Below the pieces are notes generated by a model that was given only the letters and a program-made list of their open reading frames with translations, was not told the DNA's origin and did no database searches. Position numbers and translations under genes: made by a program. A stretch of DNA of 64,000 bases from Phorcus lineatus (lineage: Eukaryota > Mollusca > Gastropoda > Trochida > Trochidae): contig OV121086.1 in assembly GCA_921293015.1 (NCBI GenBank), forward strand, positions 42,425,402 to 42,489,401, written 5' to 3'. Numbering within the stretch: position 1 is the first letter of the stretch; every line of letters begins with the position of its first letter. Shown here piece after piece: positions 1 through 64,000 of this stretch.

Positions 1-101
1 AAGCTCGAATCTGGAGCCCAAACGAAAAATCCGACTGAAAATTTGTTTTGCTCAATCGATAGAACACATTGTGATGTACATTTGATGAAAGTTTGGTTTG
101 G

Positions 102-154
102 AAATATGCATTTTTAAGAAAGTTATCGTGCTCGGTACAACATAATGCATATTT
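102..154. repeat. 11-bp inverted repeat inside each monomer
   Basis: The left arm 'aaatatgcatt' (102-112) and right arm 'aatgcatattt' (144-154) are perfect reverse complements separated by 31 bases. The pair recurs at the same place in almost every monomer of the window. By eye the arms change less than the bases between them, although the 186-bp monomers and the diverged island near 51 kb do alter them. In many monomers the right side reads 'caatatgcatattt', which makes 'aatatgcatatt' a perfect 12-bp palindrome by itself. A cruciform or a protein site is possible; neither is shown by sequence alone. Confidence 0.85.
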
Positions 155-173
155 TCGACTTAGTCTTTTTCCG

Positions 174-191
174 CGATTTTGGTCAAAATCG
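174..191. repeat. Short hairpin in each monomer: 7-bp stem, 4-base loop
   Basis: The sequence cgatttt-ggtc-aaaatcg is a perfect 7-bp dyad around a four-base centre. It recurs in most monomers. Known deviations are a changed loop (aatc instead of ggtc, for example near 3,404, 8,917 and 19,160), single stem changes (aaaattg, aaaaccg, cgattgt) and a block change at 45,735-45,738. It is too weak to call a terminator, and there is no gene for it to terminate. Confidence 0.8.
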
Positions 192-624
192 GCTATTTGT
201 AAGTGGTTAAGCTCGAATCTGGAGCCCAAACGAAAAATCCGACTGAAAATTTGTTTTGCTCAATCGATAGAACACATTGTGATGTACATTTGATGAAAGT
301 TTGGTTTGGAAATATGCATTTTTAAGAAAGTTAACCTGCTCGGTACAACATAATGCATATTTTCGACTTAGTCTTTTTCCGCGATTTTGGTCAAAATCGG
401 TTATTTGTAAGTGGTTAAGCTCGAATCTGGAGCCCAAACGAAAAATCCGACTGAAAATTTGTTTTGCTCAATCGATAGAACACATTGTGATGTACATTTG
501 ATGAAAGTTTGGTTTGGAAATATGCATTTTTTAAAAATTTATCGTGCTCGGTACAACATAATGCATATTTTCGACTTAGTCTTTTTCCGCGATTTTGGTC
601 AAAATCGGCTATTTGTAAGTGGTT

Positions 625-858
625 AAGCTCGAATCTGGAGCCCAAACGAAAAATCCGACTGAAAATTTGTTTTGCTCAATCGATAGAACACATTGTGATG
701 TACATTTGATAGAACACATTGTGATGTACATTTGATGAAAGTTTGGTTTGGAAATATGCATTTTTAAGAAAGTTATCGTGCTCGGTACAACATAATGCAT
801 ATTTTCGACTTAGTCTTTTTCCGCGATTTTGGTCAAAATCGGTTATTTGTAAGTGGTT
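625..858 (+). repeat. 234-bp monomer, perfect 26-bp duplication (type T)
   Basis: Monomer positions 58-83 are present twice in tandem (682-707 and 708-733), bounded by the short direct repeat 'gat'. This is the first of 27 monomers in which both 26-bp copies are alike. Their starts are 625, 1483, 2133, 2783, 4083, 7255, 9803, 10453, 11311, 11961, 12403, 13495, 13937, 14379, 15471, 16121, 16563, 17655, 18305, 18747, 20047, 20697, 21139, 22231 (one base changed), 22881, 23323 and 25065. Slippage or unequal pairing between the two 'gat' copies would make exactly this insertion. The class is absent after about 30.2 kb. Confidence 0.95.
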
Positions 859-1924
859 AAGCTCGAATCTGGAGCCCAAACGAAAAATCCGACTGAAAAT
901 TTGTTGTGCTCAATCGATAGCACACATTGTAATGTACATTTGATGAAAGTTTGGTTTGGAAATATGCATTTTTAAGAAAGTTATCGTGCTCGGTACAACA
1001 TAATGCATATTTTCGACTTAGTCTTTTTCCGCGATTTTGGTCAAAATCGGCTCTTTGTAAGTGATTAAGCTCGAATCTGGAGCCCAAACGAAAAATCCGA
1101 CTGAAAATTTGTTTTGCTCAATCGATAGAACACATTGTGATGTACATTTGATGAAAGTTTGGTTTGGAAATATGCATTTTTTAAAAATTTATCGTGCTCG
1201 GTACAACATAATGCATATTTTCGACTTAGTCTTTTTCCGCGATTTTGGTCAAAATCGGCTATTTGTAAGTGGTTAAGCTCGAATCTGGAGCCCAAACGAA
1301 AAATCCGACTAAAAATTTGTTTTGCTCCATCGATAGAACACATTGTGATGTACATTTAATGAAAGTTTGGTTTGGAAATATGCATTTTTAAGAAAGTTAT
1401 CGTGCTCGGTACAACAATATGCATATTTTTGACTTAGTCTTTTTCCGCGATTTTGGTCAAAATTGGTTATTTGTAAGTGGTTAAGCTCGAATCTGGAGCC
1501 CAAACGAAAAATCCGACTGAAAATTTGTTTTGCTCAATCGATAGAACACATTGTGATGTACATTTGATAGAACACATTGTGATGTACATTTGATGAAAGT
1601 TTGGTTTGGAAATATGCATTTTTAAGAAAGTTATCGTGCTCGGTACAACATAATGCATATTTTCGACTTAGTCTTTTTCCGCGATTTTGGTCAAAATCGG
1701 CTATTTGTAAGTGGTTAAGCTCGAATCTGGAGCCCAAACGAAAAATCCGACTGAAAATTTGTTTTGCTCAATCGATAGAACACATTGTAATGTACATTTG
1801 ATGAAAGTTTGGTTTGGAAATATGCATTTTTAAGAAAGTTATCGTGCTCGGTACAACATAATGCATATTTTCGACTTAGTCTTTTTCCGCGATTTTGGTC
1901 AAAATCGGCTCTTTGTAAGTGATT

Positions 1925-3224
1925 AAGCTCGAATCTGGAGCCCAAACGAAAAATCCGACTGAAAATTTGTTTTGCTCAATCGATAGAACACATTGTGATG
2001 TACATTTGATGAAAGTTTGGTTTGGAAATATGCATTTTTTAAAAATTTATCGTGCTCGGTACAACATAATGCATATTTTCGACTTAGTCTTTTTCCGCGA
2101 TTTTGGTCAAAATCGGCTATTTGTAAGTGGTCAAGCTCGAATCTGGAGCCCAAACGAAAAATCCGACTGAAAATTTGTTTTGCTCAATCGATAGAACACA
2201 TTGTGATGTACATTTGATAGAACACATTGTGATGTACATTTGATGAAAGTTTGGTTTGGAAATATGCATTTTTAAGAAAGTTATCGTGCTCGGTACAACA
2301 TAATGCATATTTTCGACTTAGTCTTTTTCCGCGATTTTGGTCAAAATCGGCTATTTGTAAGTGGTTAAGCTCGAATCTGGAGCCCAAACGAAAAATCCGA
2401 CTGAAAATTTGTTTTGCTCAATCGATAGAACACATTGTGATGTACATTTGATGAAAGTTTGGTTTGGAAATATGCATTTTTAAGAAAGTTAACCTGCTCG
2501 GTACAACATAATGCATATTTTCGACTTAGTCTTTTTCCGCGATTTTGGTCAAAATCGGTTATTTGTAAGTGGTTAAGCTCGAATCTGGAGCCCAAACGAA
2601 AAATCCGACTGAAAATTTGTTTTGCTCAATCGATAGAACACATTGTGATGTACATTTGATGAAAGTTTGGTTTGGAAATATGCATTTTTTAAAAATTTAT
2701 CGTGCTCGGTACAACATAATGCATATTTTCGACTTAGTCTTTTTCCGCGATTTTGGTCAAAATCGGCTATTTGTAAGTGGTCAAGCTCGAATCTGGAGCC
2801 CAAACGAAAAATCCGACTGAAAATTTGTTTTGCTCAATCGATAGAACACATTGTGATGTACATTTGATAGAACACATTGTGATGTACATTTGATGAAAGT
2901 TTGGTTTGGAAATATGCATTTTTAAGAAAGTTATCGTGCTCGGTACAACATAATGCATATTTTCGACTTAGTCTTTTTCCGCGATTTTGGTCAAAATCGG
3001 CTATTTGTAAGTGGTTAAGCTCGAATCTGGAGCCCAAACGAAAAATCCGACTGAAAATTTGTTTTGCTCAATCGATAGAACACATTGTGATGTACATTTG
3101 ATGAAAGTTTGGTTTGGAAATATGCATTTTTAAGAAAGTTAACCTGCTCGGTACAACATAATGCATATTTTCGACTTAGTCTTTTTCCGCGATTTTGGTC
3201 AAAATCGGTTATTTGTAAGTGGTT
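1925..3224. repeat. 650-bp tandem duplication (two copies)
   Basis: Bases 1925-2574 and 2575-3224 are consecutive copies of a three-monomer unit (208 + 234 + 208). The order is an A/T-rich monomer ending 'ggtcaag', a type T 234-bp monomer, and a monomer with 'gttaacctgctcgg'. I saw no difference inside the copies by eye. They are flanked by related but different monomers, which puts the exchange points at monomer boundaries. Confidence 0.85.
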
Positions 3225-3432
3225 AAGCTCGAATCTGGAGCCCAAACGAAAAATCCGACTGAAAATTTGTTTTGCTCAATCGATAGAACACATTGTGATG
3301 TACATTTGATGAAAGTTTGGTTTGGAAATATGCATTTTTAAGAAAGTTATCCTGCTCGGTACAACATAATGCATATTTTCGACTTAGTCTTTTTCCGCGA
3401 TTTTAATCAAAATCGGCTATTTGTAAGTGGTT

Positions 3433-3666
3433 AAGCTCGAATCTGGAGCCCAAACGAAAAATCCGACTGAAAATTTGTTTTGCTCAATCGATAGAACACA
3501 TTGTAATGTACATTCGATAGAACACATTGTGATGTACATTTGATGAAAGTTTGGTTTGGAAATATGCATTTTTTAAAAATTTATCGTGCTCGGTACAACA
3601 TAATGCATATTTTCGACTTAGTCTTTTTCCGCGATTTTGGTCAAAATCGGCTATTTGTAAGTGGTT
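3433..3666 (+). repeat. 234-bp monomer, diverged 26-bp duplication (type C)
   Basis: It has the same 26-bp duplication, but the first copy carries two linked changes (cattgtaatg and acattcgatag). Thirteen monomers share this pair, starting at 3433, 6397, 8945, 12845, 14613, 17005, 19189, 21581, 23765, 24207, 26339, 27821 and 29927. All except 23765 also carry the A/T-rich form at 111-123 (ttttttaaaaattt). Type C marks the start of each half of the 4,576-bp higher-order repeat, so it is a useful register mark. Confidence 0.93.
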
Positions 3667-4082
3667 AAGCTCGAATCTGGAGCCCAAACGAAAAATCCGA
3701 CTGAAAATTTGTTTTGCTCAATCGATAGAACACATTGTGATGTACATTTGATGAAAGTTTGGTTTGGAAATATGCATTTTTAAGAAAGTTATCGTGCTCG
3801 GTACAACAATATGCATATTTTCGACTTAGTCTTTTTCCGCGATTTTGGTCAAAATCGGTTATTTGTAAGTGGTTAAGCTCGAATCTGGAGCCCAAACGAA
3901 AAATCCGACTGAAAATTTGTTTTGCTCAATCGATAGAACACATTGTGATGTACATTTGATGAAAGTTTGGTTTGGAAATATGCATTTTTAAGAAAGTTAT
4001 CGTGCTCGGTACAACATAATGCATATTTTCGACTTAGTCTTTTTCCGCGATTTTGGTCAAAATCGGCTATTTGTAAGTGGTC

Positions 4083-6396
4083 AAGCTCGAATCTAGAGCC
4101 CAAACGAAAAATCCGACTGAAAATTTGTTTTGCTCAATCGATAGAACACATTGTGATGTACATTTGATAGAACACATTGTGATGTACATTTGATGAAAGT
4201 TTGGTTTGGAAATATGCATTTTTAAGAAAGTTATCGTGCTCGGTACAACATAATGCATATTTTCGACTTAGTCTTTTTCCGCGATTTTGGTCAAAATCGG
4301 CTATTTGTAAGTGGTTAAGCTCGAATCTGGAGCCCAAACGAAAAATCCGACTGAAAATTTGTTTTGCTCAATCGATAGAACACATTGTGATGTACATTTG
4401 ATGAAAGTTTGGTTTGGAAATATGCATTTTTAAGAAAGTTATCGTGCTCGGTACAACAATATGCATATTTTCGACTTAGTCTTTTTCCGCGATTTTGGTC
4501 AAAATCGGTTATTTGTAAGTGGTTAAGCTCGAATCTGGAGCCCAAACGAAAAATCCGACTGAAAATTTGTTTTGCTCAATCGATAGAACACATTGTAATG
4601 TACATTTGATGAAAGTTTGGTTTGGAAATATGCATTTTTAAGAAAGTTATCGTGCTCGGTACAACATAATGCATATTTTCGACTTAGTCTTTTTCCGCGA
4701 TTTTGGTCAAAATCGGTTATTTGTAAGTGGTTAAGCTCGAATCTGGAGCCCAAACGAAAAATCCGACTGAAAATTTGTTTTGCTCAATCGATAGAACACA
4801 TTGTAATGTACATTTGATGAAAGTTTGGTTTGGAAATATGCATTTTTAAGAAAGTTATCGTGCTCGGTACAACATAATGCATATTTTCGACTTAGTCTTT
4901 TTCCGCGATTTTGGTCAAAATCGGCTATTTGTAAGTGGTTAAGCTCGAATCTGGAGCCCAAACGAAAAATCCGACTGAAAATTTGTTTTGCTCAATCGAT
5001 AGAACACATTGTGATGTACATTTGATGAAAGTTTGGTTTGGAAATATGTATTTTTAAGAAAGTTATCGTGCTCGGTACAACAATATGCATATTTTCGACT
5101 TAGTCTTTTTCCGCGATTTTGGTCAAAATCGGTTATTTGTAAGTGGTTAAGCTCGAATCTGGAGCCCAAACGAAAAATCCGACTGAAAATTTGTTTTGCT
5201 CAATCGATAGAACACATTGTAATGTACATTTGATGAAAGTTTGGTTTGGAAATATGCATTTTTAAGAAAGTTATCGTGCTCGGTACAACATAATGCATAT
5301 TTTCGACTTAGTCTTTTTCCGCGATTTTGGTCAAAATCGGTTATTTGTAAGTGGTTAAGCTCGAATCTGGAGCCCAAACGAAAAATCCGACTGAAAATTT
5401 GTTTTGCTCAATCGATAGAACACATTGTAATGTACATTTGATGAAAGTTTGGTTTGGAAATATGCATTTTTAAGAAAGTTATCGTGCTCGGTACAACATA
5501 ATGCATATTTTCGACTTAGTCTTTTTCCGCGATTTTGGTCAAAATCGGCTATTTGTAAGTGGTTAAGCTCGAATCTGGAGCCCAAACGAAAAATCCGACT
5601 GAAAATTTGTTTTGCTCAATCGATAGAACACATTGTGATGTACATTTGATGAAAGTTTGGTTTGGAAATATGCATTTTTAAGAAAGTTATCGTGCTCGGT
5701 ACAACATAATGCATATTTTCGACTTAGTCTTTTTCCGCGATTTTGGTCAAAATCGGTTATTTGTAAGTGGTTAAGCTCGAATCTGGAGCCCAAACGAAAA
5801 ATCCGACTGAAAATTTGTTTTGCTCAATCGATAGAACACATTGTAATGTACATTTGATGAAAGTTTGGTTTGGAAATATGCATTTTTAAGAAAGTTATCG
5901 TGCTCGGTACAACATAATGCATATTTTCGACTTAGTCTTTTTCCGCGATTTTGGTCAAAATCGGCTATTTGTAAGTGGTTAAGCTCGAATCTGGAGCCCA
6001 AACGAAAAATCCGACTGAAAATTTGTTTTGCTCAATCGATAGAACACATTGTGATGTACATTTGATGAAAGTTTGGTTTGGAAATATGCATTTTTAAGAA
6101 AGTTAACCTGCTCGGTACAACATAATGCATATTTTCGACTTAGTCTTTTTCCGCGATTATGGTCAAAATCGGTTATTTGTAAGTGGTTAAGCTCGAATCT
6201 GGAGCCCAAACGAAAAATCCGACTGAAAATTTGTTTTGCTCAATCGATAGAACACATTGTGATGTACATTTGATGAAAGTTTGGTTTGGAAATATGCATT
6301 TTTAAGAAAGTTATCGTGCTCGGTACAACATAATGCATATTTTCGACTTAGTCTTTTTCCGCGATTTTAATCAAAATCGGCTATTTGTAAGTGGTT
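4083..6396. repeat. Block with a 624-bp tandem duplication
   Basis: After the 234-bp monomer at 4083 come ten 208-bp monomers. Bases 4317-4940 and 4941-5564 are consecutive copies of three monomers (palindrome form, then two 'cattgtaatg' monomers). I see one difference: T at 5049 within 'aaatatgta', where the first copy has C. A related block at 7255-8528 has only one copy of the triplet. No gene is present. Confidence 0.85.
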
Positions 6397-8944
6397 AAGC
6401 TCGAATCTGGAGCCCAAACGAAAAATCCGACTGAAAATTTGTTTTGCTCAATCGATAGAACACATTGTAATGTACATTCGATAGAACACATTGTGATGTA
6501 CATTTGATGAAAGTTTGGTTTGGAAATATGCATTTTTTAAAAATTTATCGTGCTCGGTACAACATAATGCATATTTTCGACTTAGTCTTTTTCCGCGATT
6601 TTGGTCAAAATCGGCTATTTGTAAGTGGTTAAGCTCGAATCTGGAGCCCAAACGAAAAATCCGACTGAAAATTTGTTTTGCTCCATCGATAGAACACATT
6701 GTGATGTACATTTAAAGAAAGTTTGGTTTGGAAATATGCATTTTTAAGAAAGTTATCGTGCTCGGTACAACAATATGCATATTTTCGACTTAGTCTTTTT
6801 CCGCGATTTTGGTCAAAATCGGCTATTTGTAAGTGGTTAAGCTCGAATCTAGAGCCCAAACGAAAAATCCGACTGAAAATTTGTTTTGCTCAATCGATAG
6901 AACACATTGTGATGTACATTTGATGAAAGTTTGGTTTGGAAATATGCATTTTTAAGAAAGTTATCGTGCTCGGTACAACAATATGCATATTTTCGACTTA
7001 GTCTTTTTCCGCGATTTTGGTCAAAATCGGTTATTTGTAAGTGGTTAAGCTCGAATCTGGAGCCCAAACGAAAAATCCGACTGAAAATTTGTTTTGCTCA
7101 ATCGATAGAACACATTGTGATGTACATTTGATGAAAGTTTGGTTTGGAAATATGCATTTTTAAGAAAGTTATCGTGCTCGGTACAACATAATGCATATTT
7201 TCGACTTAGTCTTTTTCCGCGATTTTGGTCAAAATCGGCTATTTGTAAGTGGTCAAGCTCGAATCTGGAGCCCAAACGAAAAATCCGACTGAAAATTTGT
7301 TTTGCTCAATCGATAGAACACATTGTGATGTACATTTGATAGAACACATTGTGATGTACATTTGATGAAAGTTTGGTTTGGAAATATGCATTTTTAAGAA
7401 AGTTATCGTGCTCGGTACAACATAATGCATATTTTCGACTTAGTCTTTTTCCGCGATTTTGGTCAAAATCGGCTATTTGTAAGTGGTTAAGCTCGAATCT
7501 GGAGCCCAAACGAAAAATCCGACTGAAAATTTGTTTTGCTCAATCGATAGAACACATTGTGATGTACATTTGATGAAAGTTTGGTTTGGAAATATGCATT
7601 TTTAAGAAAGTTATCGTGCTCGGTACAACAATATGCATATTTTCGACTTAGTCTTTTTCCGCGATTTTGGTCAAAATCGGTTATTTGTAAGTGGTTAAGC
7701 TCGAATCTGGAGCCCAAACGAAAAATCCGACTGAAAATTTGTTTTGCTCAATCGATAGAACACATTGTAATGTACATTTGATGAAAGTTTGGTTTGGAAA
7801 TATGCATTTTTAAGAAAGTTATCGTGCTCGGTACAACATAATGCATATTTTCGACTTAGTCTTTTTCCGCGATTTTGGTCAAAATCGGTTATTTGTAAGT
7901 GGTTAAGCTCGAATCTGGAGCCCAAACGAAAAATCCGACTGAAAATTTGTTTTGCTCAATCGATAGAACACATTGTAATGTACATTTGATGAAAGTTTGG
8001 TTTGGAAATATGCATTTTTAAGAAAGTTATCGTGCTCGGTACAACATAATGCATATTTTCGACTTAGTCTTTTTCCGCGATTTTGGTCAAAATCGGCTAT
8101 TTGTAAGTGGTTAAGCTCGAATCTGGAGCCCAAACGAAAAATCCGACTGAAAATTTGTTTTGCTCAATCGATAGAACACATTGTGATGTACATTTGATGA
8201 AAGTTTGGTTTGGAAATATGCATTTTTAAGAAAGTTATCGTGCTCGGTACAACATAATGCATATTTTCGACTTAGTCTTTTTCCGCGATTTTGGTCAAAA
8301 TCGGTTATTTGTAAGTGGTTAAGCTCGAATCTGGAGCCCAAACGAAAAATCCGACTGAAAATTTGTTTTGCTCAATCGATAGAACACATTGTAATGTACA
8401 TTTGATGAAAGTTTGGTTTGGAAATATGCATTTTTAAGAAAGTTATCGTGCTCGGTACAACATAATGCATATTTTCGACTTAGTCTTTTTCCGCGATTTT
8501 GGTCAAAATCGGCTATTTGTAAGTGGTTAAGCTCGAATCTGGAGCCCAAACGAAAAATCCGACTGAAAATTTGTTTTGCTCAATCGATAGAACACATTGT
8601 GATGTACATTTGATGAAAGTTTGGTTTGGAAATATGCATTTTTAAGAAAGTTATCCTGCTCGGTACAACATAATGCATATTTTCGACTTAGTCTTTTTCC
8701 GCGATTTTGGTCAAAATCGGCTATTTGTAAGTGGTTAAGCTCGAATCTGGAGCCCAAACGAAAAATCCGACTGAAAATTTGTTTTGCTCAATCGATAGAA
8801 CACATTGTGATGTACATTTGATGAAAGTTTGGTTTGGAAATATGCATTTTTAAGAAAGTTATCCTGCTCGGTACAACATAATGCATATTTTCGACTTAGT
8901 CTTTTTCCGCGATTTTAATCAAAATCGGCTATTTGTAAGTGGTT
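6397..8944. repeat. Satellite block from type C monomer to type C monomer
   Basis: It starts with a type C 234-bp monomer and has one type T at 7255. Bases 7255-8112 correspond to 4083-4940 (offset 3,172), and 8113-8528 correspond to 5565-5980 (offset 2,548). This locus therefore lacks the extra 624-bp copy. It ends with two 'atcctgctcgg' monomers, the last having the aatc loop form, which is the usual lead-in to a type C monomer. Confidence 0.85.
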
Positions 8945-11900
8945 AAGCTCGAATCTGGAGCCCAAACGAAAAATCCGACTGAAAATTTGTTTTGCTCAAT
9001 CGATAGAACACATTGTAATGTACATTCGATAGAACACATTGTGATGTACATTTGATGAAAGTTTGGTTTGGAAATATGCATTTTTTAAAAATTTATCGTG
9101 CTCGGTACAACATAATGCATATTTTCGACTTAGTCTTTTTCCGCGATTTTGGTCAAAATCGGCTATTTGTAAGTGGTTAAGCTCGAATCTGGAGCCCAAA
9201 CGAAAAATCCGACTGAAAATTTGTTTTGCTCCATCGATAGAACACATTGTGATGTACATTTAAAGAAAGTTTGGTTTGGAAATATGCATTTTTAAGAAAG
9301 TTATCGTGCTCGGTACAACAATATGCATATTTTCGACTTAGTCTTTTTCCGCGATTTTGGTCAAAATCGGCTATTTGTAAGTGGTTAAGCTCGAATCTAG
9401 AGCCCAAACGAAAAATCCGACTGAAAATTTGTTTTGCTCCATCAATAGAACACATTGTGATGTACATTTGATGAAAGTTTGGTTTGGAAATATGCATTTT
9501 TAAGAAAGTTATCGTGCTCGGTACAACAATATGCATATTTTCGACTTAGTCTTTTTCCGCGATTTTGGTCAAAATCGGTTATTTGTAAGTGGTTAAGCTC
9601 GAATCTGGAGCCCAAACGAAAAATCTGACTGAAAATTTGTTTTGCTCAATCGATAGAACACATTGTGATGTACATTTGATGAAAGTTTGGTTTGGAAATA
9701 TGCATTTTTAAGAAAGTTATCGTGCTCGGTACAACATAATGCATATTTTCGACTTAGTCTTTTTCCGCGATTTTGGTCAAAATCGGCTATTTGTAAGTGG
9801 TCAAGCTCGAATCTGGAGCCCAAACGAAAAATCCGACTGAAAATTTGTTTTGCTCAATCGATAGAACACATTGTGATGTACATTTGATAGAACACATTGT
9901 GATGTACATTTGATGAAAGTTTGGTTTGGAAATATGCATTTTTAAGAAAGTTATCCTGCTCGGTACAACATAATGCATATTTTCGACTTAGTCTTTTTCC
10001 GCGATTTTGGTCAAAATCGGCTATTTGTAAGTGGTTAAGCTCGAATCTGGAGCCCAAACGAAAAATCCGACTGAAAATTTGTTTTGCTCAATCGATAGAA
10101 CACATTGTGATGTACATTTGATGAAAGTTTGGTTTGGAAATATGCATTTTTAAGAAAGTTATCCTGCTCGGTACAACATAATGCATATTTTCGACTTAGT
10201 CTTTTTCCGCGATTTTGGTCAAAATCGGTTATTTGTAAGTGGTTAAGCTCGAATCTGGAGCCCAAACGAAAAATCCGACTGAAAATTTGTTTTGCTCAAT
10301 CGATAGAACACATTGTGATGTACATTTGATGAAAGTTTGGTTTGGAAATATGCATTTTTAAGAAAGTTATCGTGCTCGGTACAACATAATGCATATTTTC
10401 GACTTAGTCTTTTTCCGCGATTTTGGTCAAAATCGGCTATTTGTAAGTGGTCAAGCTCGAATCTGGAGCCCAAACGAAAAATCCGACTGAAAATTTGTTT
10501 TGCTCAATCGATAGAACACATTGTGATGTACATTTGATAGAACACATTGTGATGTACATTTGATGAAAGTTTGGTTTGGAAATATGCATTTTTAAGAAAG
10601 TTATCGTGCTCGGTACAACATAATGCATATTTTCGACTTAGTCTTTTTCCGCGATTTTGGTCAAAATCGGTTATTTGTAAGTGGTTAAGCTCGAATCTGG
10701 AGCCCAAACGAAAAATCCGACTGAAAATTTGTTTTGCTCAATCGATAGAACACATTGTGATGTACATTTAAAGAAAGTTTGGTTTGGAAATATGCATTTT
10801 TAAGAAAGTTATCGTGCTCGGTACAACAATATGCATATTTTCGACTTAGTCTTTTTCCGCGATTTTGGTCAAAATCGGCTATTTGTAAGTGGTTAAGCTC
10901 GAATCTAGAGCCCAAACGAAAAATCCGACTGAAAATTTGTTTTGCTCAATCGATAGAACACATTGTGATGTACATTTGATGAAAGTTTGGTTTGGAAATA
11001 TGCATTTTTAAGAAAGTTATCGTGCTCGGTACAACAATATGCATATTTTCGACTTAGTCTTTTTCCGCGATTTTGGTCAAAATCGGTTATTTGTAAGTGG
11101 TTAAGCTCGAATCTGGAGCCCAAACGAAAAATCTGACTGAAAATTTGTTTTGCTCAATCGATAGAACACATTGTGATGTACATTTGATGAAAGTTTGGTT
11201 TGGAAATATGCATTTTTAAGAAAGTTATCGTGCTCGGTACAACATAATGCATATTTTCGACTTAGTCTTTTTCCGCGATTTTGGTCAAAATCGGCTATTT
11301 GTAAGTGGTCAAGCTCGAATCTGGAGCCCAAACGAAAAATCCGACTGAAAATTTGTTTTGCTCAATCGATAGAACACATTGTGATGTACATTTGATAGAA
11401 CACATTGTGATGTACATTTGATGAAAGTTTGGTTTGGAAATATGCATTTTTAAGAAAGTTATCCTGCTCGGTACAACATAATGCATATTTTCGACTTAGT
11501 CTTTTTCCGCGATTTTGGTCAAAATCGGCTATTTGTAAGTGGTTAAGCTCGAATCTGGAGCCCAAACGAAAAATCCGACTGAAAATTTGTTTTGCTCAAT
11601 CGATAGAACACATTGTGATGTACATTTGATGAAAGTTTGGTTTGGAAATATGCATTTTTAAGAAAGTTATCCTGCTCGGTACAACATAATGCATATTTTC
11701 GACTTAGTCTTTTTCCGCGATTTTGGTCAAAATCGGTTATTTGTAAGTGGTTAAGCTCGAATCTGGAGCCCAAACGAAAAATCCGACTGAAAATTTGTTT
11801 TGCTCAATCGATAGAACACATTGTGATGTACATTTGATGAAAGTTTGGTTTGGAAATATGCATTTTTAAGAAAGTTATCGTGCTCGGTACAACATAATGC

Positions 11901-14612
11901 ATATTTTCGACTTAGTCTTTTTCCGCGATTTTGGTCAAAATCGGCTATTTGTAAGTGGTCAAGCTCGAATCTGGAGCCCAAACGAAAAATCCGACTGAAA
12001 ATTTGTTTTGCTCAATCGATAGAACACATTGTGATGTACATTTGATAGAACACATTGTGATGTACATTTGATGAAAGTTTGGTTTGGAAATATGCATTTT
12101 TAAGAAAGTTATCGTGCTCGGTACAACATAATGCATATTTTCGACTTAGTCTTTTTCCGCGATTTTGGTCAAAATCGGTTATTTGTAAGTGGTTAAGCTC
12201 GAATCTGGAGCCCAAACGAAAAATCCGACTGAAAATTTGTTTTGCTCAATCGATAGAACACATTGTGATGTACATTTGATGAAAGTTTGGTTTGGAAATA
12301 TGCATTTTTAAGAAAGTTATCGTGCTCGGTACAACATAATGCATATTTTCGACTTAGTCTTTTTCCGCGATTTTGGTCAAAATCGGCTATTTGTAAGTGG
12401 TCAAGCTCGAATCTGGAGCCCAAACGAAAAATCCGACTGAAAATTTGTTTTGCTCAATCGATAGAACACATTGTGATGTACATTTGATAGAACACATTGT
12501 GATGTACATTTGATGAAAGTTTGGTTTGGAAATATGCATTTTTAAGAAAGTTATCGTGCTCGGTACAACATAATGCATATTTTCGACTTAGTCTTTTTCC
12601 GCGATTTTGGTCAAAATCGGCTATTTGTAAGTGGTTAAGCTCGAATCTGGAGCCCAAACGAAAAATCCGACTGAAAATTTGTTTTGCTCAATCGATAGAA
12701 CACATTGTGATGTACATTTGATGAAAGTTTGGTTTGGAAATATGCATTTTTAAGAAAGTTATCCTGCTCGGTACAACATAATGCATATTTTCGACTTAGT
12801 CTTTTTCCGCGATTTTAATCAAAATCGGCTATTTGTAAGTGGTTAAGCTCGAATCTGGAGCCCAAACGAAAAATCCGACTGAAAATTTGTTTTGCTCAAT
12901 CGATAGAACACATTGTAATGTACATTCGATAGAACACATTGTGATGTACATTTGATGAAAGTTTGGTTTGGAAATATGCATTTTTTAAAAATTTATCGTG
13001 CTCGGTACAACATAATGCATATTTTCGACTTAGTCTTTTTCCGCGATTTTGGTCAAAATCGGCTATTTGTAAGTGGTTAAGCTCGAATCTGGAGCCCAAA
13101 CGAAAAATCCGACTGAAAATTTGTTTTGCTCCATCGATAGAACACATTGTGATGTACATTTAAAGAAAGTTTGGTTTGGAAATATGCATTTTTAAGAAAG
13201 TTATCGTGCTCGGTACAACAATATGCATATTTTCGACTTAGTCTTTTTCCGCGATTTTGGTCAAAATCGGCTATTTGTAAGTGGTTAAGCTCGAATCTGG
13301 AGCCCAAACGAAAAATCTGACTGAAAATTTGTTTTGCTCAATCGATAGAACACATTGTGATGTACATTTGATGAAAGTTTGGTTTGGAAATATGCATTTT
13401 TAAGAAAGTTATCGTGCTCGGTACAACATAATGCATATTTTCGACTTAGTCTTTTTCCGCGATTTTGGTCAAAATCGGCTATTTGTAAGTGGTCAAGCTC
13501 GAATCTGGAGCCCAAACGAAAAATCCGACTGAAAATTTGTTTTGCTCAATCGATAGAACACATTGTGATGTACATTTGATAGAACACATTGTGATGTACA
13601 TTTGATGAAAGTTTGGTTTGGAAATATGCATTTTTAAGAAAGTTATCCTGCTCGGTACAACATAATGCATATTTTCGACTTAGTCTTTTTCCGCGATTTT
13701 GGTCAAAATCGGCTATTTGTAAGTGGTTAAGCTCGAATCTGGAGCCCAAACGAAAAATCCGACTGAAAATTTGTTTTGCTCAATCGATAGAACACATTGT
13801 GATGTACATTTGATGAAAGTTTGGTTTGGAAATATGCATTTTTAAGAAAGTTATCGTGCTCGGTACAACATAATGCATATTTTCGACTTAGTCTTTTTCC
13901 GCGATTTTGGTCAAAATCGGCTATTTGTAAGTGGTCAAGCTCGAATCTGGAGCCCAAACGAAAAATCCGACTGAAAATTTGTTTTGCTCAATCGATAGAA
14001 CACATTGTGATGTACATTTGATAGAACACATTGTGATGTACATTTGATGAAAGTTTGGTTTGGAAATATGCATTTTTAAGAAAGTTATCGTGCTCGGTAC
14101 AACATAATGCATATTTTCGACTTAGTCTTTTTCCGCGATTTTGGTCAAAATCGGTTATTTGTAAGTGGTTAAGCTCGAATCTGGAGCCCAAACGAAAAAT
14201 CCGACTGAAAATTTGTTTTGCTCAATCGATAGAACACATTGTGATGTACATTTGATGAAAGTTTGGTTTGGAAATATGCATTTTTAAGAAAGTTATCGTG
14301 CTCGGTACAACATAATGCATATTTTCGACTTAGTCTTTTTCCGCGATTTTGGTCAAAATCGGCTATTTGTAAGTGGTCAAGCTCGAATCTGGAGCCCAAA
14401 CGAAAAATCCGACTGAAAATTTGTTTTGCTCAATCGATAGAACACATTGTGATGTACATTTGATAGAACACATTGTGATGTACATTTGATGAAAGTTTGG
14501 TTTGGAAATATGCATTTTTAAGAAAGTTATCCTGCTCGGTACAACATAATGCATATTTTCGACTTAGTCTTTTTCCGCGATTTTAATCAAAATCGGCTAT
14601 TTGTAAGTGGTT
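8945..14612. repeat. Rearranged copies of the 4,576-bp higher-order repeat
   Basis: It contains the same ordered monomer types as the complete copies downstream, but shortened. From 10,453 the spacings of 234-bp monomers are 858, 650, 442, 442, 650, 442, 442, 234. The complete copy gives 858, 650, 442, 442, 650, 650, 442, 442. Two 208-bp monomers are therefore missing, which leaves 4,160 bp between 10,453 and 14,613. Markers present include 'tttaaag', 'atctagagccc' (9387, 10895) and 'aaatctgac' (9595, 11103, 13287). Confidence 0.88.
14379..14612 (+). repeat. Hybrid 234-bp monomer at a one-monomer deletion
   Basis: This monomer has the 26-bp duplication of the type at 18,747 but the 'atcctgctcgg' and aatc-loop end of the following monomer type (18,981). 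It is followed directly by the type C 234-bp monomer at 14,613. It is the only place where two 234-bp monomers touch. The simplest reading is an unequal exchange that removed exactly 208 bp within paired monomers. Confidence 0.8.
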
Positions 14613-17004
14613 AAGCTCGAATCTGGAGCCCAAACGAAAAATCCGACTGAAAATTTGTTTTGCTCAATCGATAGAACACATTGTAATGTACATTCGATAG
14701 AACACATTGTGATGTACATTTGATGAAAGTTTGGTTTGGAAATATGCATTTTTTAAAAATTTATCGTGCTCGGTACAACATAATGCATATTTTCGACTTA
14801 GTCTTTTTCCGCGATTTTGGTCAAAATCGGCTATTTGTAAGTGGTTAAGCTCGAATCTGGAGCCCAAACGAAAAATCCGACTGAAAATTTGTTTTGCTCA
14901 ATCGATAGAACACATTGTGATGTACATTTAAAGAAAGTTTGGTTTGGAAATATGCATTTTTAAGAAAGTTATCGTGCTCGGTACAACAATATGCATATTT
15001 TCGACTTAGTCTTTTTCCGCGATTTTGGTCAAAATCGGCTATTTGTAAGTGGTTAAGCTCGAATCTAGAGCCCAAACGAAAAATCCGACTGAAAATTTGT
15101 TTTGCTCAATCGATAGAACACATTGTGATGTACATTTGATGAAAGTTTGGTTTGGAAATATGCATTTTTAAGAAAGTTATCGTGCTCGGTACAACAATAT
15201 GCATATTTTCGACTTAGTCTTTTTCCGCGATTTTGGTCAAAATCGGTTATTTGTAAGTGGTTAAGCTCGAATCTGGAGCCCAAACGAAAAATCTGACTGA
15301 AAATTTGTTTTGCTCAATCGATAGAACACATTGTGATGTACATTTGATGAAAGTTTGGTTTGGAAATATGCATTTTTAAGAAAGTTATCGTGCTCGGTAC
15401 AACATAATGCATATTTTCGACTTAGTCTTTTTCCGCGATTTTGGTCAAAATCGGCTATTTGTAAGTGGTCAAGCTCGAATCTGGAGCCCAAACGAAAAAT
15501 CCGACTGAAAATTTGTTTTGCTCAATCGATAGAACACATTGTGATGTACATTTGATAGAACACATTGTGATGTACATTTGATGAAAGTTTGGTTTGGAAA
15601 TATGCATTTTTAAGAAAGTTATCCTGCTCGGTACAACATAATGCATATTTTCGACTTAGTCTTTTTCCGCGATTTTGGTCAAAATCGGCTATTTGTAAGT
15701 GGTTAAGCTCGAATCTGGAGCCCAAACGAAAAATCCGACTGAAAATTTGTTTTGCTCAATCGATAGAACACATTGTGATGTACATTTGATGAAAGTTTGG
15801 TTTGGAAATATGCATTTTTAAGAAAGTTATCCTGCTCGGTACAACATAATGCATATTTTCGACTTAGTCTTTTTCCGCGATTTTGGTCAAAATCGGTTAT
15901 TTGTAAGTGGTTAAGCTCGAATCTGGAGCCCAAACGAAAAATCCGACTGAAAATTTGTTTTGCTCAATCGATAGAACACATTGTGATGTACATTTGATGA
16001 AAGTTTGGTTTGGAAATATGCATTTTTAAGAAAGTTATCGTGCTCGGTACAACATAATGCATATTTTCGACTTAGTCTTTTTCCGCGATTTTGGTCAAAA
16101 TCGGCTATTTGTAAGTGGTCAAGCTCGAATCTGGAGCCCAAACGAAAAATCCGACTGAAAATTTGTTTTGCTCAATCGATAGAACACATTGTGATGTACA
16201 TTTGATAGAACACATTGTGATGTACATTTGATGAAAGTTTGGTTTGGAAATATGCATTTTTAAGAAAGTTATCGTGCTCGGTACAACATAATGCATATTT
16301 TCGACTTAGTCTTTTTCCGCGATTTTGGTCAAAATCGGTTATTTGTAAGTGGTTAAGCTCGAATCTGGAGCCCAAACGAAAAATCCGACTGAAAATTTGT
16401 TTTGCTCAATCGATAGAACACATTGTGATGTACATTTGATGAAAGTTTGGTTTGGAAATATGCATTTTTAAGAAAGTTATCGTGCTCGGTACAACATAAT
16501 GCATATTTTCGACTTAGTCTTTTTCCGCGATTTTGGTCAAAATCGGCTATTTGTAAGTGGTCAAGCTCGAATCTGGAGCCCAAACGAAAAATCCGACTGA
16601 AAATTTGTTTTGCTCAATCGATAGAACACATTGTGATGTACATTTGATAGAACACATTGTGATGTACATTTGATGAAAGTTTGGTTTGGAAATATGCATT
16701 TTTAAGAAAGTTATCGTGCTCGGTACAACATAATGCATATTTTCGACTTAGTCTTTTTCCGCGATTTTGGTCAAAATCGGCTATTTGTAAGTGGTTAAGC
16801 TCGAATCTGGAGCCCAAACGAAAAATCCGACTGAAAATTTGTTTTGCTCAATCGATAGAACACATTGTGATGTACATTTGATGAAAGTTTGGTTTGGAAA
16901 TATGCATTTTTAAGAAAGTTATCCTGCTCGGTACAACATAATGCATATTTTCGACTTAGTCTTTTTCCGCGATTTTAATCAAAATCGGCTATTTGTAAGT
17001 GGTT
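14613..17004. repeat. Higher-order repeat copy 1, half A (11 monomers, 2,392 bp)
   Basis: Monomers start at 14613 (type C, 234), 14847 (tttaaag), 15055 (atctagagccc), 15263 (aaatctgac), 15471 (234), 15705, 15913, 16121 (234), 16355, 16563 (234) and 16797 (atcctgctcgg, aatc loop). Four of the eleven have the 26-bp duplication, which accounts for 2,392 bp exactly. The same order recurs 4,576 bp later. Confidence 0.92.
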
Positions 17005-19188
17005 AAGCTCGAATCTGGAGCCCAAACGAAAAATCCGACTGAAAATTTGTTTTGCTCAATCGATAGAACACATTGTAATGTACATTCGATAGAACACATT
17101 GTGATGTACATTTGATGAAAGTTTGGTTTGGAAATATGCATTTTTTAAAAATTTATCGTGCTCGGTACAACATAATGCATATTTTCGACTTAGTCTTTTT
17201 CCGCGATTTTGGTCAAAATCGGCTATTTGTAAGTGGTTAAGCTCGAATCTGGAGCCCAAACGAAAAATCCGACTGAAAATTTGTTTTGCTCCATCGATAG
17301 AACACATTGTGATGTACATTTAAAGAAAGTTTGGTTTGGAAATATGCATTTTTAAGAAAGTTATCGTGCTCGGTACAACAATATGCATATTTTCGACTTA
17401 GTCTTTTTCCGCGATTTTGGTCAAAATCGGCTATTTGTAAGTGGTTAAGCTCGAATCTGGAGCCCAAACGAAAAATCTGACTGAAAATTTGTTTTGCTCA
17501 ATCGATAGAACACATTGTGATGTACATTTGATGAAAGTTTGGTTTGGAAATATGCATTTTTAAGAAAGTTATCGTGCTCGGTACAACATAATGCATATTT
17601 TCGACTTAGTCTTTTTCCGCGATTTTGGTCAAAATCGGCTATTTGTAAGTGGTCAAGCTCGAATCTGGAGCCCAAACGAAAAATCCGACTGAAAATTTGT
17701 TTTGCTCAATCGATAGAACACATTGTGATGTACATTTGATAGAACACATTGTGATGTACATTTGATGAAAGTTTGGTTTGGAAATATGCATTTTTAAGAA
17801 AGTTATCCTGCTCGGTACAACATAATGCATATTTTCGACTTAGTCTTTTTCCGCGATTTTGGTCAAAATCGGCTATTTGTAAGTGGTTAAGCTCGAATCT
17901 GGAGCCCAAACGAAAAATCCGACTGAAAATTTGTTTTGCTCAATCGATAGAACACATTGTGATGTACATTTGATGAAAGTTTGGTTTGGAAATATGCATT
18001 TTTAAGAAAGTTATCCTGCTCGGTACAACATAATGCATATTTTCGACTTAGTCTTTTTCCGCGATTTTGGTCAAAATCGGTTATTTGTAAGTGGTTAAGC
18101 TCGAATCTGGAGCCCAAACGAAAAATCCGACTGAAAATTTGTTTTGCTCAATCGATAGAACACATTGTAATGTACATTTGATGAAAGTTTGGTTTGGAAA
18201 TATGCATTTTTAAGAAAGTTATCGTGCTCGGTACAACATAATGCATATTTTCGACTTAGTCTTTTTCCGCGATTTTGGTCAAAATCGGCTATTTGTAAGT
18301 GGTCAAGCTCGAATCTGGAGCCCAAACGAAAAATCCGACTGAAAATTTGTTTTGCTCAATCGATAGAACACATTGTGATGTACATTTGATAGAACACATT
18401 GTGATGTACATTTGATGAAAGTTTGGTTTGGAAATATGCATTTTTAAGAAAGTTATCGTGCTCGGTACAACATAATGCATATTTTCGACTTAGTCTTTTT
18501 CCGCGATTTTGGTCAAAATCGGTTATTTGTAAGTGGTTAAGCTCGAATCTGGAGCCCAAACGAAAAATCCGACTGAAAATTTGTTTTGCTCAATCGATAG
18601 AACACATTGTGATGTACATTTGATGAAAGTTTGGTTTGGAAATATGCATTTTTAAGAAAGTTATCGTGCTCGGTACAACATAATGCATATTTTCGACTTA
18701 GTCTTTTTCCGCGATTTTGGTCAAAATCGGCTATTTGTAAGTGGTCAAGCTCGAATCTGGAGCCCAAACGAAAAATCCGACTGAAAATTTGTTTTGCTCA
18801 ATCGATAGAACACATTGTGATGTACATTTGATAGAACACATTGTGATGTACATTTGATGAAAGTTTGGTTTGGAAATATGCATTTTTAAGAAAGTTATCG
18901 TGCTCGGTACAACATAATGCATATTTTCGACTTAGTCTTTTTCCGCGATTTTGGTCAAAATCGGCTATTTGTAAGTGGTTAAGCTCGAATCTGGAGCCCA
19001 AACGAAAAATCCGACTGAAAATTTGTTTTGCTCAATCGATAGAACACATTGTGATGTACATTTGATGAAAGTTTGGTTTGGAAATATGCATTTTTAAGAA
19101 AGTTATCCTGCTCGGTACAACATAATGCATATTTTCGACTTAGTCTTTTTCCGCGATTTTAATCAAAATCGGCTATTTGTAAGTGGTT
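17005..19188. repeat. Higher-order repeat copy 1, half B (10 monomers, 2,184 bp)
   Basis: It has the same order as half A except that the 'atctagagccc' monomer is missing, and the monomer after the type C one has 'ctccatcg'. Starts are 17005 (type C, 234), 17239, 17447, 17655 (234), 17889, 18097, 18305 (234), 18539, 18747 (234) and 18981. There is one private base against copy 2: A at 18,169 (cattgtaatg). Confidence 0.92.
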
Positions 19189-21580
19189 AAGCTCGAATCT
19201 GGAGCCCAAACGAAAAATCCGACTGAAAATTTGTTTTGCTCAATCGATAGAACACATTGTAATGTACATTCGATAGAACACATTGTGATGTACATTTGAT
19301 GAAAGTTTGGTTTGGAAATATGCATTTTTTAAAAATTTATCGTGCTCGGTACAACATAATGCATATTTTCGACTTAGTCTTTTTCCGCGATTTTGGTCAA
19401 AATCGGCTATTTGTAAGTGGTTAAGCTCGAATCTGGAGCCCAAACGAAAAATCCGACTGAAAATTTGTTTTGCTCAATCGATAGAACACATTGTGATGTA
19501 CATTTAAAGAAAGTTTGGTTTGGAAATATGCATTTTTAAGAAAGTTATCGTGCTCGGTACAACAATATGCATATTTTCGACTTAGTCTTTTTCCGCGATT
19601 TTGGTCAAAATCGGCTATTTGTAAGTGGTTAAGCTCGAATCTAGAGCCCAAACGAAAAATCCGACTGAAAATTTGTTTTGCTCAATCGATAGAACACATT
19701 GTGATGTACATTTGATGAAAGTTTGGTTTGGAAATATGCATTTTTAAGAAAGTTATCGTGCTCGGTACAACAATATGCATATTTTCGACTTAGTCTTTTT
19801 CCGCGATTTTGGTCAAAATCGGTTATTTGTAAGTGGTTAAGCTCGAATCTGGAGCCCAAACGAAAAATCTGACTGAAAATTTGTTTTGCTCAATCGATAG
19901 AACACATTGTGATGTACATTTGATGAAAGTTTGGTTTGGAAATATGCATTTTTAAGAAAGTTATCGTGCTCGGTACAACATAATGCATATTTTCGACTTA
20001 GTCTTTTTCCGCGATTTTGGTCAAAATCGGCTATTTGTAAGTGGTCAAGCTCGAATCTGGAGCCCAAACGAAAAATCCGACTGAAAATTTGTTTTGCTCA
20101 ATCGATAGAACACATTGTGATGTACATTTGATAGAACACATTGTGATGTACATTTGATGAAAGTTTGGTTTGGAAATATGCATTTTTAAGAAAGTTATCC
20201 TGCTCGGTACAACATAATGCATATTTTCGACTTAGTCTTTTTCCGCGATTTTGGTCAAAATCGGCTATTTGTAAGTGGTTAAGCTCGAATCTGGAGCCCA
20301 AACGAAAAATCCGACTGAAAATTTGTTTTGCTCAATCGATAGAACACATTGTGATGTACATTTGATGAAAGTTTGGTTTGGAAATATGCATTTTTAAGAA
20401 AGTTATCCTGCTCGGTACAACATAATGCATATTTTCGACTTAGTCTTTTTCCGCGATTTTGGTCAAAATCGGTTATTTGTAAGTGGTTAAGCTCGAATCT
20501 GGAGCCCAAACGAAAAATCCGACTGAAAATTTGTTTTGCTCAATCGATAGAACACATTGTGATGTACATTTGATGAAAGTTTGGTTTGGAAATATGCATT
20601 TTTAAGAAAGTTATCGTGCTCGGTACAACATAATGCATATTTTCGACTTAGTCTTTTTCCGCGATTTTGGTCAAAATCGGCTATTTGTAAGTGGTCAAGC
20701 TCGAATCTGGAGCCCAAACGAAAAATCCGACTGAAAATTTGTTTTGCTCAATCGATAGAACACATTGTGATGTACATTTGATAGAACACATTGTGATGTA
20801 CATTTGATGAAAGTTTGGTTTGGAAATATGCATTTTTAAGAAAGTTATCGTGCTCGGTACAACATAATGCATATTTTCGACTTAGTCTTTTTCCGCGATT
20901 TTGGTCAAAATCGGTTATTTGTAAGTGGTTAAGCTCGAATCTGGAGCCCAAACGAAAAATCCGACTGAAAATTTGTTTTGCTCAATCGATAGAACACATT
21001 GTGATGTACATTTGATGAAAGTTTGGTTTGGAAATATGCATTTTTAAGAAAGTTATCGTGCTCGGTACAACATAATGCATATTTTCGACTTAGTCTTTTT
21101 CCGCGATTTTGGTCAAAATCGGCTATTTGTAAGTGGTCAAGCTCGAATCTGGAGCCCAAACGAAAAATCCGACTGAAAATTTGTTTTGCTCAATCGATAG
21201 AACACATTGTGATGTACATTTGATAGAACACATTGTGATGTACATTTGATGAAAGTTTGGTTTGGAAATATGCATTTTTAAGAAAGTTATCGTGCTCGGT
21301 ACAACATAATGCATATTTTCGACTTAGTCTTTTTCCGCGATTTTGGTCAAAATCGGCTATTTGTAAGTGGTTAAGCTCGAATCTGGAGCCCAAACGAAAA
21401 ATCCGACTGAAAATTTGTTTTGCTCAATCGATAGAACACATTGTGATGTACATTTGATGAAAGTTTGGTTTGGAAATATGCATTTTTAAGAAAGTTATCC
21501 TGCTCGGTACAACATAATGCATATTTTCGACTTAGTCTTTTTCCGCGATTTTAATCAAAATCGGCTATTTGTAAGTGGTT
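19189..21580. repeat. Higher-order repeat copy 2, half A (2,392 bp)
   Basis: It is in exact register with 14613-17004 at an offset of 4,576 bp: type C at 19189, then 234-bp monomers at 20047, 20697 and 21139. I found no difference from copy 1 by eye in this half. Such identity over more than 2 kb means a recent duplication or ongoing homogenisation. Confidence 0.92.
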
Positions 21581-23764
21581 AAGCTCGAATCTGGAGCCCA
21601 AACGAAAAATCCGACTGAAAATTTGTTTTGCTCAATCGATAGAACACATTGTAATGTACATTCGATAGAACACATTGTGATGTACATTTGATGAAAGTTT
21701 GGTTTGGAAATATGCATTTTTTAAAAATTTATCGTGCTCGGTACAACATAATGCATATTTTCGACTTAGTCTTTTTCCGCGATTTTGGTCAAAATCGGCT
21801 ATTTGTAAGTGGTTAAGCTCGAATCTGGAGCCCAAACGAAAAATCCGACTGAAAATTTGTTTTGCTCCATCGATAGAACACATTGTGATGTACATTTAAA
21901 GAAAGTTTGGTTTGGAAATATGCATTTTTAAGAAAGTTATCGTGCTCGGTACAACAATATGCATATTTTCGACTTAGTCTTTTTCCGCGATTTTGGTCAA
22001 AATCGGCTATTTGTAAGTGGTTAAGCTCGAATCTGGAGCCCAAACGAAGAATCTGACTGAAAATTTGTTTTGCTCAATCGATAGAACACATTGTGATGTA
22101 CATTTGATGAAAGTTTGGTTTGGAAATATGCATTTTTAAGAAAGTTATCGTGCTCGGTACAACATTATGCATATTTTCGACTTAGTCTTTTTCCGCGATT
22201 TTGGTCAAAATCGGCTATTTGTAAGTGGTCAAGCTCGAATCTGGAGCCCAAACGAAAAATCCGACTGAAAATTTGTTTTGCTCAATCGATAGAACACATT
22301 GTAATGTACATTTGATAGAACACATTGTGATGTACATTTGATGAAAGTTTGGTTTGGAAATATGCATTTTTAAGAAAGTTATCCTGCTCGGTACAACATA
22401 ATGCATATTTTCGACTTAGTCTTTTTCCGCGATTTTGGTCAAAATCGGCTATTTGTAAGTGGTTAAGCTCGAATCTGGAGCCCAAACGAAAAATCCGACT
22501 GAAAATTTGTTTTGCTCAATCGATAGAACACATTGTGATGTACATTTGATGAAAGTTTGGTTTGGAAATATGCATTTTTAAGAAAGTTATCCTGCTCGGT
22601 ACAACATAATGCATATTTTCGACTTAGTCTTTTTCCGCGATTTTGGTCAAAATCGGTTATTTGTAAGTGGTTAAGCTCGAATCTGGAGCCCAAACGAAAA
22701 ATCCGACTGAAAATTTGTTTTGCTCAATCGATAGAACACATTGTGATGTACATTTGATGAAAGTTTGGTTTGGAAATATGCATTTTTAAGAAAGTTATCG
22801 TGCTCGGTACAACATAATGCATATTTTCGACTTAGTCTTTTTCCGCGATTTTGGTCAAAATCGGCTATTTGTAAGTGGTCAAGCTCGAATCTGGAGCCCA
22901 AACGAAAAATCCGACTGAAAATTTGTTTTGCTCAATCGATAGAACACATTGTGATGTACATTTGATAGAACACATTGTGATGTACATTTGATGAAAGTTT
23001 GGTTTGGAAATATGCATTTTTAAGAAAGTTATCGTGCTCGGTACAACATAATGCATATTTTCGACTTAGTCTTTTTCCGCGATTTTGGTCAAAATCGGTT
23101 ATTTGTAAGTGGTTAAGCTCGAATCTGGAGCCCAAACGAAAAATCCGACTGAAAATTTGTTTTGCTCAATCGATAGAACACATTGTGATGTACATTTGAT
23201 GAAAGTTTGGTTTGGAAATATGCATTTTTAAGAAAGTTATCGTGCTCGGTACAACATAATGCATATTTTCGACTTAGTCTTTTTCCGCGATTTTGGTCAA
23301 AATCGGCTATTTGTAAGTGGTCAAGCTCGAATCTGGAGCCCAAACGAAAAATCCGACTGAAAATTTGTTTTGCTCAATCGATAGAACACATTGTGATGTA
23401 CATTTGATAGAACACATTGTGATGTACATTTGATGAAAGTTTGGTTTGGAAATATGCATTTTTAAGAAAGTTATCGTGCTCGGTACAACATAATGCATAT
23501 TTTCGACTTAGTCTTTTTCCGCGATTTTGGTCAAAATCGGCTATTTGTAAGTGGTTAAGCTCGAATCTGGAGCCCAAACGAAAAATCCGACTGAAAATTT
23601 GTTTTGCTCAATCGATAGAACACATTGTGATGTACATTTGATGAAAGTTTGGTTTGGAAATATGCATTTTTAAGAAAGTTATCCTGCTCGGTACAACATA
23701 ATGCATATTTTCGACTTAGTCTTTTTCCGCGATTTTAATCAAAATCGGCTATTTGTAAGTGGTT
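21581..23764. repeat. Higher-order repeat copy 2, half B (2,184 bp)
   Basis: It is in register with 17005-19188. Differences I found against copy 1 are G at 22,049 (cgaagaatc), T at 22,166 (cattatgc) and A at 22,303 (cattgtaatg), plus the base noted at 18,169 in copy 1. Others may have been missed. Confidence 0.92.
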
Positions 23765-24206
23765 AAGCTCGAATCTGGAGCCCAAACGAAAAATCCGACT
23801 GAAAATTTGTTTTGCTCAATCGATAGAACACATTGTAATGTACATTCGATAGAACACATTGTGATGTACATTTGATGAAAGTTTGGTTTGGAAATATGCA
23901 TTTTTAAGAAAGTTATCGTGCTCGGTACAACATAATGCATATTTTCGACTTAGTCTTTTTCCGCGATTTTGGTCAAAATCGGCTATTTGTAAGTGGTTAA
24001 GCTCGAATCTGGAGCCCAAACGAAAAATCCGACTGAAAATTTGTTTTGCTCAATCGATAGAACACATTGTGATGTACATTTGATGAAAGTTTGGTTTGGA
24101 AATATGCATTTTTAAGAAAGTTATCCTGCTCGGTACAACATAATGCATATTTTCGACTTAGTCTTTTTCCGCGATTTTAATCAAAATCGGCTATTTGTAA
24201 GTGGTT
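23765..24206. repeat. 442-bp extra segment with a hybrid type C monomer
   Basis: Monomer 23765 has the type C duplication but then the ordinary 'tttttaagaaagttatcg' form in place of the A/T-rich form. It is the only type C monomer that lacks that form. It is followed by an 'atcctgctcgg'/aatc-loop monomer (23999), and then a normal type C monomer starts at 24207. This looks like a recombinant between a type C and a type T monomer, inserted as one 234 + 208 pair at a repeat boundary. Confidence 0.8.
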
Positions 24207-26338
24207 AAGCTCGAATCTGGAGCCCAAACGAAAAATCCGACTGAAAATTTGTTTTGCTCAATCGATAGAACACATTGTAATGTACATTCGATAGAACACA
24301 TTGTGATGTACATTTGATGAAAGTTTGGTTTGGAAATATGCATTTTTTAAAAATTTATCGTGCTCGGTACAACATAATGCATATTTTCGACTTAGTCTTT
24401 TTCCGCGATTTTGGTCAAAATCGGCTATTTGTAAGTGGTTAAGCTCGAATCTGGAGCCCAAACGAAAAATCCGACTGAAAATTTGTTTTGCTCAATCGAT
24501 AGAACACATTGTGATGTACATTTAAAGAAAGTTTGGTTTGGAAATATGCATTTTTAAGAAAGTTATCGTGCTCGGTACAACAATATGCATATTTTCGACT
24601 TAGTCTTTTTCCGCGATTTTGGTCAAAATCGGCTATTTGTAAGTGGTTAAGCTCGAATCTAGAGCCCAAACGAAAAATCCGACTGAAAATTTGTTTTGCT
24701 CAATCGATAGAACACATTGTGATGTACATTTGATGAAAGTTTGGTTTGGAAATATGCATTTTTAAGAAAGTTATCGTGCTCGGTACAACAATATGCATAT
24801 TTTCGACTTAGTCTTTTTCCGCGATTTTGGTCAAAATCGGTTATTTGTAAGTGGTTAAGCTCGAATCTGGAGCCCAAACGAAAAATCTGACTGAAAATTT
24901 GTTTTGCTCAATCGATAGAACACATTGTGATGTACATTTGATGAAAGTTTGGTTTGGAAATATGCATTTTTAAGAAAGTTATCGTGCTCGGTACAACATA
25001 ATGCATATTTTCGACTTAGTCTTTTTCCGCGATTTTGGTCAAAATCGGCTATTTGTAAGTGGTCAAGCTCGAATCTGGAGCCCAAACGAAAAATCCGACT
25101 GAAAATTTGTTTTGCTCAATCGATAGAACACATTGTGATGTACATTTGATAGAACACATTGTGATGTACATTTGATGAAAGTTTGGTTTGGAAATATGCA
25201 TTTTTAAGAAAGTTATCCTGCTCGGTACAACATAATGCATATTTTCGACTTAGTCTTTTTCCGCGATTTTGGTCAAAATCGGCTATTTGTAAGTGGTTAA
25301 GCTCGAATCTGGAGCCCAAACGAAAAATCCGACTGAAAATTTGTTTTGCTCAATCGATAGAACACATTGTGATGTACATTTGATGAAAGTTTGGTTTGGA
25401 AATATGCATTTTTAAGAAAGTTATCCTGCTCGGTACAACATAATGCATATTTTCGACTTAGTCTTTTTCCGCGATTTTGGTCAAAATCGGCTATTTGTAA
25501 GTGGTTAAGCTCGAATCTGGAGCCCAAACGAAAAATCCGACTGAAAATTTGTTTTGCTCAATCGATAGAACACATTGTGATGTACATTTGATGAAAGTTT
25601 GGTTTGGAAATATGCATTTTTAAGAAAGTTATCCTGCTCGGTACAACATAATGCATATTTTCGACTTAGTCTTTTTCCGCGATTGTGGTCAAAATCGGTT
25701 ATTTGTAAATGGTTAAGCTCGAATCTGGAGCCCAAACGAAAAATCCGACTGAAAATTTGTTTTGCTCAATCGATAGAACACATTGTGATGTACATTTGAT
25801 GAAAGTTTGGTTTGGAAATATGCATTTTTAAGAAAGTTATCGTGCTCGGTACAACATAATGCATATTTTCGACTTAGTCTTTTTCCGCGATTTTGGTCAA
25901 AATCGGCTATTTGTAAGTGGTTAAGCTCGAATCTGGAGCCCAAACGAAAAATCCGACTGAAAATTTGTTTTGCTCAATCGATAGAACACATTGTGATGTA
26001 CATTTGATGAAAGTTTGGTTTGGAAATATGCATTTTTAAGAAAGTTAACCTGCTCGGTACAACATAATGCATATTTTCGACTTAGTCTTTTTCCGCGATT
26101 TTGGTCAAAATCGGTTATTTGTAAGTGGTTAAGCTCGAATCTGGAGCCCAAACGAAAAATCCGACTGAAAATTTGTTTTGCTCAATCGATAGAACACATT
26201 GTGATGTACATTTGATGAAAGTTTGGTTTGGAAATATGCATTTTTAAGAAAGTTATCCTGCTCGGTACAACATAATGCATATTTTCGACTTAGTCTTTTT
26301 CGACGATTGTGGTCAAAATCGGCTATTTGTAAGTGGTC
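24207..26338. repeat. Third, incomplete higher-order repeat copy and flank
   Basis: Monomers 24207, 24441, 24649, 24857 and 25065 follow half A in order. At 25299 the order departs: 'atcctgctcgg' monomers with 'ggctat' continue, followed by changes not seen in the full copies (gattgtggtc near 25,685, 'gtaaatggtt' near 25,706, and 'ttcgacgattgtgg' near 26,301). The block ends with a 'ggtcaag' junction into the type C monomer at 26339. Confidence 0.82.
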
Positions 26339-29300
26339 AAGCTCGAATCTGGAGCCCAAACGAAAAATCCGACTGAAAATTTGTTTTGCTCAATCGATAG
26401 AACACATTGTAATGTACATTCGATAGAACACATTGTGATGTACATTTGATGAAAGTTTGGTTTGGAAATATGCATTTTTTAAAAATTTATCGTGCTCGGT
26501 ACAACATAATGCATATTTTCGACTTAGTCTTTTTCCGCGATTTTGGTCAAAATCGGCTATTTGTAAGTGGTTAAGCTCGAATCTGGAGCCCAAACGAAAA
26601 ATCCGACTGAAAATTTGTTTTGCTCCATCGATAGAACACATTGTGATGTACATTTAAAGAAAGTTTGGTTTGGAAATATGCATTTTTAAGAAAGTTATCG
26701 TGCTCGGTACAACAATATGCATATTTTCGACTTAGTCTTTTTCCGCGATTTTGGTCAAAATCGGTTATTTGTAAGTGGTTAAGCTCGAATCTGGAGCCCA
26801 AACGAAAAATCCGACTGAAAATTTGTTTTGCTCAATCGATAGAACACATTGTGATGTACATTTGATGAAAGTTTGGTTTGGAAATATGCATTTTTTAAAA
26901 ATTTATCGTGCTCGGTACAACATAATGCATATTTTCGACTTAGTCTTTTTCCGCGATTTTGGTCAAAATCGGCTATTTGTAAGTGGTTAAGCTCGAATCT
27001 GGAGCCCAAACGAAAAGTCCGACTGAAAATTTGTTTTGCTCCATCGATAGAACACATTGTGATGTACATTTAATAAAAGTTTGGTTTGGAAATATGCATT
27101 TTTAAGAAAGTTATCGTGCTCGGTACAACAATATGCATATTTTTGACTTAGTCTTTTTCCGCGATTTTGGTCAAAATTGGTTATTTGTAAGTGGTTAAGC
27201 TCGAATCTGGAGCCCAAACGAAAAATCCGACTGAAAATTTGTTTTGCTCAATCGATAGAACACATTGTGATGTACATTTGATGAAAGTTTGGTTTGGAAA
27301 TATGCATTTTTAAGAAAGTTATCGTGCTCGGTACAGCATAATGCATATTTTCGACTTAGTCTTTTTCCGCGATTTTGGTCAAAATCGGTTATTTGTAAGT
27401 GGTTAAGCTCGAATCTGGAGCCCAAACGAAAAATCCGACTGAAAATTTGTTTTGCTCAATCGATAGAACACATTGTGATGTACATTTGATGAAAGTTTGG
27501 TTTGGAAATATGCATTTTTAAGAAAGTTATCCTGCTCGGTACAACATAATGCATATTTTCGACTTAGTCTTTTTCCGCGATTTTGGTCAAAATCGGCTAT
27601 TTGTAAGTGGTTAAGCTCGAATCTGGAGCCCAAACGAAAAATCCGACTGAAAATTTGTTTTGCTCAATCGATAGAACACATTGTGATGTACATTTGATGA
27701 AAGTTTGGTTTGGAAATATGCATTTTTAAGAAAGTTATCCTGCTCGGTACAACATAATGCATATTTTCGACTTAGTCTTTTTCCGCGATTTTAATCAAAA
27801 TCGGCTATTTGTAAGTGGTTAAGCTCGAATCTGGAGCCCAAACGAAAAATCCGACTGAAAATTTGTTTTGCTCAATCGATAGAACACATTGTAATGTACA
27901 TTCGATAGAACACATTGTGATGTACATTTGATGAAAGTTTGGTTTGGAAATATGCATTTTTTAAAAATTTATCGTGCTCGGTACAACATAATGCATATTT
28001 TCGACTTAGTCTTTTTCCGCGATTTTGGTCAAAATCGGCTATTTGTAAGTGGTTAAGCTCGAATCTGGAGCCCAAACGAAAAGTCCGACTGAAAATTTGT
28101 TTTGCTCCATCGATAGAACACATTGTGATGTACATTTAATAAAAGTTTGGTTTGGAAATATGCATTTTTAAGAAAGTTATCGTGCTCGGTACAACAATAT
28201 GCATATTTTTGACTTAGTCTTTTTCCGCGATTTTGGTCAAAATTGGTTATTTGTAAGTGGTTAAGCTCGAATCTGGAGCCCAAACGAAAAATCCGACTGA
28301 AAATTTGTTTTGCTCAATCGATAGAACACATTGTGATGTACATTTGATGAAAGTTTGGTTTGGAAATATGCATTTTTAAGAAAGTTATCGTGCTCGGTAC
28401 AACATAATGCATATTTTCGACTTAGTCTTTTTCCGCGATTTTGGTCAAAATCGGCTATTTGTAAGTGGTTAAGCTCGAATCTGGAGCCCAAACGAAAAAT
28501 CCGACTGAAAATTTGTTTTGCTCAATCGATAGAACACATTGTAATGTACATTTGATGAAAGTTTGGTTTGGAAATATGCATTTTTAAGAAAGTTATCGTG
28601 CTCGGTACAACATAATGCATATTTTCGACTTAGTCTTTTTCCGCGATTTTGGTCAAAATCGGCTCTTTGTAAGTGATTAAGCTCGAATCTGGAGCCCAAA
28701 CGAAAAATCCGACTGAAAATTTGTTTTTCTCAATCGATAGAACACATTGTGATGTACATTTGATGAAAGTTTGGTTTGGAAATATGCATTTTTTAAAAAT
28801 TTATCGTGCTCGGTACAACATAATGCATATTTTCGACTTAGTCTTTTTCCGCGATTTTGGTCAAAATCGGCTATTTGTAAGTGGTTAAGCTCGAATCTGG
28901 AGCCCAAACGAAAAATCCGACTGAAAATTTGTTTTGCTCCATCGATAGAACACATTGTGATGTACATTTAATGAAAGTTTGGTTTGGAAATATGCATTTT
29001 TAAGAAAGTTATCGTGCTCGGTACAACAATATGCATATTTTTGACTTAGTCTTTTTCCGCGATTTTGGTCAAAATTGGTTATTTGTAAGTGGTTAAGCTC
29101 GAATCTGGAGCCCAAACGAAAAATCCGACTGAAAATTTGTTTTGCTCAATCGATAGAACACATTGTAATGTACATTTGATGAAAGTTTGGTTTGGAAATA
29201 TGCATATTTAAGAAAGTTATCGTGCTCGGTACAGCATAATGCATATTTTCGACTTAGTCTTTTTCCGCGATTTTGGTCAAAATCGGCTATTTGTAAGTGG

Positions 29301-30368
29301 TTAAGCTCGAATCTAGAGCCCAAACGAAAAATCCGACTGAAAATTTGTTTTGCTCAATCGATAGAACACATTGTGATGTACATTTGATGAAAGTTTGGTT
29401 TGGAAATATGCATTTTTAAGAAAGTTATCGTGCTCGGTACAACAATATGCATATTTTCGACTTAGTCTTTTTCCGCGATTTTGGTCAAAATCGGCTATTT
29501 GTAAGTGGTTAAGCTCGAATCTAGAGCCCAAACGAAAAATCCGACTGAAAATTTGTTTTGCTCAATCGATAGAACACATTGTGATGTACATTTGATGAAA
29601 GTTTGGTTTGGAAATATGCATTTTTAAGAAAGTTATCCTGCTCGGTACAACAATATGCATATTTTCGACTTAGTCTTTTTCCGCGATTTTGGTCAAAATC
29701 GGTTATTTGTAAGTGGTTAAGCTCGAATCTGGAGCCCAAACGAAAAATCCGACTGAAAATTTGTTTTGCTCAATCGATAGAACACATTGTGATGTACATT
29801 TGATGAAAGTTTGGTTTGGAAATATGCATTTTTAAGAAAGTTAACCTGCTCGGTACAACATAATGCATATTTTCGACTTAGTCTTTTTCCGCGATTTTGG
29901 TCAAAATCGGTTATTTGTAAGTGGTTCAGCTCGAATCTGGAGCCCAAACGAAAAATCCGACTGAAAATTTGTTTTGCTCAATCGATAGAACACATTGTAA
30001 TGTACATTCGATAGAACACATTGTGATGTACATTTGATGAAAGTTTGGTTTGGAAATATGCATTTTTTAAAAATTTATCGTGCTCGGTACAACAATATGC
30101 ATATTTTCGACTTAGTCTTTTTCCGCGATTTTGGTCAAAATCGGTTATTTGTAAGTGGTTAAGCTCGAATCTGGAGCCCAAACGAAAAATCCGACTGAAA
30201 ATTTGTTTTGCTCAATCGATAGAACACATTGTGATGTACATTTGATGAAAGTTTGGTTTGGAAATATGCATTTTTTAAAAATTTATCGTGCTCGGTACAA
30301 CATAATGCATATTTTCGACTTAGTCTTTTTCCGCGATTTTGGTCAAAATCGGCTATTTGTAAGTGGTT
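26339..30368. repeat. Transition block with the last 234-bp monomers
   Basis: Type C monomers lie at 26339, 27821 and 29927 with no type T between them. Monomers at 26989 and 28055 share two changes not seen elsewhere: 'gaaaagtccgac' (G at 27,017 and 28,083) and 'tttaataaaag'. They lie 1,066 bp apart and so mark a duplication. Monomer 29927 starts 'cagctc' and joins the A/T-rich form to the palindrome form, another hybrid. No gene is present. Confidence 0.85.
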
Positions 30369-33300
30369 AAGCTCGAATCTGGAGCCCAAACGAAAAATCC
30401 GACTGAAAATTTAATTTGCTCCATCGATAGAACACATTGTGATGTACATTTAATGAAAGTTTGGTTTGGAAATATGCATTTTTAAGAAAGTTATCGTGCT
30501 CGGTACAACAATATGCATATTTTTGACTTAGTCTTTTTCCGCGATTTTGGTCAAAATTGGTTATTTGTAAGTGGTTAAGCTCGAATCTGGAGCCCAAACG
30601 AAAAATCCGACTGAAAATTTGTTTTGCTCAATCGATAGAACACATTGTGATGTACATTTCATGAAAGTTTGGTTTGGAAATATGCATTTTTTAAAAATTT
30701 ATCGTGCTCGGTACAACATAATGCATATTTTCGACTTAGTCTTTTTCCGCGATTTTGGTCAAAATCGGCTATTTGTAAGTGGTTAAGCTCGAATCTGGAG
30801 CCCAAACGAAAAATCCGACTGAAAATTTGTTTTGCTCCATCGATAGAACACATTGTGATGTACATTTAATGAAAGTTTGGTTTGGAAATATGCATTTTTA
30901 AGAAAGTTATCGTGCTCGGTACAACAATATGCATATTTTTGACTTAGTCTTTTTCCGCGATTTTGGTCAAAATTGGTTATTTGTAAGTGGTTAAGCTCGA
31001 ATCTGGAGCCCAAACGAAAAATCCGACTGAAAATTTGTTTTGCTCAATCGATAGAACACATTGTGATGTACATTTTATGAAAGTTTGGTTTGGAAATATG
31101 CATTTTTAAGAAAGTTATCGTGCTCGGTACAGCATAATGCATATTTTCGACTTAGTCTTTTTCCGCGATTTTGGTCAAAATCGGTTATTTGTAAGTGGTT
31201 AAGCTCGAATCTGGAGCCCAAACGAAAAATCCGACTGAAAATTTGTTTTGCTCAATCGATAGAACACATTGTGATGTACATTTGATGAAAGTTTGGTTTG
31301 GAAATATGCATTTTTAAGAAAGTTATCGTGCTCGGTACAACATAATGCATATTTTCGACTTAGTCTTTTTCCGCGATTTTGGTCAAAATCGGCTATTTGT
31401 AAGTGGTTAAGCTCGAATCTGGAGCCCAAACGAAAAATCCGACTGAAAATTTAATTTGCTCCATCGATAGAACACATTGTGATGTACATTTAATGAAAGT
31501 TTGGTTTGGAAATATGCATTTTTAAGAAAGTTATCGTGCTCGGTACAACAATATGCATATTTTTGACTTAGTCTTTTTCCGCGATTTTGGTCAAAATTGG
31601 TTATTTGTAAGTGGTTAAGCTCGAATCTGGAGCCCAAACGAAAAATCCGACTGAAAATTTGTTTTGCTCAATCGATAGAACACATTGTGATGTACATTTC
31701 ATGAAAGTTTGGTTTGGAAATATGCATTTTTTAAAAATTTATCGTGCTCGGTACAACATAATGCATATTTTCGACTTAGTCTTTTTCCGCGATTTTGGTC
31801 AAAATCGGCTATTTGTAAGTGGTTAAGCTCGAATCTGGAGCCCAAACGAAAAATCCGACTGAAAATTTGTTTTGCTCAATCGATAGAACACATTGTGATG
31901 TACATTTGATGAAAGTTTGGTTTGGAAATATGCATTTTTAAGAAAGTTATCGTGCTCGGTACAACATAATGCATATTTTCGACTTAGTCTTTTTCCGCGA
32001 TTTTGGTCAAAATCGGCTATTTGTAAGTGGTTAAGCTCGAATCTGGAGCCCAAACGAAAAATCCGACTGAAAATTTAATTTGCTCCATCGATAGAACACA
32101 TTGTGATGTACATTTAATGAAAGTTTGGTTTGGAAATATGCATTTTTAAGAAAGTTATCGTGCTCGGTACAACAATATGCATATTTTTGACTTAGTCTTT
32201 TTCCGCGATTTTGGTCAAAATTGGTTATTTGTAAGTGGTTAAGCTCGAATCTGGAGCCCAAACGAAAAATCCGACTGAAAATTTGTTTTGCTCAATCGAT
32301 AGAACACATTGTGATGTACATTTCATGAAAGTTTGGTTTGGAAATATGCATTTTTTAAAAATTTATCGTGCTCGGTACAACATAATGCATATTTTCGACT
32401 TAGTCTTTTTCCGCGATTTTGGTCAAAATCGGCTATTTGTAAGTGGTTAAGCTCGAATCTGGAGCCCAAACGAAAAATCCGACTGAAAATTTGTTTTGCT
32501 CCATCGATAGAACACATTGTGATGTACATTTAATGAAAGTTTGGTTTGGAAATATGCATTTTTAAGAAAGTTATCGTGCTCGGTACAACAATATGCATAT
32601 TTTTGACTTAGTCTTTTTCCGCGATTTTGGTCAAAATTGGTTATTTGTAAGTGGTTAAGCTCGAATCTGGAGCCCAAACGAAAAATCCGACTGAAAATTT
32701 GTTTTGCTCAATCGATAGAACACATTGTGATGTACATTTGATGAAAGTTTGGTTTGGAAATATGCATTTTTAAGAAAGTTATCGTGCTCGGTACAGCATA
32801 ATGCATATTTTCGACTTAGTCTTTTTCCGCGATTTTGGTCAAAATCGGTTATTTGTAAGTGGTTAAGCTCGAATCTGGAGCCCAAACGAAAAATCCGACT
32901 GAAAATTTGTTTTGCTCAATCGATAGAACACATTGTGATGTACATTTGATGAAAGTTTGGTTTGGAAATATGCATTTTTTAAAAATTTATCGTGCTCGGT
33001 ACAACATAATGCATATTTTCGACTTAGTCTTTTTCCGCGATTTTGGTCAAAATCGGCTATTTGTAAGTGGTTAAGCTCGAATCTGGAGCCCAAACGAAAA
33101 ATCCGACTGAAAATTTAATTTGCTCCATCGATAGAACACATTGTGATGTACATTTAATGAAAGTTTGGTTTGGAAATATGCATTTTTAAGAAAGTTATCG
33201 TGCTCGGTACAACAATATGCATATTTTTGACTTAGTCTTTTTCCGCGATTTTGGTCAAAATTGGTTATTTGTAAGTGGTTAAGCTCGAATCTGGAGCCCA

Positions 33301-33696
33301 AACGAAAAATCCGACTGAAAATTTGTTTTGCTCAATCGATAGAACACATTGTGATGTACATTTCATGAAAGTTTGGTTTGGAAATATGCATTTTTTAAAA
33401 ATTTATCGTGCTCGGTACAACATAATGCATATTTTCGACTTAGTCTTTTTCCGCGATTTTGGTCAAAATCGGCTATTTGTAAGTGGTTAAGCTCGAATCT
33501 GGAGCCCAAACGAAAAATCCGACTGAAAATTTGTTTTGCTCCATCGATAGAACACATTGTGATGTACATTTAATGAAAGTTTGGTTTGGAAATATGCATT
33601 TTTAAGAAAGTTATCGTGCTCGGTACAACAATATGCATATTTTTGACTTAGTCTTTTTCCGCGATTTTGGTCAAAATTGGTTATTTGTAAGTGGTT
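30369..33696. repeat. 1,664-bp (8-monomer) repeat, two copies
   Basis: Copies are 30369-32032 and 32033-33696. Both contain two monomers with 'aatttaatttgctcc' (starts 30369, 31409 | 32033, 33073), each followed by a 'tttcatg' monomer (30577, 31617 | 32241, 33281). The copies differ in type at their fifth and eighth monomers (31201 against 32865, and 31825 against 33489), so they have been partly exchanged since the duplication. All monomers are 208 bp. Confidence 0.83.
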
Positions 33697-36600
33697 AAGC
33701 TCGAATCTGGAGCCCAAACGAAAAATCCGACTGAAAATTTGTTTTGCTCAATCGATAGAACACATTGTGATGTACATTTGATGAAAGTTTGGTTTGGAAA
33801 TATGCATTTTTAAGAAAGTTATCGTGCTCGGTACAGCATAATGCATATTTTCGACTTAGTCTTTTTCCGCGATTTTGGTCAAAATCGGTTATTTGTAAGT
33901 GGTTAAGCTCGAATCTGGAGCCCAAACGAAAAATCCGACTGAAAATTTGTTTTGCTCAATCGATAGAACACATTGTAATGTACATTTGATGAAAGTTTGG
34001 TTTGGAAATATGCATTTTTAAGAAAGTTATCGTGCTCGGTACAACATAATGCATATTTTCGACTTAGTCTTTTTCCGCGATTTTGGTCAAAATCGGCTCT
34101 TTGTAAGTGATTAAGCTCGAATCTGGAGCCCAAACGAAAAATCCGACTGAAAATTTGTTTTGCTCAATCGATAGAACACATTGTGATGTACATTTGATGA
34201 AAGTTTGGTTTGGAAATATGCATTTTTTAAAAATTTATCGTGCTCGGTACAACATAATGCATATTTTCGACTTAGTCTTTTTCCGCGATTTTGGTCAAAA
34301 TCGGCTATTTGTAAGTGGTTAAGCTCGAATCTGGAGCCCAAACGAAAAATCCGACTGAAAATTTGTTTTGCTCCATCGATAGAACACATTGTGATGTACA
34401 TTTAATGAAAGTTTGGTTTGGAAATATGCATTTTTAAGAAAGTTATCGTGCTCGGTACAACAATATGCATATTTTTGACTTAGTCTTTTTCCGCGATTTT
34501 GGTCAAAATTGGTTATTTGTAAGTGGTTAAGCTCGAATCTGGAGCCCAAACGAAAAATCCGACTGAAAATTTGTTTTGCTCAATCGATAGAACACATTGT
34601 GATGTACATTTGATGAAAGTTTGGTTTGGAAATATGCATTTTTAAGAAAGTTATCGTGCTCGGTACAACAATATGCATATTTTCGACTTAGTCTTTTTCC
34701 GCGATTTTGGTCAAAATCGGCTATTTGTAAGTGGTTAAGCTCGAATCTAGAGCCCAAACGAAAAATCCGACTGAAAATTTGTTTTGCTCAATCGATAGAA
34801 CACATTGTGATGTACATTTGATGAAAGTTTGGTTTGGAAATATGCATTTTTAAGAAAGTTATCCTGCTCGGTACAACAATATGCATATTTTCGACTTAGT
34901 CTTTTTCCGCGATTTTGGTCAAAATCGGTTATTTGTAAGTGGTTAAGCTCGAATCTGGAGCCCAAACGAAAAATCCGACTGAAAATTTGTTTTGCTCAAT
35001 CGATAGAACACATTGTGATGTACATTTGATGAAAGTTTGGTTTGGAAATATGCATTTTTAAGAAAGTTAACCTGCTCGGTACAACATAATGCATATTTTC
35101 GACTTAGTCTTTTTCCGCGATTTTGGTCAAAATCGGTTATTTGTAAGTGGTTAAGCTCGAATCTGGAGCCCAAACGAAAAATCCGACTGAAAATTTGTTT
35201 TGCTCAATCGATAGAACACATTGTAATGTACATTTGATGAAAGTTTGGTTTGGAAATATGCATTTTTAAGAAAGTTATCGTGCTCGGTACAACATAATGC
35301 ATATTTTCGACTTAGTCTTTTTCCGCGATTTTGGTCAAAATCGGCTCTTTGTAAGTGATTAAGCTCGAATCTGGAGCCCAAACGAAAAATCCGACTGAAA
35401 ATTTGTTTTGCTCAATCGATAGAACACATTGTGATGTACATTTGATGAAAGTTTGGTTTGGAAATATGCATTTTTTAAAAATTTATCGTGCTCGGTACAA
35501 CATAATGCATATTTTCGACTTAGTCTTTTTCCGCGATTTTGGTCAAAATCGGCTATTTGTAAGTGGTTAAGCTCGAATCTGGAGCCCAAACGAAAAATCC
35601 GACTGAAAATTTGTTTTGCTCCATCGATAGAACACATTGTGATGTACATTTAATGAAAGTTTGGTTTGGAAATATGCATTTTTAAGAAAGTTATCGTGCT
35701 CGGTACAACAATATGCATATTTTTGACTTAGTCTTTTTCCGCGATTTTGGTCAAAATTGGTTATTTGTAAGTGGTTAAGCTCGAATCTGGAGCCCAAACG
35801 AAAAATCCGACTGAAAATTTGTTTTGCTCAATCGATAGAACACATTGTGATGTACATTTCATGAAAGTTTGGTTTGGAAATATGCATTTTTTAAAAATTT
35901 ATCGTGCTCGGTACAACATAATGCATATTTTCGACTTAGTCTTTTTCCGCGATTTTGGTCAAAATCGGCTATTTGTAAGTGGTTAAGCTCGAATCTGGAG
36001 CCCAAACGAAAAATCCGACTGAAAATTTGTTTTGCTCCATCGATAGAACACATTGTGATGTACATTTAATGAAAGTTTGGTTTGGAAATATGCATTTTTA
36101 AGAAAGTTATCGTGCTCGGTACAACAATATGCATATTTTTGACTTAGTCTTTTTCCGCGATTTTGGTCAAAATTGGTTATTTGTAAGTGGTTAAGCTCGA
36201 ATCTGGAGCCCAAACGAAAAATCCGACTGAAAATTTGTTTTGCTCAATCGATAGAACACATTGTGATGTACATTTGATGAAAGTTTGGTTTGGAAATATG
36301 CATTTTTAAGAAAGTTATCGTGCTCGGTACAGCATAATGCATATTTTCGACTTAGTCTTTTTCCGCGATTTTGGTCAAAATCGGTTATTTGTAAGTGGTT
36401 AAGCTCGAATCTGGAGCCCAAACGAAAAATCCGACTGAAAATTTGTTTTGCTCAATCGATAGAACACATTGTAATGTACATTTGATGAAAGTTTGGTTTG
36501 GAAATATGCATTTTTAAGAAAGTTATCGTGCTCGGTACAACATAATGCATATTTTCGACTTAGTCTTTTTCCGCGATTTTGGTCAAAATCGGCTCTTTGT

Positions 36601-38272
36601 AAGTGATTAAGCTCGAATCTGGAGCCCAAACGAAAAATCCGACTGAAAATTTGTTTTGCTCAATCGATAGAACACATTGTGATGTACATTTGATGAAAGT
36701 TTGGTTTGGAAATATGCATTTTTTAAAAATTTATCGTGCTCGGTACAACATAATGCATATTTTCGACTTAGTCTTTTTCCGCGATTTTGGTCAAAATCGG
36801 CTATTTGTAAGTGGTTAAGCTCGAATCTGGAGCCCAAACGAAAAATCCGACTGAAAATTTGTTTTGCTCCATCGATAGAACACATTGTGATGTACATTTA
36901 ATGAAAGTTTGGTTTGGAAATATGCATTTTTAAGAAAGTTATCGTGCTCGGTACAACAATATGCATATTTTTGACTTAGTCTTTTTCCGCGATTTTGGTC
37001 AAAATTGGTTATTTGTAAGTGGTTAAGCTCGAATCTGGAGCCCAAACGAAAAATCCGACTGAAAATTTGTTTTGCTCAATCGATAGAACACATTGTGATG
37101 TACATTTGATGAAAGTTTGGTTTGGAAATATGCATTTTTAAGAAAGTTATCGTGCTCGGTACAACAATATGCATATTTTCGACTTAGTCTTTTTCCGCGA
37201 TTTTGGTCAAAATCGGCTATTTGTAAGTGGTTAAGCTCGAATCTAGAGCCCAAACGAAAAATCCGACTGAAAATTTGTTTTGCTCAATCGATAGAACACA
37301 TTGTGATGTACATTTGATGAAAGTTTGGTTTGGAAATATGCATTTTTAAGAAAGTTATCCTGCTCGGTACAACAATATGCATATTTTCGACTTAGTCTTT
37401 TTCCGCGATTTTGGTCAAAATCGGTTATTTGTAAGTGGTTAAGCTCGAATCTGGAGCCCAAACGAAAAATCCGACTGAAAATTTGTTTTGCTCAATCGAT
37501 AGAACACATTGTGATGTACATTTGATGAAAGTTTGGTTTGGAAATATGCATTTTTAAGAAAGTTAACCTGCTCGGTACAACATAATGCATATTTTCGACT
37601 TAGTCTTTTTCCGCGATTTTGGTCAAAATCGGTTATTTGTAAGTGGTTAAGCTCGAATCTGGAGCCCAAACGAAAAATCCGACTGAAAATTTGTTTTGCT
37701 CAATCGATAGAACACATTGTAATGTACATTTGATGAAAGTTTGGTTTGGAAATATGCATTTTTAAGAAAGTTATCGTGCTCGGTACAACATAATGCATAT
37801 TTTCGACTTAGTCTTTTTCCGCGATTTTGGTCAAAATCGGCTCTTTGTAAGTGATTAAGCTCGAATCTGGAGCCCAAACGAAAAATCCGACTGAAAATTT
37901 GTTTTGCTCAATCGATAGAACACATTGTGATGTACATTTGATGAAAGTTTGGTTTGGAAATATGCATTTTTTAAAAATTTATCGTGCTCGGTACAACATA
38001 ATGCATATTTTCGACTTAGTCTTTTTCCGCGATTTTGGTCAAAATCGGCTATTTGTAAGTGGTTAAGCTCGAATCTGGAGCCCAAACGAAAAATCCGACT
38101 GAAAATTTGTTTTGCTCCATCGATAGAACACATTGTGATGTACATTTAATGAAAGTTTGGTTTGGAAATATGCATTTTTAAGAAAGTTATCGTGCTCGGT
38201 ACAACAATATGCATATTTTTGACTTAGTCTTTTTCCGCGATTTTGGTCAAAATTGGTTATTTGTAAGTGGTT
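33697..38272. repeat. Early copies of the 2,496-bp repeat
   Basis: Ten monomers at 33697-35776 match 36193-38272 at an offset of 2,496 bp. The order is an acagcat monomer, a 'ggctcttt...gtgatt' monomer, an A/T-rich form, a 'ctccatcg' monomer, a palindrome form, an 'atctagagccc' monomer, a 'gttaacctgctcgg' monomer, and the cycle again. The match ends where 35777 (tttcatg type) faces 38273 (acagcat type). Confidence 0.83.
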
Positions 38273-40768
38273 AAGCTCGAATCTGGAGCCCAAACGAAAA
38301 ATCCGACTGAAAATTTGTTTTGCTCAATCGATAGAACACATTGTGATGTACATTTGATGAAAGTTTGGTTTGGAAATATGCATTTTTAAGAAAGTTATCG
38401 TGCTCGGTACAGCATAATGCATATTTTCGACTTAGTCTTTTTCCGCGATTTTGGTCAAAATCGGCTATTTGTAAGTGGTTAAGCTCGAATCTGGAGCCCA
38501 AACGAAAAATCCGACTGAAAATTTGTTTTGCTCAATCGATAGAACACATTGTGATGTACATTTGATGAAAGTTTGGTTTGGAAATATGCATTTTTAAGAA
38601 AGTTATCGTGCTCGGTACAACAATATGCATATTTTCGACTTAGTCTTTTTCCGCGATTTTGGTCAAAATCGGCTATTTGTAAGTGGTTAAGCTCGAATCT
38701 AGAGCCCAAACGAAAAATCCGACTGAAAATTTGTTTTGCTCAATCGATAGAACACATTGTGATGTACATTTGATGAAAGTTTGGTTTGGAAATATGCATT
38801 TTTAAGAAAGTTATCCTGCTCGGTACAACAATATGCATATTTTCGACTTAGTCTTTTTCCGCGATTTTGGTCAAAATCGGTTATTTGTAAGTGGTTAAGC
38901 TCGAATCTGGAGCCCAAACGAAAAATCCGACTGAAAATTTGTTTTGCTCAATCGATAGAACACATTGTGATGTACATTTGATGAAAGTTTGGTTTGGAAA
39001 TATGCATTTTTAAGAAAGTTAACCTGCTCGGTACAACATAATGCATATTTTCGACTTAGTCTTTTTCCGCGATTTTGGTCAAAATCGGTTATTTGTAAGT
39101 GGTTAAGCTCGAATCTGGAGCCCAAACGAAAAATCCGACTGAAAATTTGTTTTGCTCAATCGATAGAACACATTGTAATGTACATTTGATGAAAGTTTGG
39201 TTTGGAAATATGCATTTTTAAGAAAGTTATCGTGCTCGGTACAACATAATGCATATTTTCGACTTAGTCTTTTTCCGCGATTTTGGTCAAAATCGGCTCT
39301 TTGTAAGTGATTAAGCTCGAATCTGGAGCCCAAACGAAAAATCCGACTGAAAATTTGTTTTGCTCAATCGATAGAACACATTGTGATGTACATTTGATGA
39401 AAGTTTGGTTTGGAAATATGCATTTTTTAAAAATTTATCGTGCTCGGTACAACATAATGCATATTTTCGACTTAGTCTTTTTCCGCGATTTTGGTCAAAA
39501 TCGGCTATTTGTAAGTGGTTAAGCTCGAATCTGGAGCCCAAACGAAAAATCCGACTGAAAATTTGTTTTGCTCCATCGATAGAACACATTGTGATGTACA
39601 TTTAATGAAAGTTTGGTTTGGAAATATGCATTTTTAAGAAAGTTATCGTGCTCGGTACAACAATATGCATATTTTTGACTTAGTCTTTTTCCGCGATTTT
39701 GGTCAAAATTGGTTATTTGTAAGTGGTTAAGCTCGAATCTGGAGCCCAAACGAAAAATCCGACTGAAAATTTGTTTTGCTCAATCGATAGAACACATTGT
39801 GATGTACATTTGATGAAAGTTTGGTTTGGAAATATGCATTTTTAAGAAAGTTATCGTGCTCGGTACAGCATAATGCATATTTTCGACTTAGTCTTTTTCC
39901 GCGATTTTGGTCAAAATCGGCTATTTGTAAGTGGTTAAGCTCGAATCTGGAGCCCAAACGAAAAATCCGACTGAAAATTTGTTTTGCTCAATCGATAGAA
40001 CACATTGTGATGTACATTTGATGAAAGTTTGGTTTGGAAATATGCATTTTTAAGAAAGTTATCGTGCTCGGTACAACAATATGCATATTTTCGACTTAGT
40101 CTTTTTCCGCGATTTTGGTCAAAATCGGTTATTTGTAAGTGGTTAAGCTCGAATCTGGAGCCCAAACGAAAAATCCGACTGAAAATTTGTTTTGCTCAAT
40201 CGATAGAACACATTGTGATGTACATTTGATGAAAGTTTGGTTTGGAAATATGCATTTTTAAGAAAGTTAACCTGCTCGGTACAACATAATGCATATTTTC
40301 GACTTAGTCTTTTTCCGCGATTTTGGTCAAAATCGGTTATTTGTAAGTGGTTAAGCTCGAATCTGGAGCCCAAACGAAAAATCCGACTGAAAATTTGTTT
40401 TGCTCAATCGATAGAACACATTGTGATGTACATTTGATGAAAGTTTGGTTTGGAAATATGCATTTTTTAAAAATTTATCGTGCTCGGTACAACATAATGC
40501 ATATTTTCGACTTAGTCTTTTTCCGCGATTTTGGTCAAAATCGGCTATTTGTAAGTGGTTAAGCTCGAATCTGGAGCCCAAACGAAAAATCCGACTGAAA
40601 ATTTGTTTTGCTCCATCGATAGAACACATTGTGATGTACATTTAATGAAAGTTTGGTTTGGAAATATGCATTTTTAAGAAAGTTATCGTGCTCGGTACAA
40701 CAATATGCATATTTTTGACTTAGTCTTTTTCCGCGATTTTGGTCAAAATTGGTTATTTGTAAGTGGTT
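38273..40768. repeat. 12-monomer higher-order repeat, copy 1 (2,496 bp)
   Basis: It is exactly twelve 208-bp monomers starting at 38273. Register marks are the acagcat monomers at 38273 and 39729, 'atctagagccc' at 38689, 'gttaacctgc' at 38897 and 40145, 'ggctcttt' at 39105, and A/T-rich forms at 39313 and 40353. The next copy follows directly. Confidence 0.9.
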
Positions 40769-43263
40769 AAGCTCGAATCTGGAGCCCAAACGAAAAATCC
40801 GACTGAAAATTTGTTTTGCTCAATCGATAGAACACATTGTGATGTACATTTGATGAAAGTTTGGTTTGGAAATATGCATTTTTAAGAAAGTTATCGTGCT
40901 CGGTACAGCATAATGCATATTTTCGACTTAGTCTTTTTCCGCGATTTTGGTCAAAATCGGCTATTTGTAAGTGGTTAAGCTCGAATCTGGAGCCCGAACG
41001 AAAAATCCGACTGAAAATTTGTTTTGCTCAATCGATAGAACACATTGTGATGTACATTTGATGAAAGTTTGGTTTGGAAATATGCATTTTTAAGAAAGTT
41101 ATCGTGCTCGGTACAACAATATGCATATTTTCGACTTAGTCTTTTTCCGCGATTTTGGTCAAAATCGGCTATTTGTAAGTGGTTAAGCTCGAATCTAGAG
41201 CCCAAACGAAAAATCCGACTGAAAATTTGTTTTGCTCAATCGATAGAACACATTGTGATGTACATTTGATGAAAGTTTGGTTTGGAAATATGCATTTTTA
41301 AGAAAGTTATCCTGCTCGGTACAACAATATGCATATTTTCGACTTAGTCTTTTTCCGCGATTTTGGTCAAAATCGGTTATTTGTAAGTGGTTAAGCTCGA
41401 ATCTGGAGCCCAAACGAAAAATCCGACTGAAAATTTGTTTTGCTCAATCGATAGAACACATTGTGATGTACATTTGATGAAAGTTTGGTTTGGAAATATG
41501 CATTTTTAAGAAAGTTAACCTGCTCGGTACAACATAATGCATATTTTCGACTTAGTCTTTTTCCGCGATTTTGGTCAAAATCGGTTATTTGTAAGTGGTT
41601 AAGCTCGAATCTGGAGCCCAAACGAAAAATCCGACTGAAAATTTGTTTTGCTCAATCGATAGAACACATTGTAATGTACATTTGATGAAAGTTTGGTTTG
41701 GAAATATGCATTTTTAAGAAAGTTATCGTGCTCGGTACAACATAATGCATATTTTCGACTTAGTCTTTTTCCGCGATTTTGGTCAAAATCGGCTCTTTGT
41801 AAGTGATTAAGCTCGAATCTGGAGCCCAAACGAAAAATCCGACTGAAAATTTGTTTTGCTCAATCGATAGAACACATTGTGATGTACATTTGATGAAAGT
41901 TTGGTTTGGAAATATGCATTTTTTAAAAATTTATCGTGCTCGGTACAACATAATGCATATTTTCGACTTAGTCTTTTTCCGCGATTTTGGTCAAAATCGG
42001 CTATTTGTAAGTGGTTAAGCTCGAATCTGGAGCCCAAACGAAAAATCCGACTGAAAATTTGTTTTGCTCCATCGATAGAACACATTGTGATGTACATTTA
42101 ATGAAAGTTTGGTTTGGAAATATGCATTTTTAAGAAAGTTATCGTGCTCGGTACAACAATATGCATATTTTTGACTTAGTCTTTTTCCGCGATTTTGGTC
42201 AAAATTGGTTATTTGTAAGTGGTTAAGCTCGAATCTGGAGCCCAAACGAAAAATCCGACTGAAAATTTGTTTTGCTCAATCGATAGAACACATTGTGATG
42301 TACATTTGATGAAAGTTTGGTTTGGAAATATGCATTTTTAAGAAAGTTATCGTGCTCGGTACAGCATAATGCATATTTTCGACTTAGTCTTTTTCCGCGA
42401 TTTTGGTCAAAATCGGCTATTTGTAAGTGGTTAAGCTCGAATCTGGAGCCCAAACGAAAAATCCGACTGAAAATTTGTTTTGCTCAATCGATAGAACACA
42501 TTGTGATGTACATTTGATGAAAGTTTGGTTTGGAAATATGCATTTTTAAGAAAGTTATCGTGCTCGGTACAACAATATGCATATTTTCGACTTAGTCTTT
42601 TTCCGCGATTTTGGTCAAAATCGGTTATTTGTAAGTGGTTAAGCTCGAATCTGGAGCCCAAACGAAAAATCCGACTGAAAATTTGTTTTGCTCAATCGAT
42701 AGAACACATTGTGATGTACATTTGATGAAAGTTTGGTTTGGAAATATGCATTTTTAAGAAAGTTAACCTGCTCGGTACAACATAATGCATATTTTCGACT
42801 TAGTCTTTTTCCGCGATTTTGGTCAAAATCGGTTATTTGTAAGTGGTTAAGCTCGAATCTGGAGCCCAAACGAAAAATCCGACTGAAAATTTGTTTTGCT
42901 CAATCGATAGAACACATTGTGATGTACATTTGATGAAAGTTTGGTTTGGAAATATGCATTTTTTAAAATTTATCGTGCTCGGTACAACATAATGCATATT
43001 TTCGACTTAGTCTTTTTCCGCGATTTTGGTCAAAATCGGCTATTTGTAAGTGGTTAAGCTCGAATCTGGAGCCCAAACGAAAAATCCGACTGAAAATTTG
43101 TTTTGCTCCATCGATAGAACACATTGTGATGTACATTTGATGAAAGTTTGGTTTGGAAATATGCATTTTTAAGAAAGTTATCGTGCTCGGTACAACAATA
43201 TGCATATTTTTGACTTAGTCTTTTTCCGCGATTTTGGTCAAAATTGGTTATTTGTAAGTGGTT
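40769..43263. repeat. 12-monomer higher-order repeat, copy 2 (2,495 bp)
   Basis: It is in register with the preceding copy. Differences I found are G at 40,996 (gagcccgaacg), loss of one A in the A-run near 42,965 (the only 207-bp monomer in the first 43 kb), and G at 43,139 (tttgatg against tttaatg). The single-base loss would be a good marker for telling this copy from its neighbour in reads. Confidence 0.9.
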
Positions 43264-44303
43264 AAGCTCGAATCTGGAGCCCAAACGAAAAATCCGACTG
43301 AAAATTTGTTTTGCTCAATCGATAGAACACATTGTGATGTACATTTGATGAAAGTTTGGTTTGGAAATATGCATTTTTAAGAAAGTTATCGTGCTCGGTA
43401 CAGCATAATGCATATTTTCGACTTAGTCTTTTTCCGCGATTTTGGTCAAAATCGGCTATTTGTAAGTGGTTAAGCTCGAATCTGGAGCCCAAACGAAAAA
43501 TCCGACTGAAAATTTGTTTTGCTCAATCGATAGAACACATTGTGATGTACATTTGATGAAAGTTTGGTTTGGAAATATGCATTTTTAAGAAAGTTATCGT
43601 GCTCGGTACAACAATATGCATATTTTCGACTTAGTCTTTTTCCGCGATTTTGGTCAAAATCGGCTATTTGTAAGTGGTTAAGCTCGAATCTAGAGCCCAA
43701 ACGAAAAATCCGACTGAAAATTTGTTTTGCTCAATCGATAGAACACATTGTGATGTACATTTGATGAAAGTTTGGTTTGGAAATATGCATTTTTAAGAAA
43801 GTTATCCTGCTCGGTACAACAATATGCATATTTTCGACTTAGTCTTTTTCCGCGATTTTGGTCAAAATCGGTTATTTGTAAGTGGTTAAGCTCGAATCTG
43901 GAGCCCAAACGAAAAATCCGACTGAAAATTTGTTTTGCTCAATCGATAGAACACATTGTGATGTACATTTGATGAAAGTTTGGTTTGGAAATATGCATTT
44001 TTAAGAAAGTTAACCTGCTCGGTACAACATAATGCATATTTTCGACATAGTCTTTTTCCGCGATTTTGGTCAAAATCGGCTCTTTGTAAGTGATTAAGCT
44101 CGAATCTGGAGCCCAAACGAAAAATCCGACTGAAAATTTGTTTTGCTCAATCGATAGAACACATTGTGATGTACATTTGATGAAAGTTTGGTTTGGAAAT
44201 ATGCATTTTTAAGAAAGTTAACCTGCTCGGTACAACATAATGCATATTTTCGACATAGTCTTTTTCCGCGATTTTGGTCAAAATCGGCTCTTTGTAAGTG
44301 ATT
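43264..44303. repeat. Start of a third 12-monomer copy ending in a duplicated hybrid
   Basis: Monomers 43264, 43472 and 43680 repeat the start of the 2,496-bp unit. Monomer 43888 then joins the 'gttaacctgctcgg' half of one type to the 'ggctcttt...gtgatt' end of the type that normally follows, plus a private 'cgacatagtc'. Monomer 44096 repeats this hybrid with the same private change. So one monomer was lost by fusion and the fusion product was then duplicated. The region ends where the second lineage begins. Confidence 0.85.
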
Positions 44304-46591
44304 AAGCTCGAATCTGGAGCTCAAACGAAAAATCTGACTGAAATTTTGTTTTGTTCCATCGAGAGAACACATTGTAATGTACATTTGATGAAAGTTTGAT
44401 TGGCAAATATGCATTATAAAGAAAGTTATCGTGCTCGGTACAACAATATGCATATTTTCGACTTAGTCTTTTTCCGCGATTTTGGTCAAAATCGGTTATT
44501 TGTAAGTGTTTAAGCTCGAATCTGGAGCCCAAACGAAAAATCCGACTGAAAATTTGTTTTGCTCCATCGATAGAACACATTGTGATGTACATTTGATGAA
44601 AGTTTGATTGGCAAATATGCATTATTAAGAAAGTTATCGTGCTCGGTACAACATAATGCATATTTTCGACTTAGTCTTTTTCCGCGATTTTGGTCAAAAT
44701 CGGTTATTTGTAAGTGGTTAAGCTCGAATCTGGAGCCCAAACGAAAAATCCGACTGAAAATTTGTTTTGCTCAATCGATAGAACACATTGTGATGTACAT
44801 TTGATGAAAGTTTGGTTTGGAAATATGCATTTTTAAGAAAGTTATCGTGCTCGGTACAACATAATGCATATTTTCGACTTAGTCTTTTTCCGCGATTTTG
44901 GTCAAAATCGGTTATTTGTAAATGGTTAAGCTCGAATCTGGAGCCCAAACGAAAAATCCGACTGAAAATTTGTTTTGCTCCATCGATATAACACATTGTG
45001 ATGTACATTTAATGAAAGTTTGGTTTGGAAATATGCATTTTTAAGAAAGTTATCGTGCTCGGTACAACATAATGCATATTTTCGACTTAGTCTTTTTCCG
45101 CGATTTTGGTCAAAATCGGTTATTTGTAAGTGGTTAAGCTCGAATCTTGAGCCCAAACGAAAAATCCGACTGAAAATTTGTTTTGCTCCATCGATAGAAC
45201 ACATTGTGATGTACATTTGATGAAAGTTTGATTGGCAAATATGCATTATTAAGAAAGTTATCGTGCTCGGTACAACAATATGCATATTTTCGACTTAGTC
45301 TTTTTCCGCGATTTTGGTCAAAACCGGCTATTTGTAAATGGTTAAGCTCGAATCTGGAGCCCAAACGAAAAATCCGACTGAAAATTTGTTTTGCTCCATC
45401 GATAGAACACATTGTGATGTACATTTGATGAAAGTTTGGTTTGGAAATATGCATTTTTAAGAAAGTTATCGTGCTCGGTACAACATAATGCATATTTTCG
45501 ACTTAGTCTTTTTCCGCGATTTTGGTCAAAATCGGTTATTTGTAAGTGGTTAAGCTCGAATCTGGAGCCCAAACGAAAAATCCGACTGAAAATTTGTTTT
45601 GCTCAATCGATAGAACACATTGTGATGTACATTTGATGAAAGTTTGGTTTGGAAATATGCATTTTTAAGAAAGTTATCGTGCTCGGTACAACAATATGCA
45701 TATTTTCGACTTAGTCTTTTTCCGCGATTTTGGTTTCCATCGGCTATTTGTAAGTGGTTAAGCTCGAATCTGGAGCCCAAACGAAAAATCCGACTGAAAA
45801 TTTGTTTTGCTCCATCAATAGAACACATTGTGATGTACATTTGATGAAAGTTTGATTGGCAAATATGCATTATTAAGAAAGTTATCGTGCTCGGTACAAC
45901 AATATGCATATTTTCGACTTAGTCTTTTTCCGCGATTTTGGTCAAAATCGGTTATTTGTAAATGGTTAAGCTCGAATCTGGAGCCCAAACGAAAAATCCG
46001 ACTGAAAATTTGTTTTGCTCAATCGATAGAACACATTGTGATGTACATTTGATGAAAGTTTGGTTTGGAAATATGCATTTTTAAGAAAGTTATCGTGCTC
46101 GGTACAACATAATGCATATTTTCGACTTAGTCTTTTTCCGCGATTTTGGTCAAAATCGGTTATTTGTAAGTGGTTAAGCTCGAATCTGGAGCCCAAACGA
46201 AAAATCCGACTGAAAATTTGTTTTGCTCCATCGATAGAACACATTGTGATGTACATTTGATGAAAGTTTGGTTTGGAAATATGCATTTTTAAGAAAGTTA
46301 TCGTGCTCGGTACAACATAATGCATATTTTCGACTTAGTCTTTTTCCGCGATTTTGGTCAAAATCGGTTATTTGTAAGTGGTTAAGCTCGAATCTGGAGC
46401 CCAAACGAAAAATCCGACTGAAAATTTGTTTTGCTCCATCAATAGAACACATTGTGATGTACATTTGATGAAAGTTTGATTGGCAAATATGCATTATTAA
46501 GAAAGTTATCGTGCTCGGTACAACAATATGCATATTTTCGACTTAGTCTTTTTCCGCGATTTTGGTCAAAATCGGCTATTTGTAAGTGGTT
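44304..46591. repeat. First block of the second monomer lineage (gattggcaaat)
   Basis: Monomer 44304 is the first with the linked changes at positions 96, 99, 101 and 113 (gtttgattggcaaatatgcattat). It also has 'gagctcaaacg', 'aaattttgttttgttcc' and 'catcgagagaac'. Later monomers mix this form with the ordinary form, mostly with 'ctccatcg'. Monomers 44304-44927 share the rare 'gtaagtgttt' end with 47380 and 49000. A four-base block change lies at 45,735-45,738. Confidence 0.85.
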
Positions 46592-46777
46592 AAGCTCGAA
46601 TCTGGAGCTCAACCGAAAAATCTGACTATAAATTACATTGTGATAAGCATTTGATGAAAGTTTGGTTTAGAAATATGCACTATTAAGAAAGTTATCGTGC
46701 TAGGTACAACAATATGCATATTATCGACTTAGTCTTATTCTGCGATTTTGGTCAAAACCGGCTATTTGTAAGTGGTT
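46592..46777 (+). repeat. 186-bp monomer with an internal 22-bp deletion
   Basis: The run from about position 43 to 66 is replaced by 'ctataaattacattgtg', giving 186 bp, with further changes (gagctcaaccg, gataagcattt, aaatatgcactatt, tattatcgac, tcttattctgcg). The same form starts at 46592, 47194, 48212, 48814, 50664, 54271 and 55497. A related 186-bp form with 'ctataaaacacattg' starts at 51255 and 56088. Confidence 0.88.
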
Positions 46778-48211
46778 AAGCTCGAATCTGGAGCTCAAAC
46801 GAAAAATCTGACTGAAATTTTGTTTTGTTCCATCGAGAGAACACATTGTAATGTACATTTGATGAAAGTTTGATTGGCAAATATGCATTATAAAGAAAGG
46901 TATCGTGCTCGGTACAACATAATGCATATTTTCGACTTAGTCTTTTTCCGCGATTTTGGTCAAAATCGGTTATTTGTAAATGGTTAAGCTCGAATCTGGA
47001 GCCCAAACGAAAAATCCGACTGAAAATTTGTTTTGCTCCATCGATAGAACACATTGTGATGTACATTTGATGAAAGTTTGATTGGCAAATATGCATTATT
47101 AAGAAAGTTATCGTGCTCGGTACAACAATATGCATATTTTCGACTTAGTCTTTTTCCGCGATTTTGGTCAAAACCGGCTATTTGTAAGTGGTTAAGCTCG
47201 AATCTGGAGCTCAACCGAAAAATCTGACTATAAATTACATTGTGATAAGCATTTGATGAAAGTTTGGTTTAGAAATATGCACTATTAAGAAAGTTATCGT
47301 GCTCGGTACAACAATATGCATATTTTCGACTTAGTCTTATTCTGCGATTTTGGTCAAAACCGGCTATTTGTAAGTGGTTAAGCTCGAATCTGGAGCTCAA
47401 ACGAAAAATCTGACTGAAATTTTGTTTTGTTCCATCGAGAGAACACATTGTAATGTACATTTGATGAAAGTTTGATTGGCAAATATGCATTATAAAGAAA
47501 GTTATCGTGCTCGGTACAACAATATGCATATTTTCGACTTAGTCTTTTTCCGCGATTTTGGTCAAAATCGGTTATTTGTAAGTGTTTAAGCTCGAATCTG
47601 GAGCCCAAACGAAAAATCCGACTGAAAATTTGTTTTGCTCCATCGATAGAACACATTGTGATGTACATTTGATGAAAGTTTGATTGGCAAATATGCATTA
47701 TTAAGAAAGTTATCGTGCTCGGTACAACATAATGCATATTTTCGACTTAGTCTTTTTCCGCGATTTTGGTCAAAATCGGTTATTTGTAAGTGGTTAAGCT
47801 CGAATCTGGAGCCCAAACGAAAAATCCGACTGAAAATTTGTTTTGCTCAATCGATAGAACACATTGTGATGTACATTTGATGAAAGTTTGGTTTGGAAAT
47901 ATGCATTTTTAAGAAAGTTATCGTGCTCGGTACAACATAATGCATATTTTCGACTTAGTCTTTTTCCGCGATTTTGGTCAAAATCGGTTATTTGTAAGTG
48001 GTTAAGCTCGAATCTGGAGCCCAAACGAAAAATCCGACTGAAAATTTGTTTTGCTCCATCGATAGAACACATTGTGATGTACATTTGATGAAAGTTTGAT
48101 TGGCAAATATGCATTATTAAGAAAGTTATCGTGCTCGGTACAACATTATGCATATTTTCGACTTAGTCTTTTTCCGCGATTTTGGTCAAAATCGGCTATT
48201 TGTAAGTGGTT
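46592..48211. repeat. 1,620-bp higher-order repeat, copy 1
   Basis: It has eight monomers: two of 186 bp (46592, 47194) and six of 208 bp, which gives 1,620 bp exactly. It contains both lineages and the rare 'gtaagtgttt' end at about 47,583. The next copy follows directly at 48212. Confidence 0.88.
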
Positions 48212-49831
48212 AAGCTCGAATCTGGAGCTCAACCGAAAAATCTGACTATAAATTACATTGTGATAAGCATTTGATGAAAGTTTGGTTTAGAAATATGCAC
48301 TATTAAGAAAGTTATCGTGCTAGGTACAACAATATGCATATTATCGACTTAGTCTTATTCTGCGATTTTGGTCAAAACCGGCTATTTGTAAGTGGTTAAG
48401 CTCGAATCTGGAGCTCAAACGAAAAATCTGACTGAAATTTTGTTTTGTTCCATCGAGAGAACACATTGTAATGTACATTTGATGAAAGTTTGATTGGCAA
48501 ATATGCATTATAAAGAAAGGTATCGTGCTCGGTACAACATAATGCATATTTTCGACTTAGTCTTTTTCCGCGATTTTGGTCAAAATCGGTTATTTGTAAA
48601 TGGTTAAGCTCGAATCTGGAGCCCAAACGAAAAATCCGACTGAAAATTTGTTTTGCTCCATCGATAGAACACATTGTGATGTACATTTGATGAAAGTTTG
48701 ATTGGCAAATATGCATTATTAAGAAAGTTATCGTGCTCGGTACAACAATATGCATATTTTCGACTTAGTCTTTTTCCGCGATTTTGGTCAAAACCGGCTA
48801 TTTGTAAGTGGTTAAGCTCGAATCTGGAGCTCAACCGAAAAATCTGACTATAAATTACATTGTGATAAGCATTTGATGAAAGTTTGGTTTAGAAATATGC
48901 ACTATTAAGAAAGTTATCGTGCTAGGTACAACAATATGCATATTATCGACTTAGTCTTATTCTGCGATTTTGGTCAAAACCGGCTATTTGTAAGTGGTTA
49001 AGCTCGAATCTGGAGCTCAAACGAAAAATCTGACTGAAATTTTGTTTTGTTCCATCGAGAGAACACATTGTAATGTACATTTGATGAAAGTTTGATTGGC
49101 AAATATGCATTATAAAGAAAGTTATCGTGCTCGGTACAACAATATGCATATTTTCGACTTAGTCTTTTTCCGCGATTTTGGTCAAAATCGGTTATTTGTA
49201 AGTGTTTAAGCTCGAATCTGGAGCCCAAACGAAAAATCCGACTGAAAATTTGTTTTGCTCCATCGATAGAACACATTGTGATGTACATTTGATGAAAGTT
49301 TGATTGGCAAATATGCATTATTAAGAAAGTTATCGTGCTCGGTACAACATAATGCATATTTTCGACTTAGTCTTTTTCCGCGATTTTGGTCAAAATCGGT
49401 TATTTGTAAGTGGTTAAGCTCGAATCTGGAGCCCAAACGAAAAATCCGACTGAAAATTTGTTTTGCTCAATCGATAGAACACATTGTGATGTACATTTGA
49501 TGAAAGTTTGGTTTGGAAATATGCATTTTTAAGAAAGTTATCGTGCTCGGTACAACATAATGCATATTTTCGACTTAGTCTTTTTCCGCGATTTTGGTCA
49601 AAATCGGTTATTTGTAAGTGGTTAAGCTCGAATCTGGAGCCCAAACGAAAAATCCGACTGAAAATTTGTTTTGCTCCATCGATAGAACACATTGTGATGT
49701 ACATTTGATGAAAGTTTGGTTTGGAAATATGCATTTTTAAGAAAGTTATCGTGCTCGGTACAACATAATGCATATTTTCGACTTAGTCTTTTTCCGCGAT
49801 TTTGGTCAAAATCGGTTATTTGTAAGTGGTT
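48212..49831. repeat. 1,620-bp higher-order repeat, copy 2
   Basis: It is in register with 46592-48211 for seven monomers. The eighth (49624) has the ordinary 'ggtttggaaat' form where the first copy (48004) has 'gattggcaaat', so the match ends inside that monomer. From there the sequence follows a different match, to 45.8-46.6 kb. Confidence 0.85.
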
Positions 49832-50663
49832 AAGCTCGAATCTGGAGCCCAAACGAAAAATCCGACTGAAAATTTGTTTTGCTCCATCAATAGAACACAT
49901 TGTGATGTACATTTGATGAAAGTTTGATTGGCAAATATGCATTATTAAGAAAGTTATCGTGCTCGGTACAACAATATGCATATTTTCGACTTAGTCTTTT
50001 TCCGCGATTTTGGTCAAAATCGGTTATTTGTAAATGGTTAAGCTCGAATCTGGAGCCCAAACGAAAAATCCGACTGAAAATTTGTTTTGCTCAATCGATA
50101 GAACACATTGTGATGTACATTTGATGAAAGTTTGGTTTGGAAATATGCATTTTTAAGAAAGTTATCGTGCTCGGTACAACATAATGCATATTTTCGACTT
50201 AGTCTTTTTCCGCGATTTTGGTCAAAATCGGTTATTTGTAAGTGGTTAAGCTCGAATCTGGAGCCCAAACGAAAAATCCGACTGAAAATTTGTTTTGCTC
50301 CATCGATAGAACACATTGTGATGTACATTTGATGAAAGTTTAGTTTGGAAATATGCATTTTTAAGAAAGTTATCGTGCTCGGTACAACATAATGCATATT
50401 TTCGACTTAGTCTTTTTCCGCGATTTTGGTCAAAATCGGTTATTTGTAAGTGGTTAAGCTCGAATCTGGAGCCCAAACGAAAAATCCGACTGAAAATTTG
50501 TTTTGCTCCATCAATAGAACACATTGTGATGTACATTTGATGAAAGTTTGATTGGCAAATATGCATTATTAAGAAAGTTATCGTGCTCGGTACAACAATA
50601 TGCATATTTTCGACTTAGTCTTTTTCCGCGATTTTGGTCAAAATCGGCTATTTTTAAGTGGTT
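49832..50663. repeat. Segment matching 45,760-46,591 at offset 4,072 bp
   Basis: Monomers 49832, 50040, 50248 and 50456 match 45760, 45968, 46176 and 46384. The match continues into the 186-bp monomer (50664 against 46592) and the next one (50850 against 46778). Private bases include 'gtttagtttgg' near 50,340 and 'tatttttaagtgg' near 50,650. The first four-base block change of monomer 45552 is not included. Confidence 0.82.
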
Positions 50664-51832
50664 AAGCTCGAATCTGGAGCTCAACCGAAAAATCTGACTA
50701 TAAATTACATTGTGATAAGCATTTGATGAAAGTTTGGTTTAGAAATATGCACTATTAAGAAAGTTATCGTGCTAGGTACAACAATATGCATATTATCGAC
50801 TTAGTCTTATTCTGCGATTTTGGTCAAAACCGGCTATTTGTAAGTGGTTAAGCTCGAATCTGGAGCTCAAACGAAAAATCTGACTGAAATTTTGTTTTGT
50901 TCCATCGAGAGAACACATTGTAATGTACATTTGATGAAAGTTTGATTGGCAAATATGCATTATAAAGAAAGGTATCGTGCTCGGTACAACAATATGCATA
51001 TTTTCGACTTAGACTTTTTCCGCGATTTTGGTCAAAACCGGCTATTTGTAAGTGGTTAACCTCCAATCTGGAGCCCAAACGAAAATTCTGACTGAAAATA
51101 TGTTTTGTTTAATCGATAGAACACATTGTGATGTACATTTAATGAAAGTTTGGTTTAGAAATATGCATTTTTAAAGAAGTTATCGTGCTCGGTACAACAA
51201 TATGCATATTTTTTCTCCGCGATTTTGGTCAAAATCGGCTATTTGTAAGTGGTTAAGCTGGAATCTGGAGCCCAAACGAAAAATCTGACTATAAAACACA
51301 TTGTGATGTCCATTTGATGAAAGTTTGGTTAGGAAATATGCATCATTAAGAAAGTTATCGTGCTCGGTACAACAATATGCATATTTTCGACTTAGTCTTT
51401 TTCCGCGATTTTGGTCAAAACCGGCTATTTGTAAGTGGTTAAGCTCCAATCTGGAGCTCAAACGAAAAATCTGACTGAAAATATGTTTTGCTCAATCGAT
51501 AGAACACATTGTGTTGTACATTTGATGAAAGTTTGGTTTAGAAATTGGCATTTTTAAAGAAGTTATCGTGCTCGGTACAACAATATGCATTTTGTTTTCC
51601 GCGATTTTGGTCAAAACCGGCTATTTGTTAGTGGTTAACCTCCAATCTGGAGCTCAAACGAAAAATCTGACTGAAAATATGTTTTGCTCAATCGATAGAA
51701 CACATTGTGTTGTACATTTGATGAAAGTTTGGTTTAGAAATTGGCATTTTTAAAGAAGTTATCGTGCTCGGTACAACAATATGCATTTTGTTTTCCGCGA
51801 TTTTGGTCAAAACCGGCTATTTGTAAGTGGTT
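50664..51832. repeat. Diverged monomers with several truncated lengths
   Basis: Starts and lengths are 50664 (186), 50850 (208), 51058 (197, about 11 bases lost near the TTCGACTTAG region), 51255 (186), 51441 (196) and 51637 (196). The starts themselves have changed (aacctccaatc, aagctggaatc, aagctccaatc). The 196-bp forms have 'gaaattggcattt' and 'atgcattttgttttccgcg', so the right arm of the inverted repeat is cut. The whole segment is repeated at 55497-56664. Confidence 0.85.
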
Positions 51833-52606
51833 AAGCTCGAATCTAGGGCTCAATCGAAAAATGTGACTGAAAATTTGTTTTCCTCAATCGATAGAACATA
51901 TTGTGTTGTACATTTGATGAAAGTTTGATTGGCAAATATGCATTTTTAAAGAAGTTATCGTGCTCGGTACAACAATATGCATATTTTTTCTCTTAGGGCT
52001 CAATCGAAAAATGTGACTGAAAATATGTTTTGTTTAATCGATAGAACATATTGTGTTGTACATATAATGAAAGTTTGATTGGCAAATATGCAATATTAAG
52101 GAAGTTATCGTGCTCGGTACATTAATGTGCATATTTTCGACTTAGTCTTTTTCCGCGAGTTTGGTCAAAACTGGCTATTTGTAAGTGGTTAACGTCGAAT
52201 CTGGAGCTCAAACGAAAAATCGGACTGAAAATATGTTTTCATCAATCGATAGAACATATTGTGTTGTTCATTTGATGAAAGTTTGATTGGCAAATATGCA
52301 TTATTAAGAAAGTTATCGTGCTCGGTACAACATAATGCATATTTTCGACTTAGTCTTTTTCCGCGAGTTTGGTCAAAACCGGCTATTTGTAAGTGGTTAA
52401 GCTCGAATCTGGAGCCCAAACGAAAAATCTGAATGAAAATATGTTTTGTTTAATCGATAGAACATATTGTGTTGTACATATAATGAAAGTTTGATTGGCA
52501 AATATGCAATATTAAGGAAGTTATCGTGCTCGGTACATTAATGTGCATATTTTTGACTTAGTCTTTTTCCGCGAGTTTGGTCAAAACTGGCTATTTGTAA
52601 GTGGTT
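51833..52606. repeat. Most diverged monomers of the window, single copy
   Basis: Two fused remnants occupy 51833-52190. The first breaks off at 'atattttttctc' near 51,992 and runs straight into 'ttagggctcaatcg' of the next, so about 47 bases are missing. Monomers at 52191 and 52399 follow. Shared markers not found elsewhere are 'gaacatattgtgttg', 'gtacattaatgtgc' and 'gcgagtttggtc'. This part is not present in the second copy at 56.6 kb. Confidence 0.82.
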
Positions 52607-54270
52607 AAGCTCGAATCTGGAGCTCAAACGAAAAATCGGACTGAAAATATGTTTTGCTCAATCGATAGAACACATTGTGATGTACATTTGATGAAAGTTT
52701 GGTTTGGAAATATGCATTTTTAAGAAAGTTATCGTGCTCGGTACAACAATATGCATATTTTTGACTTAGTCTTTTTCCGCGATTTTGGTCAAAATTGGTT
52801 ATTTGTAAGTGGTTAAGCTCGAATCTGGAGCCCAAACGAAAAATCCGACTGAAAATTTGTTTTGCTCAATCGATAGAACACATTGTGATGTACATTTGAT
52901 GAAAGTTTGGTTTGGAAATATGCATTTTTAAGAAAGTTATCGTGCTCGGTACAACAATATGCATATTTTCGACTTAGTCTTTTTCCGCGATTTTGGTCAA
53001 AATCGGCTATTTGTAAGTGGTTAAGCTCGAATCTGGAGCCCAAACGAAAAATCCGACTGAAAATTTGTTTTGCTCAATCGATAGAACACATTGTGATGTA
53101 CATTTGATGAAAGTTTGGTTTGGAAATATGCAGTTTTAAGAAAGTTATCGTGCTCGGTACAACAATATGCATATTTTCGACTTAGTCTTTTTCCGCGATT
53201 TTGGTCAAAATCGGTTATTTGTAAGTGGTTAAGCTCGAAACTGGAGCCCAAACGAAAAATCCGACTGAAAATTTGTTTTGCTCAATCGATAGAACACATT
53301 GTGATGTACATTTGATGAAAGTTTGGTTTGGAAATATGCATTTTTAAGAAAGTTATCCTGCTCGGTACAACAATATGCATATTTTCGACTTAGTCTTTTT
53401 CCGCGATTTTGGTCAAAATCGGTTATTTGTAAGTGGTTAAGCTCGAATCTGGAGCCCAAACGAAAAATCCGACTGAAAATTTGTTTTGCTCAATCGATAG
53501 AACACATTGTGATGTACATTTGATGAAAGTTTGGTTTGGAAATATGCATTTTTAAGAAAGTTATCGTGCTCGGTACAACATAATGCATATTTTCGACTTA
53601 GTCTTTTTCCGCGATTTTGGTCAAAACCGGCGATTTGTAAGTGGTTAAGCTCGAATCTGGAGCCCAAACGAAAAATCCGACTGAAAATTTGTTTTGCTCA
53701 ATCGATAGAACACATTGTGATGTACATTTGATGAAAGTTTGATTGGCAAATATGCATTATTAAGAAAGTTATCGTGCTCGGTACAACATAATGCATATTT
53801 TCGACTTAGTCTTTTTCCGCGATTTTGGTCAAAATCGGTTATTTGTAAATGGTTAAGCTCGAATCTGGAGCCCAAACGAAAAATCCGACTGAAAATTTGT
53901 TTTGCTCCATCGATAGAACACATTGTGATGTACATTTGATGAAAGTTTGGTTTGGAAATATGCATTTTTAAGAAAGTTATCGTGCTCGGTACAACATAAT
54001 GCATATTTTCGACTTAGTCTTTTTCCGCGATTTTGGTCAAAATCGGTTATTTGTAAGTGGTTAAGCTCGAATCTTGAGCCCAAACGAAAAATCCGACTGA
54101 AAATTTGTTTTGCTCCATCGATAGAACACATTGTGATGTACATTTGATGAAAGTTTGATTGGCAAATATGCATTATTAAGAAAGTTATCGTGCTCGGTAC
54201 AACAATATGCATATTTTCGACTTAGTCTTTTTCCGCGATTTTGGTCAAAATCGGCTATTTGTAAGTGGTT
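52607..54270. repeat. Return to ordinary 208-bp monomers
   Basis: Eight monomers, starting at 52607, of which the first keeps the diverged 'gagctcaaacgaaaaatcgg' start and then switches to the ordinary form. It is therefore a hybrid at the island edge. Private bases include 'atatgcagtttt' near 53,132, 'cgaaactgg' near 53,238 and 'ccggcgattt' near 53,630. The second lineage reappears at 53647 and 54063. Confidence 0.85.
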
Positions 54271-55496
54271 AAGCTCGAATCTGGAGCTCAACCGAAAAAT
54301 CTGACTATAAATTACATTGTGATAAGCATTTGATGAAAGTTTGGTTTAGAAATATGCACTATTAAGAAAGTTATCGTGCTAGGTACAACAATATGCATAT
54401 TATCGACTTAGTCTTATTCTGCGATTTTGGTCAAAACCGGCTATTTGTAAGTGGTTAAGCTCGAATCTGGAGCTCAAACGAAAAATCTGACTGAAATTTT
54501 GTTTTGTTCCATCGAGAGAACACATTGTAATGTACATTTGATGAAAGTTTGATTGGCAAATATGCATTATAAAGAAAGTTATCGTGCTCGGTACAACAAT
54601 ATGCATATTTTCGACTTAGTCTTTTTCCGCGATTTTGGTCAAAATCGGTTATTTGTAAGTGGTTAAGCTCGAATCTGGAGCCCAAACGAAAAATCCGACT
54701 GAAAATTTGTTTTGCTCCATCGATAGAACACATTGTGATGTACATTTGATGAAAGTTTGATTGGCAAATATGCATTATTAAGAAAGTTATCGTGCTCGGT
54801 ACAACATAATGCATATTTTCGACTTAGTCTTTTTCCGCGATTTTGGTCAAAATCGGTTATTTGTAAGTGGTTAAGCTCGAATCTGGAGCCCAAACGAAAA
54901 ATCCGACTGAAAATTTGTTTTGCTCAATCGATAGAACACATTGTGATGTACATTTGATGAAAGTTTGGTTTGGAAATATGCATTTTTAAGAAAGTTATCG
55001 TGCTCGGTACAACATAATGCATATTTTCGACTTAGTCTTTTTCCGCGATTTTGGTCAAAATCGGTTATTTGTAAATGGTTAAGCTCGAATCTGGAGCCCA
55101 AACGAAAAATCCGACTGAAAATTTGTTTTGCTCCATCGATAGAACACATTGTGATGTACATTTGATGAAAGTTTGGTTTGGAAATATGCATTTTTAAGAA
55201 AGTTATCGTGCTCGGTACAACATAATGCATATTTTCGACTTAGTCTTTTTCCGCGATTTTGGTCAAAATCGGTTATTTGTAAGTGGTTAAGCTCGAATCT
55301 GGAGCCCAAACGAAAAATCCGACTGAAAATTTGTTTTGCTCAATCGATAGAACACATTGTGATGTACATTTGATGAAAGTTTGATTGGCAAATATGCATT
55401 ATTAAGAAAGTTATCGTGCTCGGTACAACAATATGCATATTTTCGACTTAGTCTTTTTCCGCGATTTTGGTCAAAATCGGCTATTTGTAAGTGGTT
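54271..55496. repeat. Mixed-lineage block resembling 48.8-50.0 kb
   Basis: It starts with a 186-bp monomer, then 54457 matches 44304/47380/49000, followed by 54665, 54873, 55081 and 55289. The order is that of the 1,620-bp unit, but with 'gtggtt' in place of the 'gtgttt' junction. No gene is present. Confidence 0.82.
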
Positions 55497-56664
55497 AAGC
55501 TCGAATCTGGAGCTCAACCGAAAAATCTGACTATAAATTACATTGTGATAAGCATTTGATGAAAGTTTGGTTTAGAAATATGCACTATTAAGAAAGTTAT
55601 CGTGCTAGGTACAACAATATGCATATTATCGACTTAGTCTTATTCTGCGATTTTGGTCAAAACCGGCTATTTGTAAGTGGTTAAGCTCGAATCTGGAGCT
55701 CAAACGAAAAATCTGACTGAAATTTTGTTTTGTTCCATCGAGAGAACACATTGTAATGTACATTTGATGAAAGTTTGATTGGCAAATATGCATTATAAAG
55801 AAAGGTATCGTGCTCGGTACAACAATATGCATATTTTCGACTTAGACTTTTTCCGCGATTTTGGTCAAAACCGGCTATTTGTAAGTGGTTAACCTCCAAT
55901 CTGGAGCCCAAACGAAAATTCTGACTGAAAATATGTTTTGTTTAATCGATAGAACACATTGTGATGTACATTTGATGAAAGTTTGGTTTAGAAATATGCA
56001 TTTTTAAAGAAGTTATCGTGCTCGGTACAACAATATGCATATTTTTTCTCCGCGATTTTGGTCAAAATCGGCTATTTGTAAGTGGTTAAGCTGGAATCTG
56101 GAGCCCAAACGAAAAATCTGACTATAAAACACATTGTGATGTCCATTTGATGAAAGTTTGGTTAGGAAATATGCATCATTAAGAAAGTTTTCGTGCTCGG
56201 TACAACAATATGCATATTTTCGACTTAGTCTTTTTCCGCGATTTTGGTCAAAACCGGCTATTTGTAAGTGGTTAAGCTCCAATCTGGAGCTCAAACGAAA
56301 AATCTGACTGAAAATATGTTTGCTCAATCGATAGAACACATTGTGTTGTACATTTGATGAAAGTTTGGTTTAGAAATTGGCATTTTTAAAGAAGTTATCG
56401 TGCTCGGTACAACAATATGCATTTTGTTTTCCGCGATTTTGGTCAAAACCGGCTATTTGTTAGTGGTTAACCTCCAATCTGGAGCTCAAACGAAAAATCT
56501 GACTGAAAATATGTTTTGCTCAATCGATAGATCACATTGTGTTGTACATTTGATGAAAGTTTGGTTTAGAAATTGGCATTTTTAAAGAAGTTATCGTGCT
56601 CGGTACAACAATATGCATTTTGTTTTCCGCGATTTTGGTCAAAACCGGCTATTTGTAAGTGGTT
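55497..56664. repeat. Second copy of the diverged island
   Basis: It matches 50664-51832 at offset 4,833 bp, falling to 4,832 after one T is lost near 56,320 (atatgtttgctc). Starts are 55497 (186), 55683, 55891 (197), 56088 (186), 56274 (195) and 56469 (196). A few further base differences are visible (gttttcg near 56,190, gatcacattg near 56,530). The match stops at 56665, where the ordinary 'ctggagcccaaacg' form resumes. Confidence 0.87.
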
Positions 56665-58952
56665 AAGCTCGAATCTGGAGCCCAAACGAAAAATCCGACT
56701 GAAAATTTGTTTTGCTCAGTCGATAGAACACATTGTGATGTACATTTGATGAAAGTTTGGTTTGGAAATATGCATTTTTAAGAAAGTTATCGTGCTCGGT
56801 ACAACAATATGCATATTTTCGACTTAGTCTTTTTCCGCGATTTTGGTCAAAATCGGCTATTTGTAAGTGGTTAAGCTCGAATCTAGAGCCCAAACGAAAA
56901 ATCCGACTGAAAATTTGTTTTGCTCAATCGATAGAACACATTGTGATGTACATTTGATGAAAGTTTGGTTTGGAAATATGCATTTTTAAGAAAGTTATCG
57001 TGCTCGGTACAACAATATGCATATTTTCGACTTAGTCTTTTTCCGCGATTGTGGTCAAAATCGGCTATTTGTAAGTGGTTAAGCTCGAATCTGGAGCCCA
57101 AACGAAAAATCCGACTGAAAATTTGTTTTGCTCAATCGATAGAACACATTGTGATGTACATTTGATGAAAGTTTGGTTTGGAAATATGCATTTTTAAGAA
57201 AGTTATCCTGCTCGGTACAACAATATGCATATTTTCGACTTAGTCTTTTTCCGCGATTTTGGTCAAAATCGGTTATTTGTAAGTGGTTAAGCTCGAATCT
57301 GGAGCTCAAACGAAAAATCCGACTGAAAATTTGTTTTGCTCCATCGATAGAACACATTGTGATGTACATTTGATGAAAGTTTGGTTTGGAAATATGCATT
57401 TTTTAAAAATTTATCGTGCTCGGTACAACATAATGCATATTTTCGACTTAGTCTTTTTCCGCGATTTTGGTCAAAATCGGCTATTTGTAAGTGGTTAAGC
57501 TCGAATCTGGAGCCCAAACGAAAAATCCGACTGAAAATTTGTTTTGCTCAATCGATAGAACACATTGTGATGTACATTTAATGAAAGTTTGGTTTGGAAA
57601 TATGCATTTTTAAGAAAGTTATCGTGCTCGGTACAACAATATGCATATTTTTGACTTAGTCTTTTTCCGCGATTTTGGTCAAAATTGGTTATTTGTAAGT
57701 GGTTAAGCTCGAATCTGGAGCCCAAACGAAAAATCCGACTGAAAATTTGTTTTGCTCAATCGATAGAACACATTGTGATGTACATTTAATGAAAGTTTGG
57801 TTTGGAAATATGCATTTTTAAGAAAGTTATCGTGCTCGGTACAACAATATGCATATTTTTGACTTAGTCTTTTTCCGCGATTTTGGTCAAAATTGGTTAT
57901 TTGTAAGTGGTTAAGCTCGAATCTGGAGCCCAAACGAAAAATCCGACTGAAAATTTGTTTTGCTCAATCGATAGAACACATTGTGATGTACATTTGATGA
58001 AAGTTTGGTTTGGAAATATGCATTTTTAAGAAAGTTAACCTGCTCGGTACAACATAATGCATATTTTCGACTTAGTCTTTTTCCGCGATTTTGGTCAAAA
58101 TCGGTTATTTGTAAGTGGTTAAGCTCGAATCTGGAGCCCAAACGAAAAATCCGACTGAAAATTTGTTTTGCTCAATCGATAGAACACATTGTGATGTACA
58201 TTTAATGAAAGTTTGGTTTGGAAATATGCATTTTTAAGAAAGTTATCGTGCTCGGTACAACAATATGCATATTTTTGACTTAGTCTTTTTCCGCGATTTT
58301 GGTCAAAATTGGTTATTTGTAAGTGGTTAAGCTCGAATCTGGAGCCCAAACGAAAAATCCGACTGAAAATTTGTTTTGCTCAGTCGATAGAACACATTGT
58401 GATGTACATTTGATGAAAGTTTGGTTTGGAAATATGCATTTTTTAAAAATTTATCGTGCTCGGTACAACATAATGCATATTTTCGACTTAGTCTTTTTCC
58501 GCGATTTTGGTCAAAATCGGCTATTTGTAAGTGGTTAAGCTCGAATCTGGAGCCCAAACGAAAAATCCGACTGAAAATTTAATTTGCTCCATCGATAGAA
58601 CACATTGTGATGTACATTTGATGAAAGTTTGGTTTGGAAATATGCATTTTTAAGAAAGTTATCGTGCTCGGTACAACAATATGCATATTTTCGACTTAGT
58701 CTTTTTCCGCGATTTTGGTCAAAATCGGCTATTTGTAAGTGGTTAAGCTCGAATCTAGAGCCCAAACGAAAAATCCGACTGAAAATTTGTTTTGCTCAAT
58801 CGATAGAACACATTGTGATGTACATTTGATGAAAGTTTGGTTTGGAAATATGCATTTTTAAGAAAGTTATCGTGCTCGGTACAACATAATGCATATTTTC
58901 GACTTAGTCTTTTTCCGCGATTTTGGTCAAAATCGGCTCTTTGTAAGTGGTT
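56665..58952. repeat. Ordinary 208-bp monomers leading into the 1,872-bp repeat
   Basis: Eleven monomers. Bases 57289-58744 match 59993-61448 at offset 2,704 bp (13 monomers), and 58121-58952 resemble 58953-59784 at 832 bp (four monomers). These offsets are consistent with one another, since 832 + 1,872 = 2,704. Confidence 0.83.
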
Positions 58953-60824
58953 AAGCTCGAATCTGGAGCCCAAACGAAAAATCCGACTGAAAATTTGTTT
59001 TGCTCAATCGATAGAACACATTGTGATGTACATTTAATGAAAGTTTGGTTTGGAAATATGCATTTTTAAGAAAGTTATCGTGCTCGGTACAACAATATGC
59101 ATATTTTTGACTTAGTCTTTTTCCGCGATTTTGGTCAAAATTGGTTATTTGTAAGTGGTTAAGCTCGAATCTGGAGCCCAAACGAAAAATCCGACTGAAA
59201 ATTTGTTTTGCTCAGTCGATAGAACACATTGTGATGTACATTTGATGAAAGTTTGGTTTGGAAATATGCATTTTTTAAAAATTTATCGTGCTCGGTACAA
59301 CATAATGCATATTTTCGACTTAGTCTTTTTCCGCGATTTTGGTCAAAATCGGCTATTTGTAAGTGGTTAAGCTCGAATCTGGAGCCCAAACGAAAAATCC
59401 GACTGAAAATTTAATTTGCTCCATCGATAGAACACATTGTGATGTACATTTGATGAAAGTTTGGTTTGGAAATATGCATTTTTAAGAAAGTTATCGTGCT
59501 CGGTACAACAATATGCATATTTTCGACTTAGTCTTTTTCCGCGATTTTGGTCAAAATCGGCTATTTGTAAGTGGTTAAGCTCGAATCTAGAGCCCAAACG
59601 AAAAATCCGACTAAAAATTTGTTTTGCTCAATCGATAGAACACATTGTGATGTACATTTGATGAAAGTTTGGTTTGGAAATATGCATTTTTAAGAAAGTT
59701 ATCGTGCTCGGTACAACAATATGCATATTTTCGACTTAGTCTTTTTCCGCGATTGTGGTCAAAATCGGCTATTTGTAAGTGGTTAAGCTCGAATCTGGAG
59801 CCCAAACGAAAAATCCGACTGAAAATTTGTTTTGCTCAATCGATAGAACACATTGTGATGTACATTTGATGAAAGTTTGGTTTGGAAATATGCATTTTTA
59901 AGAAAGTTATCCTGCTCGGTACAACAATATGCATATTTTCGACTTAGTCTTTTTCCGCGATTTTGGTCAAAATCGGTTATTTGTAAGTGGTTAAGCTCGA
60001 ATCTGGAGCTCAAACGAAAAATCCGACTGAAAATTTGTTTTGCTCCATCGATAGAACACATTGTGATGTACATTTGATGAAAGTTTGGTTTGGAAATATG
60101 CATTTTTTAAAAATTTATCGTGCTCGGTACAACATAATGCATATTTTCGACTTAGTCTTTTTCCGCGATTTTGGTCAAAATCGGCTATTTGTAAGTGGTT
60201 AAGCTCGAATCTGGAGCCCAAACGAAAAATCCGACTGAAAATTTGTTTTGCTCAATCGATAGAACACATTGTGATGTACATTTAATGAAAGTTTGGTTTG
60301 GAAATATGCATTTTTAAGAAAGTTATCGTGCTCGGTACAACAATATGCATATTTTTGACTTAGTCTTTTTCCGCGATTTTGGTCAAAATTGGTTATTTGT
60401 AAGTGGTTAAGCTCGAATCTGGAGCCCAAACGAAAAATCCGACTGAAAATTTGTTTTGCTCAATCGATAGAACACATTGTGATGTACATTTAATGAAAGT
60501 TTGGTTTGGAAATATGCATTTTTAAGAAAGTTATCGTGCTCGGTACAACAATATGCATATTTTTGACTTAGTCTTTTTCCGCGATTTTGGTCAAAATTGG
60601 TTATTTGTAAGTGGTTAAGCTCGAATCTGGAGCCCAAACGAAAAATCCGACTGAAAATTTGTTTTGCTCAATCGATAGAACACATTGTGATGTACATTTG
60701 ATGAAAGTTTGGTTTGGAAATATGCATTTTTAAGAAAGTTAACCTGCTCGGTACAACATAATGCATATTTTCGACTTAGTCTTTTTCCGCGATTTTGGTC
60801 AAAATCGGCTATTTGTAAGTGGTT
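58953..60824. repeat. 9-monomer higher-order repeat, copy 1 (1,872 bp)
   Basis: Starts run from 58953 at 208-bp steps. Marks are 'ctcagtcg' at 59161, 'aatttaatttgctcc' at 59369, 'atctagagccc' and 'gattgtggtc' at 59577, 'gagctcaaacg' at 59993, two 'tttaatg'/'aaaattgg' monomers (60201, 60409) and 'gttaacctgc' at 60617. Confidence 0.87.
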
Positions 60825-62488
60825 AAGCTCGAATCTGGAGCCCAAACGAAAAATCCGACTGAAAATTTGTTTTGCTCAATCGATAGAACACATTGTGATG
60901 TACATTTAATGAAAGTTTGGTTTGGAAATATGCATTTTTAAGAAAGTTATCGTGCTCGGTACAACAATATGCATATTTTTGACTTAGTCTTTTTCCGCGA
61001 TTTTGGTCAAAATTGGTTATTTGTAAGTGGTTAAGCTCGAATCTGGAGCCCAAACGAAAAATCCGACTGAAAATTTGTTTTGCTCAGTCGATAGAACACA
61101 TTGTGATGTACATTTGATGAAAGTTTGGTTTGGAAATATGCATTTTTTAAAAATTTATCGTGCTCGGTACAACATAATGCATATTTTCGACTTAGTCTTT
61201 TTCCGCGATTTTGGTCAAAATCGGCTATTTGTAAGTGGTTAAGCTCGAATCTGGAGCCCAAACGAAAAATCCGACTGAAAATTTAATTTGCTCCATCGAT
61301 AGAACACATTGTGATGTACATTTGATGAAAGTTTGGTTTGGAAATATGCATTTTTAAGAAAGTTATCGTGCTCGGTACAACAATATGCATATTTTCGACT
61401 TAGTCTTTTTCCGCGATTTTGGTCAAAATCGGCTATTTGTAAGTGGTTAAGCTCGAATCTAGAGCCCAAACGAAAAATCCGACTGAAAATTTGTTTTGCT
61501 CAATCGATAGAACACATTGTGATGTACATTTGATGAAAGTTTGGTTTGGAAATATGCATTTTTAAGAAAGTTATCGTGCTCGGTACAACAATATGCATAT
61601 TTTCGACTTAGTCTTTTTCCGCGATTGTGGTCAAAATCGGCTATTTGTAAGTGGTTAAGCTCGAATCTGGAGCCCAAACGAAAAATCCGACTGAAAATTT
61701 GTTTTGCTCAATCGATAGAACACATTGTGATGTACATGTGATGAAAGTTTGGTTTGGAAATATGCATTTTTAAGAAAGTTATCCTGCTCGGTACAACAAT
61801 ATGCATATTTTCGACTTAGTCTTTTTCCGCGATTTTGGTCAAAATCGGTTATTTGTAAGTGGTTAAGCTCGAATCTGGAGCTCAAACGAAAAATCCGACT
61901 GAAAATTTGTTTTGCTCCATCGATAGAACACATTGTGATGTACATTTGATGAAAGTTTGGTTTGGAAATATGCATTTTTTAAAAATTTATCGTGCTCGGT
62001 ACAACATAATGCATATTTTCGACTTAGTCTTTTTCCGCGATTTTGGTCAAAATCGGCTATTTGTAAGTGGTTAAGCTCGAATCTGGAGCCCAAACGAAAA
62101 ATCCGACTGAAAATTTGTTTTGCTCAATCGATAGAACACATTGTGATGTACATTTAATGAAAGTTTGGTTTGGAAATATGCATTTTTAAGAAAGTTATCG
62201 TGCTCGGTACAACAATATGCATATTTTTGACTTAGTCTTTTTCCGCGATTTTGGTCAAAATTGGTTATTTGTAAGTGGTTAAGCTCGAATCTGGAGCCCA
62301 AACGAAAAATCCGACTGAAAATTTGTTTTGCTCAATCGATAGAACACATTGTGATGTACATTTAATGAAAGTTTGGTTTGGAAATATGCATTTTTAAGAA
62401 AGTTATCGTGCTCGGTACAACAATATGCATATTTTTGACTTAGTCTTTTTCCGCGATTTTGGTCAAAATCGGTTATTTGTAAGTGGTT
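60825..62488. repeat. 9-monomer higher-order repeat, copy 2, eight monomers kept
   Basis: It matches 58953-60616 in order for 1,664 bp. Private bases include 'acatgtgatg' near 61,738. The ninth monomer, expected at 62489, is replaced by a truncated one. The last kept monomer (62281) ends 'aaaatcgg' where its partner (60409) ends 'aaaattgg'. Confidence 0.86.
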
Positions 62489-62648
62489 AAGCTCGAATCT
62501 GGAGCCCAAACGAAAAATCCGATGATGAAAGTTTGGTTTGGAAATATGCATTTTTAAGAAAGTTATCGTGCTCAGTACAACATAATGCATATTTTCGACT
62601 TAGTCTTTTTCCGCGATTTTGGTCAAAATCGGTTATTTGTAAATGGTT
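62489..62648 (+). repeat. 160-bp monomer with a 48-bp internal deletion
   Basis: Monomer positions 35-82 are missing: 'aatccga' joins directly to 'tgatgaaag'. The ATCGAT site and the whole 26-bp segment that is duplicated elsewhere are lost. It also has 'ctcagtacaac' and ends 'gtaaatggtt'. It sits exactly where the 1,872-bp register stops. Confidence 0.9.
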
Positions 62649-64000
62649 AAGCTCGAATCTGGAGCCCAAACGAAAAATCCGACTGAAAATTTGTTTTGCT
62701 CAATCGATAGAACACATTGTGATGTACATTTGATGAAAGTTTGGTTTGGAAATATGCATTTTTAAGAAAGTTATCGTGCTCGGTACAACATAATGCATAT
62801 TTTCGACTTAGTCTTTTTCCGCGATTTTGGTCAAAATCGGTTATTTGTAAGTGGTTAAGCTCGAATCTGGAGCCCAAACGAAAAATCCGACTGAAAATTT
62901 GTTTTGCTCCATCGATAGAACACATTGTGATGTACATTTGATGAAAGTTTGATTGGCAAATATGCATTATTAAGAAAGTTATCGTGCTCGGTACAACAAT
63001 ATGCATATTTTCGACTTAGTCTTTTTCCGCGATTTTGGTCAAAATCGGTTATTTGTAAGTGGTTAAGCTCGAATCTGGAGCTCAAACGAAAAATCCGACT
63101 GAAAATTTGTTTTGCTCCATCGATAGAACACATTGTGATGTACATTTGATGAAAGTTTGGTTTGGAAATATGCATTTTTTAAAAATTTATCGTGCTCGGT
63201 ACAACATAATGCATATTTTCGACTTAGTCTTTTTCCGCGATTTTGGTCAAAATCGGCTATTTGTAAGTGGTTAAGCTCGAATCTGGAGCCCAAACGAAAA
63301 ATCCGACTGAAAATTTGTTTTGCTCAATCGATAGAACACATTGTGATGTACATTTAATGAAAGTTTGATTGGCAAATATGCATTATTAAGAAAGTTATCG
63401 TGCTCGGTACAACATAATGCATATTTTCGACTTAGTCTTTTTCCGCGATTTTGGTCAAAATCGGTTATTTGTAAGTGGTTAAGCTCGAATCTGGAGCTCA
63501 AACGAAAAATCCGACTGAAAATTTGTTTTGCTCCATCGATAGAACACATTGTGATGTACATTTGATGAAAGTTTGGTTTGGAAATATGCATTTTTAAGAA
63601 AGTTATCGTGCTCGGTACAACATAATGCATATTTTCGACTTAGTCTTTTTCCGCGATTTTGGTCAAAATCGGTTATTTGTAAATGGTTAAGCTCGAATCT
63701 GGAGCCCAAACGAAAAATCCGACTGAAAATTTGTTTTGCTCCATCGATAGAACACATTGTGATGTACATTTAATGAAAGTTTGGTTTGGAAATATGCATT
63801 TTTAAGAAAGTTATCGTGCTCGGTACAACATAATGCATATTTTCGACTTAGTCTTTTTCCGCGATTTTGGTCAAAATCGGTTATTTGTAAGTGGTTAAGC
63901 TCGAATCTTGAGCCCAAACGAAAAATCCGACTGAAAATTTGTTTTGCTCCATCGATAGAACACATTGTGATGTACATTTGATGAAAGTTTGATTGGCAAA
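62649..64000. repeat. Mixed-lineage monomers to the window end
   Basis: Six full monomers (62649, 62857, 63065, 63273, 63481, 63689) and the first 104 bases of a seventh (63897). Forms with 'gattggcaaat' occur at 62857, 63273 and 63897. The rare 'atcttgagccc' at 63897 is shared with 45136 and 54063. The array continues beyond the window. Confidence 0.88.

What the first reader, a model, noticed from the sequence alone, without database searches (positions are those of the whole stretch)
14613..23764. Nested 4,576-bp higher-order repeat, two full copies nearly identical
The pattern of 208/234-bp lengths (spacings 858, 650, 442, 442, 650, 650, 442, 442) repeats exactly at 4,576 bp. Each copy is itself an 11-monomer half and a 10-monomer half that differ by one monomer. 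I found only four single-base differences in 4,576 bp (18,169; 22,049; 22,166; 22,303). This is a two-level hierarchy built on length polymorphism.
Basis: seen in the sequence. Interest (0 to 1): 0.75.

Follow-up and report, generated by a model that had tools for sequence, protein, structure and literature searches.

The report
Nested repeat in eukaryotic satellite array

Summary
Observation confirmed: 14613-19188 and 19189-23764 differ at exactly 4 of 4,576 positions, ungapped, with the 208/234-bp pattern as stated. The window is one head-to-tail 208-bp satellite (304 anchors on +, none on -). By monomer type each copy reads E Z U L M N A H A F G + E T L M N A H A F G: an 11-mer plus a 10-mer.

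Two corrections. (1) More than two copies: a shortened copy lies upstream (10453-14612; 3,042 bp of it identical to copy 1), a T-type half before it (8945-10452), and a 1,092-bp identical partial copy at 24207-25298. (2) The two levels are barely separated in age: the eight-monomer block shared by both halves differs by 1 or 3 bases between halves of one copy and by 0 or 4 between copies. The upper level rests on one lost monomer (U) and one SNP (A54C).

Best explanation: recent block duplications with smaller deletions and monomer fusions, by out-of-register exchange or conversion. Nested higher-order repeats are known in human alpha satellite. The host was not identified; centromere function was not testable. 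Interest is low.

The parts
14613..19188 (+). copy 1 of the 4,576-bp unit (21 monomers: E+ Z U L M+ N A H+ A F+ G / E+ T L M+ N A* H+ A F+ G; + marks a 234-bp monomer, * a private G73A at 18169)
19189..23764 (+). copy 2 of the 4,576-bp unit; three private bases at 22049, 22166, 22303
14613..17004 (+). 11-monomer half of copy 1 (2,392 bp); identical letter for letter to 19189-21580
17005..19188 (+). 10-monomer half of copy 1 (2,184 bp); monomer T (= Z plus A54C) stands where the 11-mer has Z U
10453..14612 (+). upstream shortened copy ('copy 0', 4,160 bp): first monomer H+ in place of E+ (by type this H+ could as well be counted to the half unit before it), then Z U L M+ N A H+ A F+ G / E+ T L M+ A H+ A F/G; N lost and F+/G fused in the second half; 10687-13728 (3,042 bp) identical to copy 1 and 3 differences from copy 2
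8945..10452 (+). T-type half E+ T U' L M+ N A of a still earlier copy; U' (9387) carries A54C and G58A; the A F+ G E+ that would follow H+ (10453) is missing
23765..24206 (+). two extra monomers: a chimera-like monomer with the 26-bp insertion of E+ but none of its 3' SNPs (F-like 3' part), followed by G
24207..25298 (+). partial third downstream copy (E+ Z U L M+), 1,092 bp identical to 14613-15704 and 19189-20280
1..64000 (+). continuous head-to-tail array of the 208-bp satellite (304 anchors; of 303 intervals between them 245 are 208 bp, 40 are 234, 9 are 186, 9 have other lengths); about 35% G+C

Best explanation
The feature is a young, local, nested higher-order repeat inside a 208-bp satellite array, made by block duplication. 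An ancestral unit of about 11 monomers (E Z/T U L M N A H A F G) was duplicated. One duplicate gained A54C and then lost monomer U, becoming the 10-mer. The 11+10 pair (21 monomers, 4,576 bp) was then duplicated at least twice in tandem. Later one upstream copy lost monomer N and had F and G fused, a 4-monomer stretch (A F G E) was lost before it, and an E/F-like chimera with an extra G was inserted after copy 2. Shown by sequence: the units, the order of types, the near-identity and the chimera-like monomers. Inferred: the order of events, and that the mechanism was out-of-register homologous exchange or conversion between sister or homologous arrays (or break-induced replication) rather than selection for the pattern. 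The host is taken to be a eukaryote (inferred from 64 kb of non-coding satellite with no match found in the bacterial, viral, phage and plasmid collections searched); whether the array is centromeric is unknown.
For: 18 of 21 monomers identical between copies and 4 differences in 4,576 bp. A further shortened copy shares 3,042 bp with copy 1 without a difference, and a partial copy shares 1,092 bp. T-type and Z-type half units alternate T Z T Z T Z T Z from 9179 to 24441, with a T-like monomer again at 26573. Of 30 singleton variant-types among the 219 monomers 0-218, 9 fit a single crossover between types present in the array, 16 carry a private variant, and 5 fit neither (no shuffled control was run for this, and one of the nine, at 18097, could equally be one point mutation). 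57 of 231 pairs of 22 common SNPs show all four combinations, as exchange within monomers would give (recurrent mutation is not excluded). A plain duplication/deletion/mutation simulation gave at least one nested 16-40-mer in 50 of 600 arrays over 15 parameter sets: 0 of 200 with mean block 4, 15 of 200 with mean block 8, 35 of 200 with mean block 15.
Against: No reads or second assembly were available, so a false duplication in the assembly cannot be excluded. In the simulation nested units are a minority outcome at every setting and absent with small blocks, so either exchange blocks are large or this is a lucky draw. In monomers 42-118 the exact-match rate at lag 21 (19 of 56) is only a little above that at lags 10 (19 of 67) and 19 (16 of 58). 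The Z/T alternation does not continue upstream: the T at 6631 is followed by the T at 9179 with no Z between. Three of the four differences lie within 255 bp (chance 0.033), so they may not be independent mutations.
Confidence: 0.85

Rival explanations
1. The near-identical copies are an assembly artefact: two haplotypes, or the same reads, laid end to end.
For: Only 4 differences in 4,576 bp; three private to copy 2 and one to copy 1, a level two haplotypes could show.
Against: A third, independently rearranged copy (10453-14612) and a partial one (24207-25298) lie alongside at the same level of identity. Another domain of the window shows its own repeat of similar kind (lag 12, 26 of 44 exact in monomers 150-205), so the pattern is not confined to one join. 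None of this is proof.
Confidence: 0.08
2. The real unit is the single 10/11-mer; the 4,576-bp alternation came about by independent losses of U in every second unit.
For: The halves are as similar to each other as the copies are, so age alone does not set the levels apart.
Against: The second halves of copies 0, 1 and 2 all carry the same monomer T with A54C and lack U, and the Z/T alternation holds over eight successive half units. Block duplication needs one loss of U; independent loss needs three in the right places.
Confidence: 0.07
3. The 208/234 alternation is kept by selection because it spaces nucleosomes or protein-binding dyads.
For: Monomer length is near a nucleosome repeat (general knowledge). 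The consensus holds short dyads (5 inverted 8-mer pairs within 40 bp, overlapping windows of longer arms counted separately; 0 of 300 base-composition shuffles reach 5), a feature reported as enriched in centromeric DNA of several taxa (passages of PMC13081366).
Against: The length pattern breaks up on both sides, and 234-bp monomers are absent from 30161 to the end of the window. The 26-bp insertion lies outside the two main dyads, though it does duplicate the palindrome ATGTACAT. The best CENP-B-box-like match in the consensus has 2 mismatches, which 110 of 500 shuffles equal or beat. No binding data.
Confidence: 0.03

Closest known systems
Local-nested higher-order repeats of human alpha satellite (HiCAT; 12 passages of PMC10053651 seen)
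   Same: Tandem amplification inside a multi-monomer unit; the paper itself notes that a nested form and a deletion form can give the same outcome.
   Different: LN-HORs as described there repeat a sub-block within a unit; here a whole unit is doubled and one half has lost a monomer. Monomers of this domain differ by about 1.7%, against 70-90% identity between monomers of one alpha-satellite unit (passage of PMC5615363). Only about 3.5 copies.
Cascading HORs (GRM2023; abstract and passages of PMC11050224 seen)
   Same: Monomer types recur within one canonical unit (here A four times, and E, L, M, N, H, F, G twice per 21-mer).
   Different: The human chromosome 15 case has 429 15-mer copies; different satellite.
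Arabidopsis CEN178 HORs as annotated by TRASH (passages of PMC10199239 seen)
   Same: HOR taken as a pair of blocks of similar monomers, without discrete monomer classes; that such HORs are mostly local is recalled, not from a call.
   Different: 178-bp monomer of a plant; no sequence comparison was made here.
Chrysolina carnifex (leaf beetle) pericentromeric satellite, 211-bp monomers with 477-bp dimers and 633-bp trimers (one passage of PMC8122249 seen)
   Same: Monomer length close to 208 bp; higher-order units, one of them of irregular length.
   Different: Sequence not compared; 2-3 monomer units only. A lead, not a match.

Membership tests
Satellite DNA | Long head-to-tail array of one non-coding unit | tested here: met
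   304 anchors on + and none on - over 64 kb; longest stop-to-stop frame 122 codons; no Rfam match in 14000-24000, the only part searched
Higher-order repeat (HOR) | Monomers at the same place in successive units are much more alike than monomers within a unit | tested here: met
   4 of 4,576 (0.09%) between copies against about 1.7% between random equal-length monomers of the domain
Higher-order repeat (HOR) | Unit repeated many times as a homogeneous array | tested here: not met
   Two full, one shortened and two partial copies in the window; beyond the window unknown
Nested / cascading HOR | Unit itself holds repeated blocks of monomer types | tested here: met
   11-mer and 10-mer halves share nine monomers in order (E and the eight-monomer block L..G)
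Nested HOR with two distinct ages | Halves of one unit more diverged than copies of the unit | tested here: not met
   Shared block: 1 and 3 differences between halves, 0 and 4 between copies; A54C and loss of U are what separates the halves
Centromeric satellite | Bound by CENH3/CENP-A; location at the centromere | not testable with these tools
   No chromatin data and no genome held for this window
CENP-B-box satellite | Conserved CENP-B box | tested here: not met
   Consensus only: best match has 2 mismatches of 9 fixed bases, equalled or beaten in 110 of 500 mononucleotide shuffles; the box consensus was typed from recall; single monomers were not scanned

The most novel reading that the evidence does not exclude
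The array turns over by large block exchanges (ten or more monomers at a time), so that doubled units with one defective half arise repeatedly: the 21-mer here, and perhaps the 12-mer at about 32-44 kb, whose partial match at lag 6 suggests two related six-monomer halves. On that reading doubled units would be a signature of the exchange mechanism in this species.
Probability: 0.2. Interest if true: 0.4.

Novelty: new member of a known kind. Interest (0 to 1): 0.2.

Why it matters
It is a clean small example of how higher-order repeats start: copies so young that single events (a lost monomer, two monomer fusions, four point differences) can be read off. It does not change what is known about satellite evolution. 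Its use is as a worked case and as a caution that two visible levels need not mean two separate ages.

Tried and rejected
Identifying the host: no whole genome is held for the window. One 858-bp stretch (14613-15470) had no match at E 1e-5 in phage or plasmid records. One 24-base pattern from the monomer had no exact match in viral contigs or genome contigs. Twelve k-mers of the monomer were in none of the held papers. Four keyword searches for a 208-bp satellite returned 0, 1, 3 and 132 papers (of the 132 only the 20 listed were seen, as titles and abstract starts); none of those listed was recognisable as this satellite. It may still be known in papers, supplements or databases not held here.

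Coding potential: rejected; longest stop-to-stop frame 122 codons. RNA families: none in 14000-24000. CENP-B box: chance level.

Origin of the 208-bp monomer from eight 26-bp units (208 = 8 x 26, insertion = 26): not supported; self-match of the consensus at lag 26 is 0.29, below several unrelated lags. The 26-bp insertion is a tandem duplication (both units identical in 26 of 40 copies); in the 208-bp monomer the unit begins with GAT and is followed by GAT, which suggests slippage (inference).

A 10.4-bp AA/TT/TA period was looked at (power 168 against a mean of 46, but only the sixth strongest of the spectrum); no claim is made.

Full report
WHAT WAS CLAIMED AND WHETHER IT HOLDS. A direct ungapped comparison gives exactly four (17473/22049, 17590/22166, 17727/22303, 18169/22745). 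The monomer starts reproduce the stated spacings. In 2,000 shuffles of the order of monomers 42-116, exact matches at lag 21 never ran longer than 4 monomers (observed 13). Equal lengths at lag 21 never ran longer than 15 (observed 23), but over all lags from 5 to 34 the best shuffle reached 22, so the length pattern alone is the weaker evidence. Random equal-length pairs would predict about 78 differences instead of 4 (all).

THE ARRAY. The whole window is satellite: 304 anchors, all on the + strand. The 303 anchor-to-anchor intervals are 245 of 208 bp, 40 of 234, 9 of 186 and 9 others, one of them 358 bp. The 40 monomers of 234 bp all lie in 1-30160 and carry a 26-bp tandem duplication in three alleles (26, 13 and 1 copies). 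The 304 stretches, the last one cut by the window end, fall into 107 distinct sequences. Monomers 0-144 differ by a median of 4 alignment positions, monomers 225-272 (from 47796) by 20. Other domains have their own best period: lag 12 in monomers 150-205 (26 of 44 exact) and lag 13 in monomers 270-303 (7 of 21).

ANATOMY OF THE UNIT. With one letter per exact monomer type (+ for 234 bp), the 11-mer half is E+ Z U L M+ N A H+ A F+ G and the 10-mer half E+ T L M+ N A H+ A F+ G, apart from three monomers with private changes in the 10-mer halves of copies 1 and 2. T equals Z plus A54C, and U is absent from the 10-mer. Halves 14613-17004 and 19189-21580 are identical. The eight-monomer block L..G (1,742 bp) was compared in five half units (10 pairs; the shortened second half of copy 0 was left out because it lacks monomers). 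It is identical in the three 11-mer halves; the 10-mer half of copy 1 has one private change and that of copy 2 three. The halves are therefore no older, by divergence, than the copies. The hierarchy rests on U and A54C.

BEYOND THE REPORTED COORDINATES. Upstream, 10687-13728 equals 14847-17888 over 3,042 bp, and differs at 3 positions from copy 2. That copy is shortened: N is missing, and F+ and G are fused into one 234-bp monomer at 14379 with the insertion of F and the 3' SNPs of G. Before it, 8945-10452 is a T-type half that still has U, as U' with A54C and G58A. Downstream, 23765-24206 is an E/F-like chimera plus G, then 24207-25298 is identical to the start of both copies. Z and T halves alternate over eight half units, 9179 to 24441; further upstream the next T (6631) breaks the alternation. 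The match at lag 4,576 itself extends from 14462 to 19329. By exact monomers, lag 21 (19 of 56) leads lags 10 (19 of 67) and 19 (16 of 58) only modestly in monomers 42-118, as expected when both levels are young.

MECHANISM. The sequence shows duplicated blocks, missing blocks that are whole monomers, and chimera-like monomers. Of 30 singleton variant-types in monomers 0-218, 9 fit a single crossover between existing types, 16 have private variants and 5 fit neither by the rule used. That rule demanded a variant on both sides of the breakpoint, so the E/F-like monomer at 23765 and the monomer at 6189 fall under 'neither'. The test had no shuffled control, and with few SNPs per monomer it is lenient. 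57 of 231 common SNP pairs show all four combinations. Out-of-register exchange or conversion accounts for these; recurrent mutation is not excluded for single cases. A simulation with random block duplication, deletion and mutation found a tandem 16-40-mer in 13, 67 and 121 of 200 arrays at mean block 4, 8 and 15, and a nested one in 0, 15 and 35 of 200. Where the distinct fraction came near the observed 107 of 304 (0.35), the nested counts were 3 of 40 (block 8, 0.37), 7 of 40 (block 15, 0.28) and 4 of 40 (block 15, 0.40); with block 4, 0 of 40 at 0.24 and 0 of 40 at 0.50. Selection is not needed, but large exchange blocks are favoured. The detector thresholds were chosen by me after seeing the data.

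FUNCTION. Nothing here shows function. The consensus has short dyads (5 inverted 8-mer pairs, 0 of 300 mononucleotide shuffles), the window has no open frame over 122 codons, and the consensus has no CENP-B box above chance. A centromeric role is possible but untested.

COMPARISON WITH KNOWN SYSTEMS. Nested and cascading HORs are described for human alpha satellite (passages of PMC10053651; abstract and passages of PMC11050224). HOR formation by simultaneous amplification of neighbouring monomers, and the roles of unequal exchange, conversion and break-induced replication, are described in reviews (passages of PMC5615363; PMC8122249). The present case is a member of that kind in an unidentified host. 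I recognised no paper on this satellite in the listings, which is not proof that none exists.

VERDICT. Real, accurately read, and ordinary in kind.

Noticed in passing
32241-43887: A second higher-order repeat made of 208-bp monomers (one of 207 bp): 26 of 44 monomers identical at lag 12 (2,496 bp), 13 of 50 at lag 6, so it may also be a doubled unit.
   Followed up: partly
46592-56664: A more diverged domain with 186-, 195-, 196- and 197-bp monomers among 208-bp ones (median 20 differences among monomers 225-272, about 47.8-57.7 kb) set inside the younger array; one 186-bp type occurs six times identically.
   Followed up: no
57081-64000: A third local higher-order pattern with period 13 monomers (7 of 21 exact), and a 160-bp truncated monomer at 62489.
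   Followed up: no
22049-22303: Three of the four differences fall within 255 bp (chance 0.033). A27G (22049) occurs in no other monomer, A144T without T143A (22166) in one other (number 226); the G>A at 22303 lies in the first 26-bp unit, where 13 other 234-bp monomers also have A. The fourth difference (18169, G73A) is a variant seen in 26 other monomers. Part of this may be conversion rather than mutation.
   Followed up: partly
14740-14829: Short perfect dyads in the monomer: CGATTTTG-GT-CAAAATCG, and AAATATGCATT/AATGCATATTT with 31 bp between the arms.
   Followed up: partly
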